From Escallonia rubra (Eukaryota; Streptophyta; Magnoliopsida; Escalloniales; Escalloniaceae): 64,000 bases of DNA. A program made the translations under genes and the position numbers. Where the stretch lies: assembly GCA_033065855.1 (NCBI GenBank), contig JAVXUO010002353.1, positions 62,001 to 126,000 on the forward strand, in the 5' to 3' direction. Below the pieces are notes generated by a model, which was not told the origin of the DNA, ran no database searches, and saw only the letters and a program-made list of their open reading frames with translations. Of this stretch, positions 1 through 64,000 are shown one piece after another (position 1 is the first letter of the stretch; every line of letters starts with the position of its first letter).

Positions 1-1238
1 GGAGAATAGTCTTGTACCAAATTTATGCTGACAAATTTAAAGGACGGATGAAATGAATCTTATTATAATCCTTTTAAAGGCTAAATATGTTTGATCATTT
101 ACTATTACATTCCAACTTTAGAAACAATACCGAAAGTCTGAAACATCTCAAATGTGCTGATGTAGTATTAGAGATGTGGGGTACTCCACAGGCATGGGGA
201 AGGGCGGTGGGGGGAAGTGTGGATATGTGTGATACTAACACCTTTGTCCTTTTTTTTGAAACTAGACTACATATTAAGAGGAGAGCCCTTTCTCACTTCA
301 TCCCAATCCCTTAGACCCAGTTAAAAACCATCAAACACTAAACAAGAACTAGTTTAGTATGTTGGTTACTGCAACTTCTGAAACTAACTAGCTGATTCAG
401 AATGCCCATAGATGAAATAACAAATTTTCAGCATTCAAAAGGATTAAATAAAGGGAAATAAAAAGTTTGGCAATGTAATTCGAGTGGACTTACCGGTTCA
501 AGTTAGAGGGACAGAATATATTTAGGGCTTTGGGCCTACCTAATAAGAGGGTTTAACAATTTAATCGTTAAGGTTGTCTTTGTATTTGAGATTCTATCTT
601 GTAAAGCAAATTGACAAGAGTTTATGCTACTTGATGATGAGGTTTATCTAGAGTTTCAGTTTTTAACACATAATACCCTGCAGGTTAAAGAGAGAACAAG
701 AATCGTCTGTCGGAATTTGTCCCCTTTATGTTCCTTTCACTTTTTGGGGTCAATTATGGCAAGCTAATTACATTTCGATGAAACTAATCTCGCGAAAGTT
801 CTTAGATAAAAGCTTATGAGTTTAGGTATTATAAAAATTCTTTAGTTAATTTATAAGGTTTATAACACATTTTAGTTTACAATGTATTAAGATTTCCATG
901 CTACTTGAAATTTAAGTCAATTTAGTACTTTTTCTTCTTCTTCCTCTAAATCTTCCATGTGGATTTCCTTTTTTAAGATATATGGGCTTTTATTTTCATA
1001 TTATTGAGTGTCTTCATTTGAAATGGATGTCAAAATTTAGTCCTAATAGGTTAGTATCTTGGCTAGCTAGAGTTTTACCATGCTTAGAATTTGTTTCAAC
1101 GTCATATAAGGCAAATTTATTCAGCCACTATTCCTGCTAGCTAACCAATATAATAAATAGTAAGTTTCCATATTTCTTTGAAGTTGCTTGACGTGATTCT
1201 CTCGTTTACTTTCTTTACTTATGTAGTGCTACACGATC
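1..1238. other. Upstream region of RPL7, no gene seen
   Basis: This AT-rich stretch holds no convincing exon on either strand. Open frames are short and show no recognisable domain. The right end must contain the promoter and 5' leader of the ribosomal protein L7 gene. I could not pick out a TATA box or telo-box with confidence, and I saw no transposon ends. Confidence 0.5.
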
Positions 1239-3692
1239 ATGGCCGACGAGGAACCAAAGCCCCTCGCTTATATACCGGAGGTAATATTGAAAAAGAGGAA
1301 AAACAATGAAGAATGGGCAATTAGAAGGAAGCTGCAGTTGGAGCAGAGGGTGAAAAAATCCAAGGGAGATAATTTCGTTATCAAGAAGCCCGAGCAGTTC
1401 ATTAGAGAGTACCGAGACAAAGTAATTGATGCATAAGCTATTTCATTATTGTCAGTGCCTTCTACGTTGTGTTTAAGTAGCATGTTATTAATTTCTTTAT
1501 GGCTTCTGTATTTCACATAATATTTTAGTTACTTTTGATAGTGAGTATCTAATTCGGCTCAGATTTTGTTGCTTTAGGTGAAGTCATACTCTTTTTTTCT
1601 TTTTTTCCAGTATTTTTCTTTCTATTTGTAGTTTTTTCATTTAACATGATGCCATCTCATGCATTTTGTGATGTTTATTCTGAATCTGAACTTGTTGATC
1701 CCCTCAAGTTCTTTAACCCCTCTAGTGCTTGAGACTATCATTTTGTCACTTTCTTCTGTCTTAGTAAAATTCACCCCATTCATAATGCCATGTCATGTCC
1801 TGTTTCATTTGCTACTTGAAAAATCTTCTAGTTGTCTGCGTGTTTTATATCATATCCCAATAAATAACGATTTATCCATTCAAAATAGTGCAATGATAGT
1901 GATCACTGATCATCTATTATGAGGCATGTTTGCCAAAGGTTTCTACGTCTATATTTTAGTTTGTAATCTCATGTATACCTTTTGACCTGCCTGGTGGATT
2001 ATGTTTGCCATGGTGAATGCTAATGGGCCTTCTGGAATCAGTTGGAAATGTATGTAACTGGGCTTTGAACACAGGAGTTGGACCTAATCCAAATGAAATA
2101 CCGGGGAAAGCGTCAAAGACGAACGATATGGACACCAGAATCTAAACTCCTTTTCATCATACGCATACAGGGGTGGGTTCTGAAAGCCATATAGTAATGA
2201 TTTCCTGTACTTTCTGCTATATGTCCTTTTTGTTTGATATTCATTCGTTTCTTCAGGAAAAATGACATGCATCCCAAAACAAGGAAGCTCTTATACTCTC
2301 TGAGACTAAGGAGAATATTCAGTGGTGTCTTTGTGAAGGCAAGTGAAAGGATATTGGAGATTCTGCAGAAGGTGGAGCCATACGTCGCATACGGGTATGC
2401 AAATTAATCTTTACTTTCATTATTTGCTGCAAATAATATACCTCGAGGTAAATGGAAAAGTTGCGACAAGAGTTCAAGGAACTGAACAAGAACACTTGCT
2501 TGCCTAAGATGATGTAAAGTATCGGTGTGCATTTCAGCTTGTCACTTGGGATATCTATGTAGTCCATATGGATAGGCTTTATCTGGTATTGTACGTTCTG
2601 TTGAGGGTGAGATCTTGCATTAGCATTCTCCGCTTTCGCTTGTATGTTTTTTCCATTTTATTTTTACAAACCAAACAATGGATAAGGTTTTTGGCTATGG
2701 CTTCAGACTCTCTCTCTATGCTAGCGTTACACTCATGGACCTTATTGTTAGTTAATATCTGATCAAACATCATATTGATTATTGGTGCATTGTTGTACTA
2801 GAGCTTCCTGGTCAATATACCAGTTATTTAAGTAGCATCCGAATGGGTGGAAGTCATAGGAGAATTCAATGTTTGCGTCTTTTGTTGTTCAGCTTTTTGG
2901 AATAAAATTATGGTGAATTGTATATTGTACATTTGTACTTGAACTCGTTTTGGTAATTTTGTCCAAGTGGTTTCCTCCAAATCCCTCAGATCTGAGGATT
3001 TCTGTTGAATCGATTGTAAGCAAATGAGAGTTGAATAGGTTTAAGGTCGTCAAACTACACCACCTTTTTTTTCTTTTGCTTTGACAAGTCAAGTCAATAG
3101 ATTATAGAAGTTGGAGTGGCAGTTGCCAACCCAACTTTGTCGTTCAAAAGAACAGCAATTTGACTGCTTGCAATGAAAATATAGGGAATAGTTAAGAAAG
3201 TAGATAATTTGGAGTCATGTCACATTTACCTTGCATCACTGACAATTGTTCTCTATTGCGGTCTGATAATGGTCTCTATGCATCTACTTTTCTTCCTGAA
3301 GATATCCTAATCTCAAGAATGTGAATGATCTGATATACAAGAAAGGGTTGGCGAAGGTTGACAAGCAGAGAGTCCCTTTAACAGACAACAACATGATTGA
3401 ACAGGTATCCAAAGTAGCTCACTTAGTTGTATGGCGTTTCCCCTTCTTTCAACTCCTTTTCATTTTGTCTTGGCAGGCACTGGGTCAGTATGGCATTATA
3501 TGCATAGAGGACATAGTAAATGAGATTGCTAATGTTGGTAAACATTTTAAGGAGGTCACAAGTTTTCTGTGCCCCTTTGCACTGAACAAGCCGGAGAAAG
3601 CATTGCAGGGTAAGAAAAAGCCATACAAGGACGGGGGAGATGCAGGAAATCGCGAGGATCACATTAATGATTTGATCAGTATGATGAATTAG
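1239..3692 (+). CDS. RPL7: 60S ribosomal protein L7 (uL30), five exons
   Basis: This is a structural protein of the cytosolic large ribosomal subunit. The exons I assign are 1239-1421, 2075-2172, 2257-2394, 3302-3404 and 3477-3692. Every intron begins GT and ends AG, phases match, and the joined frame is 245 residues, the usual size for plant L7. The N-terminus has the lysine-rich start of plant L7 (IPEVILKKRKN). Exons 2-3 give LLFIIRIQGKNDMHPKTRK, and exons 4-5 give DKQRVPLTDNNMIEQALGQ and the C-terminal REDHINDLISMMN. The start is the only ATG that opens the conserved N-terminus. It sits in CGATCATGG, with G at +4. No frameshift or missing segment was seen, so I expect an active gene. Plants carry several L7 paralogues, and which one this is cannot be told here. 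Confidence 0.95.
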
Positions 3693-4590
3693 CATAATAG
3701 CAGAGGTCCAAGATAAGATGTTGACTTGGTTAGTACTCTCTGTGCGCGGAAGTGAAACTCAAATTATAAATGCTATGCCGTTCTGTCTAGGTGTTCGCCA
3801 AACAATGGGGTGGAAGTGACTGGCCCGTGCAAACTGTGGTAGAGATATCCATTTTCCCCGGGCTGTGGTCTGCCGTGTAATCATCTCAGATGGTTCCCTA
3901 AGAGCTGCTGCTATGTTTTTGTATGTCTCGTCTCCATTTCTTTGAAGGTTTTTGGTTTCTGCTGCATCTTGATTCATGAAGTATTCAAAAATGACACGTT
4001 GATCATCACATCTTAAATATTTCAGATAAGATGTTTTGTTCTCCCATCGTATGTTTGTTATCTACTTGGCCTTCTATTTGTCTATCTACTTCTATTTTCC
4101 CTTCTTTTGTCCATATTTTGTTGGCCGCTAAAAGAGAGATTTAGGGAAGTAATTGTCCAAGAAACTCTATAGGAAAAGCTCTTTGCTAAGAAAATATTGG
4201 GCGCACCAGGATCACCAAAGACGCTCTTTCGAACATCCTAAAATGTAAATATTAAAGACACTGCATGAAGAGAGCATAGTTTCTTAGTCTTCATTTACTG
4301 GGTTACCTTCTTTTTTTTGATAATAAGGGAATAACATTGATAATAAAGACCGAATTACAAAATTCACCTCACTAGCCTTACGCCATTTTACATTATATGG
4401 TAACGATAATTCATGACATGTCCATGACTGCAAAATCACGGACACCCCCAAAAAACGAGACAAGTAGTTGGTTAGATGGAGCGTTGAATCCTGTTAGAGC
4501 AAATAGTTACATTTATTGTGTTGGTTCAAACGAAATTGCCTTTACCGAAAGAGCTGCTTCAACAAAAGAAAGCCAAGTGAAGCCAGGCTT
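3693..4590. other. 3' side of RPL7, no gene seen
   Basis: The first few hundred bases should contain the RPL7 3' UTR. A T-rich tract near 4311 followed by AT-rich sequence looks like the tail of an old inserted sequence, but no defining ends are visible. No domain was recognised. Confidence 0.4.
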
Positions 4591-4745
4591 AGATCCACCA
4601 ATCAATTACTTCCTCTTCAGTACAACTAGGAGCTTCAAAAATCAAAACTTCCACTTCCCCCTTTACAAAGTTTTGCTTCAAAAAGTTCAGAAAACAGAAG
4701 ACACTTTTGCTAGAGAGAAATGCTCTCTGCAACTCTCACTCACTC
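4591..4745 (+). repeat. Partial copy of the glycosyltransferase gene 5' leader
   Basis: This segment aligns with 8905-9085, just upstream of the glycosyltransferase start codon. Shared blocks in the same order include AGATCCACCAATCAATT, CCCCCTTTA, TTTTGCTTCAAAAAGT and CAACTCTCACTC. Beyond 4745 the similarity fades and no glycosyltransferase coding sequence follows. It is therefore a truncated duplicate of a promoter or 5' UTR. An open frame of about 119 codons across 4397-4756 has no domain and is best read as chance. Confidence 0.75.
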
Positions 4746-5910
4746 TCCTCTGCTAGAGAGAGACACAAACACAAATATAATCAAATCAACACGACCACCA
4801 CAACACCAAATGTCTCCCATAAACCCAAAATAAAAAGAATCTAACCCATGAACACGCGAGGAAACAACAACGTCTACACGACGTAAGTGTAGCACTTTCA
4901 GAATGTATGTCTGTGCGCGCGCGTGGATGCGCACATCATAAGAACAACATAACATTGAAAGCTTATGTGTGTGCATGTGGGTGTGTGTTAGCCCTTCTTT
5001 GTCAAGGAAGATGCGGAACAGCAACACAAAAGGAAAAACATAAACCAGCCTTGTGCTGTTACATACTCCTACTTGATTCTGTTTGTTTAGGTACACCAGC
5101 AACCTTCCTGGCTTTGTTATTTGATTCTGACTTTTCGAGTAGTTCGTGGCACATGGTGGTTATGATTAGCCATGGTCCATGTTAGAAGCATTACGAAGAA
5201 ATATAGATACAAAATTTTCAGAATAAAAATAGAAGGTAGCGTGGATAGGGTGCGGATTAGGTCACTCTCGTAATACGATTTGCAACCCTTCAGATTATCA
5301 CTGGTATTACAAGGTTCTTGGCGCGTCCCCTCTAGGATATAACAGCCCAACTCACTGTTGCTTCAGTCGTAATTCTGTAGAAACAATGAATCAGAAGCAT
5401 CACTCGAAAATGCTATTAGTGTATAGGGTATCAGAAAATGAAATAAAGAAAGCTAAAGTTGGTGGATAGAAAAATACGAGAAAATGCTCCTTATCTTAGT
5501 GAGTTAGATGTTAAAAGCTGAGATTGGTGGGGATAATGGTAGTAAAAATTAAACATTATCGTGGATAACGCAAATGAAACTCGTATCTCCTCTATCTGTA
5601 CTTCCTCCCTTCGTATAAGAGTCAAGCACACGTAACAAAGAGGTTAAGTAACATCCTTACTATACCCTTTAAAGTTTCTATGAAAAAATTAACATGAGAC
5701 GAGTGTTTTTAAAATGTTTATGTACGTAAAAATATTTTCACTCACGAGCAATGTGAGAGTAAAGTATCTAATGAATTTTCTCGAAGTTTCAATACTTTTC
5801 CAAAACCGTTTTTGTTTATGGAAAATAGAAAATTTTATTAAAATACTTCAACGGTCCGAAGAATTTGTCAAAGACCATCCAAGACAGAGTTTCATACTTC
5901 TAAATTCTAG
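4746..5910. other. Intergenic, no gene seen
   Basis: Low-complexity and AT-rich sequence with a GT-rich patch near 4905-4990. Open frames on both strands are short and unrecognisable. No transposon ends were identified. Confidence 0.4.
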
Positions 5911-6098
5911 TTCTAGTAAATAAATAAGTAATGCAACAACGTGGGACAATCAAGTGGGTTTCACCTTCATATTGTAGGAAATGGTAGTGTTTGTTGGGAT
6001 AAATTCTAGTAAATAAATAAGTAATGCAATAACGTGGGACAATCAAGTGGGTTTCACCTTCATATTGTAGGAAATGCTAAGTGTGTTGGGCAGAATTT
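5911..6098. repeat. Two-copy tandem duplication, 94-bp period
   Basis: The unit starting TTCTAGTAAATAAATAAG at 5911 is repeated at 6005 with very few changes. Differences include CAACAACG versus CAATAACG and a diverged 3' end. High identity suggests a recent local duplication. No coding content. Confidence 0.85.
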
Positions 6099-6461
6099 TG
6101 AAGTCTTTCTTTTGTAATGTAAACTTCTTAGGTTGGGCTTATGACTGTTTGGAAGGTGGCTAGGCACATTTCGTGGGCCTATGATTCCCTATGAACAAAA
6201 AAAAAAAAAAAAATTTTTGAAACAAAGTTTGATGGGGATCATTACAATGGATTATGATACTCTGCTCGGCGTTTAACTATATTTTAGCGTAGAAAGGTTG
6301 TCGTTAAAAAAATTAAAAATAACGATAATAATTCATTGTTAAATTTGTTAGGATATATTTACTGTACATCAAACAAATCCTGATCCGCTACAATACAGAT
6401 AACTTTAGAGATAATTTCTATAATCATCCCTTGTTGAAAATACTGAATGGCCCAAGATTAA
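6099..6461. other. Intergenic, no gene seen
   Basis: AT-rich sequence with an A homopolymer near 6197-6213. The right end (6453-6461) is the left TSD of the following MITE. Confidence 0.4.
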
Positions 6462-6611
6462 GGATCAGGATCCCCTGCTGTAACCATGGGTTACAGCAAG
6501 GGTGCTGTCCCCATTGTTGTGAGAGGGGGAAGAGAGCCTCTCTCTCTCTTCCCCCTCTCACAACAATGGGGACAGCACCCCTGCTGTGGTTACAGCAGGG
6601 AATCCTAATCC
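6462..6611. mobile_element. 150-bp foldback MITE, 9-bp TSD (MULE-type)
   Basis: The element starts GGATCAGGATCCCCTGCTG and its end is the reverse complement of GGATTAGGATTCCCTGCTG. It is flanked by the identical 9-bp direct repeat CAAGATTAA at 6453-6461 and 6612-6620. The two arms are almost fully complementary over about 65 bases, apart from a short extra segment in the left arm, and meet at a CT-rich centre near 6540. A 9-bp TSD is the hallmark of Mutator-like elements. A diverged relative lies at 62313-62440. Confidence 0.85.
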
Positions 6612-7039
6612 CAAGATTAATGATCTGGATCATCTAGAACTGTTAAATTTTCCTACCTCCCTTGATCTTCTTACGATCTCATCAGTCCCGTGATCTAACG
6701 ATTTTAAATAGTCGAGAGAGCTGTGATTCAGGACTGTCCGATATTTATACGATCTCATAGTGTTTAATTCTCCGAAGTATGCAATGAAACATTTGGGATA
6801 TACAAGGGGCCAAAGTGCCATGTGTACAGTAATGATTGCTTGTTTGCAGATCGTGCGATGCCATTGGTTTGAAAAGTGCGAAATAAATGAAAATAGTAGG
6901 AAGCACTGCCGCGCCACTAATATTTGACTTTTTTGGAGGCTTGGCTGGTTCAATTCGGCTCTCATCGGCTCGGCCCAGCGTAACACAATTGCGGCATTGT
7001 CGGATAGCCGTCCAGCCTGTCCTCGTGAAATTAGAATAA
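6612..7039. other. Intergenic between two MULE-type insertions
   Basis: No gene was recognised. The right end, TTAGAATAA at 7031-7039, is the left TSD of the Pack-MULE. Confidence 0.4.
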
Positions 7040-8167
7040 TGGCAAATTACACCTATGTCTCTGAAATTAGGATATAATTACAGTCAAAGACATTAAGTTT
7101 TAAAATGTAACATATCATGATCAAACACTTTTAAAATGTATCAGCCGTGTTCATCCGTCAGGGTTCCGTCCAAAAAATGTACTTTTTATGATGTCATCAA
7201 TATATATTTTTAAAATGACGATACTACCCCTTGTACTGTATATACTGAATATTTTTTAAAATTTTAAATTAAGATTTCAAGCCTTAATTTAAAGATTAGA
7301 GTTTTAAACCCTAAAATTGATTTGTTATCTATTTGTGCAGTCTATTTCATCAAAATTTCTCATTCTGCATCAAAACCCTAAGGGTCTCAATCTGCAAATT
7401 AGGGTTTTGAAACCTTAATTTGCAAGTTAGGGTTTTGTTTGCACACAGTGAAGGTCCTGTGCAGCAATGCCCCACCACAACTTCCTGCGCTCCCACCCCC
7501 TCTCCCCTCCGTCATCACCCTCAACTGCATCGAGGACACTGCCCTGGAGCAGGAATGCCTTGCCGGTGTCGAGCACGTCCCACTCAGCCGCCTGGCAGAG
7601 GCCAGGATCGAGTCTGCCGCCGTCCTCCTCTTCCACTCACTCACCTTTCTTCCCCGCGTCGCCCAGAGTCGCCTCCGCCCCTGGCAGCTGGTCCTCTTCC
7701 TCCGCCGGACTCATCTGCTCTCACGCCATCTCTCTTGCCAACCGGAGAAGTAAAACTAATAAGAGAAACCAGCGGGTAAGAGTGACGCATTGACACTAAT
7801 TTCTGGCCAGTAAAAGCAATCTGAACCCAAGGGCAACGAAACTCCAACGACTGACACTAATTTTCGGCGTCCCCTTCGTCCTGTTCGGCGATTCCTTCAT
7901 CTTCAGCATCGACGGTTCTCAGGCTGCCCCTCATCTCATCTCCCCTCAGTGGTGCCACTGTTGTCTGTGTGTGTCTGTAACGTTGAAAAGGAAGACATGG
8001 ACAAATCAAGAATTTCAATTTTATTTAGGAGCAATTCAGTCTTTTCGTCAAAATCGTTATGAATTTTTGTATTCCATCTGGTCAACGGACATAAGTGTAA
8101 TTTGTTCAAATTATTTTCCTTACCTGTAATTATACCATAATCTCAGGGACATAGGTGTAATTTGCCC
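7040..8167. mobile_element. Pack-MULE carrying an ANGUSTIFOLIA gene fragment
   Basis: A 1128-bp element bounded by terminal inverted repeats of about 45 bp: left (T)GGCAAATTACACCTATG, right the reverse complement of GGGCAAATTACACCTATG. It is flanked by the identical 9-bp TSD TTAGAATAA (7031-7039 and 8168-8176), which marks it as Mutator-like. No transposase was seen, so it is non-autonomous. The interior switches abruptly from AT-rich to GC-rich around 7440-7990. Part of that stretch is an acquired host gene fragment (7505-7745). A second GC-rich stretch at 7860-7970 could be another acquired piece but was not identified. Confidence 0.9.
7505..7745 (+). pseudogene. AN: Captured fragment of ANGUSTIFOLIA (CtBP-like)
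   Basis: The + strand encodes VITLNCIEDTALEQE, then HVPLSRLAEARIESAAVLL, FLPRVAQSRLRPWQLVL and directly RRTHLLSRH. This is the N-terminal signature of the plant C-terminal-binding-protein homologue ANGUSTIFOLIA, which acts in cell-shape control and at the Golgi/nucleus. From memory of the family, the roughly 40 residues that normally lie between QLIL and GLLRRTHLLSRH are missing. The captured copy is therefore internally deleted, or joins two exonic pieces. The frame is open through this stretch but stops soon after, near 7753. It lies inside the Pack-MULE, in GC-rich sequence unlike its surroundings. Confidence 0.85.
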
Positions 8168-9167
8168 TTAGAATAAACATATAGTGCAATATTCTTGACT
8201 TTTGATTTTATTCATTTATTTATAGTCAAAGAGGTTATACAGTCAAATGATAAATCACTGCAGTAAATCTTAAGGATCAATGAGTCACCAAATGGATTTA
8301 TAGTAATTACTATTTATCCTAAACAGACATACATTTATATCCTCAGCAAAAAAAAAATCGTTAATGCATCTTTAGTGACAAATAAGTGAGCATACGTCCT
8401 CACTTTAAAAAAATTCATTTATCACTTTACTCATTAATAACCCTACTCATATTTTACGGTCAATTAACGTGCAACATGCAAGTAAACATCTAAATCTACG
8501 TACAATAGAAAAAGTTTGAAAAGTCAAATGACAAAATGATAGTACCCAAGTGTAACTCTTTAGCATACAAACGTCTTTACTTTTGTATCCTCGCACGCTT
8601 TTCAACGCTTACCGTCCATTTTTGTCTTGGAGGCGAAAAATTTGTCACCGAAGCGCATCAGAGAGCGCTACGTAATGATTGTTAGCTGACACAAACATAT
8701 AACGTAGTTGAGAAATAGTGTAATATGATTATCAATTTCCTCAACTTTCTTTTGGTTTAATTGATTTTCTTCGTCCTTTTTACTGAATTGAAATATTGAA
8801 CCATGTCATGTCTTGGCTGTAGAGCTTCTACAGTGAACAAAGTTCTTGTCATGCTGCTACATTCTTGGTCTGACCAAAGCATTGAAGGAGCCAAGCTCAT
8901 ATGAAGATCCACCAATCAATTCTTTACTTCCTCTACAAAGGACAACCAGACACTTCAGAAATAAAAGCTTCCGCTCTCCCCCTTTATTACAGACTTTTGC
9001 TTCAAAAAGTCCAAAACACAAAGAACACTTTCATTTCTTCCCACTTTGCCGCCTCTCCCCCCACTGAAAAATGCAACTCTCACTCCTTCCGTCTTGCTAA
9101 ACGCCAACAAGGATGAAATCACCACCCCCACCACCACCAGAGAAGAAGATAAATCCCACAGGCAGCC
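8168..9167 (+). promoter_or_regulatory. Upstream region and 5' leader of the glycosyltransferase gene
   Basis: AT-rich from 8177 to about 8850, then a pyrimidine- and CAC-rich stretch (8905-9165) typical of a transcribed plant leader, ending at the start codon at 9168. The part 8905-9085 is duplicated at 4591-4745. No other gene was seen. Confidence 0.5.
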
Positions 9168-10484
9168 ATGGAAAGCGCCAAGAATTGCATTAGCTCCACC
9201 AGCCACCTCTTTCACCTCTTGAACAGGGCCAGCAGATCCCTCCTTGCGCTCCTCTCCCTCCTCCTGCTCCTTCTCCTGACCTACAATGCCGCGGAAATTT
9301 TCTGCACCCACTTCCCCCTTCCCGCCAAAACTTCACCGGAGCCCGCCAGTTTCTCGCCGGAAAGAGTTGCCGGAGAATCAAGGAAATGGGTACCCGTGGC
9401 TTCTTCCGTGATGTACGCAGTGAAAGAAGAGGGCCCGCCTGCAATCCCAAAGACCCACTTGCGCCTTTTGAGGAAATCCCACAGCTTCGAGGGTTTCGCT
9501 AACAATTCGTCGCCGAAGAAACGTCGGCGAAAGCGCAGGTATCCGTTCAAGATTCTCCGGCTCGAGCCGAAGCGGTTCTCAGCTAGAGTGAAAGAGTTCT
9601 TCGGTGAGAATTTGTCAAACTCTTCTTGTGAAGTTAGGTTCTTTATGACTTGGATTTCTTCATTGGAGTCATTTGGTGATAGGGAAGTTTTCACAATTGA
9701 GACTTTGTTCAAGTCACATCCAAATGGGTGCTTGGTAATCGTGTCGGATTCGCTAGATTCAAGGAGGGGGATGAGGATTTTAATGCCCTTTTTGGATAGA
9801 GGGTTCAGGGTGACTGCAATTTCACCTGATTTCAATTACTTGTTCAAGAAAACTTTCGCGGAATCTTGGTTTGAGAGGTTAAAGAGAGGCAATGTTGATC
9901 CGGGGGAGGTTTCATTAGGCCAAAACCTGTCAAATTTGCTTAGGCTGGCTCTGTTGTACAAGTTTGGGGGAGTTTATTTAGACACTGATGTTATAGTTCT
10001 GAGGAGTTTTGTGAACCTGACGAATTCGATTGGGGCACAGACTGTTGATCTGGAAACGAAGAATTGGAGCCGGCTGAACAATGCTGTAATGGTGTTTGAT
10101 AAAGGGCATCCTTTGCTTTACAAGTTTATTCAAGAATTTGCACTTACATTCAACGGGAACAAATGGGGTCATAATGGTCCTTACTTGGTTTCCAGGGTTG
10201 TTTCGAGGGTAAATGGAAGACCCGGATTTGATTTTAGTGTGTTGCCTCCAATGGCATTTTATCCGGTTGACTGGAGTAGAATCCATGGTCTATTTCGGGG
10301 GCCTAGGAATTCGACTGACTTAAAATGGTTGCTCGGTAAACTCAGGCAAATTCGCAGCCAGAGCTTTGCAGTACACCTTTGGAACAAGCAGAGTCGCGGC
10401 CTCGTGGCGGAAGATGGGAGCATCATTAGACGAATTATGGCGGATTGCTGTGTCTTCTGCAATTCTTCTGCACCAACTTTGTAA
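9168..10484 (+). CDS. GT32-type alpha-1,4-glycosyltransferase family protein, single exon
   Basis: This uninterrupted 438-residue frame encodes a type II Golgi-style glycosyltransferase. Residues about 22-45 form a leucine-rich transmembrane anchor. A lysine/arginine-rich stem near 117-125 follows. The catalytic region has LLRLALLYKFGGVYLDTDV with the metal/nucleotide-sugar-binding DXD motif (DTD, residues 272-274). The C-terminal part (NAVMVFDKGHPLLYKFIQEF, KWGHNGPYLVSRV, HLWNKQSR) matches the conserved C-terminus shared with lactosylceramide 4-alpha-galactosyltransferases. Plant members are annotated by this homology, and their acceptor substrates are mostly unproven. The start is the first ATG before the signal anchor. 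No lesions seen. The leader is partly duplicated 4.3 kb upstream. Confidence 0.92.
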   Translation: MESAKNCISSTSHLFHLLNRASRSLLALLSLLLLLLLTYNAAEIFCTHFPLPAKTSPEPASFSPERVAGESRKWVPVASSVMYAVKEEGPPAIPKTHLRLLRKSHSFEGFANNSSPKKRRRKRRYPFKILRLEPKRFSARVKEFFGENLSNSSCEVRFFMTWISSLESFGDREVFTIETLFKSHPNGCLVIVSDSLDSRRGMRILMPFLDRGFRVTAISPDFNYLFKKTFAESWFERLKRGNVDPGEVSLGQNLSNLLRLALLYKFGGVYLDTDVIVLRSFVNLTNSIGAQTVDLETKNWSRLNNAVMVFDKGHPLLYKFIQEFALTFNGNKWGHNGPYLVSRVVSRVNGRPGFDFSVLPPMAFYPVDWSRIHGLFRGPRNSTDLKWLLGKLRQIRSQSFAVHLWNKQSRGLVAEDGSIIRRIMADCCVFCNSSAPTL

Positions 10485-10770
10485 GTACAGAACAAAGAAC
10501 ACACAAGTTTATGCATTAGCTAATTGCATTTACTCTTAGTTTTTACGGCGTTGAAGTGTTGTTGTATGTGGTTATGGACCAACTCAGTCCATTCCACAAA
10601 GTCCGATCATGAAGAACATGTAAGATAATCTTTCCTTTAAGAGTTTTACACAGACTATAAATTTTATAGTTGAGAAAACAGATCAATCATTGGTGTTTAT
10701 TCCACTTGTATCAATATTAAATCTAGCAATTTTTAAGCATTTAGTTCCCTTGTCATCCTCTTCTGGTTTG
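10485..10770 (+). other. 3' flank of the glycosyltransferase gene
   Basis: Probable 3' UTR and downstream sequence. No separate feature seen. Confidence 0.4.
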
Positions 10771-10779
10771 GGCACCGAC

Positions 10780-11122
10780 CTATGTAACATGGACTCGTTC
10801 CGAGTGTCCGAGTCGAATACGTGTCCAAATGTTGGATTCGTCTAATTTCTAAAACCCAAAACACGGGGACACGACAAAGTGTTCCTATCTCTTGTTATTT
10901 TTCAGTTATTCCTTAGTTAACATGGTGTTTTATCTGGTGCATATTGTCCTACTTTAACACTTTTATCATCTTATAACAATAACAATCTAAAAGAAACATA
11001 TAAGATAATGCTTTTGATGGCATATTCTATGAAATGGGTCCGACACATATCCCATATGCATGTCTAAGTGTCGAGTACCCGACACGGGTACTTCATCATT
11101 TTTGAACAGTCCATGTAACATA
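10780..11122. mobile_element. Non-autonomous TIR element, about 343 bp, imperfect TSD
   Basis: The left end TATGTAACATGGACT is mirrored by the right end, whose reverse complement reads TATGTTACATGGACT. The flanks GGCACCGA (10771-10778) and GGCACCAA (11123-11130) match at 7 of 8 bases. This suggests a hAT-like 8-bp TSD, or a 9-bp TSD if one more base is included. The interior has CGTGTCC and GACACG motifs in both orientations. No coding capacity. Confidence 0.6.
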
Positions 11123-11131
11123 GGCACCAAC

Positions 11132-12743
11132 AGTAAAATTTGTCGTTCGTACCCGCATAATAAGCTTCCTATTCACTTGTGTGGTCAAATATACGACATG
11201 TGCTCGAATATACATTAATGCAAGGCACCTACTTTTTGGCCCATGAGGACCACAACTACATCATAATTCATGCTTTGCTGGGCTCTGTATCAGTAAGATA
11301 TATCATATATTTTGTTTTTAGTGATTAGTCTTCAGGAATCAGGAGTAGTTGCTCTAAACAAATTGCCAACAATTCTTCGTTTTGCTAGAGTGATTGGGGA
11401 TTATTTTTCTTTGTTATTTTAGGGGCTGTGTTAATTAAGCATAGACTAATATATGCAGAATGTAGCCAAAATCTTCTGGAGACAACAGAAACGTTGAATC
11501 TGGGTTATAGTTTATGACTGCGTCCAATTGATTTCACGTGATTCTGATGGCTCTTGAGAAGTCTTGGAAATGAAGTATCTGTGCTCCACCGGCCCTTGTT
11601 TATCTATGGATCAGTTGAAGCACCAACCTTTTGCCAAGTTACTGTCATCTTTGCATGAACTTGTGAAAGAAAGAGACATTTCCCTTTCCTTCCAAAACTC
11701 CGGAGAAGGATTAAGACACCTCTTCTCCGTGTTTATTGTTTGGTTCTTGTAGGTTGTAGGTCTGTCTGACAACATTGTAGTTTTTAGTATTGATTTCCTA
11801 AAAAATAAAAATAAAAATTAGTTATAGTTTTTATTTTTGTTTTTTTTAAAAAAAAAAAAAAAAAAAACTAGTAGATGTTTGATAGATCAGTTTTGGTTTT
11901 TGCCAATTTTTGCTTATTTTAAGAGGATTTTATTTTCCTTTATGGTCTTTATTTTCCAAAACGTAAGTTTCCATTATCACCAACCAACATCATAACGGCG
12001 GTGGCAACGACGGTGGGGTGGCGGCAGGTGAGGCGGTTCTGCCGGTGGCAACGACAGGATTATGACGGTAATGTAAGAGATCTGTTGCTGTAACAGCGTA
12101 TGGTGGTGGCGTTGGGACAAATCTGTGGTGGCGAGGCAGTGAGGTGATGAAGGTGGGGTGGATTGGGCTGCGAAAAGGGTGGTGAGTTGGTTTTCTGCTG
12201 GTGGTAGTGGTGGTGAAGGCTTAGAGGGTAAGTAGCGGTAGTGGTGAAAGTGATGAAATACAATGACTTCTTTAACATGTGTGAAGTTTGATGATTACAT
12301 CTCAAAACAAAAATCAAAACTCCAAAATGGAGTTTTCAAAAACAGTTTTGTTTTAAAAACTAGTTTTCAAAACTGAAGGGAATAAGAATGAAAAATGTCT
12401 GTCAAACGGAATTTTTTTCCTCAGTTTACAGAACAAGAGAAAATATTGAAAATAAAAACTCTGTCAGACACTACCATGATGTTCAATTTAAAGTTTTTGA
12501 GGATAATCACCTCTTGAGCAGTAGGGATCTTGCCCACCTAAGTTCTGCCACTGTGAGCAGTGGGCAAAAGTATTCTTCATGAGCAATTTCTATAACCAGA
12601 TGCTGGTGTGATTCAGGTGTTAGATTTGTCCAATCTTATTCACTTTGTACATTAGGCTGTCCTCCGTTTGTGTGCTACTCGCCTTGGCCGTGCTCAATAT
12701 GGTTGATGATGGGTGCACATGGACATGGTTACATGATCTGAAC
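11132..12743. other. Intergenic, no gene seen
   Basis: It contains an A homopolymer at about 11850-11868 and a G-rich repetitive patch at 11995-12235. Motifs TGTTTGATAGA near 11878 and the reverse complement of CCGTTTGACAGAC near 12395 hint at a further TIR element of about 0.5 kb, but the ends are too diverged to fix. Short open frames at 11564-11752 and 12060-12317 have no recognisable domain. Confidence 0.4.
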
Positions 12744-12986
12744 GAACAAACTTTGGCTGCTATTTAAGTTATAGGAATCTTCTTCCAACCCTGCATATAG
12801 TGACAATTAATAGTCGTTAAATATTTCTAATGACTTTTCTGTTAACACTTTTAACAATAATTCTTAGTAGCATTTTTTTAGCGTCACTAATTAAAAGTTA
12901 TTAGAAACATATAGCGACAATTAATTGTCGTATATGAGGGGTAAGAGAAAGATTTCTTCAACCTTAGTAGCAGTCAAATTTTTTCC
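12744..12986. mobile_element. 243-bp MITE, copy 1, 9-bp TSD
   Basis: The termini GAACAAACTTTGGCTGCTA and, in reverse complement, GGAAAAAATTTGACTGCTA form the inverted repeat. The flanks carry the identical 9-bp TSD GATCTGAAC (12735-12743 and 12987-12995), as for Mutator-like elements. The interior has short motifs such as TAGCGTCACTAA and GCGACAATTAATTGTCG. It is clearly homologous along its length to the 244-bp element at 55146-55389. Confidence 0.88.
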
Positions 12987-12995
12987 GATCTGAAC

Positions 12996-13676
12996 AAGGC
13001 GTGTATGCTCCATGCCAGGCCTAGATGTTTAATCGCCTTGTATTTTTAGATTTTGATGGTGCTTCTGAAACATTTCGTGACTCAGACAAGATGTCATTCA
13101 TCTTAAAATTCCTAACGCTTAAAGGATACACTAGGGGTCAGCAAATCAAGCGTGGAGGTTCAATTAAATTACTTGGCATTCATAGCTAAGCAAGTAGAAC
13201 CTTCATGAGCCATCCTTATCTTTATGTTGTGATGGTTTCCAGAAATGCATGTGGCCTTTATGTGCTTTCGTTTTCGGCATTTATCTGTTCAGCATTTCCA
13301 CTTTTACATTGAAACTGACTCCATTGTTGTGTGTAATTCAACCAGATACTGGTCGCGTCTTATATGAAAACGGAATGATTGATCTTTGATCTCTAACCTG
13401 AAAAAGTTAACCTAAGAGAATATTTGTCTTGATCCCACATCTCTAATGCAGTGAACATTTACACCAGAAATTACAGCAGGCAGAGATAGTCTCCACCTAT
13501 TCCTTTGCCAAAGAAGAACAACTTTTCAAACATGTCAACATCAATTTGTGGTCACAAATCATGCTAAGAGCCTGTGACCCAATTGCTATGAGTAAGATAT
13601 GGTTAAGTAATGCAGTATGCATGAACAGGAAAATATCTCCGGTGGTCCTTTGGCCAAGTTGTATCTGGGATTGATT
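12996..13676. other. Intergenic, no gene seen
   Basis: Average-composition sequence with no recognisable exon, TIR or tandem repeat. Confidence 0.4.
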
Positions 13677-13895
13677 TTTCTTTTTTTAGTTGGACGATAA
13701 GGGATATCCTCGGGTTAGCTTTAGCGTCAATCAAAACTAAGTCTCCTCCCCGGACGATTTTAAAGGCGCACCCCCCACATCGGCCTGGTGCATTCAGAAG
13801 AATTTTTTTCTCTGGGTACTGGCCCCAAGGCTTGAACTCAGGAAATCAAGGTAAGGAATATACTTTCTTGACCACCTGGCTAACCCGTTGGGGTT
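13677..13895 (-). mobile_element. tRNA-derived SINE
   Basis: Read on the minus strand, the element begins near 13895 (CAACCCCAACGGG). It has a pol III A-box-like TAGCCAGGTGG (13872-13882) and, about 30 bases on, a B-box-like GAGTTCAAGCC (13829-13839). It ends in an A-rich tail (CTAAAAAAAGAAAAA, seen as T-rich at 13677-13691 on the + strand). Spacing and tail fit a plant tRNA-derived SINE of about 220 bp. Its head directly abuts the CACTA element that begins at 13899. Confidence 0.7.
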
Positions 13896-14488
13896 GATCA
13901 CTACAAGGAATAAGGCTTTTAGCGACGGGAAAATCCGTCGCTAAAAGCCTATATTCCGTCGCTAAAAGATTTAGCGACGGAACACCCGTCGCTAAAAATC
14001 CCTCGTATAAAAGGCCGTTACTAAAAGTTTTGCGACGGAATTATAAAATTCGTCGTCTAATATAGAAAGTTTGGCGACGGATTTATTTCTAAATTAGCGA
14101 CGGAATATCCGTCGCTAATTATGTTTACGTTTTTTTTATTTATTTCCTTTTTTAAGAAAATTAGCGACGGATAAAACTTTTAGCGATAGAATTAATCCGT
14201 CGCTTAAAGTCATTTTTTTTAACTTTTTTTTAATTTTTTAATTCCTAAACCTGTAATAAAAAACTCAAACCAATTGGGTCTCATCCTCCGTCAACAATCT
14301 CAATATTTCAAACGCACGATTAACAATCTAAAATCATCAATTAACAACCTAAAATTATCGATCAATAATCACAATTAACAACCTAAAATTATCAAACAAA
14401 TAGTCAATGTTCAAATAACACAAAATTGTTCAAAATTTACATATCCGATGCGATTAATTTAAAATATTGTCTAATTACTGCTCAGAGT

Positions 14489-14934
14489 TCAACATTGGGG
14501 GAAAGCAATTTTTTCACAAGTGCTATGATCAAACACCAGCACTTGAAAACGCATTTGCCCCATGTGTTCAAAGATTACAAAGTCTCCTAGATAAAGGTCA
14601 TGCTGCTGCACGAATTCGTTCCAACCCTCTTCGAAGCAAAGTTCCTCTTGGCCAACCTTCTTCTTCAATTTAACAGGCCATGACCCCTTGCGGCTGGTTA
14701 AAGTTGCTTCAAATCTCAATGTGGTAAGCAATCTGCAAAATGCTACCGGTATGGCCTAACATATTCATAATACAATAAGACATGTAAGTTTTTAACCAAC
14801 GATAAAAATTTTAACACGCACGAAAACACAGAGAAAGCGAGATGACATACAAGTTCTGCATGAAAACCAGGCATCATGACCTTGAAGAAGTGCCTGCCGA
14901 CTGAAACATCCATGTTCACCGAAGCAGAAGCCAT
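14489..14934 (-). CDS. Captured B3 DNA-binding domain gene (REM-like), two exons, open
   Basis: The gene lies wholly inside the CACTA element. Exon 1 (14851-14934) encodes MASASVNMDVSVGRHFFKV and continues to FHAEL, with a GTATGT donor. Exon 2 begins after an AG at 14756 and runs 14489-14755: IPVAFCRLLTTL, SRKGSWPVKLKKK, ELCFEEGWNEFVQQHDL, GDFVIFEH, FDHSTCEK. Together they form a complete B3 fold of about 116 residues, with no frame break, ending in a stop shortly after the domain. Known REM-type proteins carry further domains, so this is a single-domain, microprotein-sized version. Whether it is expressed cannot be seen. The open frame may reflect recent capture, or selection. Confidence 0.8.
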
Positions 14935-15353
14935 TTAACCTACTTTAACATGAAAAACCAATCGGGCATTATTCAATTGATGAGCATCAATTTTATAGCT
15001 GAATTAAATCTATTACTGCAAAGTCTCCTAGATAGCTATTGCATTACTGCAAAAATGGGAAATGTAATCTAAGAGAATGCATAGTTCAAATTCTATTATT
15101 TCCCTTTCTGTAGCTTACATGGTGGGGGACTACATGAGCATTGACTCTAAAACCAGGAGATGACCATCTATCTAATAAAACCACCAACAAATCTAATAAC
15201 TATATCCAGATCACTATTGACAAATGAACGCTCAAATATTCAGATCTTGTATCTTTACTACAACCTACACAAAGGCATACATTATTTAGTATTCCATACA
15301 AAAGGAACAAATGCTCATCTTATGACGCTCAAATATTCAGCAACAAGGTTGGG

Positions 15354-15470
15354 GTGGTCGAAACGTGGCTGAGGAAGCACCGTCTGGTCTTCACCGGAGC
15401 CACCAGACACCCTTTTACCCTCAGCATCCGGGATGGCACTGTTGACTTCAAATCCTTCAAGAAATGGCTG
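15354..15470 (+). pseudogene. Captured first exon of a TENA/THI-4 family gene
   Basis: The + strand encodes [18 protein letters not shown] followed by [20 protein letters not shown], then a GTAAAG donor at 15471. This matches the N-terminus of plant TENA_E-type proteins (aminopyrimidine aminohydrolase, thiamin salvage). From family knowledge, the next exon should begin with the GQDYLFVR segment, and it is not present. The upstream bases (GTTGGGGTGGTCGAAACG) keep the frame but show no obvious initiator ATG in that frame. It is a fragment within the CACTA element and not a functional enzyme gene. Confidence 0.8.
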
Positions 15471-15479
15471 GTAAAGTTT

Positions 15480-17592
15480 TCCGGTCACATTCACCATTTA
15501 CTGTTAATTTCTGTTTTTCTTAACAGCGCTCAGAAATCCTAATCATCTAAGACTATACTGCGTTCTCTTATTTCAATTGTAAATGAAACATCTGGTTTGA
15601 CTTTTCAACTTAATGAGTGGGTAGTCTATGTTTGAGGAACAACTGATCAAAGAGCTTAAGCTTAAGCCATTAGACTTGAGAACGAGCGTAACGAAACAAT
15701 GTTTATTATGCTAATTAGATCAAGTAAAATTTTATTCATAGTACCAGTACAACTTGCCACTAATGGGACTTATATATAGTATGTAGGAAAAAAATGATAA
15801 CAGATAAGTAATACGGAGTAAAAGATAACGTAAGGAACTAATCTAGCTTATCATTATCTTTTAACTTCCTTAATCCAGATTAATAAGCCTTGTCCCACAT
15901 GTTCTGATATTGCTTTAACACTCCCCTCCTCGTGTATGACCCTTTCCCTTGATTGCAATTTGCATATGGAGAGACAGAGATATGAAGGTGTCTCGACCCA
16001 GTGCACAGACAACATCGTGAAGAACCTAAGAGAGATATATAAATGGGGCCGAATGCAAGTGGGAAGTAAGAGTGTAATCGAAGACCGTGCTCACGAGCTC
16101 ATATCATGATAAGTTATCATTTGCTTTGAAAGTTTAAGTTACAGATATGAAACAATGTAGTAGCAGGTTATAACTAGCTTAAGTGTTGCAATGATGAGAT
16201 CGCATGGTTCAAGAAAGAAGCTTTTTGGCTGTGCACGGGCTAGGCTTATTTGAGGCTGGAGCTCAGCATTCGCCTAAAGCTCAAAAAGTTATGTCGAAGT
16301 TGACCTCGAGGATGTGTTCATTGGAGTTTTTAGGACACCATATCAATTTGTCCAGGCTCCTCGTTTTAAAAAGAGTCCAAGTTGAGGTCTTTGTGTGAGC
16401 TTGACTCCTTTAACAAGTGAATCGCAACATAGTAAGGGATTCGTGTGTGTGTGAAACGAGTGGGCCTACGTAAGGAGTATATATATGAACACTACAACTT
16501 TGTTCAAGCTGCCCGGCTTATTTACTAGATGAAGTCCGGTGCATTTGTTAATTGAAACAGCACAAATGAGCCATGAACGTGCCGATCAGCATGGCCTACT
16601 GTCAACTTTGAGGTTATATGCATAACTGAATGAGCAAAATGATATTATATCTGCAATTGTGAAGATGAAATTTCAATTAGGTTTCCTATTGTTGTAAAGA
16701 ACCTTCACATTTAGGCGCAAGTCTCAACTCAAATTTAAGGTTGCTGTTTTTCCTTTGCAATTATTCAAGTGGTGAACCATGAGAGCTCATAGATACTAAG
16801 CCTTCTTGAACAAAAAGCATCAGTTGGAAAAGAGGTTGGCTCCTCGGTTGTGATTCTGAGTTTTTGGTCAATAATGATACTTACTATTACAATGCAGGGA
16901 CAGGATTATATTTTTGTTAGAGCATTTGTTCCTTGGTGCCTTCTGATGCCCATTTTAGCAACCAAAATGGGTGCAATTTTTTAGTTCTCTTAGTTTTTTT
17001 TTTGGTCTAGTTCTCTTTAGTTTGAATAGCTTAACAAGGTAAATATCCCAGTGATTATATCTGGTTCCCCTTCAATATCACAATACATTTTCTTTTCTTT
17101 TTGGGTTGAGGCTACTTGGGGCTAACTTCTATAATGGGAGATTAGCCATTCCCTGTCGGTGCTCTTGCAGGTTAAAGACTTTACATGAACTTTGTTGCCG
17201 AACCCTTTAAGAAGTGTCATTCAAGAGACTTAGAAAGATTTACGTCCCAAGTTCGATGTCAAAAAGGGACGAACGACTCTATAACAATAATTTTTACATT
17301 GAGTCGTTGCTACAAATCTTTTAGCAACAATCATCACCCCTGTTATCGATTTCTAAAAATTCCTCATCAGACTAACAATTTGATCCTAAGAGCATAAGCT
17401 AATACGGAGTAGATCACTACACGTTACAATCATAAGAAACACAAAGAATATGTATAAATGTTGCACAAGAATTGAATAAATAAGACTAAACGGAACTTAC
17501 CTTAAGGCACAATAGCCGGCGGCAGTGGAGGGCGGCGTCGTCAGTGGCGCGACGACGGTGGTAGTCTTTTCACGCGGCGGCAGTGGAGGGAG
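15480..17592. other. Internal filler of the CACTA element
   Basis: No transposase or host domain was recognised in this 2.1-kb part of the element. It is AT-rich, and TATA-like and CACTCCCC-containing sequence near 15760-15960 recalls retrotransposon LTR DNA without defined ends. Confidence 0.4.
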
Positions 17593-17682
17593 GGGTCACC
17601 GTGTAGGGGGATCGCCGAAAGTGGGTCACCGTGTAGGGGGATCGCCGGAAGTGGGTCACCGTGGAGGTTGGTCGCCGGAGCA
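17593..17682 (+). repeat. Three 30-bp tandem repeats in the CACTA element
   Basis: GGGTCACCGTGTAGGGGGAT and the following GCCGAAAGT-type bases repeat three times with a 30-bp period (starts 17593, 17623, 17653), the last copy diverged. An open frame reads through them as Gly/His/Ser-rich sequence, but no known domain is present. Confidence 0.8.
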
Positions 17683-18107
17683 GAACATCGGTGGGAGATT
17701 TTTCAGATAGAGAAACGGGGGAAGAGAAAGAAAGGCAGATCTGGTTGATTTAATCGAGGACTTTTAGCGACGGATTGGGCCCGTCGCTAAAAGTTCGTCG
17801 GTAAATCACGATATCTATCGACGGTAGTTTTGGCAACGGATTCCTTCCATCCCTAAAACAATTTTATAAAACCCTCGAAAAAATTAATTTTATAAAAACG
17901 TTTTAGCGACGGTAATTTCGTCGCTAAAAGACCGCTGCAAAAAAATTGTCGGCAACAACTTTCGCCGACGGTAACTTCGTTGGTAATAAGTTTTTAACGA
18001 CGGAATTTTACCGACGGTGGTATCCGTCGGTTAAACTCATTTTTACCGACAGATTGTTATCCGTCGGTAAAACTCCGTCGCTAAAAACGTGTTTTTTTGT
18101 AGTGGAT

Positions 18108-18475
18108 GCTACAAAAGTGTAGCATCTACCTTTAGCTCTAGAGGGGTTCTGTTATTCTTATGCTTTCACTTAATTTTTGATACTAACTATCATGTCCAAA
18201 TGGCATGTCTAAAATCATCACAATGCCAAAAACAGAAAGGTTACAGATAACAGCCACTAGACTTCAGTTATTACCAATCCCATTTGGTTTACTTTCCGGA
18301 ATTAGAGAATCATGTTCTTCCATTCTCCCCTATCCGCAAGCATTCTCTGCTAAGATTGCTCGAGTCTGAAGTTTCGATGGCAATCTTGCACTTCAAAATT
18401 TGTCCCTCGGCTTAGTTTATGGTGCGTTCTTTCTTCTTTTTCCTTGCATAGCAGTGGGATTACCAGTAAATACCT
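18108..18475. other. Short spacer between two transposons
   Basis: It begins with the right part of a perfect 9-bp inverted repeat, GATGCTACA/TGTAGCATC (18105-18126), touching the CACTA end. No gene seen. Confidence 0.5.
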
Positions 18476-19395
18476 AAACTTTCGTCGTTTATTTTAGTCC
18501 TCTGAACTATTCCCGCTTTTTTATTTTGGTCCCTGTACTTTAAAATCCGTTAAATCAGTCAATGTACTTTGTGCCGTCATCAAATAGATCCCTCCGTTGG
18601 GATTTCCTATCAAAAAAGACCACGTGACAGACACATGGTCTTTTTTGAAGGGTATTTCTGGCAAGCGAAGACAAATGGAGAATCCAAGGTCCATGCCCAC
18701 GACCCTGATCCGGTACGAGAACCAGAAGCGCCGGGACTGGAACATGTTCGGGCAGTACCTGCGCAACCACCGGTCGCCGCTCTCCCTCGCCCGCTGCAGC
18801 GGCGCCCACGTCCTCGAGTTCCTCCGCTACCTCAACCAGTTCGGCCACCCTTTCCCCACCCGCTAAGGTCCATGCCCAACCCTACCCTTTCTTCGGCCAC
18901 CCTTCCCCACCCGCCCCCTGCCCCTGCCCCCTCTGCCAGGCCTGGGGCAGCCTCGATGCCCTCATCGGTCTCCTCTGCGCCGCCTTTGAGGAGAACGAAG
19001 GCCACCCCAAGTCGAACCCGTTCGGGGCGCTGCCGTCCGATTTTACCTCCGCAAAATCCGTGATTCACAGTCCAAAGCACGGGGGATCAGCTATGAGAAG
19101 AAGAAGCGACACCCACCCTATTACTCTTCTGATCTCGGCCGTTCGTTTCAAGAACCCTTCCGATCTTGGCGATGGCTGCCGGAGCGACCAGATAAACCAG
19201 TAGCTTGCTGGAAATACCCTTCAAAAAACGACCCCGTGCCTGTCACGTGGTCTCTTTTGACGGGAAATCCCAACGGAGGGTTCTATTTGATGACGGAACA
19301 AAGTACGAGGATTGAGTTAACGGATTTTAAAATACAGGGACCAAAATAAAAAAGCGGGGATAGTTCAGGGGACTAAAATAATATTAACCCTTTAT
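18476..19395. mobile_element. Long-TIR element carrying an ALOG/LSH gene copy
   Basis: Inverted repeats of about 190 bp, roughly 18476-18666 and 19203-19394, share blocks such as TTTTTTATTTTGGTCCCTGTA, trimmed here to TTTTGGTCCCTGTA, plus CCGTTGGGATTTCC and GAAGGGTATTTC. The exact termini and TSD could not be fixed, so the superfamily is open; long TIRs with acquired gene sequence fit a Pack-MULE best. The interior (18695-19110) is GC-rich host gene sequence. Confidence 0.75.
18695..19110 (+). pseudogene. Captured ALOG-domain (LSH family) gene copy, frame broken
   Basis: The first half encodes [39 protein letters not shown] and [10 protein letters not shown], the N-terminal ALOG domain of LIGHT-SENSITIVE SHORT HYPOCOTYL proteins, plant-specific DNA-binding developmental regulators. 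A stop codon follows at about 18864 (PTR then TAA). The second half continues in another frame: [45 protein letters not shown], and near the end [13 protein letters not shown]. Order and content match a near-complete ALOG domain with at least two frame lesions. Lying between long inverted repeats, it is an acquired, decayed copy. Confidence 0.88.
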
Positions 19396-19514
19396 TTTAA
19401 AAGGTACATCTATTTTACGGGCATAACGAATTTCAGGATGTATCTCCTTCAAGAAGTGCAACGATGGCCCTAGGGAATCCTTGATAAAGGTGAACAGTAT
19501 TTTCGGAACACAAC
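19396..19514. other. Spacer before the hAT element
   Basis: Short AT-rich sequence whose right end (AACACAAC, 19507-19514) is the left TSD of the hAT element. Confidence 0.6.
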
Positions 19515-20259
19515 TAGGGATGGCAATGGGGCAGGTCGGATGCGGGTTTCACAAAATCCGCACCCGCCCCGCCATGCCAAATATGCAGCCTCGCCCCGCC
19601 TTGCACTTCCATTTTAAAGATTAAAAGTACAAATTTAGAGAACTCATCCGGCGACGGATCTATTACCGGCGACAGATCTGTGACCGCGGAGGAGTGGGGA
19701 TTCGCCGGTGGATGGACCAAGATCAACAATCGGCGTTCGTGGACAGTGGTTGTCCGGTCTCCGGACAGATTTGCTTTTAGATTTTCATCAAGGACATGGT
19801 TAGGAGGTGCGTGGGAAGGAAACGACGGAAGGCCGATGAACCGAACGGCGAACAACAGATGAATGGCGACGGCAAAAGGCGAACGGCGATGGCAAAAGGT
19901 GACAGAAGGCGAAGCAAGTTCGTGACGTGCTTGGGGTCACCGGTCGACTGCGTACCTACTTGGGAGTGCGGCGGCTGTAGGAGAAGAAGGGAAGGGGAAT
20001 GGGGAGAAAGGAGGCTAGGGTTTTTTCAATAGTTAATATAAATGGAGTATGGACGGTTGAGATTAAACCTTGATCAAGGTATAAAGGGGAGCGGGGCGGG
20101 GCGGTGACACTGAAAATCATACCCGCCCCGTATCCGCTGCGGGTTTTAAAAATAAATACCAAATCCGCCCCATGACCCTGTTATAGTTAAAAAAATCCGC
20201 TCCTATAGGAGTGGGGTGGGGCGGATATCTGCCGGGTGCGGGTTGAATTGCCATCCTTA
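19515..20259. mobile_element. Non-autonomous hAT element, 745 bp, 8-bp TSD
   Basis: It begins TAGGGATGGCAATGGGG and ends with the reverse complement of TAAGGATGGCAATTC. It is flanked by the identical 8-bp TSD AACACAAC (19507-19514 and 20260-20267), the hAT signature. Subterminal regions are rich in GCGGG/CCCGC motifs in both orientations. No transposase domain was seen, and the open frames inside do not look like host genes. Confidence 0.9.
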
Positions 20260-20511
20260 AACACAACAGGATACGTTATTCCTTCAACTCTAATGGGAAA
20301 ACTAAAATCTTTACAAGTACGCCAATGTACATGATTTTAAAGAAGAAATGTACAGATTTTAACTCTTGCAAATTGAAGTATTGGTTTGGCACAGTAACAC
20401 TGCAGCTCTAGATATAAGGAGTTTCAATCCCGTCTTGCCCTGAGCAAAAATTGTTTCTATCTAGTGTATGTGCTTTGGAGAACGATTACCAATTCTCCTA
20501 AGCCATTATTG

Positions 20512-22915
20512 TCATTGCTTCTGCACAAGATGCTCTACATCTCCAAGCTCCATTTCACCTCCTTCCCACTGTCTCTCAACTTGAAAGAGCTGTTCAATCT
20601 CTTCTAAGGACTTCCCTTTTGTTTCGGGGACGCACGTGTAGACAAAGGCAACCGAGAGAGCTGAGATCGCTGCAAAGACGAAGAACGTTCCTCCCACAGT
20701 AATCGCACGAGTTATGGAGAGGAAAGACATAGCAACCACGCCGCTACTGACCCTGCTCCCCACTGCCCCTATAGCCGATGCTTGAGCACGAAGTCTTAGA
20801 GGGAAGATTTCAGATGTCAAAACCCAACACACAGGTCCAATTCCCACTGAGAAAAAAGCTACATTACCACATACCGATAGAATTGCCAATCTGATACCAA
20901 GCGGACCATTCCCCGATACAGAAAGAGTAAAACCCAGACTGAACAGACATATAGTCATTCCAATTGTGCTCACGTAAAGCAATGGTTTTCTACCCAATCT
21001 ATCAATCAGAAATATAGCTATCAATATGAATATTGTTTTTGTAAACCCGACAGCAACAGTTGCAGCAAGAAGCTCGGTATTACTCTCGATTCCTGCATCT
21101 TTGAAGATTGTAGGGCTATAGTATACGGTTGCATCAATGCCCGTGATCTGTTGGAAACATTGGATTCCACAACCAGTAATCAGCATTCTTCGAACGCCAG
21201 GCGAAGGGTTTAGCATCTCGCGCCACACAGCTTTCTCTTCATACTTCTCAGCATTAGCATTCCCCGCAGCCAACTGTATTTCTGCTAATCTCTCCTCGAC
21301 TTCACTTTCAATCTCAGTTATTTTCAACAGCACTAGTCTTGCATCATCTATCCGGTTTTTCATTACCAACCATCTTGGAGATTCAGGAATAACAAAAAGC
21401 GCGAGCGCAATAAAAACCGAGGGGAGAATTCCCACAGCAAGCATGACCCTCCAGTTTATATGCGCCGGTAGTCCTGAAAACGCATAATTTGAGATGTAAC
21501 CGAGAAGGATGCCTAGATTTATGAAGATTTCAGGGAAGGAAGTTAATGAGCCTCTAGCAACCGCGGGTGATATCTCACAAATGTATACGGGTGCGATCAT
21601 GACCCCGAAACCTATTCCAATTCCAGCCAAAAGCCTGCCAACCATTAGTACTCCAAAAGAGGGAGCAAGAGCCATTATAGCAGCACCTGTTTGAAAGATA
21701 ATGGCTGCAAATGCCATTGTCCATTTTCTACCAATGGCATCTGATGTTTTCCCCCCAGCTAAACTACCAAAGAGTGAGATTATACTTAATATTCCAACAA
21801 GCACTTCTACTTGTACCTCGGAGATCTGCAAATCCTCTTGGATAAATAGAATGGCTCCACTCATAACACCCACATCTGTTAATTGAAAATAAAGTTGTTA
21901 AACTTTCGTTACGAACATAAGCAATCCTAGAAAAAAAGAAAGTACTTAAGAATGTCTTAGTCAATAGTATAGGTTGTGATATCATCTACATGATGATACT
22001 TGTAAAATACTTCACAGATGTCAAATGTCGATCTCCCGCATGGCTACTTGCCAACAACATTCATGTGATCGTTCGGTCCGAGTCTCTCTCTCTCTCTCTT
22101 TCAGCCTCTCTCACACACTTTTTACTTGGGGCTAGGAGGTTGGTATATTGAGTTGGACTGATTACAAAGACACAAAAACAAGCCACATTATAACAGAATG
22201 TACTCTCTCTTTGGGTGTCAACAAAGTGTTGACTCAACCACCAGTTGTTACAAATTGACCATTTACTAGTATCGATAAAAGCAACAGATTAGCTAGTTAG
22301 GCTACCTCTACAGATTTTCCAATCCAGTAAATTGTTTCGATCTTAGTCACACACATTTCCACACACAAAATTGCCCAAAAAAAAGGTAAAGTTAAGATTC
22401 GTTACTGCTAATTGTAATGGTTACTAGTCCCGGTTCGTTGTGCATTTTGGAGAACAGATTCCACAAAAAGATTGAGCATTTGAGCCTAACATAAGGGTTT
22501 TCTGATGATCAAAGTTGGATTAAGATTTTCTGGTATTCACAAAGCCTTGCACTTTTATGCCAATTCAACACAATTGCAAAAGCCAAAGTGCCTGACGTTG
22601 CCCCATAATTTTGTAAGACATAACCAAATTAAGCAGCAGATCACAGAGAGTACATGCAGAAGATCACACCAATCGAAAACAAATAACCTAAGAATATGAC
22701 TAAATTGGCATCCACAGATACATATATGATGAAACCATACCATATCCAAGAAGCACAGAATTGAATGATGCAAAGATGGCACTGGCCAAAACATATTTCC
22801 TTGTGTTGTCTGTCCTCAGTTGTTGTTGAAGATCATCACCCTCTTCTTCTATTGAATCATGATCCATCCTCCTGTACTTTTTTGTGCCACTCTTCCCATT
22901 TTCTTGGACACCCAT
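20512..22915 (-). CDS. PLT4: Polyol/monosaccharide H+ symporter, PLT4-like, two exons
   Basis: A major-facilitator sugar transporter of the plasma-membrane polyol transporter subfamily. Exon 1 is 22741-22915 and exon 2 is 20512-21875. The intron (21876-22740) has GT-AG ends and splits the GYD codon, giving 512 residues, the normal length. Visible signatures include NSVLLGYDVGVMSGAILF in TM1, DAIGRKWTM in loop 2-3, PESPRWLV after TM6, QCFQQITGIDATVYYSP in TM7, DRLGRKPLL in loop 8-9, and the C-terminal PETKGKSLEEIEQLF. The hydrophilic N-terminus (KKYRRMDHDS) and overall sequence look closest to Arabidopsis PLT4 among family members I know. The intron contains a (TC)n run at 22082-22099. No lesions seen. 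The exact substrate is not deducible. Confidence 0.95.
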
Positions 22916-24675
22916 CTCTCCCTTGTATATTCTATTCTAACACACAACATACGTTAAGGGAGAGATGCAGACAAGAAAATAGGCTGATCCTTATTGTTTA
23001 TGTATGTGGGTCTTTCTCCCCCTCGGTATATCTCTCTCTTTCCTTTATTTTTTCACAGAGAAAAAGAAGAGAGAGAAGTTTGAATCTTCAGATGAGAATT
23101 TTCATGGTTTTTCTATATTTGCTAGATCTGAGGAGAGGAAGGAGAGTGTTGGGCCGCGTGGGTCCCAGTAAACGGGGGAGTACTACGTAAGAGGGTCCGA
23201 GGTCGTTTCCTTCGGAAAGCAAATCCCATCACAGATTGCGGTACGAGGAAGGAAACTGTTCAAGGAAAGAGACACGTTTGAGCTCTTCAACGCACCCCCC
23301 CACCCCCGCCCCCTTCGGCTCCAAGTTTCAACTCTCTCACGGGAGCAGCTCATTGCTTGTATATTCGTAGTGTAACTTTTACCGGATAATATTACGTCTA
23401 GTGTAAGAGAAATTGCGTATCGATAATTATAACGTCAAGTATATTTTTTAGCGTTTTGAAACGAATTGATTCATTCCTCACACATTTATCAAGTAACTTC
23501 AACGAAATAATGCTACATTTGACGTAAGAGAAAAAACACATGTATGTATGCGCGCGATCGTGTAATAATATCATTTAATAACCACGCAATGCAAGTTTAA
23601 TTAATTGCGTGTATTAGAACTATCAACTTCGTACATACACGAAATAAAATGCAACCGAACATACAAGTAAAAAGAAGAGTAATAGTGATAAATGATTATT
23701 CCTTTTATTCAGATACCAAGACAAACAAAGAAACACATTATTTGACATAAATAAAAATAAATCCGTCTCGTACAATATCAATTCTTTTCCATTAATAAAG
23801 TTGAGGGAAAAAAGCGTGAGTAATGTGCCTCGGACTCCATCATATGCCTAAAAACAAAGTATTATTGCGAACCCCACTTCTATAAGTGCAAGCCACATTA
23901 ATTAGTATTACAAAATATTTGTCACAATCTAGTGACCCTTTTTATTCCTATATAATATATAGTTTTTAAAAACATGTTTGGAAAGTTTTCATTTCTTAAA
24001 CTATATAAAATTTTGAAATTCATTGAAATCATTCCTTAAGTCAATTTTTACAAGAATGGCATCAAATAGTAGAGATTGACAAATATTTTTTTCCTGGAAA
24101 AAGAAAAATTAAAAACCAAAACGAAACGAATAGGTTACTCTAAGACACCTGTATTTTTTTGCTAATTAATCTTAAGACTTTACAAAATACGAACAATATA
24201 TTTTTCCAAAATAGTACTCCAGGAAAGAAGGTCAAACTCTTTGTTATAAAGAAAAGTTCCCTAACTTGAGCCCGGCCCAAATTGAAACTTCACCTTACTA
24301 TAGCTTTCACAGTCCTGCCCATGTTATATTGCTAGACTATCTGAGATGCAAAAAAAAAAAAAAAAAACAGAACCTAACTTGATATGTCGCTCGGGGAAAA
24401 GTCTATTTTAATTGTGCTATGTCAGTGCGGCGTGTTTCAGCTTAGTTTACGTTTACTTGTCAGCTCTTATTTTGTGAGACTTGCATTCCGTTGTTATATT
24501 TTTGGAATATGACCCTTGCATATGTTGTATTGTTATTTCTACGGTTGATATATATTTTTATTTATAAAAAAAAACTATTTTCACATCTCAAATACTTATT
24601 TAATAAAAATTTTCTTCAATTTGAGTTGTAAAATAAACACAACATTTCATATGACGATAAGTTATGGTCACTAAA
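22916..24675. other. PLT4-like upstream region and AT-rich intergenic DNA
   Basis: The first 200-400 bases upstream of the minus-strand transporter should hold its promoter and leader; CT-rich sequence is visible at 23020-23075. A C-rich patch lies near 23296-23312. The remainder is AT-rich with an A homopolymer near 24350-24367. No gene was recognised. Confidence 0.4.
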
Positions 24676-25131
24676 TCTATACTATATATAAAGGGAAAAC
24701 ATTGTTTGGTGGTGTAACACCTTTTTGTTGTTGTGTAACTACCTATCTAGAATGGTGACAAGTGACATTTCAAGAAAATTTTTAAACTTTTCATAATTTA
24801 AACTTCATCAAAAAAAGTATAGTTAAAGTAAATTATAAAAGTTCAAACTTGATATTAAAAAATAACCTATTGCTAACTTTATCTTTATACATGTTTGGTT
24901 TTAACAATTCCAAATTCATTAAAAAAACTGTAGTTAAAATCAAATCTAAGTTTGATAAGATGAAAATATTTTGCTAACTTATTTTGTCGCACGCATGACT
25001 AACTATTTTACTAAAGTTTAAGATTCATATTATCGAATGTGACAATAAACACTTATACGTGATTTTTTTAAAAGAGAATGACATTATCAATTTTATTTTT
25101 GTACATGCATCGCATGTGTCACGATGACTCG
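24676..25131 (+). mobile_element. Probable non-autonomous Helitron, about 456 bp
   Basis: A TC start (TCTATACTATATATAAAG) follows an A. Near the other end a small hairpin ACATGC-ATC-GCATGT (25103-25117) lies about 10 bases before CTCG followed by T. This resembles the hairpin plus CTRR-T end of plant Helitrons, with CTAG changed to CTCG. An alternative end, CTAG-T, occurs at 25151. No TIRs, no TSD and no coding content, as expected for the class. Confidence 0.5.
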
Positions 25132-25437
25132 TATATTTAGTAAGTTTTTACTAGTTATGATGAAGAAGAGCGGTTAAAAATTATCGTTAAAAACGTCTGA
25201 AAAAAGTATTATTAATTATTTATATATGATAGTGATAGACTACTCTTACTACTCAGTTATATTTGTTACGTATTTTAATCTTTATATATAATAAATTAGC
25301 GACAAATTAGAACTCGAATAATCGGTATGAAAATAGGCTCCAATTTCATATGTCGGTTGTTCTCTTTTATATAATCTTCTTTCTCACCTCTCCCTCCTCT
25401 TTCGTGGTCTCTCCCGAACAACACTACAACAGCAAAC
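25132..25437 (+). promoter_or_regulatory. Promoter-proximal region and 5' leader of SF3B2
   Basis: AT-rich DNA giving way to a CT-rich leader (25378-25410) and an AACAACACTACAACAGCAAAC stretch (one base trimmed when read from 25418) just before the start codon. No other gene seen. Confidence 0.45.
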
Positions 25438-28400
25438 ATGCCAGCCGAAGTATCAAACGGCGTCGCGCCTGGCATAATCCCGTACGCAAACGGCGTCGTG
25501 ACGCCTCGGGACTCCACGGCCGCAACCGCCGGGAAGAAATCGCGAGAGAGCGAGCGCCGCCGCAGGCGGCGGAAGCAGAAGAAGAGCAACCGATCGTCAC
25601 AGTCGGCTACGGACGCAGACGACAGCGATACCGCCGCCGAAGACGGCGACGATAACGCCAAGGAGAACTCCAACCCTCAGATTGTGCGTACAGTTATCTA
25701 TTCGATCGATTTTTAGGAGTTTCAGTTTTGTGCTTTTGTTTTGTCTAGATCTATATTATCACGTGTGCGGTGGATTGGTAATTGTTTGCTTGATCTGGTG
25801 GTATGTGAGTAATTAATCGAATGAGATCGACCTGGAAGCTAATTTAGGGTTTTGTATTTATGTACATTTCTTTGACTTGTGTGGTTAATTCGTGATTTTT
25901 TGCTTGGTTTTGGGGTTTTTTTTGGGTAAACTAGTGGACTTAGATTGGTATATAGGCTACTTGTGTGAATGAGCTTGGTTTATTTAAGGGTAGAAGGATT
26001 AGGGCTTGCTAGTGACCATTTTGCCCTCCGGCTTGTGTTGTGGTGCTGTGCCATTTTGTTTTCTCTTGACATCTTTTGAGTGTTTTGATGATACACTTTG
26101 ACTTGACCCGTTTGATTTGTTTTAGTTTGACATGTGATGGTCGATTGATGCCCACTTTTTAACCGAGTTGCCAGGTGTAAAATTTCCAGAATAGTTTATT
26201 TTTTTTCAAGTATCTATGAGCGGATTCAGTCTTTCTTTCCATTTCTACCTATAGTAAAGATAGGCGGATGGAACGACATATCACAGCCATGTTATCAAAC
26301 GTTATTGCTCCCTGTGCCTGACATGTACTGATTCTGTATACTGGCCTATAGTTGAGAGCGTCTTAAAACTTGAAGCGAGCAATTATGAATACTGTCTGTA
26401 GAAGTAATGCCAAGTTTGTCTTTGTGCAAATTTGAGTGTCAATGAATACTGTCTATAGAAGGACATTACAATGCAAGATTTTCCGTTGTAGTGTCATTTT
26501 TTAGCATATTAATTTTTATTTCAAATCATCTCTATATAGTTTAAAGCTGTTTTAAACGTCTCATCGAATTCGGTACTATATGTTTGCCATGTAAGCTACT
26601 AATCTCGTTGCATAGATCTTATTATGTTTTTCTGCTTGTTTGGAAGGCTTTGGAGCAAGTTGTAGTGGAGTATGTCCCAGAAAAGGCAGATCTAGATGGT
26701 GACTTAGATGAGGAATTCAGGAAGGTCTTTGAGAAGTTTAATTTTAAAGAGAGTGCTGATTCTGAGGTAGAAACTGCTTTGTGTTGACAATCTACTGATG
26801 TCCATAACTTTGTCATTCACATGTTGATTTATTTTTTGCCTTTTAAATTCTCATAGGAGAAGGATAAGAAGGATGAGGATGCCCTAAATGCAGCCTCTAA
26901 GAAAGCCAACTCAGATTCAGAGGAGGAAGAACAGGATGTCCAACAAAAGGATAAAGGCGGGATTTCTAATAAAAAGAAAAAGGTTCTACCCTACCCTCGT
27001 ACTTTTTTGCAGTCCATGTATCATTTTTTTTTTATTCGTTATTGATGATTGTTGATGACAATTACAACCTTGATGTTCTTGTTATTTGGTCCTTCTTGGG
27101 AACTTGTAAGGCTAATAGAATTACATTTTCTTCCAGCTGCAGCGCCGAATGAAGATAGCTGAACTGAAACAGATCTCCTCAAGGCCTGACGTAGTTGAGG
27201 TAAGGTTTGCCTGTGATTGATTTCTGTATTTTCCTTGTTTTTTAGTTTATTCACACATTTCTCTCTACCGTGTCTTATAGTATTAACAGTTAATTACGCG
27301 GTTGACCACTGTACAATTAGGCAAAATTCACTTTGGTCACTGAACATCGATTTGTGTCAAAGATGCCACTAAAGTTTGAAATTTGTTTCAATCTGGCCAC
27401 TCTGTTAAATTAAGTTAATTTCAGTCCGTTTATTTAGGGGTAAAATTGTCAATTCACTGTTCACCTTCTTCCTTCTTCTTCACACACACACACACACAGT
27501 AGCTTGATACCATCATTATGGAGTGTTTGGCCTCCAAACTAAATAGCTATAAACTTCAAAAATTCCAGGAACCCATTTCTGGATGCTTGCAATTCTTGGT
27601 TCTTGTGCGCAAACAAGAACCCATTTTGAGCTTCTTGGTTGTTTTCAGGTAATTATGCCACAAAACCCTTCTTCATTAATCAACCCAAAGGCTGATTTAA
27701 CTCACCCAAAATTCAGTTAACAAGAACATTGGATCTTTCCCCGTAAAACTTGAACTTGTGCATTTGTTGAAATTTGGTCTTTGCAGGTCATGGAGAGAGA
27801 GAAAGGAGAAGCAAAGTAAAAAGTGGAAGATTATGAAGTGATTGAGCAGATTGGGATGGGTGATTCAATCTAAATTAACTTGCAAAGACCAAATTTCTCC
27901 ATATTTGAACAGATTGGATCTTTTGAAGTAGCAAATTTCAACATTAGGGTTCTTCATATTTGAGCAGAGGGTTCTTCGTAAAAAGACCAATATAGCCTTG
28001 AGTAACCTAACGAGTCAAGCTTAATTTGACTGATTGGCCAGATTGAAACAAATTTCAAAGTTTAGTGGCCACTTTGACACAAATCGATGTCAAGTGACCA
28101 AAGTGAAATTTACCTAATAGTACAATGGTCAACGCGTAGTTAACTCTATTATTAACAGACAAGTACCTTCCGCAGGCAATTGCAATTTTTTCACCTGCTC
28201 TAAATATGAAATTATTGACTTTATTGAAGATAATCGAGTCATATGCAACCTTTTGCGGGCAATTGCAATTTTTTCACCTGCCTAAATATGAAATTATTAA
28301 CTTTATCAAAGATAATCTAGTCATATGCAATTGTTTTGTGCAGTGACCTGCCAGTCTGCCATAGCATGTGAATATAGCAACTTGAGCTTGTTAATTAGAT

Positions 28401-31400
28401 AACAGTTGATTACGAGATAATTCAACCAACCATATGGCCTGAAGGATTAAAACTTGCTCTTTTCTAACTTTTGGTGATATTTTTGACTTCCGTTTTTCAT
28501 GTAAAATCTGCGATTCCTTTGCAGTCAGCCCGCCATCCCGAGCATGAGCCTCTCTCTATTGTTGTTTTAGAGTTTTTCTTGATGATCTTCTATTGATCAT
28601 TATTTCTTAATTTTTATTTGGAAGAGGTTAGGCGCTATCCAGTTCTTGTTACACAGAGAAGATACTTAGTAAAATGGAAGGATGCGGCTCAGTTTGCAGA
28701 CTGGGATATTGATTGCCCAAGAGGCGTTTTGACTAGTACTTGCATTGAGAGTAACACGTTTGCATCACCTGCACTCTGTTTAATAATTATTCTTTTCCAG
28801 CTCATTTAACAATGTGGGCTGTTTCTCATTGCCTCCTAGAAATTTAGATGTTTTTGACAATGTTGTTGCTTGGTTATTTCGTGATAATTATAGGTTCAAT
28901 CATTTGTAAGTTCTTTTATGGTGGTAGCTTGTTCTTATATTCTATCATCTATCTGGTATTTGTTGTGCATATTGATGTTGTTTGTAGTGCAAATTTTGAC
29001 ATCCTTTTTGTTACTGTTTAAGGTGTGGGATGCAACCTCAGCGGACCCTAAGTTATTGGTATATCTGAAATCATATCGAAACACTGTTCCCGTGCCAAGG
29101 CATTGGTGTCAGAAAAGGAAGTTTCTGCAGGTGAGTCACTGTCTTTAAAATAAGCACTATAAACTAAAATGCAAACGCATTATCTGTGGCTGTTCTTTTT
29201 CTTTTGTATGATAATTTGAAAAATAACAATGATGGGTATGCTCAAGTTGGGGGTTTAGGTAGTATGGGGTCGGAAGATATCGTCAATGAGGTTTGTCTTA
29301 TATGTACATATGTGGTTCTTGCAGGGGAGCGGCTGTGACAATCTTGGAGCCTGGACATGTAGGTGTTTCAAGGAGGGACCCTTGAATGGTTTCTCCATTT
29401 TTATGTGCTAGTGTGGGTTGGGATCTAGATTCTTATATGATGCCATTTGTCCTTGATTGAGCATATCTGGTTGTAGATACACTCTTACGTTCTAAATGTT
29501 GGTGATTTTTGCCGTCAAGATGCTAATTTATCTGCTTTGTATTTTCAGATCTCATGCATTGTCCATTATGCTGGGACTAATTTTTATTTCCCTGCTGAAA
29601 AATTGGGCTGATTCTGTTTTCAATCAGTTTTATATGTCAATGATTGATTGTATCTATTTGTATGCCAATATTGATGCATCTTTTGTGTTTTGAAATGTCG
29701 CAGGGGAAACGTGGTATTGAGAAGCAGCCATTTCAACTTCCTGACTTCATCGCAGCTACAGGAATTGAGAAGATCAGACAAGTATGCTCTATGTCTACTG
29801 TATTTAGTTTATCTACCCAGTTTTGACATTCTTTCTAGGTATACCCATTATATTGTTTAATAGATCATCTGAATCTGTCGCGATGCCGAGCAAATGTTTG
29901 ATATATTGTTGGAGGTTGAAGCTGATGTCATGCACTGGGGTGCATTGACTGCTTATGCATCCATTTCTTAAGAGTTAATAGCCGTGAATCATGATTTATT
30001 TGACTATATTTCAAGAGGACAAAACACTAGTAGCAATAATATGCACATATTTTGTAGAAGTGGTAATTACTAAATAGCATGCATGCTTGCTCATTGAGAG
30101 ATTCTTCCGCGTGTCTTTTAAACAAATTTGTGGACTTGCAATCTTGTGGCCTCTAAGCTTCTTAATTTGTTGGTATACTTGTACAGGCTTACATTGAAAA
30201 GGAGGACAATAAGAAGCTTAAGCAGAAGCAGCGTGAGAGGATGCAACCGAAAATGGGGAAAATGGATATTGACTATCAGGTTTCTTTAAATCCTTCATCC
30301 AGAAGTACTTTTTTTTTTGTTTTTCTGTCCGTCTTTGTCCTTTGTGGTTATTGGAGGAATATGCTTGGACGCATATTTTCTTTTTTGGTTTTGTGCTGTA
30401 TCGGTTAATCTTTTTCTCTGTTTTTCTTAGGTTCTCCATGATGCTTTCTTCAAATATCAGACTAAACCAAAGTTGACAACACATGGTGATTTGTACCACG
30501 AAGGCAAGGAATTTGAGGTACGAACAGATGCATTTTTTGGTTTCTATATATCTGAAAAAAATGTTAATAGCTAGAGATAGATTTTTTTAATCTTTTGTTC
30601 GTTATTGACTTTGCATCCCAACACCCCCAACCCCCAACTCCCAACTCCAAAAAAAAAAAAAAAAAAAAAAACCCACCCCCACTATACATATAAATAAGAT
30701 ACAGAACTTAGTAAAAGAGTAAAAAGTTGAGGATATGAGCGTGGTATTGAAGAAAGATGTAAAGTTTGCAAGGGGTTGGGTCTCAGGATGTCTTTCATAT
30801 GTTACCCAAGAGGATGCATGTGAAACGGCATCAACTTTCTCAATGGTGGTTTCAACTTTCAGGAAGATTTGCCTCTTTTTCGTTTATAGTTGTGTGAAGA
30901 CATCTTTTTTGAAGACAGGTAGTTTCAAATTAGAGCAAGATACAAGTAATATATACCTCCTGCTGCTATAAAATTTATTCTTTGAAGCATTATTTTAGTG
31001 CATTTGAACACTTGAAAGGTAAACTTCATTGCAATTGACCTTAGTTTGGTGCATACAGGTAAAGCTAAGGGAGATGAAGCCCGGAATGTTATCGCAGGAA
31101 CTTAAAGAAGCTCTTGGTATGCCAGAAGGCGCTCCTCCTCCCTGGCTCATCAATATGCAGGTTTGTTTTGTTAGGAAAGTATAGTTCACATGAGTGTTTT
31201 GCTTACTCACATGAGGAATATAATCTTATTGGTTGACAATTTGTCTTTATGGCAGAGATATGGGCCTCCACCTTCTTATCCACATCTCAAAATTCCGGGA
31301 CTGAATGCTCCTATTCCACTTGGAGCAAAATTTGGTTATCATCCTGGAGGCTGGGGCAAGCCACCTGTTGATGAAGTAGGTTTTTTGTTTTTTCCTCTTT

Positions 31401-33784
31401 GTCCAATTCCAGATATATTACTCGCATATTCTTTCCGAGGGTTGGCTTATCATCAGCTTTATACGTCTCTGACCTTTTGCTTTTGAAATTAGCATGGGCG
31501 CCCTCTGTATGGAGATGTTTTCGGCCAGCAGCCAGAACAGCCCAACTATGAGGTACATCATCTTAGACAATTATTGCTTTCTTGTTTAAGTTGCCTGTTA
31601 TTGGTTTCTCTAAGTTTTGATCAGCTGTGACACTCTTGTACCGTTCCTTTTGGAAAATCTATCAACTATAGGGCCACCTTGTCTAAATTAGTAGCCAGTA
31701 CCCACATCAACTATATTTTCGTTCCTGAAAATCGTCGTTTGTTGATAAAATAGTTGACTTGTGGTTAGACTTTTAGTGTTGATTAAGGATGGTCAGTTTT
31801 TTGAGGGAGAACACCATTGAATGGATATGTAGTAATTTTACTAATTTGCTTTAAAGGAGATGGTGCTTTGACATCACCCGATGCTTGCTTATTGTAGGAG
31901 GCAAAGCTTGGCCTGTTTTATATTTGTGTTTGAAAAGACATGTATCAGTTGCATGAGAAACTCGAAAAAGAAGAAAAAGGGTTCAACTTCTATGCAACAC
32001 ATGGACTTCTTGTACTTGCATGCCCCATCATTAGAAAGAATACTCTTCGCCTTGTGTTAACTAGCAAAGTTAAAATTAATTGGAAACTATTTATTAAGTT
32101 ATTCATCTCATTGAAGACTTGTAAAAACATCATTAGCATGCTTTGTTGTGTGATTTTTCACTTGATTTATGCTTAAAGTAGTTTGTACAGAGTCTGCTGA
32201 CTTCTTATGGTTTGTCTGGTTATTTATTCAGGAGGAGCCAATTGATAAAACTAAGCGTTGGGGTGATTTGGAGGAAGAAGAGGAAGAGGAAGAAGAAGAG
32301 GAAGAGGAAGAACCAGTTGACGAAGAGGAATTGGAAGATGGCATTAAATCAGTTGATAGCCTTTCGAGGTAAAGTACTTTGACCTTGTACTTTATGATCA
32401 ATTTTTTTCCCTCCTCCAATTCACGTAAAAAATGCCGGATATTGGAGAGTGAAGGATCTTTTCAACATCTATGGTCACACCCGTGGTTGGTGCTTGCATG
32501 CTGATCTAGCCGTAAATTTTTCCGATGCATGCAACAGATTCCGTTTGCTACATATCTATTAGTGTTCTTGAGAACTCCAGTTACTAACTCTCTCGTGTTC
32601 GTTTCGTGTTTGTTTATGCAGCACTCCTACTGGTGTTGAGACTCCAGATGTTATTGATCTACGCAAGCAGCAAAGGAAGGAACCTGAGAAGCCTCTGTAT
32701 CAAGTTAGTATATCATACCGTATCACATGAAATTTTTTGCCTTTTCAAATTTCGCTTTAGCTCATATATATATATTTTTTTATCTTTTCTTATCATCTTC
32801 AATAGGTACTTGAAGAGAAAGAAGAAAAGATTGCTCCAGGGACCTTACTTGGAACATCTCACACGTATGCTTTCTACTTATCTTGCAAATTTTCTTTTGA
32901 ATATTAAACTTAAGCAATTTTTAATGTGTATTGACATTATCCTTCCTGCAGCTATGTGATAGGTGGTGGGGGTGCACAGGAAAAGCCGGGGGCCAAAAGG
33001 GTAAGGAAACATCTTCAATATTTTCCTTCACATAGCAGATGCCAAATCTCCTTCTATATTTCTTGTTTTTGCATCATCTTTGCTGGAAATCATCTTAAAT
33101 TATCAAAAGCAAAGGGGTAAGTTTGTCAACAAGTTGCTATTTGCCCGACTTACCATCTACATAAGGGGTAACTTTGTCAACAAATTGACATGCGTATGAC
33201 TCACCATCTGCCTTTACTCCAGCATCGTGGTGTGTAGCTTTGTAAATCCATTAACTGGAAACATGACTTTTGAGCTCGGGGCAGTAGCTCCGCCATTATG
33301 ATAATAGTGCGACACCTAGGAGCTCTTACAAGATCTGTTCTGCTTTGTGCCTGGGACTGATTATATACTCTGTTTACAGGTAGATCTTCTTAAAGGCCAG
33401 AAATCAGATAGGGTTGATGTCTCCTTGCAACCTGAAGAACTGGAACTCATGGACAATGTCTTACCTGCCAAGTAAGTGGGAGATCATCTTCATTATTATC
33501 TCACTGGGAGGGGTATCTCTCTACATGGTGGTTTATATCTTTGTTTTGTTTAACAGGTACGAGGAAGCCCGAGAGGAAGAGAAGCAGCGTAGTCAGCGCG
33601 AGGATTTCAGTGATATGGTTGCCGAGGTTTGTGTTTCGTTGCCATTTTGCTTTCAGTATCTTTATGTTTTCAATTGGAGTAGGTCATGCAATGTCATAAA
33701 TTGTGTTTGCAGAATGAAAAGAAGAGGAAACGGAAGATGCAGGACAAAGATAGCAAGTCCAAGAAGAAGGATTTCAAGTTTTAG
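25438..33784 (+). CDS. SF3B2: Splicing factor 3B subunit 2 (SF3b145/SAP145), 18 exons
   Basis: A core subunit of the U2 snRNP SF3b complex that anchors U2 at the intron branch site. The coding exons I assign are 25438-25683, 26647-26766, 26857-26982, 27137-27199, 29023-29130, 29704-29781, 30187-30279, 30431-30517, 31059-31160, 31256-31375, 31493-31552, 32232-32368, 32622-32703, 32806-32864, 32952-33000, 33380-33471, 33557-33626 and 33713-33784. All introns are GT-AG and phases agree, giving 587 residues, close to the plant family length. Landmarks are the basic RESERRRRRRKQKK, RRMKIAELKQ, the DUF382 core (WDATSADPKLLVYLKSYRN, PFQLPDFIAATGIEKIRQ), the PSP region PPPWLINMQRYGPPPSYPHL, a long glutamate run in exon 12, and the C-terminal KSKKKDFKF. 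Intron 4 is enlarged by an inserted element. No lesions seen. Confidence 0.96.
27290..28149. mobile_element. Long-TIR non-autonomous element inside SF3B2 intron 4
   Basis: Inverted repeats of about 130 bp: left TTAATTACGCGGTTGACCA at 27290, and the right arm in reverse complement reads TTAACTACGCGTTGACCA. Both continue through CATCGATTTGTGTCAAAG and GAAATTTGTTTCAATCTGG. The 9-bp direct repeat TATTAACAG flanks it (27281-27289 and 28150-28158), with a few unpaired bases at the right tip, so Mutator-like is likely. The interior includes a (CA)n run near 27481-27499 and no recognised gene. It adds 860 bp to the intron without touching splice sites. Confidence 0.75.
28166..28330. repeat. Two-copy tandem duplication (83/82 bp) in SF3B2 intron 4
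   Basis: A unit starting CCTTCCGCAGGCAATTG at 28166 is followed directly by a diverged copy starting CCTTTTGCGGGCAATTG at 28249. Both end TCATATGCAA. Intronic and non-coding. Confidence 0.85.
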
Positions 33785-35182
33785 GACTTCTTATTCTTGG
33801 TGTCTGGGTCACAATTTCTTTATGCCCTCTCAATACTTGCTGTCTGTATGTCGTGACGAATTCTGGTACTTTTGCCTCAGTAATTACCATAACGAGAGCG
33901 CTGATGCAAAACTAGCCCTTGACGCGAGGGAGCGCTAGAAAGACCGTGTCGTTACAAATTGTAGTAGTACCCTGTATGTCTTAGTAACGCGACATGTACT
34001 CGATTAACATGATACTAATTTTGCTTCAACGCCTTTGGTGCCACCGCCTTAATACCCATCCTACATCATACGTAATATTTGACAAACTTAAGATGCAGCA
34101 AATCCAAATTATGTTCTCCCGCAAAGTGAAGGCTGAGTTTGGATTTTTATCAGTACTAATTTTGTAAGTATGAATTATCCACGAAAGAAAGCAGGAACAA
34201 AATTTGTCCTTGAAGCTGCGACTGATTGCTACCAATCCAAATTAAGTTATTTTCAGAAGTGGAGTTACCAAGCAAGGGCACGGCTAATTATCATCAAGCG
34301 AAGTTGACTTCTGCTGATCAGTTGATTAGCGTGGAGGACTGATTATTAGATGCACTTTGGAGAATGATTTCCCCCTTGTAAGGCTGGCCGCCAAAGTCAT
34401 GGATCATGAAGATCCTGTGCCAACTAATGAACCTATTCTGCCTTGAATACTATAGTCCAAATCAGTTTTTCTTATTCTTAATCTACGGGTTATCATCAGT
34501 GATTAGTGTGTAAAGTTCGATGATTAACATACTTCAATCATCAGTGAATAAGGTAGATATTTTTTGAACTAATTGATGGGGTTGGATTTGCCATGATACT
34601 GGAAACGGATGGTGCTAATTGTGCTAACTAACAATGATAAAATTACCCATGTGAAGACATTTTGTTGTAACGTAGCCTGCGGTGGTGGTGCAGCCGTTGT
34701 TGCTGGCGGCCTGTGGTGGTGCTAATCGTGCTAACTAACAATGATAAAATAATCCTTGCAGAAAGCATTCAGCGAACTTCTTTTGTTTCTATATATTATA
34801 CTATGACTCAACATCTTACTACTACATTTCTTTTTCCGCGTCCAACTGTCCAAGTACCAGTTAAAAATTCCGAGCAGTGAAAAAAATAATTTTTACAGTA
34901 AAATAAATAGGTTGAATGCAGTGTTAATCTCCCTATATATAAAACAAAGGAAAACAACTATTCCAAAATAAATAAGGTTCAACGTACCAAAGCTGCTAGA
35001 AGCCATTAGCCCAAATCCGTTTAGGAATTTGCAAGCAAAAGCCATGCAAAATATCTAATATAAGCCTGCATAAGGCACCCACAGGCTAATTCTGACTCAA
35101 TTCTTCTCATAAACTTCCAGAGTAGCTCCCACTGTTTTGAAGGAAAAGAAGATCAGAAACAAGAATCAAAGGGAAGAAGAAG
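33785..35182. other. Region between SF3B2 and the small gene
   Basis: It starts with the SF3B2 3' UTR. It contains duplication blocks A and B and a short direct repeat: GGTGGTGCTAATCGTGCTAAC near 34710, and the related GTGCTAATTGTGCTAAC near 34612, each followed by TAACAATGATAAAAT. The 80 bases before 35183 are A/G-rich and look like a leader. No gene recognised. Confidence 0.45.
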
Positions 35183-35563
35183 ATGTCAACTTGCTCTTCG
35201 TCGTCATCGAATGTGGTGTTCACGAGCCCAGAGGAGAAAGAGAGGATACTGAACCAACGCCTCGATTCCGTCCTCTATGAGCTTTACGTTTGTGACAGCA
35301 ACGGCAAGAAGAAGAACATCTCGCGCGAGGAGATAGAAGCCAAGTTGAAGAGTCGAGTTGCTGCTTTCTTCCATCACCTGCGTGCCGGTTCTGACGGAGA
35401 AAAGCCACTGGAGAAAGAGAAGCCCTCTGATCAGGAAGTGAAACAGTCGCCTGTCCTCCCTTTCACACTCGTCGTGCGAAACGGCAAAGTATCTCGGAAA
35501 ATGAGGGACGCCTTCAATTCGACAGCCCATGCTCCGCCAGGAAGCCGGCTGTTGATCAAGTAA
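35183..35563 (+). CDS. Small uncharacterised protein, 126 aa, single exon
   Basis: I do not recognise the family. The frame opens with a serine-rich start (MSTCSSSSS), then EEKERILNQRLDSVLYELY, a charged stretch NGKKKNISREEIEAKLKSR, an acidic/basic KPLEKEKPSDQEVK linker, and LPFTLVVRNGKVSRKMRDAF before the end SRLLIK. Predicted features are alpha-helical and charged, without signal peptide or membrane segment. Support for a real gene is a coding-like amino-acid pattern, GC content above the flanks, an A/G-rich leader directly upstream, and ATG in AAGATGTCA. The opposite strand is also open, so the call is not certain. It is absent from the second copy of the segmental duplication. Confidence 0.6.
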   Translation: MSTCSSSSSNVVFTSPEEKERILNQRLDSVLYELYVCDSNGKKKNISREEIEAKLKSRVAAFFHHLRAGSDGEKPLEKEKPSDQEVKQSPVLPFTLVVRNGKVSRKMRDAFNSTAHAPPGSRLLIK

Positions 35564-36530
35564 GGAGGAAACAGAGGAACGCATTGATCAACGACAATCT
35601 TGAAGTTCCAGTTTTTTGAGATAGTCTAGATCCATCCCCTACACAGTGAAGCATGCATGCCCCATAAGGTCAATTTTGTTTTTTGCTCTCTGATGAACGA
35701 TTTATGTATGACTTTGTAACAAGCTTTTGGATGTACTTTTTCTTTGCAAGCTGATCCCATGTTAAAGAACTCTCCTCAATAATAATTCTTACTTGTCTTT
35801 ATTGAAATTAAAAGAATAATTCATGCTTGCCTGATGGTGATCTTTCTAGCTATAACAGCGTCATGAAGTTTTTTGGTTCCATATTTGATCTGTCATGGTG
35901 ATGATCACCATAAGTCTGATCAAGAAAAGAACCAGATTTTTTGCAATACCAGTGATATGGTAACTTTGCATGTACGTGCCAGAATTCATGCCAACGAAAA
36001 GTATAAATCAAGTGAAACGCACCCACGATTTGCCTGATAAGTTCAAGATTACCATAGATGGGATGGGATGTTCCAAGCTTGATCTGGAGTTTGCTATATA
36101 TAGTGCATTCTAATGGATTGAATGGATTAGGCCCTGCCTTTAGGCCACTTAGCTGAAGATTCAACCACCCCCAATTCGGCTTGCTCCATGCATGCATGAT
36201 ATTTCTCTGACGATTTGCTACTACATGCGTGATATCCGTGTGTTACAATACGATGTGTGGTGAGACCTTCCTTTCTCTACGGACATGGCTGAGCTCTGGG
36301 TCTTTTCTCCACAAGGCAATCTCACCTTTCAGCATATTGTTAAGAGAAAGAAAGATGGGAGTGGTTTCTGCCGGAAGGCCAAGCCTCAACAGGAGGGATC
36401 ACGTTCTTTGATAGAAGTATCACAATGTGATATAAGAGTAGATTTATATTACAGTCTCTTTTCTCGTTCTTTTTTTGCTCAAGTCACAAACAAGTCACAA
36501 ATAGGCTATTAGGGTTTCATTTTTCGTCGT
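35564..36530. other. Intergenic, no gene seen
   Basis: Probable 3' flank of the small gene followed by non-coding sequence. Short open frames on both strands are unrecognisable. Confidence 0.4.
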
Positions 36531-36635
36531 TGACAAACTTCTAGAGAGAGACGAAAAATCTTCCGCCGCCGTTGCCTCTGGATTGGGAAAAATGGGGGGA
36601 AGACATCCATCTTCTTCACGGAAGAGGAGGGCGTG
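36531..36635 (+). pseudogene. Inverted N-terminal remnant of the kelch gene
   Basis: The + strand matches the start of the minus-strand kelch genes, from the 5' leader (TTGACAAACTTCTAGAG) into codons for KNLPPPLPLDWEKWG. The position of the start codon reads ACG instead of ATG, and an extra base after GGGGGGAAGACATC shifts the frame. Similarity stops at about 36635 (GGAAGAGGAGGGCGTG). It is a truncated third copy in opposite orientation, about 1.5 kb from the stop-codon end of the nearer kelch gene. Confidence 0.85.
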
Positions 36636-37248
36636 TCTTTCTGAAAGAAAGGCAAGTAGCAGAATACCGGCCAGTTAAGTGATTTAGAAGTACCAACTAG
36701 ACGATACAAAACTTGAAAGTGAATTCCCTTGGAAAAAGATAAACTGTTTCGTATCATTGTGAGATATGTTCCCTATACTGCCAACTTTTATACTATAACT
36801 AGATTGATTCTTATTATATATGTCAGCATCTTACAAGAAGACTTAAATCGTGTGTTCTTTAATGACAAATTTCAAGGGCAGGACTACATTCTCAATATAA
36901 ACAGAATTGCTTCCAGTTATGTAAGCATATATAGCCATACATAATGTAAAGAAAGTCCCCGGCCGCAACATAGAATCCGCAGATAATGTCAACTACACAA
37001 TGCCAATTGTGACTCGCGTACGAATTCCCGTTCCACAAGTTAGGTTGAGTATCTAATTTGACACAACGCAACATTAACCCAATTAGGCTAAGCCAGTAAT
37101 TAGCATTTTGCTGGTCACTAGTTCAGATCGCCATTTCTTGCCAAAACCACGTATCAAAGTTAGGAAAACATGCTAAGGTTCAAAATAAGGCATGGAGATA
37201 TGTAAATGTGTGTGTGTGTGTGCAAAGTTAGAGGATAGTGAAGCACTA
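36636..37248. other. Intergenic, no gene seen
   Basis: AT-rich sequence with a short (GT)n at 37207-37221. No recognised feature. Confidence 0.4.
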
Positions 37249-38033
37249 AAGCGTGAACAAAACATGCTAACTAAAGCTCGTGTGTGCACCTATCATGCAA
37301 AGCGACTTCAGAGCCTAGGAGCAGGCGCCACCATGGGATGGAGCTTCAGCCGAATCTCTGCAAAAAAATGGACAAAATACATCAGATGTCAAATACAAAG
37401 TCATGGAGAGAAAATTCTTAATTCAGATCCTAAATACCCATCATCCTCTTGAGTCCTCTTCCAAATGAACCAACAAACGAAAATCAGGATCAATCAGAGC
37501 GAAGGATCCTGCTCCTGCTCTATTGATGTTCTTCCTATACAGGGTTGACTAATAAAGGAAAGAGCCTACAAGTGAAAAACGAACTCGAACTCATCCCATT
37601 TATATGTGCCAAACTAGCTAGGTGCATCAACCTGGTAACCATAAAGCACAAAACTTAACAGGTAATTGAGCCTGAGTGCCATGCAGATGGTCTAATGCAG
37701 TTCACCCCATTGGCAAAGACACAGAGAATGCAGAAATAGTCTGGGCTAAGGTTGTGCACGCCTCGTAAAATTCCTCACAAGACAGAATATTTAAGGAAAA
37801 AAAAGCAAAAATTGCTTCGCGAACCAAGCCAACACGTACGGATGATTTGAAATTACCTAGATATGTAGTACAACTTCAGCCAACAATCAACAGATATAAT
37901 TGCCGTAATGTTTCAAGAATTCTGTTGGGCGAAAACTAAGTTGTTACCTAACTGGGTATATAAGATATGTCAAGCAAAGACAAGAAGAGATTAATTGGCA
38001 AGAGACAGAAGCTATAGCAGAGTTTTTTGTACT

Positions 38034-39104
38034 TTACATTATCATGCAGCTTCCAGGCTGTAGGTTGCCCGGAAAACGGCCATGGCGCCTGAAAATTCTC
38101 CCCAATTTAGCTTCACCTCCACCAGGCTTGGCAGATGAGGACGAATCTCGAGGTGGGAGCTTATAAACAGAAAAAGGAACGAAACCGACCTTGCTAGCAT
38201 CCCTAAAAACAACCACGCAGAGCTTATGATCGTGTAACTGAAACAGGAAGACATTCGGATAATACAAGCGACCAAAGCTTAAAAAGATTGCCTCTAAGCC
38301 CCATTTCATTTGGTGAGGGTCCTCTATGCGAAGGTCCAGCTTATGCACAACCACGTAACTCTTTCGTAGATACTCATGGTAGCGCTTCGTAATATAGAAA
38401 ATGTTTCCCACAATAAGCGACCGCGAATCCCAACAAAAAGGCCTGAGGTTGTCCACAACTGGGTCGTCAGCCGGGTGATCAGTCCACCACGGGTGGACGC
38501 TCCACTTTTTGGTTGAGAGATTGAAAGCGAACAGCCCATGGTCCTGCCGCTTGACAAACAACGTTTTCGCTCCGGGATGATAAATGTGCACTGGCCTGTA
38601 GGGATAACAATGCATAGGCGGTTCTTCCTCCAACCGACTCCATCGTTCACGCGCGGGATCGTACTCTTCAAACACCGCCCACCCATGAAGCGACGTTAAA
38701 TGTTCCAGCGAGTAACTGTGAGCGCTTTCTCCAGGAAGAGCATAGACCTTACCCTCGATTACGGCAACTAGAGGGAAGGGCTTTGGGCCGAGCAGATCGG
38801 GGCCGTCACGCCACGTCCTGCTGCGCAGATCGTACACGCGCATCTTCAATGGATAGGTAAGCTCGCCGTTGGCGGTCTCGATCAAGTCGCCGCCGAAGAA
38901 ATAGATCCTGGATCCGAGGGCCACGCGGCCTATCCTGCCTTCCACCTGGGGGTCGGGGAACAGGTAATCGACGACGTGGTATGCGGAAGCGTCGATCAAG
39001 TTGAGGGCGAAAACGTGGATGACGCCCTGCTCTTCCGTGAAGAAGATCGATGTCTCCCCCCATTTTTCCCAATCCTGAGGCAACGACGGAGGAAGATTTT
39101 TCAT
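38034..39104 (-). CDS. Kelch-repeat protein, copy 1 (356 aa)
   Basis: A single-exon protein expected to fold as a partial or complete kelch beta-propeller. Kelch-like units are visible: GRIGRVALGSRIYFFGGD with VYDLRSRTWRDGPDLL (residues about 56-105), then VAVIEGKVYALPGE with EEYDPARERWSRLEEEPPM (about 108-165), then LFAFNLSTKKWSVHPWW and WDSRSLIVGNIFYI. Plant proteins of this type are often F-box/kelch adaptors, but no F-box precedes the repeats here. The protein starts at MKNLPPSLPQDWEKWG. It is a tandem duplicate of the gene at 42425-43525, and an inverted fragment lies at 36531-36635. Function unknown; protein interaction by the propeller is the family inference. No frame lesions. Confidence 0.82.
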   Translation of the reverse strand: MKNLPPSLPQDWEKWGETSIFFTEEQGVIHVFALNLIDASAYHVVDYLFPDPQVEGRIGRVALGSRIYFFGGDLIETANGELTYPLKMRVYDLRSRTWRDGPDLLGPKPFPLVAVIEGKVYALPGESAHSYSLEHLTSLHGWAVFEEYDPARERWSRLEEEPPMHCYPYRPVHIYHPGAKTLFVKRQDHGLFAFNLSTKKWSVHPWWTDHPADDPVVDNLRPFCWDSRSLIVGNIFYITKRYHEYLRKSYVVVHKLDLRIEDPHQMKWGLEAIFLSFGRLYYPNVFLFQLHDHKLCVVVFRDASKVGFVPFSVYKLPPRDSSSSAKPGGGEAKLGRIFRRHGRFPGNLQPGSCMIM

Positions 39105-39120
39105 GTCTATCTCCGTAGAA

Positions 39121-39892
39121 GTCTGTCAAGCCATGCCAAGCAAAACCAAAAGTCCAAAAAAAAAAAAACCAACACCATCCACAATATTGAAAAGACGAAT
39201 ACACGCTGGTGTCTCCTCCCTCCTCCACCGCATAGCCGCTCTCGGGTCCCCCCTCCACCGCCTCGGCCAATCCCTCCACCAATTTCCACCAACAGGCAAT
39301 AATTTTCACCATGAATGCACCTCCACACTTACCATTACCAAATCTGGCATCATCACTACTAACTAAGAGAAATTGAAATCCTAAAAAAACCTAAGAATGT
39401 TTAATTGTAAATTGGGTTGAAAATCTGATGGCGGCACCGAATTAGTGATGGTGGGGGGTTGGCGAGGTTAATGATTGCGTTGATGTTAGGAGGTTAGACG
39501 TCGGGGTTGGCCGGGGCGTTGGGAGTTGGCGGGTGGACGGTAATAGATGTGAGCGGTGGTGAGTCGACTATGATGGTGGTGGTAATTGGGGTAGTTACGG
39601 TATTGTGGTCCTGTGTTATGGCGGCGAAGAAAGAAAAGAGGAAAGGAAAGAGCGAGTGGTGAGGCATGCAGCGATGTTGGGAGGTGGGTAATGATTGAGT
39701 TGATGGGACGTTAGGGGTGGCGATGGTGAGGAATTGGCGGGGTGGGTGGTTTGTTAGTACGTAGGAGTGTTGGTGGGTGCCTGTCGTGTGATCATTTTAG
39801 ACTGAAAAAAGGTACATAGATTAGGTTCGACGATTTTGAAAGATAGGGACCAAAAATTCAAAAATATAGGTAAAATACAAGGGACTGAAGTG
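39121..39892. other. Upstream of kelch copy 1, GC-rich non-coding patch
   Basis: An A homopolymer (about 39158-39169) is followed by C-rich sequence to 39300, then a G-rich patch (39425-39790) with many GGTGG and GTTGG repeats that reads like decayed repeat DNA. No recognised gene. Confidence 0.4.
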
Positions 39893-40030
39893 GAATTGTG
39901 GGCAAAACCCCGTTATTTAGTTTGCTTAAAGCCCGTTCATCAATTGTAAGTCAGAACAAGTTTGATCTGGATCATGCTTGCTCAAAGCCCGTTCGCTTTT
40001 ACTAAAGCGACAAATCATCATGTTTGTAAA

Positions 40031-41746
40031 CCTTATAAAACAAAAAAATCAATTCTACAGATTCAAACTCTACCAAATCAATATTCCGACCGTCACACCT
40101 CCAATCTGGAGGCAGATTCACATACTAAGTTAAAAAAGTTCTTGTTCATAAGAAATGTAATGCTAAAACATTTACAAAAAAGAATAACCTTAAAGAGGTA
40201 TGCAGAGCTTTAAACCTTAGTCCAAACTATTATAAATGTGAATATTCTTCAAAGCCAAAATAAAAGCCTTAAAAATCAAAGTAAAAACTCCAACATCTTT
40301 CATAGTTGTTAACCTCTTTTATAAACTATATATTAGCTTAAACACCTGAATTAAGAGGAGAATGCGAATGAGCACGAATCTCAGCCCCCCCCCCCCCCAC
40401 AAGGAGTAAAACTTAGGTATTCAAGAGCATATAACTGAGTCAATAGATGAATATAAAAAATTGAGATTGAATCGAAGGTACGGAGACGATAAATAATCTT
40501 AGCACGACAATTTTCTCATTAGGGGATACTAACCAAATAAAGATCATATGAAAGTCAAAGGAACATATTAGAATAACCCAACTAATAATCAGATAAGGTA
40601 CAACCATATAGTACATGGGTATAAAGCACATTATTTTAATTTCAAAATTTTCATACCAGTAATAATTGTCATATCATGTCACCACATCATGTAACCTAAG
40701 TATGTGGATATTCTAATATATTATTTCTTTTTAAAGGGACTCCGATAGATATCAAATTATCTCAAAGGCATAATAGGGACTCTGATGGACATCAAATTAG
40801 TTCTGTTTAAACGCAGAACACATGTGCTAAACTTAACATTATCTTTTTTGAAAGTCTTGTTCAATTATGATGACCAAAGATTGACAATTTTGACGAAAAA
40901 CAAACGTTATCATTGATCCAAAATAGGAGAAACGAGATAAAATAAAGGCATGATGCTGATGAGGTATAGGAAAACCAAACTTTCCTACCTTTCCTTTCCT
41001 TTTTCCCTTTCTTTTCTTTTCTTTTATTTTCTCTCCAAATTCAATTACAGCCATTAGTGACGATTTATCTCTTTTCATGGAGCCTCCATCCATTTGCCAC
41101 TGTTCATATATATGAAAATGTTCTCCTTTTCTTTTTGAATCAATTTTTTGAATTTCTTGTAAATTCTTAAAATAGAGATCTAGTTCATAAAAGCGTTGGC
41201 ACAATCATCGTTTACCTCTTAGCTTGACTTGTACGTAATAAATTTATAATTATTATTTGAGTTCAATTGAATGGCCAAGTGTGTCAAATTTTAATTTTAG
41301 ATTACGACTTTATAAGAAATTCAACGAAAAAGACACAATAAGGAAACAAATACTAATTATTCACGAAAGGGACGGGGAACACTATGTAGAACAAGGCAAA
41401 GCTAGCACCGAGTTGCCAGGGATATGTTCCGGTACATTAATTCTTCTCAGAAAATAAATGTTCTAGACCATAATAAAGATGTTGTTTTTGCTCGATACAT
41501 TAGACTCGTAGGTTTTCAAGTGTTGCTAAGAGATTGATATTGTAGAAGGAAAAAATTTAATCGGTAACCTGGTCTGTGGCAAGAGGCTACAACAAACCTC
41601 CAATACGTCGATACGTACTTATGGTCACTAACATAGTTTGTGACAAACATTTATGGAAGCTAAAGCGAGCTCCTGAAATTTGATGACGAAGGTGTTTGCG
41701 TGGTCAGTAATTAACATTCATTTGTCGCTAATGAGAGGAAAAAATT
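40031..41746. other. Intergenic between the kelch copies, mostly featureless
   Basis: AT-rich, with a run of 14 C at 40385-40398 and a pyrimidine-rich (CTTTT)n-like stretch at 40985-41030. It includes duplication block E (40973-41175). A short direct repeat, GGGACTC(C/T)GAT plus ATCAAATTA, occurs at about 40736 and 40777. No gene recognised. Confidence 0.4.
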
Positions 41747-42424
41747 ATCCTTGCAGAAAGCATTCAGCAAACATCTTTTGTGTCCCTAAAATATGACTGA
41801 ACATCTTAGTACTACATTTCTTTTTCCAGGTCCAAGTATCAGTTAAAAAGTCCAAGCAGGGACAAAAGTGAACAAAACATGCTAACTGAAGGCCGTGTGT
41901 GCACCTATTACGCAAAGCGACTTCAGAGCCTAAGAGCAGGCGCCAGCATGGAATGGAGCTTCACCCGAATCTCTGCAAAAAATTGGACAAAATACATTAG
42001 ATGTCAAAGACATATACAATGTCGTCACGAGAAAATACTTAATTCTGATCCTAAATACCCATCATCCTCAGATGGTCTACTGCAGCTCAGTCCACTGGCA
42101 AAGCCACAGAGAACGCAGAAATTGCTTCGCAAACAAGCCAACACGGATGATTTGAAATTATCTAGAGATGTAGTATAACCTCAGCCAACAAGCAACGGAT
42201 ACTACTCATCTTTAAGAGGGACTTAACGCAGTGATGCAGGAGTACATAGAGTTATATAATTGCTGTAATGTTTGACGAATTGTGTCCGACGAGAACTAAG
42301 TTGTTACCTAACTTGGTAAATAAGATATGTCAAGCAAAGCCAGAGAAGAGACTCGCAAGAGATTCTATTTCTCCTTGACAAGCGTAAAAACAGAAGCTAC
42401 AGCAGAGTAAAGTTTTTTTGTACT

Positions 42425-43525
42425 TTACATTATCATGCAGCTTCTAGGTCGTAGGTCGCCCGAAAAGCGGCCATGGCGCCTGAAAATTCTCCCCAATTTA
42501 GCTTCACCTCCAGCAGGATTGGCAGATGTGGACGAATCTCGAGGTGGGAGCTTATAAACAGAAACAGGAATGAAACCGACCTTGCTAGCATCCCTAAAAA
42601 CAACCACGCAGAGCTTATGATCGTGTAACTGAAACAGGAAGACGTGCGGAAAATACATGCCACCAAACCGAAAAGTGATTGCCTCTTCGCTGCATTCCAT
42701 GTGGTGAGGGTCATCTACCCTGATGGGAAGGTCCAGTTTATGCACAACCACGTAACTCTTTCGTAGATACACATCGTAGGGTGCCGCAACATAGAGATTG
42801 TTTCCAATGATAAGCGACTGGGAATCCCAATAGTGAAGCCAGAGGTTGTCCACAACGGGGTCGTCAGCCGTGTGATCAGTCCACCACGGGTGAACGCTCC
42901 ACTTTTTGGTTGAGAGATTGAAAGCGTACAACCCCTCGTCCTGCTCCTGCTTGATAAACAACGTTTTCGCTCCGGGATGATAAATGTGCACTGGCCTGTA
43001 GCGATAGCAATGCATAGGCGGTTCTTCCAACCGACTCCACCGTTCGCGCGCGGGATCGTACTCTTCAAACACCGCCCACCCATGAAGCGACGTCAAACGT
43101 TCCAGCGTGTAACAGCAAGCGCTTTCGCCAGGAAGAGCATAGATCTTACCCTCGATTACGGCAACTAGAGGGAAGGGCTTTGGGCCGAGCAGATCGGGGC
43201 CGTCACGCCACGTCCTGCTGCGCAGATCGTACACGCGCATCTTCAGCGGATATGTGTAGTACTCGCCGTCGGCCGCTTCGATCAAGTCGCCGTCGGCCGC
43301 TTCGATCAAGTCGCCGCCGAAGAAGTAGATCCTGGATCCGAGGGCCACGCGGCCTATCCTGCCTTCCACCTGGGGGTCGGGGAAAACGTAATCGACGACG
43401 TGGTATGCGTAAGCGTCGTTCAAGTTGAGGGCGAAAACGTGGATCACGCCCCACTCTTCCGTGAAGAAGATCGATGTCTCCCCCCATTTTTCCCAATCCT
43501 GAGGCAACGACGGAGGAAGATTCAT
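42425..43525 (-). CDS. Kelch-repeat protein, copy 2 (366 aa)
   Basis: Tandem paralogue of the gene at 38034-39104, with the same layout and the same C-terminus ending SCMIM. I choose the ATG at 43525 (MNLPPSLPQDWEKWG) because it aligns with the start of copy 1. An upstream in-frame ATG at 43588 would add 21 residues of unrelated sequence. A perfect 24-bp tandem duplication (43268-43291 and 43292-43315) repeats eight residues, giving GDLIEAADGDLIEAAD, in a loop of the first kelch unit. It is in frame, so the protein stays intact. Other differences are scattered substitutions and small in-frame indels, as expected if both copies were under constraint for some time. No F-box. Function unknown. 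Confidence 0.82.
   Translation of the reverse strand: MNLPPSLPQDWEKWGETSIFFTEEWGVIHVFALNLNDAYAYHVVDYVFPDPQVEGRIGRVALGSRIYFFGGDLIEAADGDLIEAADGEYYTYPLKMRVYDLRSRTWRDGPDLLGPKPFPLVAVIEGKIYALPGESACCYTLERLTSLHGWAVFEEYDPARERWSRLEEPPMHCYRYRPVHIYHPGAKTLFIKQEQDEGLYAFNLSTKKWSVHPWWTDHTADDPVVDNLWLHYWDSQSLIIGNNLYVAAPYDVYLRKSYVVVHKLDLPIRVDDPHHMECSEEAITFRFGGMYFPHVFLFQLHDHKLCVVVFRDASKVGFIPVSVYKLPPRDSSTSANPAGGEAKLGRIFRRHGRFSGDLRPRSCMIM
43268..43315 (-). repeat. 24-bp in-frame tandem duplication in kelch copy 2
   Basis: GTCGGCCGCTTCGATCAAGT plus CGCC occurs twice head to tail. It is absent from copy 1, so it arose after the gene duplication. Confidence 0.95.
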
Positions 43526-44262
43526 TTCCCTCACCCTAGAAGTTTGTCGAGAACCAAAATAAAACCCTAACCCTAAAGTTTTTTGCATGTATATATATTA
43601 TTTTACTTCGGTTGGTAATTGTAATTGTGGGCAAAAGCCCCGTTATCCAGTCCGCTTAAAGCCCGTTCATCAATTATAAGTTGGAACAAGTTTGGTCTGG
43701 ATCATGCCCGCTTAAAGCCCGTTCGCTTTTACTTAAGCGACGCATCATCGTGTTTGGTGCCTATGGATCAATTCTTTATACCTTACAAGTGCGCCGATGC
43801 AAAACTAGCCCTTGACGCTAGGGAGCATTATAAAGACCGTGTTGTTACAAATTGTAATATTGTTTATGTCTTAGTAACGTGACATGCATTGAATTAACAC
43901 GATGCTAATTTTGCTTCGTCACTTCTGGTGCCACTGCCTTAATACCAATCGCATACTGTAGTTGGCAAACTTAAAATGCAGTAGATGAACCAAATTATGT
44001 TCTCCCGGAAATTGATGGCTGAGTTTGGATTTTAGTCTATTAATTTTGCAGGAAACACAAAATGTATAGGAAAACCAAACTTTCCTCTCCCTTTGCTTTC
44101 CCTCCAAATGAAATTACAGCCCTTAGTGAAGCTTTGTCTCTCTTGTTGGAGTCTCCATCTGGATGCCGTGATTCATATGAAACTACTCTCTGTTTTATTA
44201 AATCTTATATTTTGACTTTTTGCGAAGTTTTTCATAGTTTAAATTTAGAGTTGCACTCGTGA

Positions 44263-44841
44263 AAGATATAGAGTACATGAGTGAGACTTATAAGTTATAA
44301 CACAGGGGATCCAATGTTACCAGGGTTGGGGATAAGAACTTATAATAGTACGATGTCTTATATTAAAAGGGGTACTCTTATAAACAAAAGGTGGCAGATT
44401 GGCAAGCCTTCAAGTCAATATCCTCTCCATAGCATCATAAAATTCGAGAGCCACTCCTAGTTATAGTGGAAGAGTTTGCTGAACTTGCCGTTTGAGCAAA
44501 TAGTTTGGCTTTGTTGATTATGTCATGATGGTTAGATATCACATATCAAAAGAAGAGCACAAATTGCATAAAATACATAATAGGCTTCACTGGAGGGTCA
44601 AGCTCAGCTTCTCAATGCCCGTCATCTGTGAGAGGAGATAAATGGAATAAGTATGCAAGCATAATATGTTTAAGGTAGAGTTGTTCTGCAAAGTAACATG
44701 CATGGAAAGTTGACAAGGCTTGCGCTGTATTGTTGGATGAAGCAAGTCAGGAAGTATGAAATGGTCACCCCCACACTAGCTTTGAGATCATTGGAGCTTC
44801 AGTAAATTTCAAAGTAAATATGGGTTAGAGCTGGTGCAAGG
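44263..44841. other. Intergenic, no gene seen
   Basis: No coding or repeat signature recognised. The right end (44837-44841) is the left TSD of the solo LTR. Confidence 0.4.
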
Positions 44842-45524
44842 TGTAATACCCCAATATTTATTTATGGTATGTTATTACTTTAAAATAAATAAATAGGTAA
44901 ATAACTAAATAAATAAGTATGTGGCCTTTTCGTAATATTGAAGAATTGTTGGTGCATTTTGAATAAGTGGATAAAGTTCAGGGGGGTTTACGTAATTTGC
45001 CAATTTGGGCTTTGGTATAAATAGCCCCTTCTCCTTCCAGCAACCCCTTTCTTTCCTGCCCCTTTCCATTTTATTCGTCAATTTCAGCCCCAAGACTTGG
45101 TTGGTTTCTGTTAGAAATCTTGGTGAAATTCTAGTGGTGTAGCACGGGGAGGATTGAGCTTTCGCCGATTTGCTCGTATGAGGTAAAGGGTTAAAGAAGC
45201 GTCTAAGGATCCTTTTGACAGCGTTGGAATTTCTGGACTTTTGTTTTAGTTAGTTAAACTTCGTAGTTTATTTTGAGAACTTTACCCGGATGTGGGTAAT
45301 TTTATTGAATTTGCTTGGTGTAATTTGTTTTAGCCGCTGCGTTTAGTAGATGGTTTTGTAAGGGATTATTCAGAGAATGGATTGTATTAGATTTTTGTTT
45401 TATGGAGATATTTTATTTTAAAGGATTTAGTTGCTCTGTTTGTACTGTACTGTTGTCATCAGAAGTATAACGGTATTTCAGGAAATTTGATTACAGTCAC
45501 GGCTTCCGTTTTGGGGGTGTGACA
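44842..45524. mobile_element. Solo LTR, probably Ty3/gypsy, 683 bp
   Basis: It begins TGTAATACCCCAATATT and ends GGGGGTGTGACA, the common start and end of plant gypsy LTRs (TG...CA). The flanks CAAGG (44837-44841) and CAGGG (45525-45529) match at 4 of 5 bases as a decayed 5-bp TSD. A TATAAATAG box-like motif lies near 45016. No internal retroelement domain follows, so it is a solo LTR. A second TGTAATACCCCAATTTTTT occurs at 45613 and looks like a truncated LTR start. Confidence 0.75.
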
Positions 45525-45529
45525 CAGGG

Positions 45530-48500
45530 CAACAACATTGTATAGCTTCTTGGATATTGAAGGTGTATTGGTAGTAAAAATATGATCATAGACATATGTG
45601 AGTCGGCCTTGTGTAATACCCCAATTTTTTGTTTTTTTGAGACGTATTTTAGTTGAACTAGTATCCATATGACAGACAGGACTGGAAACCAAGCTAAGAA
45701 GATCTACGATGTAAATAAAACAAGATGAACCGACTGCATTGCCACCATGGATGAACCAAAACAAGAGTTCTTTGTACTCACCTTCCATGGCTGCATCATC
45801 ATCTGAAAAAAGAGAGGTCTAAGAATTTCTTATTTCAAATGTATATGCCCATTACTTTATGAAAGTAAGCCCTAATATTTTATCTATCTTGTAGTATTTC
45901 AAATTACAAAAGCAAAAGAGGAAGCAGAAAAGAGTTCACAAGGGCTTGTCAAATTAACTACAGGGTTTGTAGTGCGCATCTTCAATTCAATAAGCTACTA
46001 AAGATAATTGGTCAGCAAAGAATGATAAATTTTTCATGTTTGCACACGCGACAAAACAAAAAATAATGAGTGAAATCAATGATCCAAAATCAGCTCTCTC
46101 TATCAGAGAGTATAGAACAAGTGAAATCAATGATCCAAAATCAAGGGGTGCACCTCTACTGCTACCTAGAACATCCCATAAAGAGTGATGCCATTAGAAG
46201 TTGAAAATTAATTGCCTTTCTCATACAAAGAGAATTTTATCATCATCATTCGGGTGACTAAGGAGCCGCCCTCTACATACCTATTTGATAATATTCATAT
46301 TTAGGTGACCCACAAAATGTATGGATTTAATTGATTTTTGTGTGATGTCCAAGCTCTTCGTAAACAGACGGGAACATACGTTCCCTAAGGACAACAAAAC
46401 AAACAAGCACGTGGTACTGAATAATTTATAGGCCAGTGAGTATTTTTATATTTTCTAATACTAGTTGGATGCACGTGCGATAAACGTGAACATTAACGTG
46501 CTATAAAATAAGATTATGATATAAAAAGGTACAGCCTAATGTATTTTCTGAACTATGACAATCAAGGGTGCAAGTTGATTTTGAGATGCATATGCATAAG
46601 GATTGCTCTAAAAATGTTATGAATTCATCAAAAGAATGTTAATAGCCTCACAAACACCTTCATCTCACAAACCTTCTACAGAATGTAAAAAAAAAAATTG
46701 CGTCGACTTCATGTCAATGATAGTCCATATCCCTATCACGATCTTACACATCATTCTTTTGAAGTAAAAACACTTACTTTTAAAAAAGGAATAGCTGGAC
46801 GAAATAGTTAAACAACCTGATTCTTTCGTGGCGGAAGGGCATGCATTTAGTCTAAACTTAAAAGTACAAAATTTAGCAATCAACAAATTAATATTTATCT
46901 TTAAGTCAACATCCTTATAACTGTGGTTTTTTTACTTCAGCTTTCAATCAATGTTTACTCATTTTCGCTATTTATATCTTCTATAGTCCAACTTAATGAA
47001 CATAACAATTGTTGTGAATGAATCACAATTGTCTTTACTCACCTGATTTTATAAAATATTTTCATATTTAATTTGAGAAAGATACTACTATAAGATTAAT
47101 GTCTAACACATCTACTCTTTAGGAAAAAGCTACAATTAAAGGTAAGTAATTTCTAACCCACAAAACATTAAAAAAAATGTGTATCTATTTGCAAATACAC
47201 GGTCACTTTCTAGAGTTAATATTGTTATTAGAGATTTAATTTCTTGTTAAAAGAAAAAGGATTATGCCGTGCAGACTAAACATCAACCATGCTTCCAATC
47301 CTATTACTATAATCTTTTGTCGCCTAGAGTGCTTTAATGGTATTCTTTTAACCGTTCTTGTTACATGTTATTGACAAGTGATGAATCATTTAATCATATG
47401 CTCATATGGTGGTACATGTAATGTGTAGTTATAGAAAGATGCAGTACCAAAAGATAAAATAGATACATAGAAAAAATCAATGACTCGTACCGTTGAAATC
47501 AATTTAACTCGTTCTCTTTTCTTTCTTGCAACGTTAAAAGTGGTATAGAGAAGAATTTTCATTATTGTAAAGTAGAATTCTGATTGCAAACATACAAAAC
47601 CATCCATTCAGATAGTATCTAGTTAGAGAATATCTAAACAGATAATGGTAGTATAAATAAAGAAAAATAAGAAGTGAAATCATAATAACTTATTACTCCA
47701 GCTAAAAGCAGACAAGTGTTCATCAACATACTGTGAGATGCTTATTTAAAGGAAGTGATAGTCATCTATATTAACCTGTATTTTTAAGACCACAAATTTT
47801 AGAGAAGCGGAAGAGGTGGAGTATTAGAAGGTTGTGCAAAAACTTAATCAATAAGTAACGTGAAAGAGTAACGTGAAATGAGTAATTTTTAGATTTTATT
47901 AAGGCATAATAATCCACAACATAACCATCAATCCACAATATGGTAAGAGTACTTCATAACAATCAAAGCAAGAAAAAGAACGTTAAGTTGCTCGATGTTT
48001 TGAAATTTGGGTTAGAGAATTACAAACATTTATATGGTCAGACCTAAGATATACAATTAATACAACATAAATAGATATATAACACTCAAACACACACACA
48101 CACATGCACATATATAATTAGGCATAAATACAATATCAAGTCTTAAAGCCAGATATAAGAAAGTTATAGGAAAAGATTAATCATGTCTCGCTTTAATCTT
48201 TATTTATTTGTTGAACCATATTATAAAATTTTCATTGTGAATGTAAAATGCATAATCAATTATCCATAAAAAACATAAGAGTAAAATCTATCTTTAGAGA
48301 AAACCGTTACAATCTGACAGTTATTTGAGAAAAGTTAATTGCTCTACTTATGTCATAAGATGTTATCGTCATTAAGATCTTGCACGTCCTAATCTGTATA
48401 AAGCATGAAGTTGTGGATGACAATGAACATACATATATCTCATTATTGATAAGTCTTATGAAAAACTGGGAGAGACATTTACCATTATGAGTAGTAGAAA

Positions 48501-48608
48501 AAATAGATTTGTTCAAAGATCTAGATTCAAGGCATATTAGTTATGTTTTGAATGACAAGAGAGTAATTTTAAATATAACAAAGGGTATTGTGGGTATTGT
48601 GGGTATCA
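45530..48608. other. Gene-poor AT-rich region
   Basis: No gene recognised. Noted inside are a truncated LTR-like start at 45613, a short direct repeat AGTGAAATCAATGATCCAAA (46070 and 46120), a Helitron-like end at 46461, and CA/TA-rich patches near 48088-48115. A GGGTATTGT trinucleotide-phase repeat lies just left of the MITE at 48609. Confidence 0.4.
46461..46500 (-). mobile_element. Possible Helitron 3' end
   Basis: On the minus strand the sequence reads CGCACGTGCATCCAACTAG followed by T: a short GCACGTGC palindrome then CTAG-T, as at plant Helitron 3' ends. The matching TC start was not located, so the element's extent is unknown. Confidence 0.4.
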
Positions 48609-48784
48609 TGATCCGTTGATAGCGCTAGCAACTTAACCCAAGTTGCTAGCGCGATCTGGTCGTCCACGCCCGAGATTGGACGGCCAGATCGCACGCCACG
48701 ACCACTATTTTTTTCACCGTCTGCTACATAATGTAGCGGACGGCCAAATCGCGCTAGCAACTTGCTAGCGCTATCAACGAATCA
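48609..48784. mobile_element. Palindromic MITE with nested hairpins, 176 bp
   Basis: The ends TGATCCGTTGATAGCGCTAG and, in reverse complement, TGATTCGTTGATAGCGCTAG form inverted repeats that extend through GTTGCTAGCGCGAT. Within it GATCTGGTCGTCCA and TGGACGGCCAGATC make a second, inner inverted repeat, so the element can fold as nested hairpins. No clear TSD was found, and the superfamily is open. Confidence 0.75.
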
Positions 48785-50761
48785 GCTTCCATATATATAT
48801 ATAAGCATTAACAATTCAATAAAAAAATATAATTAAATTCAATGAGTACATAGCTAAACCATTACACATAAATCAAATGCGAACTGCTAATCAAAGATTT
48901 CCAGCATGAAAAGTTCATTGCACAAAAATGGTCTTACTTTCAAATGTGAATTACGAATGTCAATTATTAATAATATTTATCATTATTGATTACACTTGCT
49001 TCTTTATCACATTAAGTTGTCACTAAAGAGAATACTGACCGATGCATATTACATCTTATTACCTAAGGTACACTAATATTGTAACCAGTGTTGAACATCT
49101 TATATAAACATATAATTCTCAACAAACACTACAAGTTTGGCATTTTAGTAATAAAGGTGAATAAAGTATTTTAGAGACAATTTGAGGCACAAAAAATGTA
49201 ATGTGAACTATATATATTTGAGTTGTCCATTCTCTTATAATATTTTTCTATGGCATGTATATAAGTCTAGAAAGTGTGAGATTAAATTTAGGAAGTGAGA
49301 AAAAGATTATCTTATAATTAAGAAAAGTTCAAAATTTGTACCTAAAAAATGATTGTTTAAAGTAAAGTATATGATGGAAAGAAGTTCTAATTAATAAATG
49401 TATAACAAGTTTCATAAAATGAAATTAAGAACTTAAATGTTGTATCTTTAAAACTAAAAATCGAATGAAATTGAGAGACCCAACATCGCACATATAAAAG
49501 TTCAATTGTTCAAGCAACAAATCTAGTAGTTGTAATTTTAAAGGATCTTCCTGAACTTTATGCCGTTCACTTTTAAAGTTTTAACCGTTGTTCCTACAAA
49601 GATCTCTACTAAAGTTCAAAATATTATCATTAATATATGACTCTCAGTATCATCCATTATTCATCTTGCTTCTTTATGTAAAGTGATGGTCATTTCTTGT
49701 ACAATGACCATTGGGGGCTATTTCTCCATCTTTATTTTTATTTTTTTGGTAATAATATAGTATTATTAGTTTTTTGAAAATTGAAGTACATAACAAGTCT
49801 ATTCTCTATTTTTTCTAACTTAAGCTCCACATTTCAAGTACAATTTATCTAAATTTACGCTTAATTTTAGTGTTACCTTTTTTTTCTTTTCTTTTTTTTT
49901 CTTTTAAACAGTTTATAGTGTACTACTCCGTATAAAACTCTCTTCATAGTGTACTCTAATTTATTTTTTATACCTACCACGACCTTGACAATCTTACTAG
50001 TACATATTAGACTATTAGTTTTTTTGTGCATGTAATTTAGCATATAGTTTGACGAGGCTATTTATAAGATAATACTACACTTACTCATCTGAAAAGCCAA
50101 TATGTGTGCTTATGTATGTCCTTTTGAAATGTATACTATCAGATGAATGGCGTGAATTAAATATGATATAATGGTATGGAAGGAAGCAATTCCAATAATG
50201 TTCAAAAATCAAACACTTTTACCCCATGGCCCATATACATACCCATTACAAATATACTATAAATACAAGGACCGCAAAAGTTTATCCAGAATATTTTCTA
50301 TCTGAGATCATTCAATGGATAATAAGACTTTACCATCAAAATAAACTTTACCATAAAAATAAAACAAAAAAGAAGAAAAATGGTATCAATGGCATGAGGT
50401 TTTGGGAGTTAAAAAGATATAACAACTTACTACCTTACTAAACACAAAACAAACATATAGATTCATCATAAAAGTTGATAAAAGAAGGCCTAGTCAAACT
50501 TGTAACTATTTTGACCCGGTTCCATGTCGATAAATTCAAATTTGCAGCCATATCAAGAAGTTGTTAGATGCATTTTGTCTACCAAAAAACAAAAAAAAAA
50601 AACATGGTAATACCTGGAATCAGGAACAGTTCTATAAGGAGTAATGGAAACTAAGATGTTCTTTTTATCAATTTTTATGTAGGCAAGTTTTTAAGTTTTG
50701 ACAGGGTTTGTTTAAAGGTGAGCTGAGACTTGTTATCATATACACACATTAGGGCAAAATT
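48785..50761. other. Gene-poor AT-rich region
   Basis: No gene, TIR or tandem repeat was recognised. A-runs and T-runs are common. Confidence 0.4.
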
Positions 50762-51690
50762 CACACCCGTTTTGGTTAAATTTGTACTCTTTGGTCCATA
50801 AAAGATGCATTAGTGAACTTTAACCTCTTTAGTGCTAAAATGTTTAAATTTAGCCAATAATGAGTATAAGTTAGCCTCACCCTCTTAAAAATAAAAAATA
50901 TCCTTAATTTTTTGTAAACATTTCAAATTTAAAAAGAATATTTTAAAGAAAGAAATGTTAGTAATTTAACCCATTGAGATCATTTTTATACGGTGTGACT
51001 AGATCCACATCTGTTTCAATTAAACTTATTTTCCACTACAAGATGCATTAGTAAAGTTTTAACCTCTTTAGTGGCAAAATGTTTAAATTTGGCCAACAAT
51101 ATTTTAATTTAGCCTCACCCTTTTAAAAGTCAAAAGAATCTATTAATCTTTTGTAATCATTTAAAACTTAAAAAGATATTTTTAAGGAAGAAATGCTAGG
51201 CATTTAATCCTTTGGGATCACTTTTATACGGCGGGGGCTAGATTCATACCCAATTTGATTAAATTCATAGTATTTTGTCACTAAAAGATGCACTAGTGAG
51301 CTTTTAACCTCTTAATCGACAAAATGCTAGTTTAGCCAAAACTATTTTAAAATTATCTCACTCTTTGAAAAGTCAAAAACACCCTTGATTTTCATTTTAA
51401 ATAGAAAAAGGGTATTTTTTAAGAAAGACCCCTTAGGGATTATTTTTGTACGATGGAGCTCAATCTTCACTCGTTTTGGTTAAAATCATACTCTTTTGTT
51501 ATTAAAATCTACAGTAGTGAACTTTAAACCTCTTTAGCAACAAAATATTTTAGTTTAGGAAAAAAATAGTGCAATTTAGCTTACCACTTTGAAAGTGGAC
51601 AAACACCCTTAATTTTCAAAAACCTTTTAAATTTGAAAAGAATATTTTCAGAAAAAAAACATTTAGCCACCTAACCCCTTCCATATCAAG
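50762..51690. repeat. Diverged tandem array, four units of about 225-245 bp
   Basis: Units start near 50762, 51006, 51245 and 51468 with variants of CACCCGTTTTGGTTAAA. Each continues through a (A)AGATGCA(T/C)TAGTGA-like block, TTTTAACCTCTTTAG, TTTAGCCTCACC, and TTTTTATACGG before the next unit. They are considerably diverged, so the array is old. Non-coding. Confidence 0.8.
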
Positions 51691-52565
51691 TTGAGAGTTT
51701 TCAAGCCGGAAAATTTGATTAATCATTCAAGTTCAAATAAATCAGAGTCGTTATCAATTATGTATTAGCTACTTCCATCACCCTTAAAAATGGATATGGA
51801 CAAATACAATAATCATATGAATAACATGTTATCATACAAATATATGATATTTCGCGCTATACTGGAACATATAAACACAATAACCATATGAAAAAGCATA
51901 TAATCATGCAAAATAAGGATTGCAATGAACTCAAATTAAATTAGGAGCAGAATGATTTGATGTGGCAATTTTTAAAGTCATAACTACATATGCATTACAA
52001 AATGGGTAAATTGTACTAAACCCCCTGAGGTTTATACTTGGTTGTCACATAAGACCCTGAGATTTTATTTTTAATAACTAACACTCCAGCGTTGAGGATT
52101 CGTTACAATTGGACCCAAATTCGTTTTTCTATTTAAAAAGTGGTGGATGGCCGTCCACCTTAAGGGACAATTAGGTTAACAAAAATTTGGTTCTCTCTCT
52201 CTCACTCTCTCTCAGAAACACAAACCTACCCACACATAGTGGTGCCCCCCTCCCCCTATACCATCCCCCCTAATCAAGCACCCTCGCCCTCTTTTCAGCA
52301 TCCCCTCAATAACCCATACAGAATCACAGTGCAATTTGCACTTTGCCCCCCCCTAATCAAGCACTGCTGCGCTCTCTTCAGCATCACCCTAATAATCCAC
52401 ACAGAATCACAGTGTACTTTGCACTTTGCCCACGCACACATTATATTCTGTTACCCACATAATACACAAAACACAATGCTCATACCCACAATTCCACACA
52501 TTTACACACACCTCACAGTCATACCCATACCTACACATACACAATATAACACACACACACGCACA

Positions 52566-52612
<47 letters not shown>

Positions 52613-54137
52613 AACAGACAAACACATACAACATAGCCATCCATGGTTGTAACACGCACACATTGTTCATACACACACGTACACTGCATCACTAACGCGT
52701 AGTACCCCCCCGCCGTCCTTACATTTGTTGATCTTTTCATCCAATTTTTTAGTAATTAGTTCGATTAGCATTACAAAAAGTTTGATTTGGTAACACCCTC
52801 CACCCCGTTCCTAAATAATGTGCAACTACGTTTCGCTTAAACAAAAAACTTCTATGTTAGGATGCGCAAAAGTAAGTGTAAGCAAAGATTTTTCATATCA
52901 TATGATGAATTGGTCCCCTATCTAGTTTGTCACCTTTCGGCACACCACTATGGCACCAGATATCACCACTGACTATCTTTTTCTTTGATCGATATGAGGT
53001 CCCTTTCGAGAGTAAATAATGCATGATGTCAAATGATCGTATCAACTATCTAAAGCCGTCGGATGAAAAGAGTTGTGTGATAAAGAGTGGAGTGAAAGAT
53101 ACACAGAGTTAATTTGGTGACTACAAAATCAGGACCTCCAGACTAACAAAAAATGCAGAAAACAGGACGAGACCATCGCAAGAATCTGCATATCTAGCTT
53201 TTAGAATTACACATTAAAAAAAAAAAAAAAACACTTTGCTAAACATATAATAAGCATTATTGCATTGGCACATGAACTTCAGATGGCATGGCATGGAGAT
53301 CTAGGCCCTTTACAGCCAAACTACACGCACACCGCACTATCAAGGGTCACCATATTCCCACGTGGGGTTCAGTTCAGTGTTCTTGTTGTCACCTTCACCT
53401 TTTACTTGTTGACAGAAGAATATTTCCCACCTTAACCCTTCACCTTAGGAGCGAAGCAACTGTCTCTCATATTACATATGGCTTTATAAATTTGTGGCCG
53501 TCAGTTTATGTCAAGTTTGTACAAAGAAACCATGACGACTTTATTTTGAAGGCTACATCATAGATAACTTATTCATAGAATCTGATTTATTTATGTGAAC
53601 ATAGGTAGAGCAAACTTATGTTAATGGTCGGCCTTAATCTTAGAAAGAATGATGATCAATAGTTATGTTGGCGTTCTTTAAATGACCAATGATGCTCTCC
53701 AAATGACCAAAGCAGTGCATAAAGTTAGTCAATTATAGGGTGCCAATAGGATGACCATATGGCTTTATATAAGGCACAGTTGCCACGCAGCAAACCCCAC
53801 GTATATCGACCAAAACCTCCTGGACCATCATGTACAACCTCAATTGAAACAGACTGCCTTCGCTTGCAATTATTTCCAGAGAGAGAGAGAGAGAGAGATA
53901 AACATAGAAGCAGAAGATAGATAGAGAGAGAGAATCTCAGAGACATGCTCACTCCTCATCACCTTCTAGGCATTTCATTGCACATAATAAGTACCCTCTT
54001 CAAACCCTACTATACCTTCTTTCAAGCAAAAGGGATTGAATCTTTGATTCTGTTTACCTTCATCTCTCTTCTTGCACCAAGATCCAAAAGCTAGCTTGAA
54101 ATCCTTTTTGGGTTGTGGGCATAATATATAACAGCTC
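51691..54137. other. Gene-free stretch upstream of the Dof gene
   Basis: A GGGTAAATTGTACTAAACCCC-type sequence at 52004 (20 bases at most read) resembles a MULE terminal repeat, but no mirrored end was found. An 82-bp tandem duplication lies at 52269-52431 (CCCTAATCAAGCAC... twice), followed by CA-rich DNA and a pure (TA)21 run at 52569-52610. The last kilobase should hold the Dof promoter and leader, with a (GA)n run at about 53880-53898. Open frames across the CA/TA-rich part are low-complexity artefacts. Confidence 0.5.
52569..52610. repeat. (TA)21 microsatellite
   Basis: Forty-two bases of uninterrupted TA dinucleotides, embedded in CA-rich sequence. Likely length-variable between individuals. 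Confidence 0.97.
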
Positions 54138-54812
54138 ATGGGTTTGATTAGTGAAGAAATTCCTGCAGGTGATCATGATCTTAACTGGAACCAGACCTTG
54201 CTGCAATCTCCTCCAACGAGGCGGCAACAACCACCACAGCAACAACAAGGAGAGCAGTTGAAATGTCCAAGGTGTGACTCGACAAATACAAAGTTCTGTT
54301 ACTACAACAACTACAATAGGTCACAGCCGCGCCACTTCTGCAAAGCTTGTAAACGTCACTGGACCAAAGGTGGCACTCTTCGCAACGTTCCCGTTGGCGG
54401 TGTCCGCAAAAACAAGCGTGCCAAGCGGACTAATAGCAGTGCCACCACCACCTCCGCCCCCGCCGCAACCAACACTAGCAAAAGCAATGGTCACTTTGGT
54501 ATGCAAAACCAGAATTTTCCGCTGGGGTTACTACAAGATGGGAAAATTTTCATGGGTAACAATGGCATATTTACGGATTTAGCACTGCCGGAACCTCAAG
54601 ACCAAAGTCTACTACAGGTCTCATTTTCGAGCTTAAATTCTTTCCACTCTAACCTATCTTCAGTTCCCACCTCTTTTCAACCATGGCAAGTTGTTCCAAG
54701 TACAGGAACTAGTGTCATGGACAGCCCAAGCTACTGGAATTGGAGTGATTTAGATACAATGGGTGCAGCTGATCATCTCCATACAACACTAGATGAAGAG
54801 ATCAAACCCTAA
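54138..54812 (+). CDS. Dof-type zinc-finger transcription factor, 224 aa
   Basis: A plant-specific transcription factor whose single zinc finger binds AAAG-core DNA. The Dof domain spans about residues 41-95. Its four zinc ligands are C43, C46, C68 and C71 (CX2CX21CX2C), within [38 protein letters not shown] and [15 protein letters not shown]. All conserved positions are present. Upstream is a glutamine/proline-rich stretch ([10 protein letters not shown]), downstream a Ser/Thr/Ala linker and an acidic tail with WNWSDLDTM, a likely activation or interaction segment. It appears as a single exon starting at the ATG in CTCATGGGT. Which Dof subgroup it belongs to is unclear. A tandem-repeat array begins about 130 bp after the stop. 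Confidence 0.95.
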
Positions 54813-54939
54813 GTCTGGGATATTTGATTCTTTACTTTTATTTTCTTACAATTAAGGTCTGTCTACATAGTTAGGTCATGTGTACTTATATTGATGATGG
54901 GTGCTTGTGTTTGGTAAACTATTGTATTTGTTGAGTCTG

Positions 54940-56390
54940 ATTGTTGGATGGTGCACTCTCAACATTATATGTATACGGTTAGGGTGAAAAGCTAAGGCAT
55001 ATTTAGTGCCCCTCTCAAAATTTACACGGGAATAAGTGTTTGCAAGGTGTTGGTTGCCATAAAATATGAGTGAGACGCTACGTGACAATATAATGAAGCG
55101 TCATTTTATCATTGTCTATATATAGAGCCGCCGTCTCTAATCCATGAACATACTTTGGCTGCTACCCTGGTTGTAAGAATCTTCTTATAACCCCTTATAT
55201 AGTGACAAGTAATAGTGGCTAAATGTTTTTAATGGCTTTTCTGCTAACACTTTTAACGATAACTTTTAATACCACTTTTTTAGCGTCACTAAATAAAAGT
55301 CACTAGAAATATTTAACAACCATTAATTGTCGCTACATGGAAGGTAGGAGGAAGATTTCTTCAACCCGGGTAACAACCAAAATTTTTCCCTAATCCATGG
55401 TCCTCGTTGCGGGTTAGATGGCACACTCTCGCAATAGTATGTGCACGTACTGTTAGCGTGAAAAGCGAAGGCATATATGTTAGTTAGTGCCTCTTTGAAA
55501 ACTTACATGGGAAGTGTTTGCAAGGTGTCGGTTTTTATAAAATATGAGTGAGACGCTACGTGACGATATACTGAAGTATCATTTTATCATTGTCTAAAGG
55601 CGCCCTCTCTAATCTATAGTCCTCGTTACGGGTTAGATACTCTCGAAATAATATGTACATGGTTAGGGTGAAAATGTAAGGCATATTTAGTGCCCCCTCT
55701 CAAAATTTACACGGGAATAAGTGTTTGCAAGGTGTTGGTTGCCATAAAATATGAGTGAGACGCTATGTGACAATATAATGAAGCGTCATTTTATCATTGT
55801 CTATATATAGAGCCGCCGTCTCTAATCCATGGTCCTCGTTGCGGGTTAGATGGTACACTCTCGCAATAGTATGTGCACGTACTGTTAGGGTGAAAAGCAA
55901 AGGCATATATGTTAGTTAGTGCCTCTCTGAAAATTTACATGGGAAGTGTTTGCAAGGTGTCGGTTTTTATAAAATATATGAGTGAGACGCTATGTGACGA
56001 TATACTGAAGTATCATTTTATCATTGTCTAAAGGCGCCCTCTCTAATCTATAGTCCTCGTTGCGAGTTAGATACTCTCGAAATAATATGTACATGGTTAG
56101 GGTGAAAAGCTAATGCATATGTTAGTGCCTCACTGTTTGCAAGGTCTTGGTTGCTATAAAATATTAGTGAGACGCTACGTGACAATATAATGAAGCATCA
56201 TTTTATCGTTGTTTATAAGTAAAGGCACCCTCTCTAATCTATGGTCCTTGTTGCGGGTTAGATGGTACGCTCTCGAAATAATATGTACATATGGTTAGGG
56301 TGAAAAGGTAAGGCATATCTTAGAGCTTGGTCAAAACTAATTACATGGCAAGTGTTTGCAAGGTGTTGGTTGCTTGGAATGGATTTGGAC
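54940..56390. repeat. Dimeric higher-order tandem array downstream of the Dof gene
   Basis: Six units, the first and last partial, marked by (G/A)GTCCT(C/T)GTTGCGGGTTAG. Unit starts are near 54940, 55399, 55619, 55831, 56052 and 56243, with spacings of 220, 212, 221 and 191. Units 1 and 3 share variants (GGGAATAAGTG, GAGCCGCCGTC), and units 2 and 4 share others (TATGTGCACGTACTG, GGTGTCGGTTTTTAT). The true period is therefore an A-B dimer of about 432 bp. Shared core: GTGAGACGCTACGTGAC, TCATTTTATCATTGTCTA. Non-coding. A MITE is inserted at 55146. Confidence 0.88.
55146..55389. mobile_element. 244-bp MITE, copy 2, 9-bp TSD, with empty site nearby
   Basis: The termini GAACATACTTTGGCTGCTACC-type (first 19 bases GAACATACTTTGGCTGCTA) and, in reverse complement, GGAAAAATTTTGGTTGTTA form the TIR. 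The TSD CTAATCCAT is at 55137-55145 and 55390-55398. It is homologous to 12744-12986. The intact, uninterrupted site CTCTAATCCATGGTCCTCG is seen in the repeat unit ending at 55830, which confirms the boundaries. Confidence 0.92.
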
Positions 56391-57106
56391 GGAGGTGTGA
56401 GAGAAGTTGGGGTCTATTCCAGCAAAGTTAGGCTGATAAAGATGGGATGGAAGATTCTTGTGGATATGTACACTTGCAGAATATATGGCATAATATAACT
56501 TGGATATTGTCTGCTCATAATTCATGTCATGTTGTGCTAGAATCATGCTCGTGAGTTGTGTTCTACTTTAGCGCTTTGTGCTCATTTTCTAGTTCTACTA
56601 CTTTTGGAGGCTCGTACGGTGAGCACATAAGCTTTACCATTTGGTGGCCCTTTTGGGCACTGTTGATCATGTGCAACTTTTCTGGCCAAACCCCAAAAAC
56701 ATGTGCAGGCTGGGCACTCATGTTTGTATTATACTTTATGTCTCTTAGGCTCTGTTTGAGAGGCAAAAGAACAGAACTAGAATAAAAAGAATCTAGAGAG
56801 ATTGGGCGAGGCTATTTTCAGGCGCAGTGTAGAAATTGATATATAAAAATTCTCGGAGATGAGAAAGGGATCTCTTCTTATCTTTATCTTCTCCGATACG
56901 TTGCTTGCCTGTGAGAGAGAGGAGAAACGTGCTAGAGGGCCAGAGGCTTGGTCTTTCCAATGACAAAAGTCGAGTGTTCAACCACATAGCAACAGAGCAC
57001 TTAGATGTTATCTTGTCACTTTTTATTGCAAATGGATAGGTTCCTGTGTCGCTAAAGATCTCTTTAACGACTGATTGTAGGGGCTCAGTTGTAACTTGTA
57101 ACCTTA
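56391..57106. other. Intergenic, no gene seen
   Basis: No recognised feature. Open frames are short and without known domains. Confidence 0.4.
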
Positions 57107-57571
57107 GAGTGTGTTTGGATGAGGTAGTTGAAGAGGAGATTTCAATTTTATAGAGGATTTAAAAATACATCACACTAAATTTCTTGTTTGGATTATAATG
57201 AGATGAATTTACTAAATTTTAGTAGGGATATGAAAAGGGGATTTGGTGTGCCAAAATTCCCTGTAGAAATAACCAGTAGACTAGTTATTTGACAAATCCT
57301 TTCAACAAATATAGAAAGAAAGTGACTCCTTTTTTGTTTCCATAATTTTAGTTACCTTCTTTCATTAAAAAAGGAAACTCTATCTCATTGGTTTGTATTC
57401 ATAGACCATTAAATTATTTGGGTTCAATTTTCAAATATAAATCCCAAATATAATACTCGCTTCCAGGAAACCACCCAAACACTAAATTTGCAGTCCCATA
57501 AATTAGTGAATTTTAAAATGAATAGATTTTGAAATGCAAGGTAATTTGAAATTCTTCATCCAAACACACTC
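57107..57571. mobile_element. Tourist-like MITE (PIF/Harbinger type), 465 bp
   Basis: The ends GAGTGTGTTTGGATGA and, in reverse complement, GAGTGTGTTTGGATGAAG are flanked by TTA on both sides (57104-57106 and 57572-57574), the 3-bp TSD typical of PIF/Harbinger. The interior is AT-rich and non-coding. Confidence 0.8.
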
Positions 57572-57574
57572 TTA

Positions 57575-58311
57575 GGGATTTAGTTCGTAATAAAACACCA
57601 TTTAATGATTTTAGTCGTAGTGAAATGACCAAAATATATTGCATTATGACCAAAATATTTGTGGGTATCTAGTCAAAAAGAAAACCAGAATGGTGAATCA
57701 TTTTATTTTTAGCCTTTTTGGTATCACATAATGAAATAGCATCAACTTGATGGAATCAAAATAAAGAAAGGAAAAGCTGCAAAATTAGTCTTCATGAGAT
57801 CCAGTTTAATCTAGACTAGACTGTTAGAATTACTATGGTATGGGATGATGTTTCCGGACCATTTGTATGCTTATGAATGGATCAAAAGCATACAATATGT
57901 GGTGGCAATTTACCTCCCACACTTTCTGTACACAGCCTTTTGTGATCTGTATCAGAAAGCGGTACTATGACAATTCATGTAGATCTTTGGTAAGCTGAGC
58001 TTCCATTATTCACAAAGCACGAGAAAGGATACAAAAATATTTGGCAATGCCAAAAGATAGCATCTTTCAAAAGCTAAAGATGATCTATTCAGATTTCTAA
58101 AGACCACCATATATACACCAAGTACAAGAATTTATACGTATATAATGTCAAAACAAAGTTACAATTTCATATCACCAACCCATCAGTCTTCATACTTCAG
58201 TGCAAAATCCCGTCACTCGTTTGTTATTCTAAACTTCTAATTGACCATAATTTTACAAAGCAAAATCTATGAAGCAAGATACTAAAGTTTTTTTCTCCTC
58301 GATGATAGAGT
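57575..58311. other. 3' side of the DUF1218 gene
   Basis: Its right part should be the 3' UTR of the minus-strand DUF1218 gene. No other feature recognised. Confidence 0.4.
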
Positions 58312-60801
58312 TCAGTTGTAGGTTCCCATCCTTATGCCAGCATCCCCACCTTTAGAAAGGAGTCCGTCATTAGCCTTTGAGTAGCTAACATAATAAAGCT
58401 CAGACACTATGCCAGTGAACACGATGAAGGCAGCCCCTGCCCCGAAAATTCCCTTCCTCAAGGTCTCGCAGGAAGGAGGATTATCTGATAAGTAGGTTCT
58501 GTACTTGGTGTGGTATGCATTCCTCACAGAACCGGCTAGCAAGCATATCCCAGCAATAAGAAATGTCACCCTGAAGAATTAATGGAATCTTTTGAGATGC
58601 TGGAGAAACGTGAAAAAGAAAATTTGCGAAAGTATGCAAGATCGAAAAGAATGACAAACGCATGTCTAGTGTGTTCTTCCTTTCTGAAACTACGATGCAA
58701 AAGCAATCTGCAATAGCCACGCACGTACCAGCAGGTAATGAATAGGACAATTGCCCATGCCCTAGAACTGCCAGGTCTCAAGGCTCTCCCACAGCACATG
58801 CATCGACTTGCAAACATTATAAGAAGTTGACTAGCCAAAAGAAACAGCAATGATCCGACACCCATGCCAGTTGCAATATCCGAGTCGTAAACGCAATAGT
58901 TAGAATTTGCATCTTTACCAATCTTAGCCTGTCAGAGAGATGGAAATAGTAAGCAACATTTACATCAACGAAAAGGTCCTCGGTTTGATCCAACAACTGC
59001 TTCACGAGAACCTACTTACCTACGGTACTACTAGTGGTGCCGAATCTCTCCATACTCTGTGGAGCCCAAGTCTCCGTAGTCAATCATTAAGGTGTCCAAC
59101 AATGATAGCTTCAATTTCAGGGGATATTGCTAACCTCATGATGCAGGAGGAAGTGAAAAAAACAAAAAAGGATTGATTTTGGGCCCAAAGAGAATCATGT
59201 CAGAACCTACAATTATTGATCAACCATCAACTATAAACTTTGTTCCTTATATTTATGTGTGTACTGTTGCTGACATTGTGTCTCTTCCTCAGCTGAGGTA
59301 TGTCCGCTTTGGGGCAGAGGTTTGTTCCTGGGTTTGTCCTCTTAACATACGCCTAGTGATGAGAGTAGAGTTCTAATTCGCATCATAAGGTTTGCTGAAT
59401 GTTCTCGTTTTTTGTGTCAACTCTATCAGCTAGTGCTTTTGCCCTTTTATCGGGCTATCCGCTGTTAGGAATCGATCTAGAGATCACCCGCAGTGTCAGC
59501 TCACCCCGCCACGATGAAAACACCACAAAAGAAGGGCAATGTGGTTCTATGTAGTTAGAAATACTAAAGCTTCAACCTATCTGAAGCCTTAAAAGTAGCT
59601 TGAATCAGGTGTCATTCTCGTACCACATCTCGAAACAAGAAAAGGCAAAAGTAAAATGGATGCCCCAGCGCATTGTGCCCCAAGTGGACCCAAGGAGGGT
59701 TGATATATGAAGCTTTGGAGAGGCTGTTCCAAAATATCAAACCACTTGCCTCGTGGTAAAAAAGGAGTAACCTCACTGTTGCACCAAGAAAGAGAAACTA
59801 TGTAATCAAAGTTTATACTTGTTCCATCTTTCAAGACAAACTATTAGCAGGGCGATGACGATTGGACTAGAAATGAGGCCTGAATCTCCATTGATGTATA
59901 TCAGAAGACGGCATGCACTTACCATTAACCTTTCCTAAAATGTCCAAGGACCTCAGAAACAAAATTTTTTTTGCCATTAACACCGTCAATTGCTGCATTG
60001 TAGCACTGCAGAAAATATACTATTATCGTCATCAATGCTTCCACTTTAACGAACACCTCGATTAGTCCATTAGACCTACTAAACATACTATTCAACATGC
60101 GGTTCTATTTCTTTTTCTTCTTTAGTAAAAGGGGTGTCACTGCAAGTATATTTGGCGTTCATTATACGTCATACGATCTCACCAATGGATCATAACGGAC
60201 AGAACCATTGGCTCAATCATTATGCCAAGAGAACGGCTCTATAACTTCCTAAACTTCGGCAAACCAGAAAATCTTTTAGTTTAACAAAAGCTACTAGAAA
60301 CTGCCAATACTTTTTCGGTTTTCTGGAGACCGAACATGTCTTAAGATTAGCAAGTCCGATTTAGGTTAATCCATCTTCATTTCCACTCCATTTCAGTAAT
60401 TGATAAGCCACATCCATTGCATCATGATAGATACGAGGTCACTAAATCCAAGAAATGAACTTAATATTTGGGTCAAGAAACTCGTAATTTCCAAGAATTA
60501 AATCAAGTAAAAGGAAAAACTACTCTTGCATAGTCCCAACAGCTACACTATGAGCAAATCACAAACCAAAAACGTTGCTTTGACGAGTAATCAAGCACAT
60601 AATTTGGAACCCACAGCACATATCAAGAAACAAAACAAAAACGCATACCCAGAAGTGAGTGTGCTTGCGTGTGTGTGTGGAGGTAATAAGAAAAATATGG
60701 AGATAACTTACAGAAGCCCTTCTCTGCTCAGCAGCAACAGCAAGTCCAAAAGCAACCAGATCAAGCATAAGAACAATTACCAAGAGCAGTGATGAAGCCA
60801 T
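58312..60801 (-). CDS. DUF1218 four-pass membrane protein, three exons (182 aa)
   Basis: A member of the plant DUF1218 family, to which the MODIFYING WALL LIGNIN proteins belong. Exons are 60712-60801, 58729-58928 and 58312-58570, with GT-AG introns and matching phases, giving 182 residues, usual for the family. Exon 1 encodes MASSLLLVIVLMLDLVAFGL and AVAAEQRRAS. Exon 2 encodes NYCVYDSDIATGMGVGSLLF, LLASQLLIMFASRCMCCG and AIVLFITCW. Exon 3 encodes LIAGICLLAGSVRNAYHTKY, SCETLRKGIFGAGAAF and ELYYVSYSKA. Four hydrophobic helices and the family cysteines are present. I prefer the ATG at 60801 because homologues start with MASS; an in-frame ATG at 60834 would add 11 residues. Likely in the endoplasmic reticulum or secretory membranes, by family. 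Confidence 0.9.
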
Positions 60802-62312
60802 CAGAACAATTGCCACTCCTTCCCAAAGCCCCAATAGCTAGCAAGCGTTACAACGAAGAAAGCTAAGCAGAGGAAGCACAATATGCAACAATAATGAATT
60901 AGGCTTCTGCTTTGTAGTTAAGATAGCATTTACTCTCTCTCTCTCTCTACTTAATGCCCAGGTTGCTTACTTTCAGGTTTTCCATTTTACCATTAACCTT
61001 TCGTATATACTATTGACATCGGTTCATGAGTAATTTCTTTTTTTGGTGTCTTTTGCTCAATAATAAAACTAAAATACGAACAGAGACAACTCATTACAGC
61101 CAGCGGACGTACCAGAAACAAACAAACATAAAATTATACGTACTCGGACGACACCTCCATCCAGAAGAGTATTACATACATGTACTACAGAAATAGATGT
61201 CGGCTCAAAAATTCGAGAAAAACACTTACAGCCACCTAAACCAGCGGTGGCCAAAAGAACGCGGTAGCGAGAGCGCTAATTTCGAGCTCGGTATGCATTT
61301 TTAAGGCTTGACAAGATATTGAATTAACCGCAAAAAATTGACGTATTTAACATCGAGAGATTAACAAATCAAACTTGATTATACTTTAAAGCACAGTGAG
61401 ATTATTAAATGAAGCTGTATAAAGGCTTTGTCGAGCAAACTTGTCACGTTTGATGCACTAAAAAAAAGTTCATTAAAATGACAGTCAGGAATGTGATTCA
61501 GTCCTAGTGGCGTCTGGACATGCAATCACATGAAATGTGAACCTGTTTTTTTTTTTATAAGTTGGAAGTGTTTATTTTCATGTTATATCACGTTGGTCGT
61601 TTGATGAAGATGTCACTAAAAATTGTATCAAAGACAATTACTAAATTTAAGTAGTAATAAGGTGTGGACAAACATAAAAGGGTGTACAAGTAGAAGTTCT
61701 CTCATATATATTGTGAAAAGATTTTGACTGCATGTCCGATAATAATTCTCACTAAGTATTACTAGTAACATTCTTGCAAGGTATAAGGACAGTCTTTAAC
61801 CGTACTTATTAGTGTCATTAATTGAATGTTGCCAAACATATTTAGTGATCATTATTTATAATATAAAGGGAGTTTATAAACTCTACTTACAAATTTACGT
61901 TGGGGCCAAAGTTTTCTATTAATAAATTGCTCTAAACCTGTCCACTCCTACTTGAAATGACTTTTAGTGATCCTTACATAAAACGGCATATTGAATTTTT
62001 AGCGACAAACTAAAGCGACATCAATTCCTATGCATTTAAAATGATGGTTGTAGTGACAACATCTCATGGCAAAGTGCAAACTCCTCGTGGACCACGCAGA
62101 AGGCATGAAAAGGCCAACTCATTCAAATCACGTGACAGACACCCAAGAAAGCACTATAATTTTCAATTTCTTTTCTCCATTTCACAAACCCCACTCCATT
62201 CCAAAGGGTGTTAGGTTGCTTATAATTTATTTTATTTGATTTGTTGTTGTTGTCTTAAATACTGTATTTTGATTTACGTTAATCATCCAGGGCTAGGAAT
62301 ATTGGATTTGGA
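60802..62312. other. Upstream of the DUF1218 gene, no gene seen
   Basis: A (CT)n run at about 60938-60956 lies in the probable promoter or leader of the minus-strand gene. A T-rich tract at 61033 followed by non-repetitive sequence resembles the tail of an old retroposon on the minus strand, but no ends are defined. No gene recognised. Confidence 0.4.
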
Positions 62313-62440
62313 TCCACTGTTGTAACCCATTGTTATAGCAGGAGTGTTGTCCCGTGTTGCTGAGAGAAAGGTCATGTCCTGTGCAGTTGTAACCATAGTT
62401 CTCTCTCTCTTCCTTCTCTCACAGGAATGTTGACCTGTCA
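62313..62440. mobile_element. Diverged copy of the foldback MITE at 6462
   Basis: The left part, GGATTTGGATCCACTGTTGT, AACCCATTGTTATAGCA and GTGTTGTCCC, aligns with the left arm of 6462-6611. Further right, CTCTCTCTTCCTTCTCTCACA and GGAATGTTGAC (read as 20 bases or fewer per block) align with the right arm. The centre is rearranged and the arms no longer pair well. No TSD identified. Confidence 0.65.
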
Positions 62441-63447
62441 ATTTAGAAAAAAAATGCCACTAAGTTCGCTAGGAGTACATGAAAACTGGGGCTATATAAG
62501 AACTGAGTTCGAACCGAATACAAGTATGTTCAAACTTGTTCGCTTAGTTTCAGGTCATACTTGAACTCGTGTTCGTTCAATCTTTAAAATTTTGTTTGAA
62601 ATCAATTTTGGTTCAAAACACGTGTATGCCTCGAGTTCGTTCATTTAATTATACGAGCGGAACTCAAACTTAAAAGCTAATGTTCTCATTCAAAATGATC
62701 ATTTTCAAATCAAAACTACATCTTTCCTAATCCAATTGTCTAACTGACTTTAAGGCTTCCAGGTTTAAAGTCAATTTGAAATATAATGACTTATGAATTT
62801 TGAACATATTATAATTAAGTTATTATAAACGAGCCGTTTACGATCACATTCATGAACGCTTAAAATTGTTCATACTTAGCTCATTTATAAAAATCTGTTC
62901 ATGTTCAATTCTTATATTATTTAGATAGACCTGAACGAATTTTCTGAGGAACGGATTAAAAGCCGTTCATGAGCACCTCAGTTCACTAGCAGGCCTATTG
63001 AAACCAGTACAAGCCTGACAGCTTTTAAGGTGAATGTATTGTCAACGTCACTGGTTACGGGCAGACTGAGAGAAACATATTCAAAAGCTCTTGAATTAAA
63101 TTAGAATCAATTTTTACAGGCATTACCAGCCATACGCGGCCAAGCTTTAACTACGATTTATACAAACGTTGTTGAACATAAAAATGATCTACACCGATCA
63201 CAATAGCGCCGAGCAACATCTCTACTGCAAAACTTAAGGGTGGATACAAACATCCCCCGTCCCAGACAATCGTCGCCCAGCCAGCGTATATAATCTATCA
63301 AGGCAACTGCTCTATAATTACACCCTCGGTGCCCCGGCACTCCTCATCATATACAACATTGGCGTCTTATGGCACACTTGAACCGGGACACTCGAACAAT
63401 CACTTTGCTGGCAAATGCTCTCCATCCGATCTTCCCAGTCTTTTTTC
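62441..63447. other. Intergenic and MOR1 3' flank
   Basis: AT-rich sequence with no gene recognised. The part right of about 63110 probably contains the MOR1 3' UTR (minus strand). Confidence 0.4.
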
Positions 63448-64000
63448 CTATAGAGGTTCGATCGACCCGCTTTTTAGCCTCTCCATCCGAGCTTGCAGCC
63501 CAGATAATGCCTTCTCATCCATGGGAAGGACCCCACTCTGCATTGGGTTCTCCGCATTAGCATGATCCGTCGAGTGAGGGAACTGGCTAGAAAGGCCATG
63601 GCTTAAGTTGCCATTCATATTCATTAAAGGCCTGTTTCCAGAGTCAGGGTTCCCAGCAGATGCCGCTAACTGGATGCTCTTCATCCTTTCCCTTATTGCG
63701 TCTAATGTCCCACTAGTAACTGCAGTGAAAAAAATACGCTTCCACTGTAAGATCTTCACGTGTGAAAATAAAAAAAACACTACATCAAAAGAAAATTTTA
63801 GAAACAGGTATACAAAAGTAACCTCCAGAAGGAAATCTGTCGTTCCTTTGTTCCCCATATTGACCCTTGTCATGATCAGCATATGATGGGGGTAAAGTAA
63901 AGTTCGTGGGTTCCACTTTCGCATTTATGGATTTTGCATCATTTAATGGATTCGTATGTAAAGGTGATAAAGGTCCGAATTTTGGTGAGGAAAGGTTTAG
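63448..64000 (-). CDS. MOR1: MOR1/GEM1 (XMAP215/TOG family), last two exons, partial
   Basis: C-terminal end of the plant XMAP215-family microtubule polymerase MICROTUBULE ORGANIZATION 1, which builds cortical, spindle and phragmoplast arrays. The terminal exon (63448-63719) encodes TSGTLDAIRERMKSIQLAAS, GVLPMDEKALSGLQARMERL and the end KSGSIEPL. The preceding exon runs from 63823 past the window edge and encodes SSPKFGPLSPLHTNPLNDAK and PPSYADHDKGQYGEQRNDRF. The intron (63720-63822) has GT-AG ends and joins in frame as PSG-VTSG. Full-length MOR1 is about 2000 residues with five TOG domains; those lie beyond the right end of this window. No lesions seen in the part present. Confidence 0.9.

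Follow-up and report, generated by a model that had tools for sequence, protein, structure and literature searches.

Pack-MULEs of rice and maize combine MULE TIRs and a 9-bp TSD with captured 5′ gene pieces, and their cargo is GC-rich. The CACTA superfamily is marked by subterminal repeats bound by TnpA; the hallmarks of its Tpn1 family are a 28-bp TIR and subterminal repeats of its own. Tpn1 elements of Ipomoea nil, 339 copies of which have been catalogued, are described as non-autonomous CACTA transposons in which the ends are conserved, the interior is replaced by captured host sequence, and the TSDs are 3 bp long (PMC5105172). Pack-CACTA elements, one group of Pack-TYPEs, are likewise non-autonomous and carry coding DNA; CACTA Pack-TYPEs are reported to be mostly low-copy in maize and rice (PMC8903248). 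In soybean, the CACTA element Tgm-Express1 carries several unrelated host gene fragments, the splice sites of which are reported to work still (PMC1947982).

How do such elements come by their cargo? Repair-based capture in plants is not a new idea. The mechanism described by Rubin and Levy is said to be abortive gap repair. A paper on Chenopodium CACTA elements cites it (PMC8978399), and a 2021 paper reports support in animals for both gap filling and template switching, terming a role of the same mechanisms for plant Pack-MULEs worth exploring (PMC8277862).

The window, a 64,000-nucleotide stretch of Escallonia rubra DNA, holds three gene-carrying transposons (E1, E2, and E3) that lie close to one another and contain pieces of four plant genes (Table 1). 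The initial annotation had described a Pack-MULE with ANGUSTIFOLIA (AN), a CACTA element with a B3 gene and a TENA exon, and a long-TIR element with an ALOG/LSH domain, seeing here host genes acquired by TIR elements from at least two superfamilies. The follow-up supports the three elements and the capture by both superfamilies (MULE for E1, CACTA for E2); the single TENA exon did not stand, as pieces of two exons are present.

Table 1. Features of the E1–E3 interval and its surroundings (window coordinates; strand given where assigned).
Feature	Position	Strand	Evidence and details
E1, non-autonomous MULE (Pack-MULE)	7040..8167		TIR, TSD, aligned copies
E1 left TSD TTAGAATAA	7031..7039		right copy 8168-8176; 9/9 identical
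ANGUSTIFOLIA-like 5′ piece	7452..7728	+	ATG at 7467; 84% to intact exon in L057
Host alpha-1,4-glycosyltransferase-like gene, intact	9171..10484	+	Pfam Gb3_synth 1.6e-27
E2, non-autonomous CACTA (Pack-CACTA), 4206 bp	13899..18104		CACTACAA ends; TSD GAT 3/3
B3-domain gene in E2	14489..14934	-	exon 1 14851-14934, intron 14756-14850, exon 2 14489-14755
Filler, 16 bp of donor TENA exon 2 in inverted orientation	15301..15316	-	16/16 to L063
Filler, 16 bp duplicated from the element itself (15228-15243)	15325..15340	+	23 bp in relative L041
Captured tract from TENA: exon 1 (up to 15470) and the first part of intron 1	15338..15559	+	221/222 identical to putative donor C1718
Captured tract from TENA: last part of intron 1 and, from 16898, the 5′ portion of exon 2	16844..16934	+	89/91 to putative donor
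E3, long-TIR element of MULE-like family	18456..19390		arms; L058 and L061 show the family ends with 9-bp TSDs
ALOG/LSH domain in E3	18687..19112	+	broken by frameshifting insertion and second frameshift
E4, hAT-like non-autonomous element	19515..20259		TSD AACACAAC 8/8
E5, further MULE-like TIR element	27287..28146		TIR 127 nt, 89%; TSD 8/9; outside interval

E1 is a Pack-MULE: its TIR arms (63 nt, 83% complementary) and 9-bp TSD enclose host sequence, and scans of 5 of its 15 ORFs and of the AN frame detected no transposase domain. The AN-like piece matched neither Pfam nor PDB; its identity was settled by an intact counterpart exon within the same genome, on contig C1007 (L057), where exon 1 was read, and we take the cargo to be AN. 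The gene to which this exon belongs is read as the putative donor. An internal deletion in the AN-like piece is common to 8/8 aligned E1 copies, seven of which (window included) have a TSD of at least 8/9 at the best of nine end offsets; the eighth, L004, has a TSD of 6/9, and the TSD of L005 is almost entirely A. AN-like sequence occurs at 36 places besides the C1007 gene (three duplicate rows excluded), which are not individually shown to be element-borne.

E3 is probably a second Pack-MULE, a classification that draws on a family member, L061, with a 9/9 TSD. Its arms (18489-18666 and 19203-19381) align over 179 columns at 89%, and ALOG is matched by Pfam in two frames (1.1e-20 and 7.9e-20); when these are read together with an X, they correspond to residues 3-129 of the 129-residue chain of an LSH3 domain (2e-65). 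Intact ALOG frames are present elsewhere in the genome, and contig C1655 (88%) is a donor candidate only. ALOG and TIR matches were found on 39 contigs, window included (40 candidates scored of 578). Other family TSDs agree at 8/9 (L058) or 7/9 (L059 and L060) positions, these three loci having common flanks and being counted as one insertion. The window copy has no convincing TSD, with 2/9 positions agreeing outside the family-type ends; a 9/9 candidate, TTTATTTTA, which came up among the offsets tried around both arms, lies inside the left arm and is read as an artefact. The cargoes of E1 and E3 have a GC content of 0.64 and 0.62, respectively, vs. 0.385 for the window. Compared with rice and maize Pack-MULEs, only the cargo identities (AN and ALOG) set E1 and E3 apart; no structural difference was found.

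E2 belongs to the CACTA superfamily and is a Pack-CACTA: its termini and 3-bp TSD bound an element with host fragments, and no transposase domain was found in 35 of the 44 six-frame ORFs and four more, one of them scanned in part. Repeated TTTTAGCGACGG-type units near both ends may correspond to subterminal repeats. The stretch 14300-17700 contains six exact repeats 15 bp or longer, of which four are close and tandem-like; across 200 first-order Markov resamplings, repeats of 14 bp or more averaged 0.02, and none reached 16 bp. The B3 ORF is complete, with a Pfam match (B3, 9.1e-13) and a match to 1yel/VRN1. A 46-mer from the B3 module, at up to 3 mismatches, is found at 373 places in the genome (control, 0), in contrast to the low copy number reported for most CACTA Pack-TYPEs in maize and rice (PMC8903248).

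What distinguishes members of the E2 family is their middle. Among 16 loci examined, the ends and the B3 module are common, and the TSD is equal in 11 of the 12 loci in which both ends were found. The whole middle is swapped in 7/16 loci (L029-L031 and L033-L036), with left breaks at 15281-15311 and right breaks at 17355-17492; in L039-L042 and L044, part of it is swapped. The middles comprise TENA, SDH1 (L033; match 1.3e-37), possibly a GDSL lipase (L034 and L036; Pfam 0.014, below the Pfam cut-off, and no PDB match to a lipase), and unidentified DNA. Read from the aligned loci, the ends and the B3 gene are constant and the middle has been repeatedly replaced; some “copies” may be allelic or duplicated contigs. 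The resemblance to Tpn1 is a likeness only, and the E2 family differs in keeping a B3 gene within its constant left arm. Whereas the five fragments of Tgm-Express1 sit in one F3H insertion (PMC1947982), E2 cargo varies between family members.

The E2 family is a known type of element in which capture is unusually readable: compared with other Pack-CACTA elements, templated filler and a near-identical donor make it so. The TENA pieces of exons 1 and 2, when joined, match PDB 2f2g (1.5e-21), revealing two exons where the initial annotation had one. An intact TENA gene on C1718 is read as the likely donor; identity to it is 99.1-100% in seven loci, window included, and the longer tract is 222/222 in another E2-family copy, while the intron part at 15560-16843 has no match to donor positions 782397-782650. 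A 43-mer from TENA exon 1 occurs at nine places, the donor and eight elements. This cargo was gained recently by the E2 family. The filler at the TENA join, a single capture junction, suggests interrupted gap repair with template switching. For about 42 bp of filler in L041, no source was found. A 31-bp “filler” in L043 is actually the element's own sequence following a 12-bp tandem duplication, and thus gives no support to templated filler. Overlaps at deletion junctions measure 3 bp (L040, L042), 4 bp (GACT, L043), 1 bp (L044), and 0 (L030).

Do these elements form a unit? The interval is not one: an intact glycosyltransferase gene lies within the claimed island, between E1 and E2, and the three elements stem from separate families scattered through the genome, represented by 8 aligned AN copies, ALOG elements on 39 contigs, and the B3 module at 373 places. 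The initial annotation had proposed searching for donors and for further copies: all three elements proved to have dispersed relatives, and genes read as donors emerged for TENA and AN, with a candidate only for ALOG; none was found for B3, whose 373 copies would swamp a protein search. Its “nesting ground” finds no support, since the cargoes were captured elsewhere, each element is a copy from a dispersed family, and a host gene stands between E1 and E2. E4 starts 124 bp past E3, and E1–E4 are arranged side by side, none nested in another. E5 carries a piece that may be the start of a NEK kinase, with no Pfam match in 5/7 ORFs scanned (5/10 were scanned for E4, and those of E3 in part). A sugar transporter gene adjoins the interval.

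We consider it likely that three unrelated non-autonomous gene-carrying DNA transposons, already loaded, landed independently around an ordinary host gene, and that E2-family middles have been repeatedly replaced, TENA by break repair. The three would have arrived as an AN Pack-MULE, a B3-CACTA with exchangeable cargo, and a MULE-type ALOG element. In the CACTA lineage, a break would arise inside the element; repair would copy from an unlinked gene; the strand would switch templates, returning to the donor and also to the element; and the patched element would move on and multiply. We observe the families, constant ends, donor identity, and filler; we infer that a break occurred, what caused it, and that sequence was then copied. 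A published model for Arabidopsis Pack-CACTA (PMC13317346) instead derives cargo from the fusion of neighboring copies, in which adjacent insertions with complementary terminal deletions enclose the DNA between them. It too yields constant ends and new middles, but the cargo it predicts is the plain collinear segment separating two insertions, whereas the TENA junction filler combines sequence copied in inverted orientation from the distal end of the captured tract with a copy of element sequence, making fusion rather unlikely here. That the interval tolerates or attracts insertions and gathers gene-carrying elements would fit the five TIR elements (E1–E5) within 21 kb, yet the intact gene inside, the side-by-side arrangement, and the spacing (with E5 as a fourth carrier, three of four elements start this close in 27% of random placements, p=0.27) make it quite unlikely. 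Elsewhere, too, the families show no excess co-location within the lists examined (36 AN-like places, 40 ALOG places hand-picked from 122 rows as element-borne, and the first 100 of 373 B3 places): pairs at most 50 kb apart away from the window number 0 for AN-ALOG, 0 for AN-B3, and 1 (on C253) for ALOG-B3, vs. 0.25, 0.64, and 0.71, respectively, expected under uniform placement. The exact AN-ALOG-B3 triple is expected about 0.001 times genome-wide under uniform placement, a figure chosen post hoc; we count it in favor of a preferred spot and against independent landing. An ordinary host gene cluster with incidental repeats, an outcome that the initial annotation had also envisaged, could draw only on two genes, the intact glycosyltransferase within the interval and the sugar transporter next to it; given that TSDs are exact, copies are dispersed, and reading frames are broken or truncated, its probability is close to negligible.

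Is the B3 gene passive cargo? A helper protein encoded and kept by the E2 family would account for a consensus ORF (116 aa) that is open with a GT-AG intron, for ORFs intact in 19 of 32 distinct copies (from 40 compared), and for the presence of B3 in the constant arm of the 16 loci read. The copies, however, decay neutrally (synonymous/nonsynonymous/stop changes 25/60/6 vs. 23.5/62.4/5.1 expected), changes per base are not rarer in coding than in noncoding sequence (0.26 vs. 0.14), and selection on the ORF, tested across copies, was not found; moreover, family members were retrieved via the B3 region, so that elements without B3 would be missed. We regard a helper role as very unlikely. Equally doubtful is a broader proposal in which the E2 family would be a cargo-exchange platform sampling host exons at a high rate via template-switch repair, B3 would act as a helper or in anti-silencing, and the near-identical TENA copies could be a source of small RNAs acting on the one TENA gene that was found.

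The captured pieces in E1–E3 call for caution in annotation, as they could be mistaken for genes or pseudogenes. The E2 family is well suited to a test of capture: its donor still matches at 99-100%, L041 represents the capture at an earlier stage, later derivatives show small deletions, and sister copies number in the hundreds, some of them carrying different cargo.

Five elements with terminal inverted repeats (TIRs) were resolved in the window (contig C3177:62001-126000 of a genome of 566 Mb in 3222 contigs, taken from its genes and elements to be that of a plant), with an intact glycosyltransferase gene separating E1 from E2. The initial annotation, which listed three such elements with four captured host genes, stands for E1-E3 and for their cargoes, ANGUSTIFOLIA (AN), B3, TENA and ALOG; E4 and E5 were missing from it, and its "TENA exon" consists of pieces of exons 1 and 2. 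E5 contains EDYEVIEQIG, which resembles the start of a NEK kinase; a Pfam search gave no match.

TIR elements resolved in the window (TSD, target site duplication)
Element	Positions	Kind	TIRs	TSD	Interior
E1	7040-8167	Pack-MULE	63 nt, 83%	9 bp, perfect	AN-like piece
E2	13899-18104	CACTA ends		3 bp	B3 gene, TENA pieces
E3	18456-19390	long-TIR	89% over 179 aligned columns		ALOG
E4	19515-20259	hAT-like, non-autonomous		8/8, perfect	GC-rich, 0.52-0.53
E5	27287-28146	MULE-like	127 nt, 89%	8/9	

Fold-back or MITE-like elements lie at 6462-6611 and 12744-12986, the latter kind having a second copy in the window (55146-55389; 80% similar). Sequence flanking the glycosyltransferase gene on its 5' side (8905-9031) recurs with 78% similarity 4.3 kb upstream, at 4591-4707, possibly marking a tandem duplicate that has been lost. 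A long open frame that looks kelch/F-box-like is duplicated in tandem at 37894-39130 and 42254-43551 (86% identical).

The E2 family combines constant arms with a changing middle. A B3 46-mer, with up to three mismatches, occurs at 373 places in the genome (reversed control, 0), and 16 family loci were fetched as 10-kb stretches. Both ends were located in 12, with equal 3-bp TSDs in 11 of these; the left arm with B3 is common to all 16, members having been sought through the B3 region in a way that B3-less elements would escape, and 15 retain the right arm wholly or in part. The middle is other DNA, 1.1-2.2 kb long, in seven members (L029, L030, L031 and L033-L036) and is partly replaced in L039-L042 and L044. 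That of L033 holds SDH1 exons; the cargo of L034 and L036 is possibly a GDSL lipase (the Pfam match, at E 0.014, falls short of the cut-off, and a PDB search lent no support), and the other replaced middles yielded no identity. Tpn1 elements of Ipomoea nil have conserved ends and an interior replaced by captured host sequence (PMC5105172), Pack-TYPE elements are described (PMC8903248), a CACTA element carries five host gene fragments (PMC1947982), and Chenopodium CACTA elements contain gene fragments, with a mechanism by Rubin and Levy pointed to (PMC8978399); the capture mechanism for unlinked genes is left open (PMC13317346), and for animals gap filling with template switching is proposed (PMC8277862). 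Searches of one literature collection found no paper on a Pack-MULE with ANGUSTIFOLIA or on a CACTA transposon with a captured B3 domain.

How was the TENA cargo gained? The minus strand of E2 carries a complete B3 gene with a single GT-AG intron; its plus strand carries two TENA tracts, either side of 15560-16843, that correspond to an intact gene on contig C1718, read as the donor: 15338-15559 is exon 1 with the start of intron 1 (221/222 identical), and 16844-16934 is the end of that intron with part of exon 2 (89/91). The donor was the only gene found by a TENA profile search of the genome (two exon matches; 14 candidates scored), and an exon-1 43-mer is present in it and in eight elements. 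Compared with the window copy, the donor match of the family member L041 begins 246 bp farther upstream, taking in the start codon (99.4% over 319 bp); this left junction is an earlier form of the capture. The match ends within exon 1 and gives way to 3.4 kb of other DNA; L041 was rearranged after the capture. The captured tract is separated from the old left arm by filler. This includes 16 bp of donor exon 2 in inverted orientation, taken from the point at which the window copy's captured tract ends, 23 bp copied from the element itself at 15228, and about 42 bp more for which no source was found. The window form would derive from the L041 form by deletion between two CAG triplets; deletions in other members have overlaps of 3, 3, 1 and 0 bp, and that in L043 of 4 bp. 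A 31-bp "filler" in L043 was rejected, being the element's own sequence that follows a tandem duplication of 12 bp.

A break in the element, repaired by copying with template switching, would explain the inverted donor filler, the element filler and the deletions, and the one capture junction suggests that TENA was gained in this way. Fusion of neighbouring elements, as another source of cargo, is unlikely, leaving the inverted filler at that single junction unexplained. Could B3, in turn, be a helper protein that the element encodes and the family keeps? Its consensus frame is open (116 codons) and intact in 19 of 32 distinct copies, but the differences between copies agree with an absence of selection (25 synonymous, 60 nonsynonymous and 6 stops versus 23.5, 62.4 and 5.1 expected) and are denser at coding than at noncoding positions (0.26 versus 0.14 distinct changes per base), making a helper role very improbable. 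Copies diverge from the consensus by 1.05% on average, with C-to-T and G-to-A changes most frequent at CG and CHG sites, a pattern that methylated copies would be expected to show.

The plus-strand frame of E1 from 7467 is similar to the first exon of ANGUSTIFOLIA; it has no match in Pfam or PDB. An intact AN-like exon lies on contig C1007 (open frame of 211 aa, 0 stops), and its translation continues through the part absent from E1; over 264 columns this exon and the window copy have 84% identity, and the values for the eight copies are 83-90%. Because one internal join is common to all eight aligned copies, the AN piece was probably captured, or deleted internally, a single time, ahead of amplification. 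At the best of nine end offsets, 8 or 9 of 9 TSD positions are equal in seven of eight copies; L004 has 6/9, and the L005 match is almost all A.

E3 holds both ALOG domain halves in different frames, which, joined with X, match LSH3 chain residues 3-129. Among 40 candidates scored (578 at first look), ALOG and TIR matches occur together on 39 contigs, the window's included; the longer matches are 75-89% identical, most starting at 18491. Four copies were read: L058, L059 and L060 (TSDs 8/9, 7/9 and 7/9) have common flanks, from a duplicated insertion or duplicated contigs, and count as one insertion; in the other copy the TSD is 9/9. Given these TSDs the family is MULE-like, the window copy itself having no convincing TSD when one was sought. 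ALOG frames are intact elsewhere in the genome, e.g., on C1582, C915 and C1655; the last is a candidate donor (88% over query 256-669), with no TIR match among the matches listed. At C1826:66402-67587, an intact 219-aa ALOG frame with E3-type TIRs on either side may be functional cargo of a MULE-like element. Many ALOG profile hits in the genome span model positions about 58-122 only, often within long open frames, and may represent a different, repeated protein family.

Is the cluster special? The idea of a nesting ground, raised in the initial annotation, finds no support in the carriers of the three cargoes, which show no pair excess elsewhere: away from the window, AN-ALOG, AN-B3 and ALOG-B3 pairs within 50 kb number 0, 0 and 1 versus 0.25, 0.64 and 0.71 expected, in a count that took in 100 of the 373 B3 places and AN-like places not each shown to be element-borne. 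With E5 counted as the fourth carrier, three of four would lie as close as here with probability 0.27. The cluster may reflect a local insertion preference, the exact triple being rare under uniform placement (expectation near 0.001, a figure picked after the fact). We read it as a coincidence in a genome rich in gene-carrying elements.
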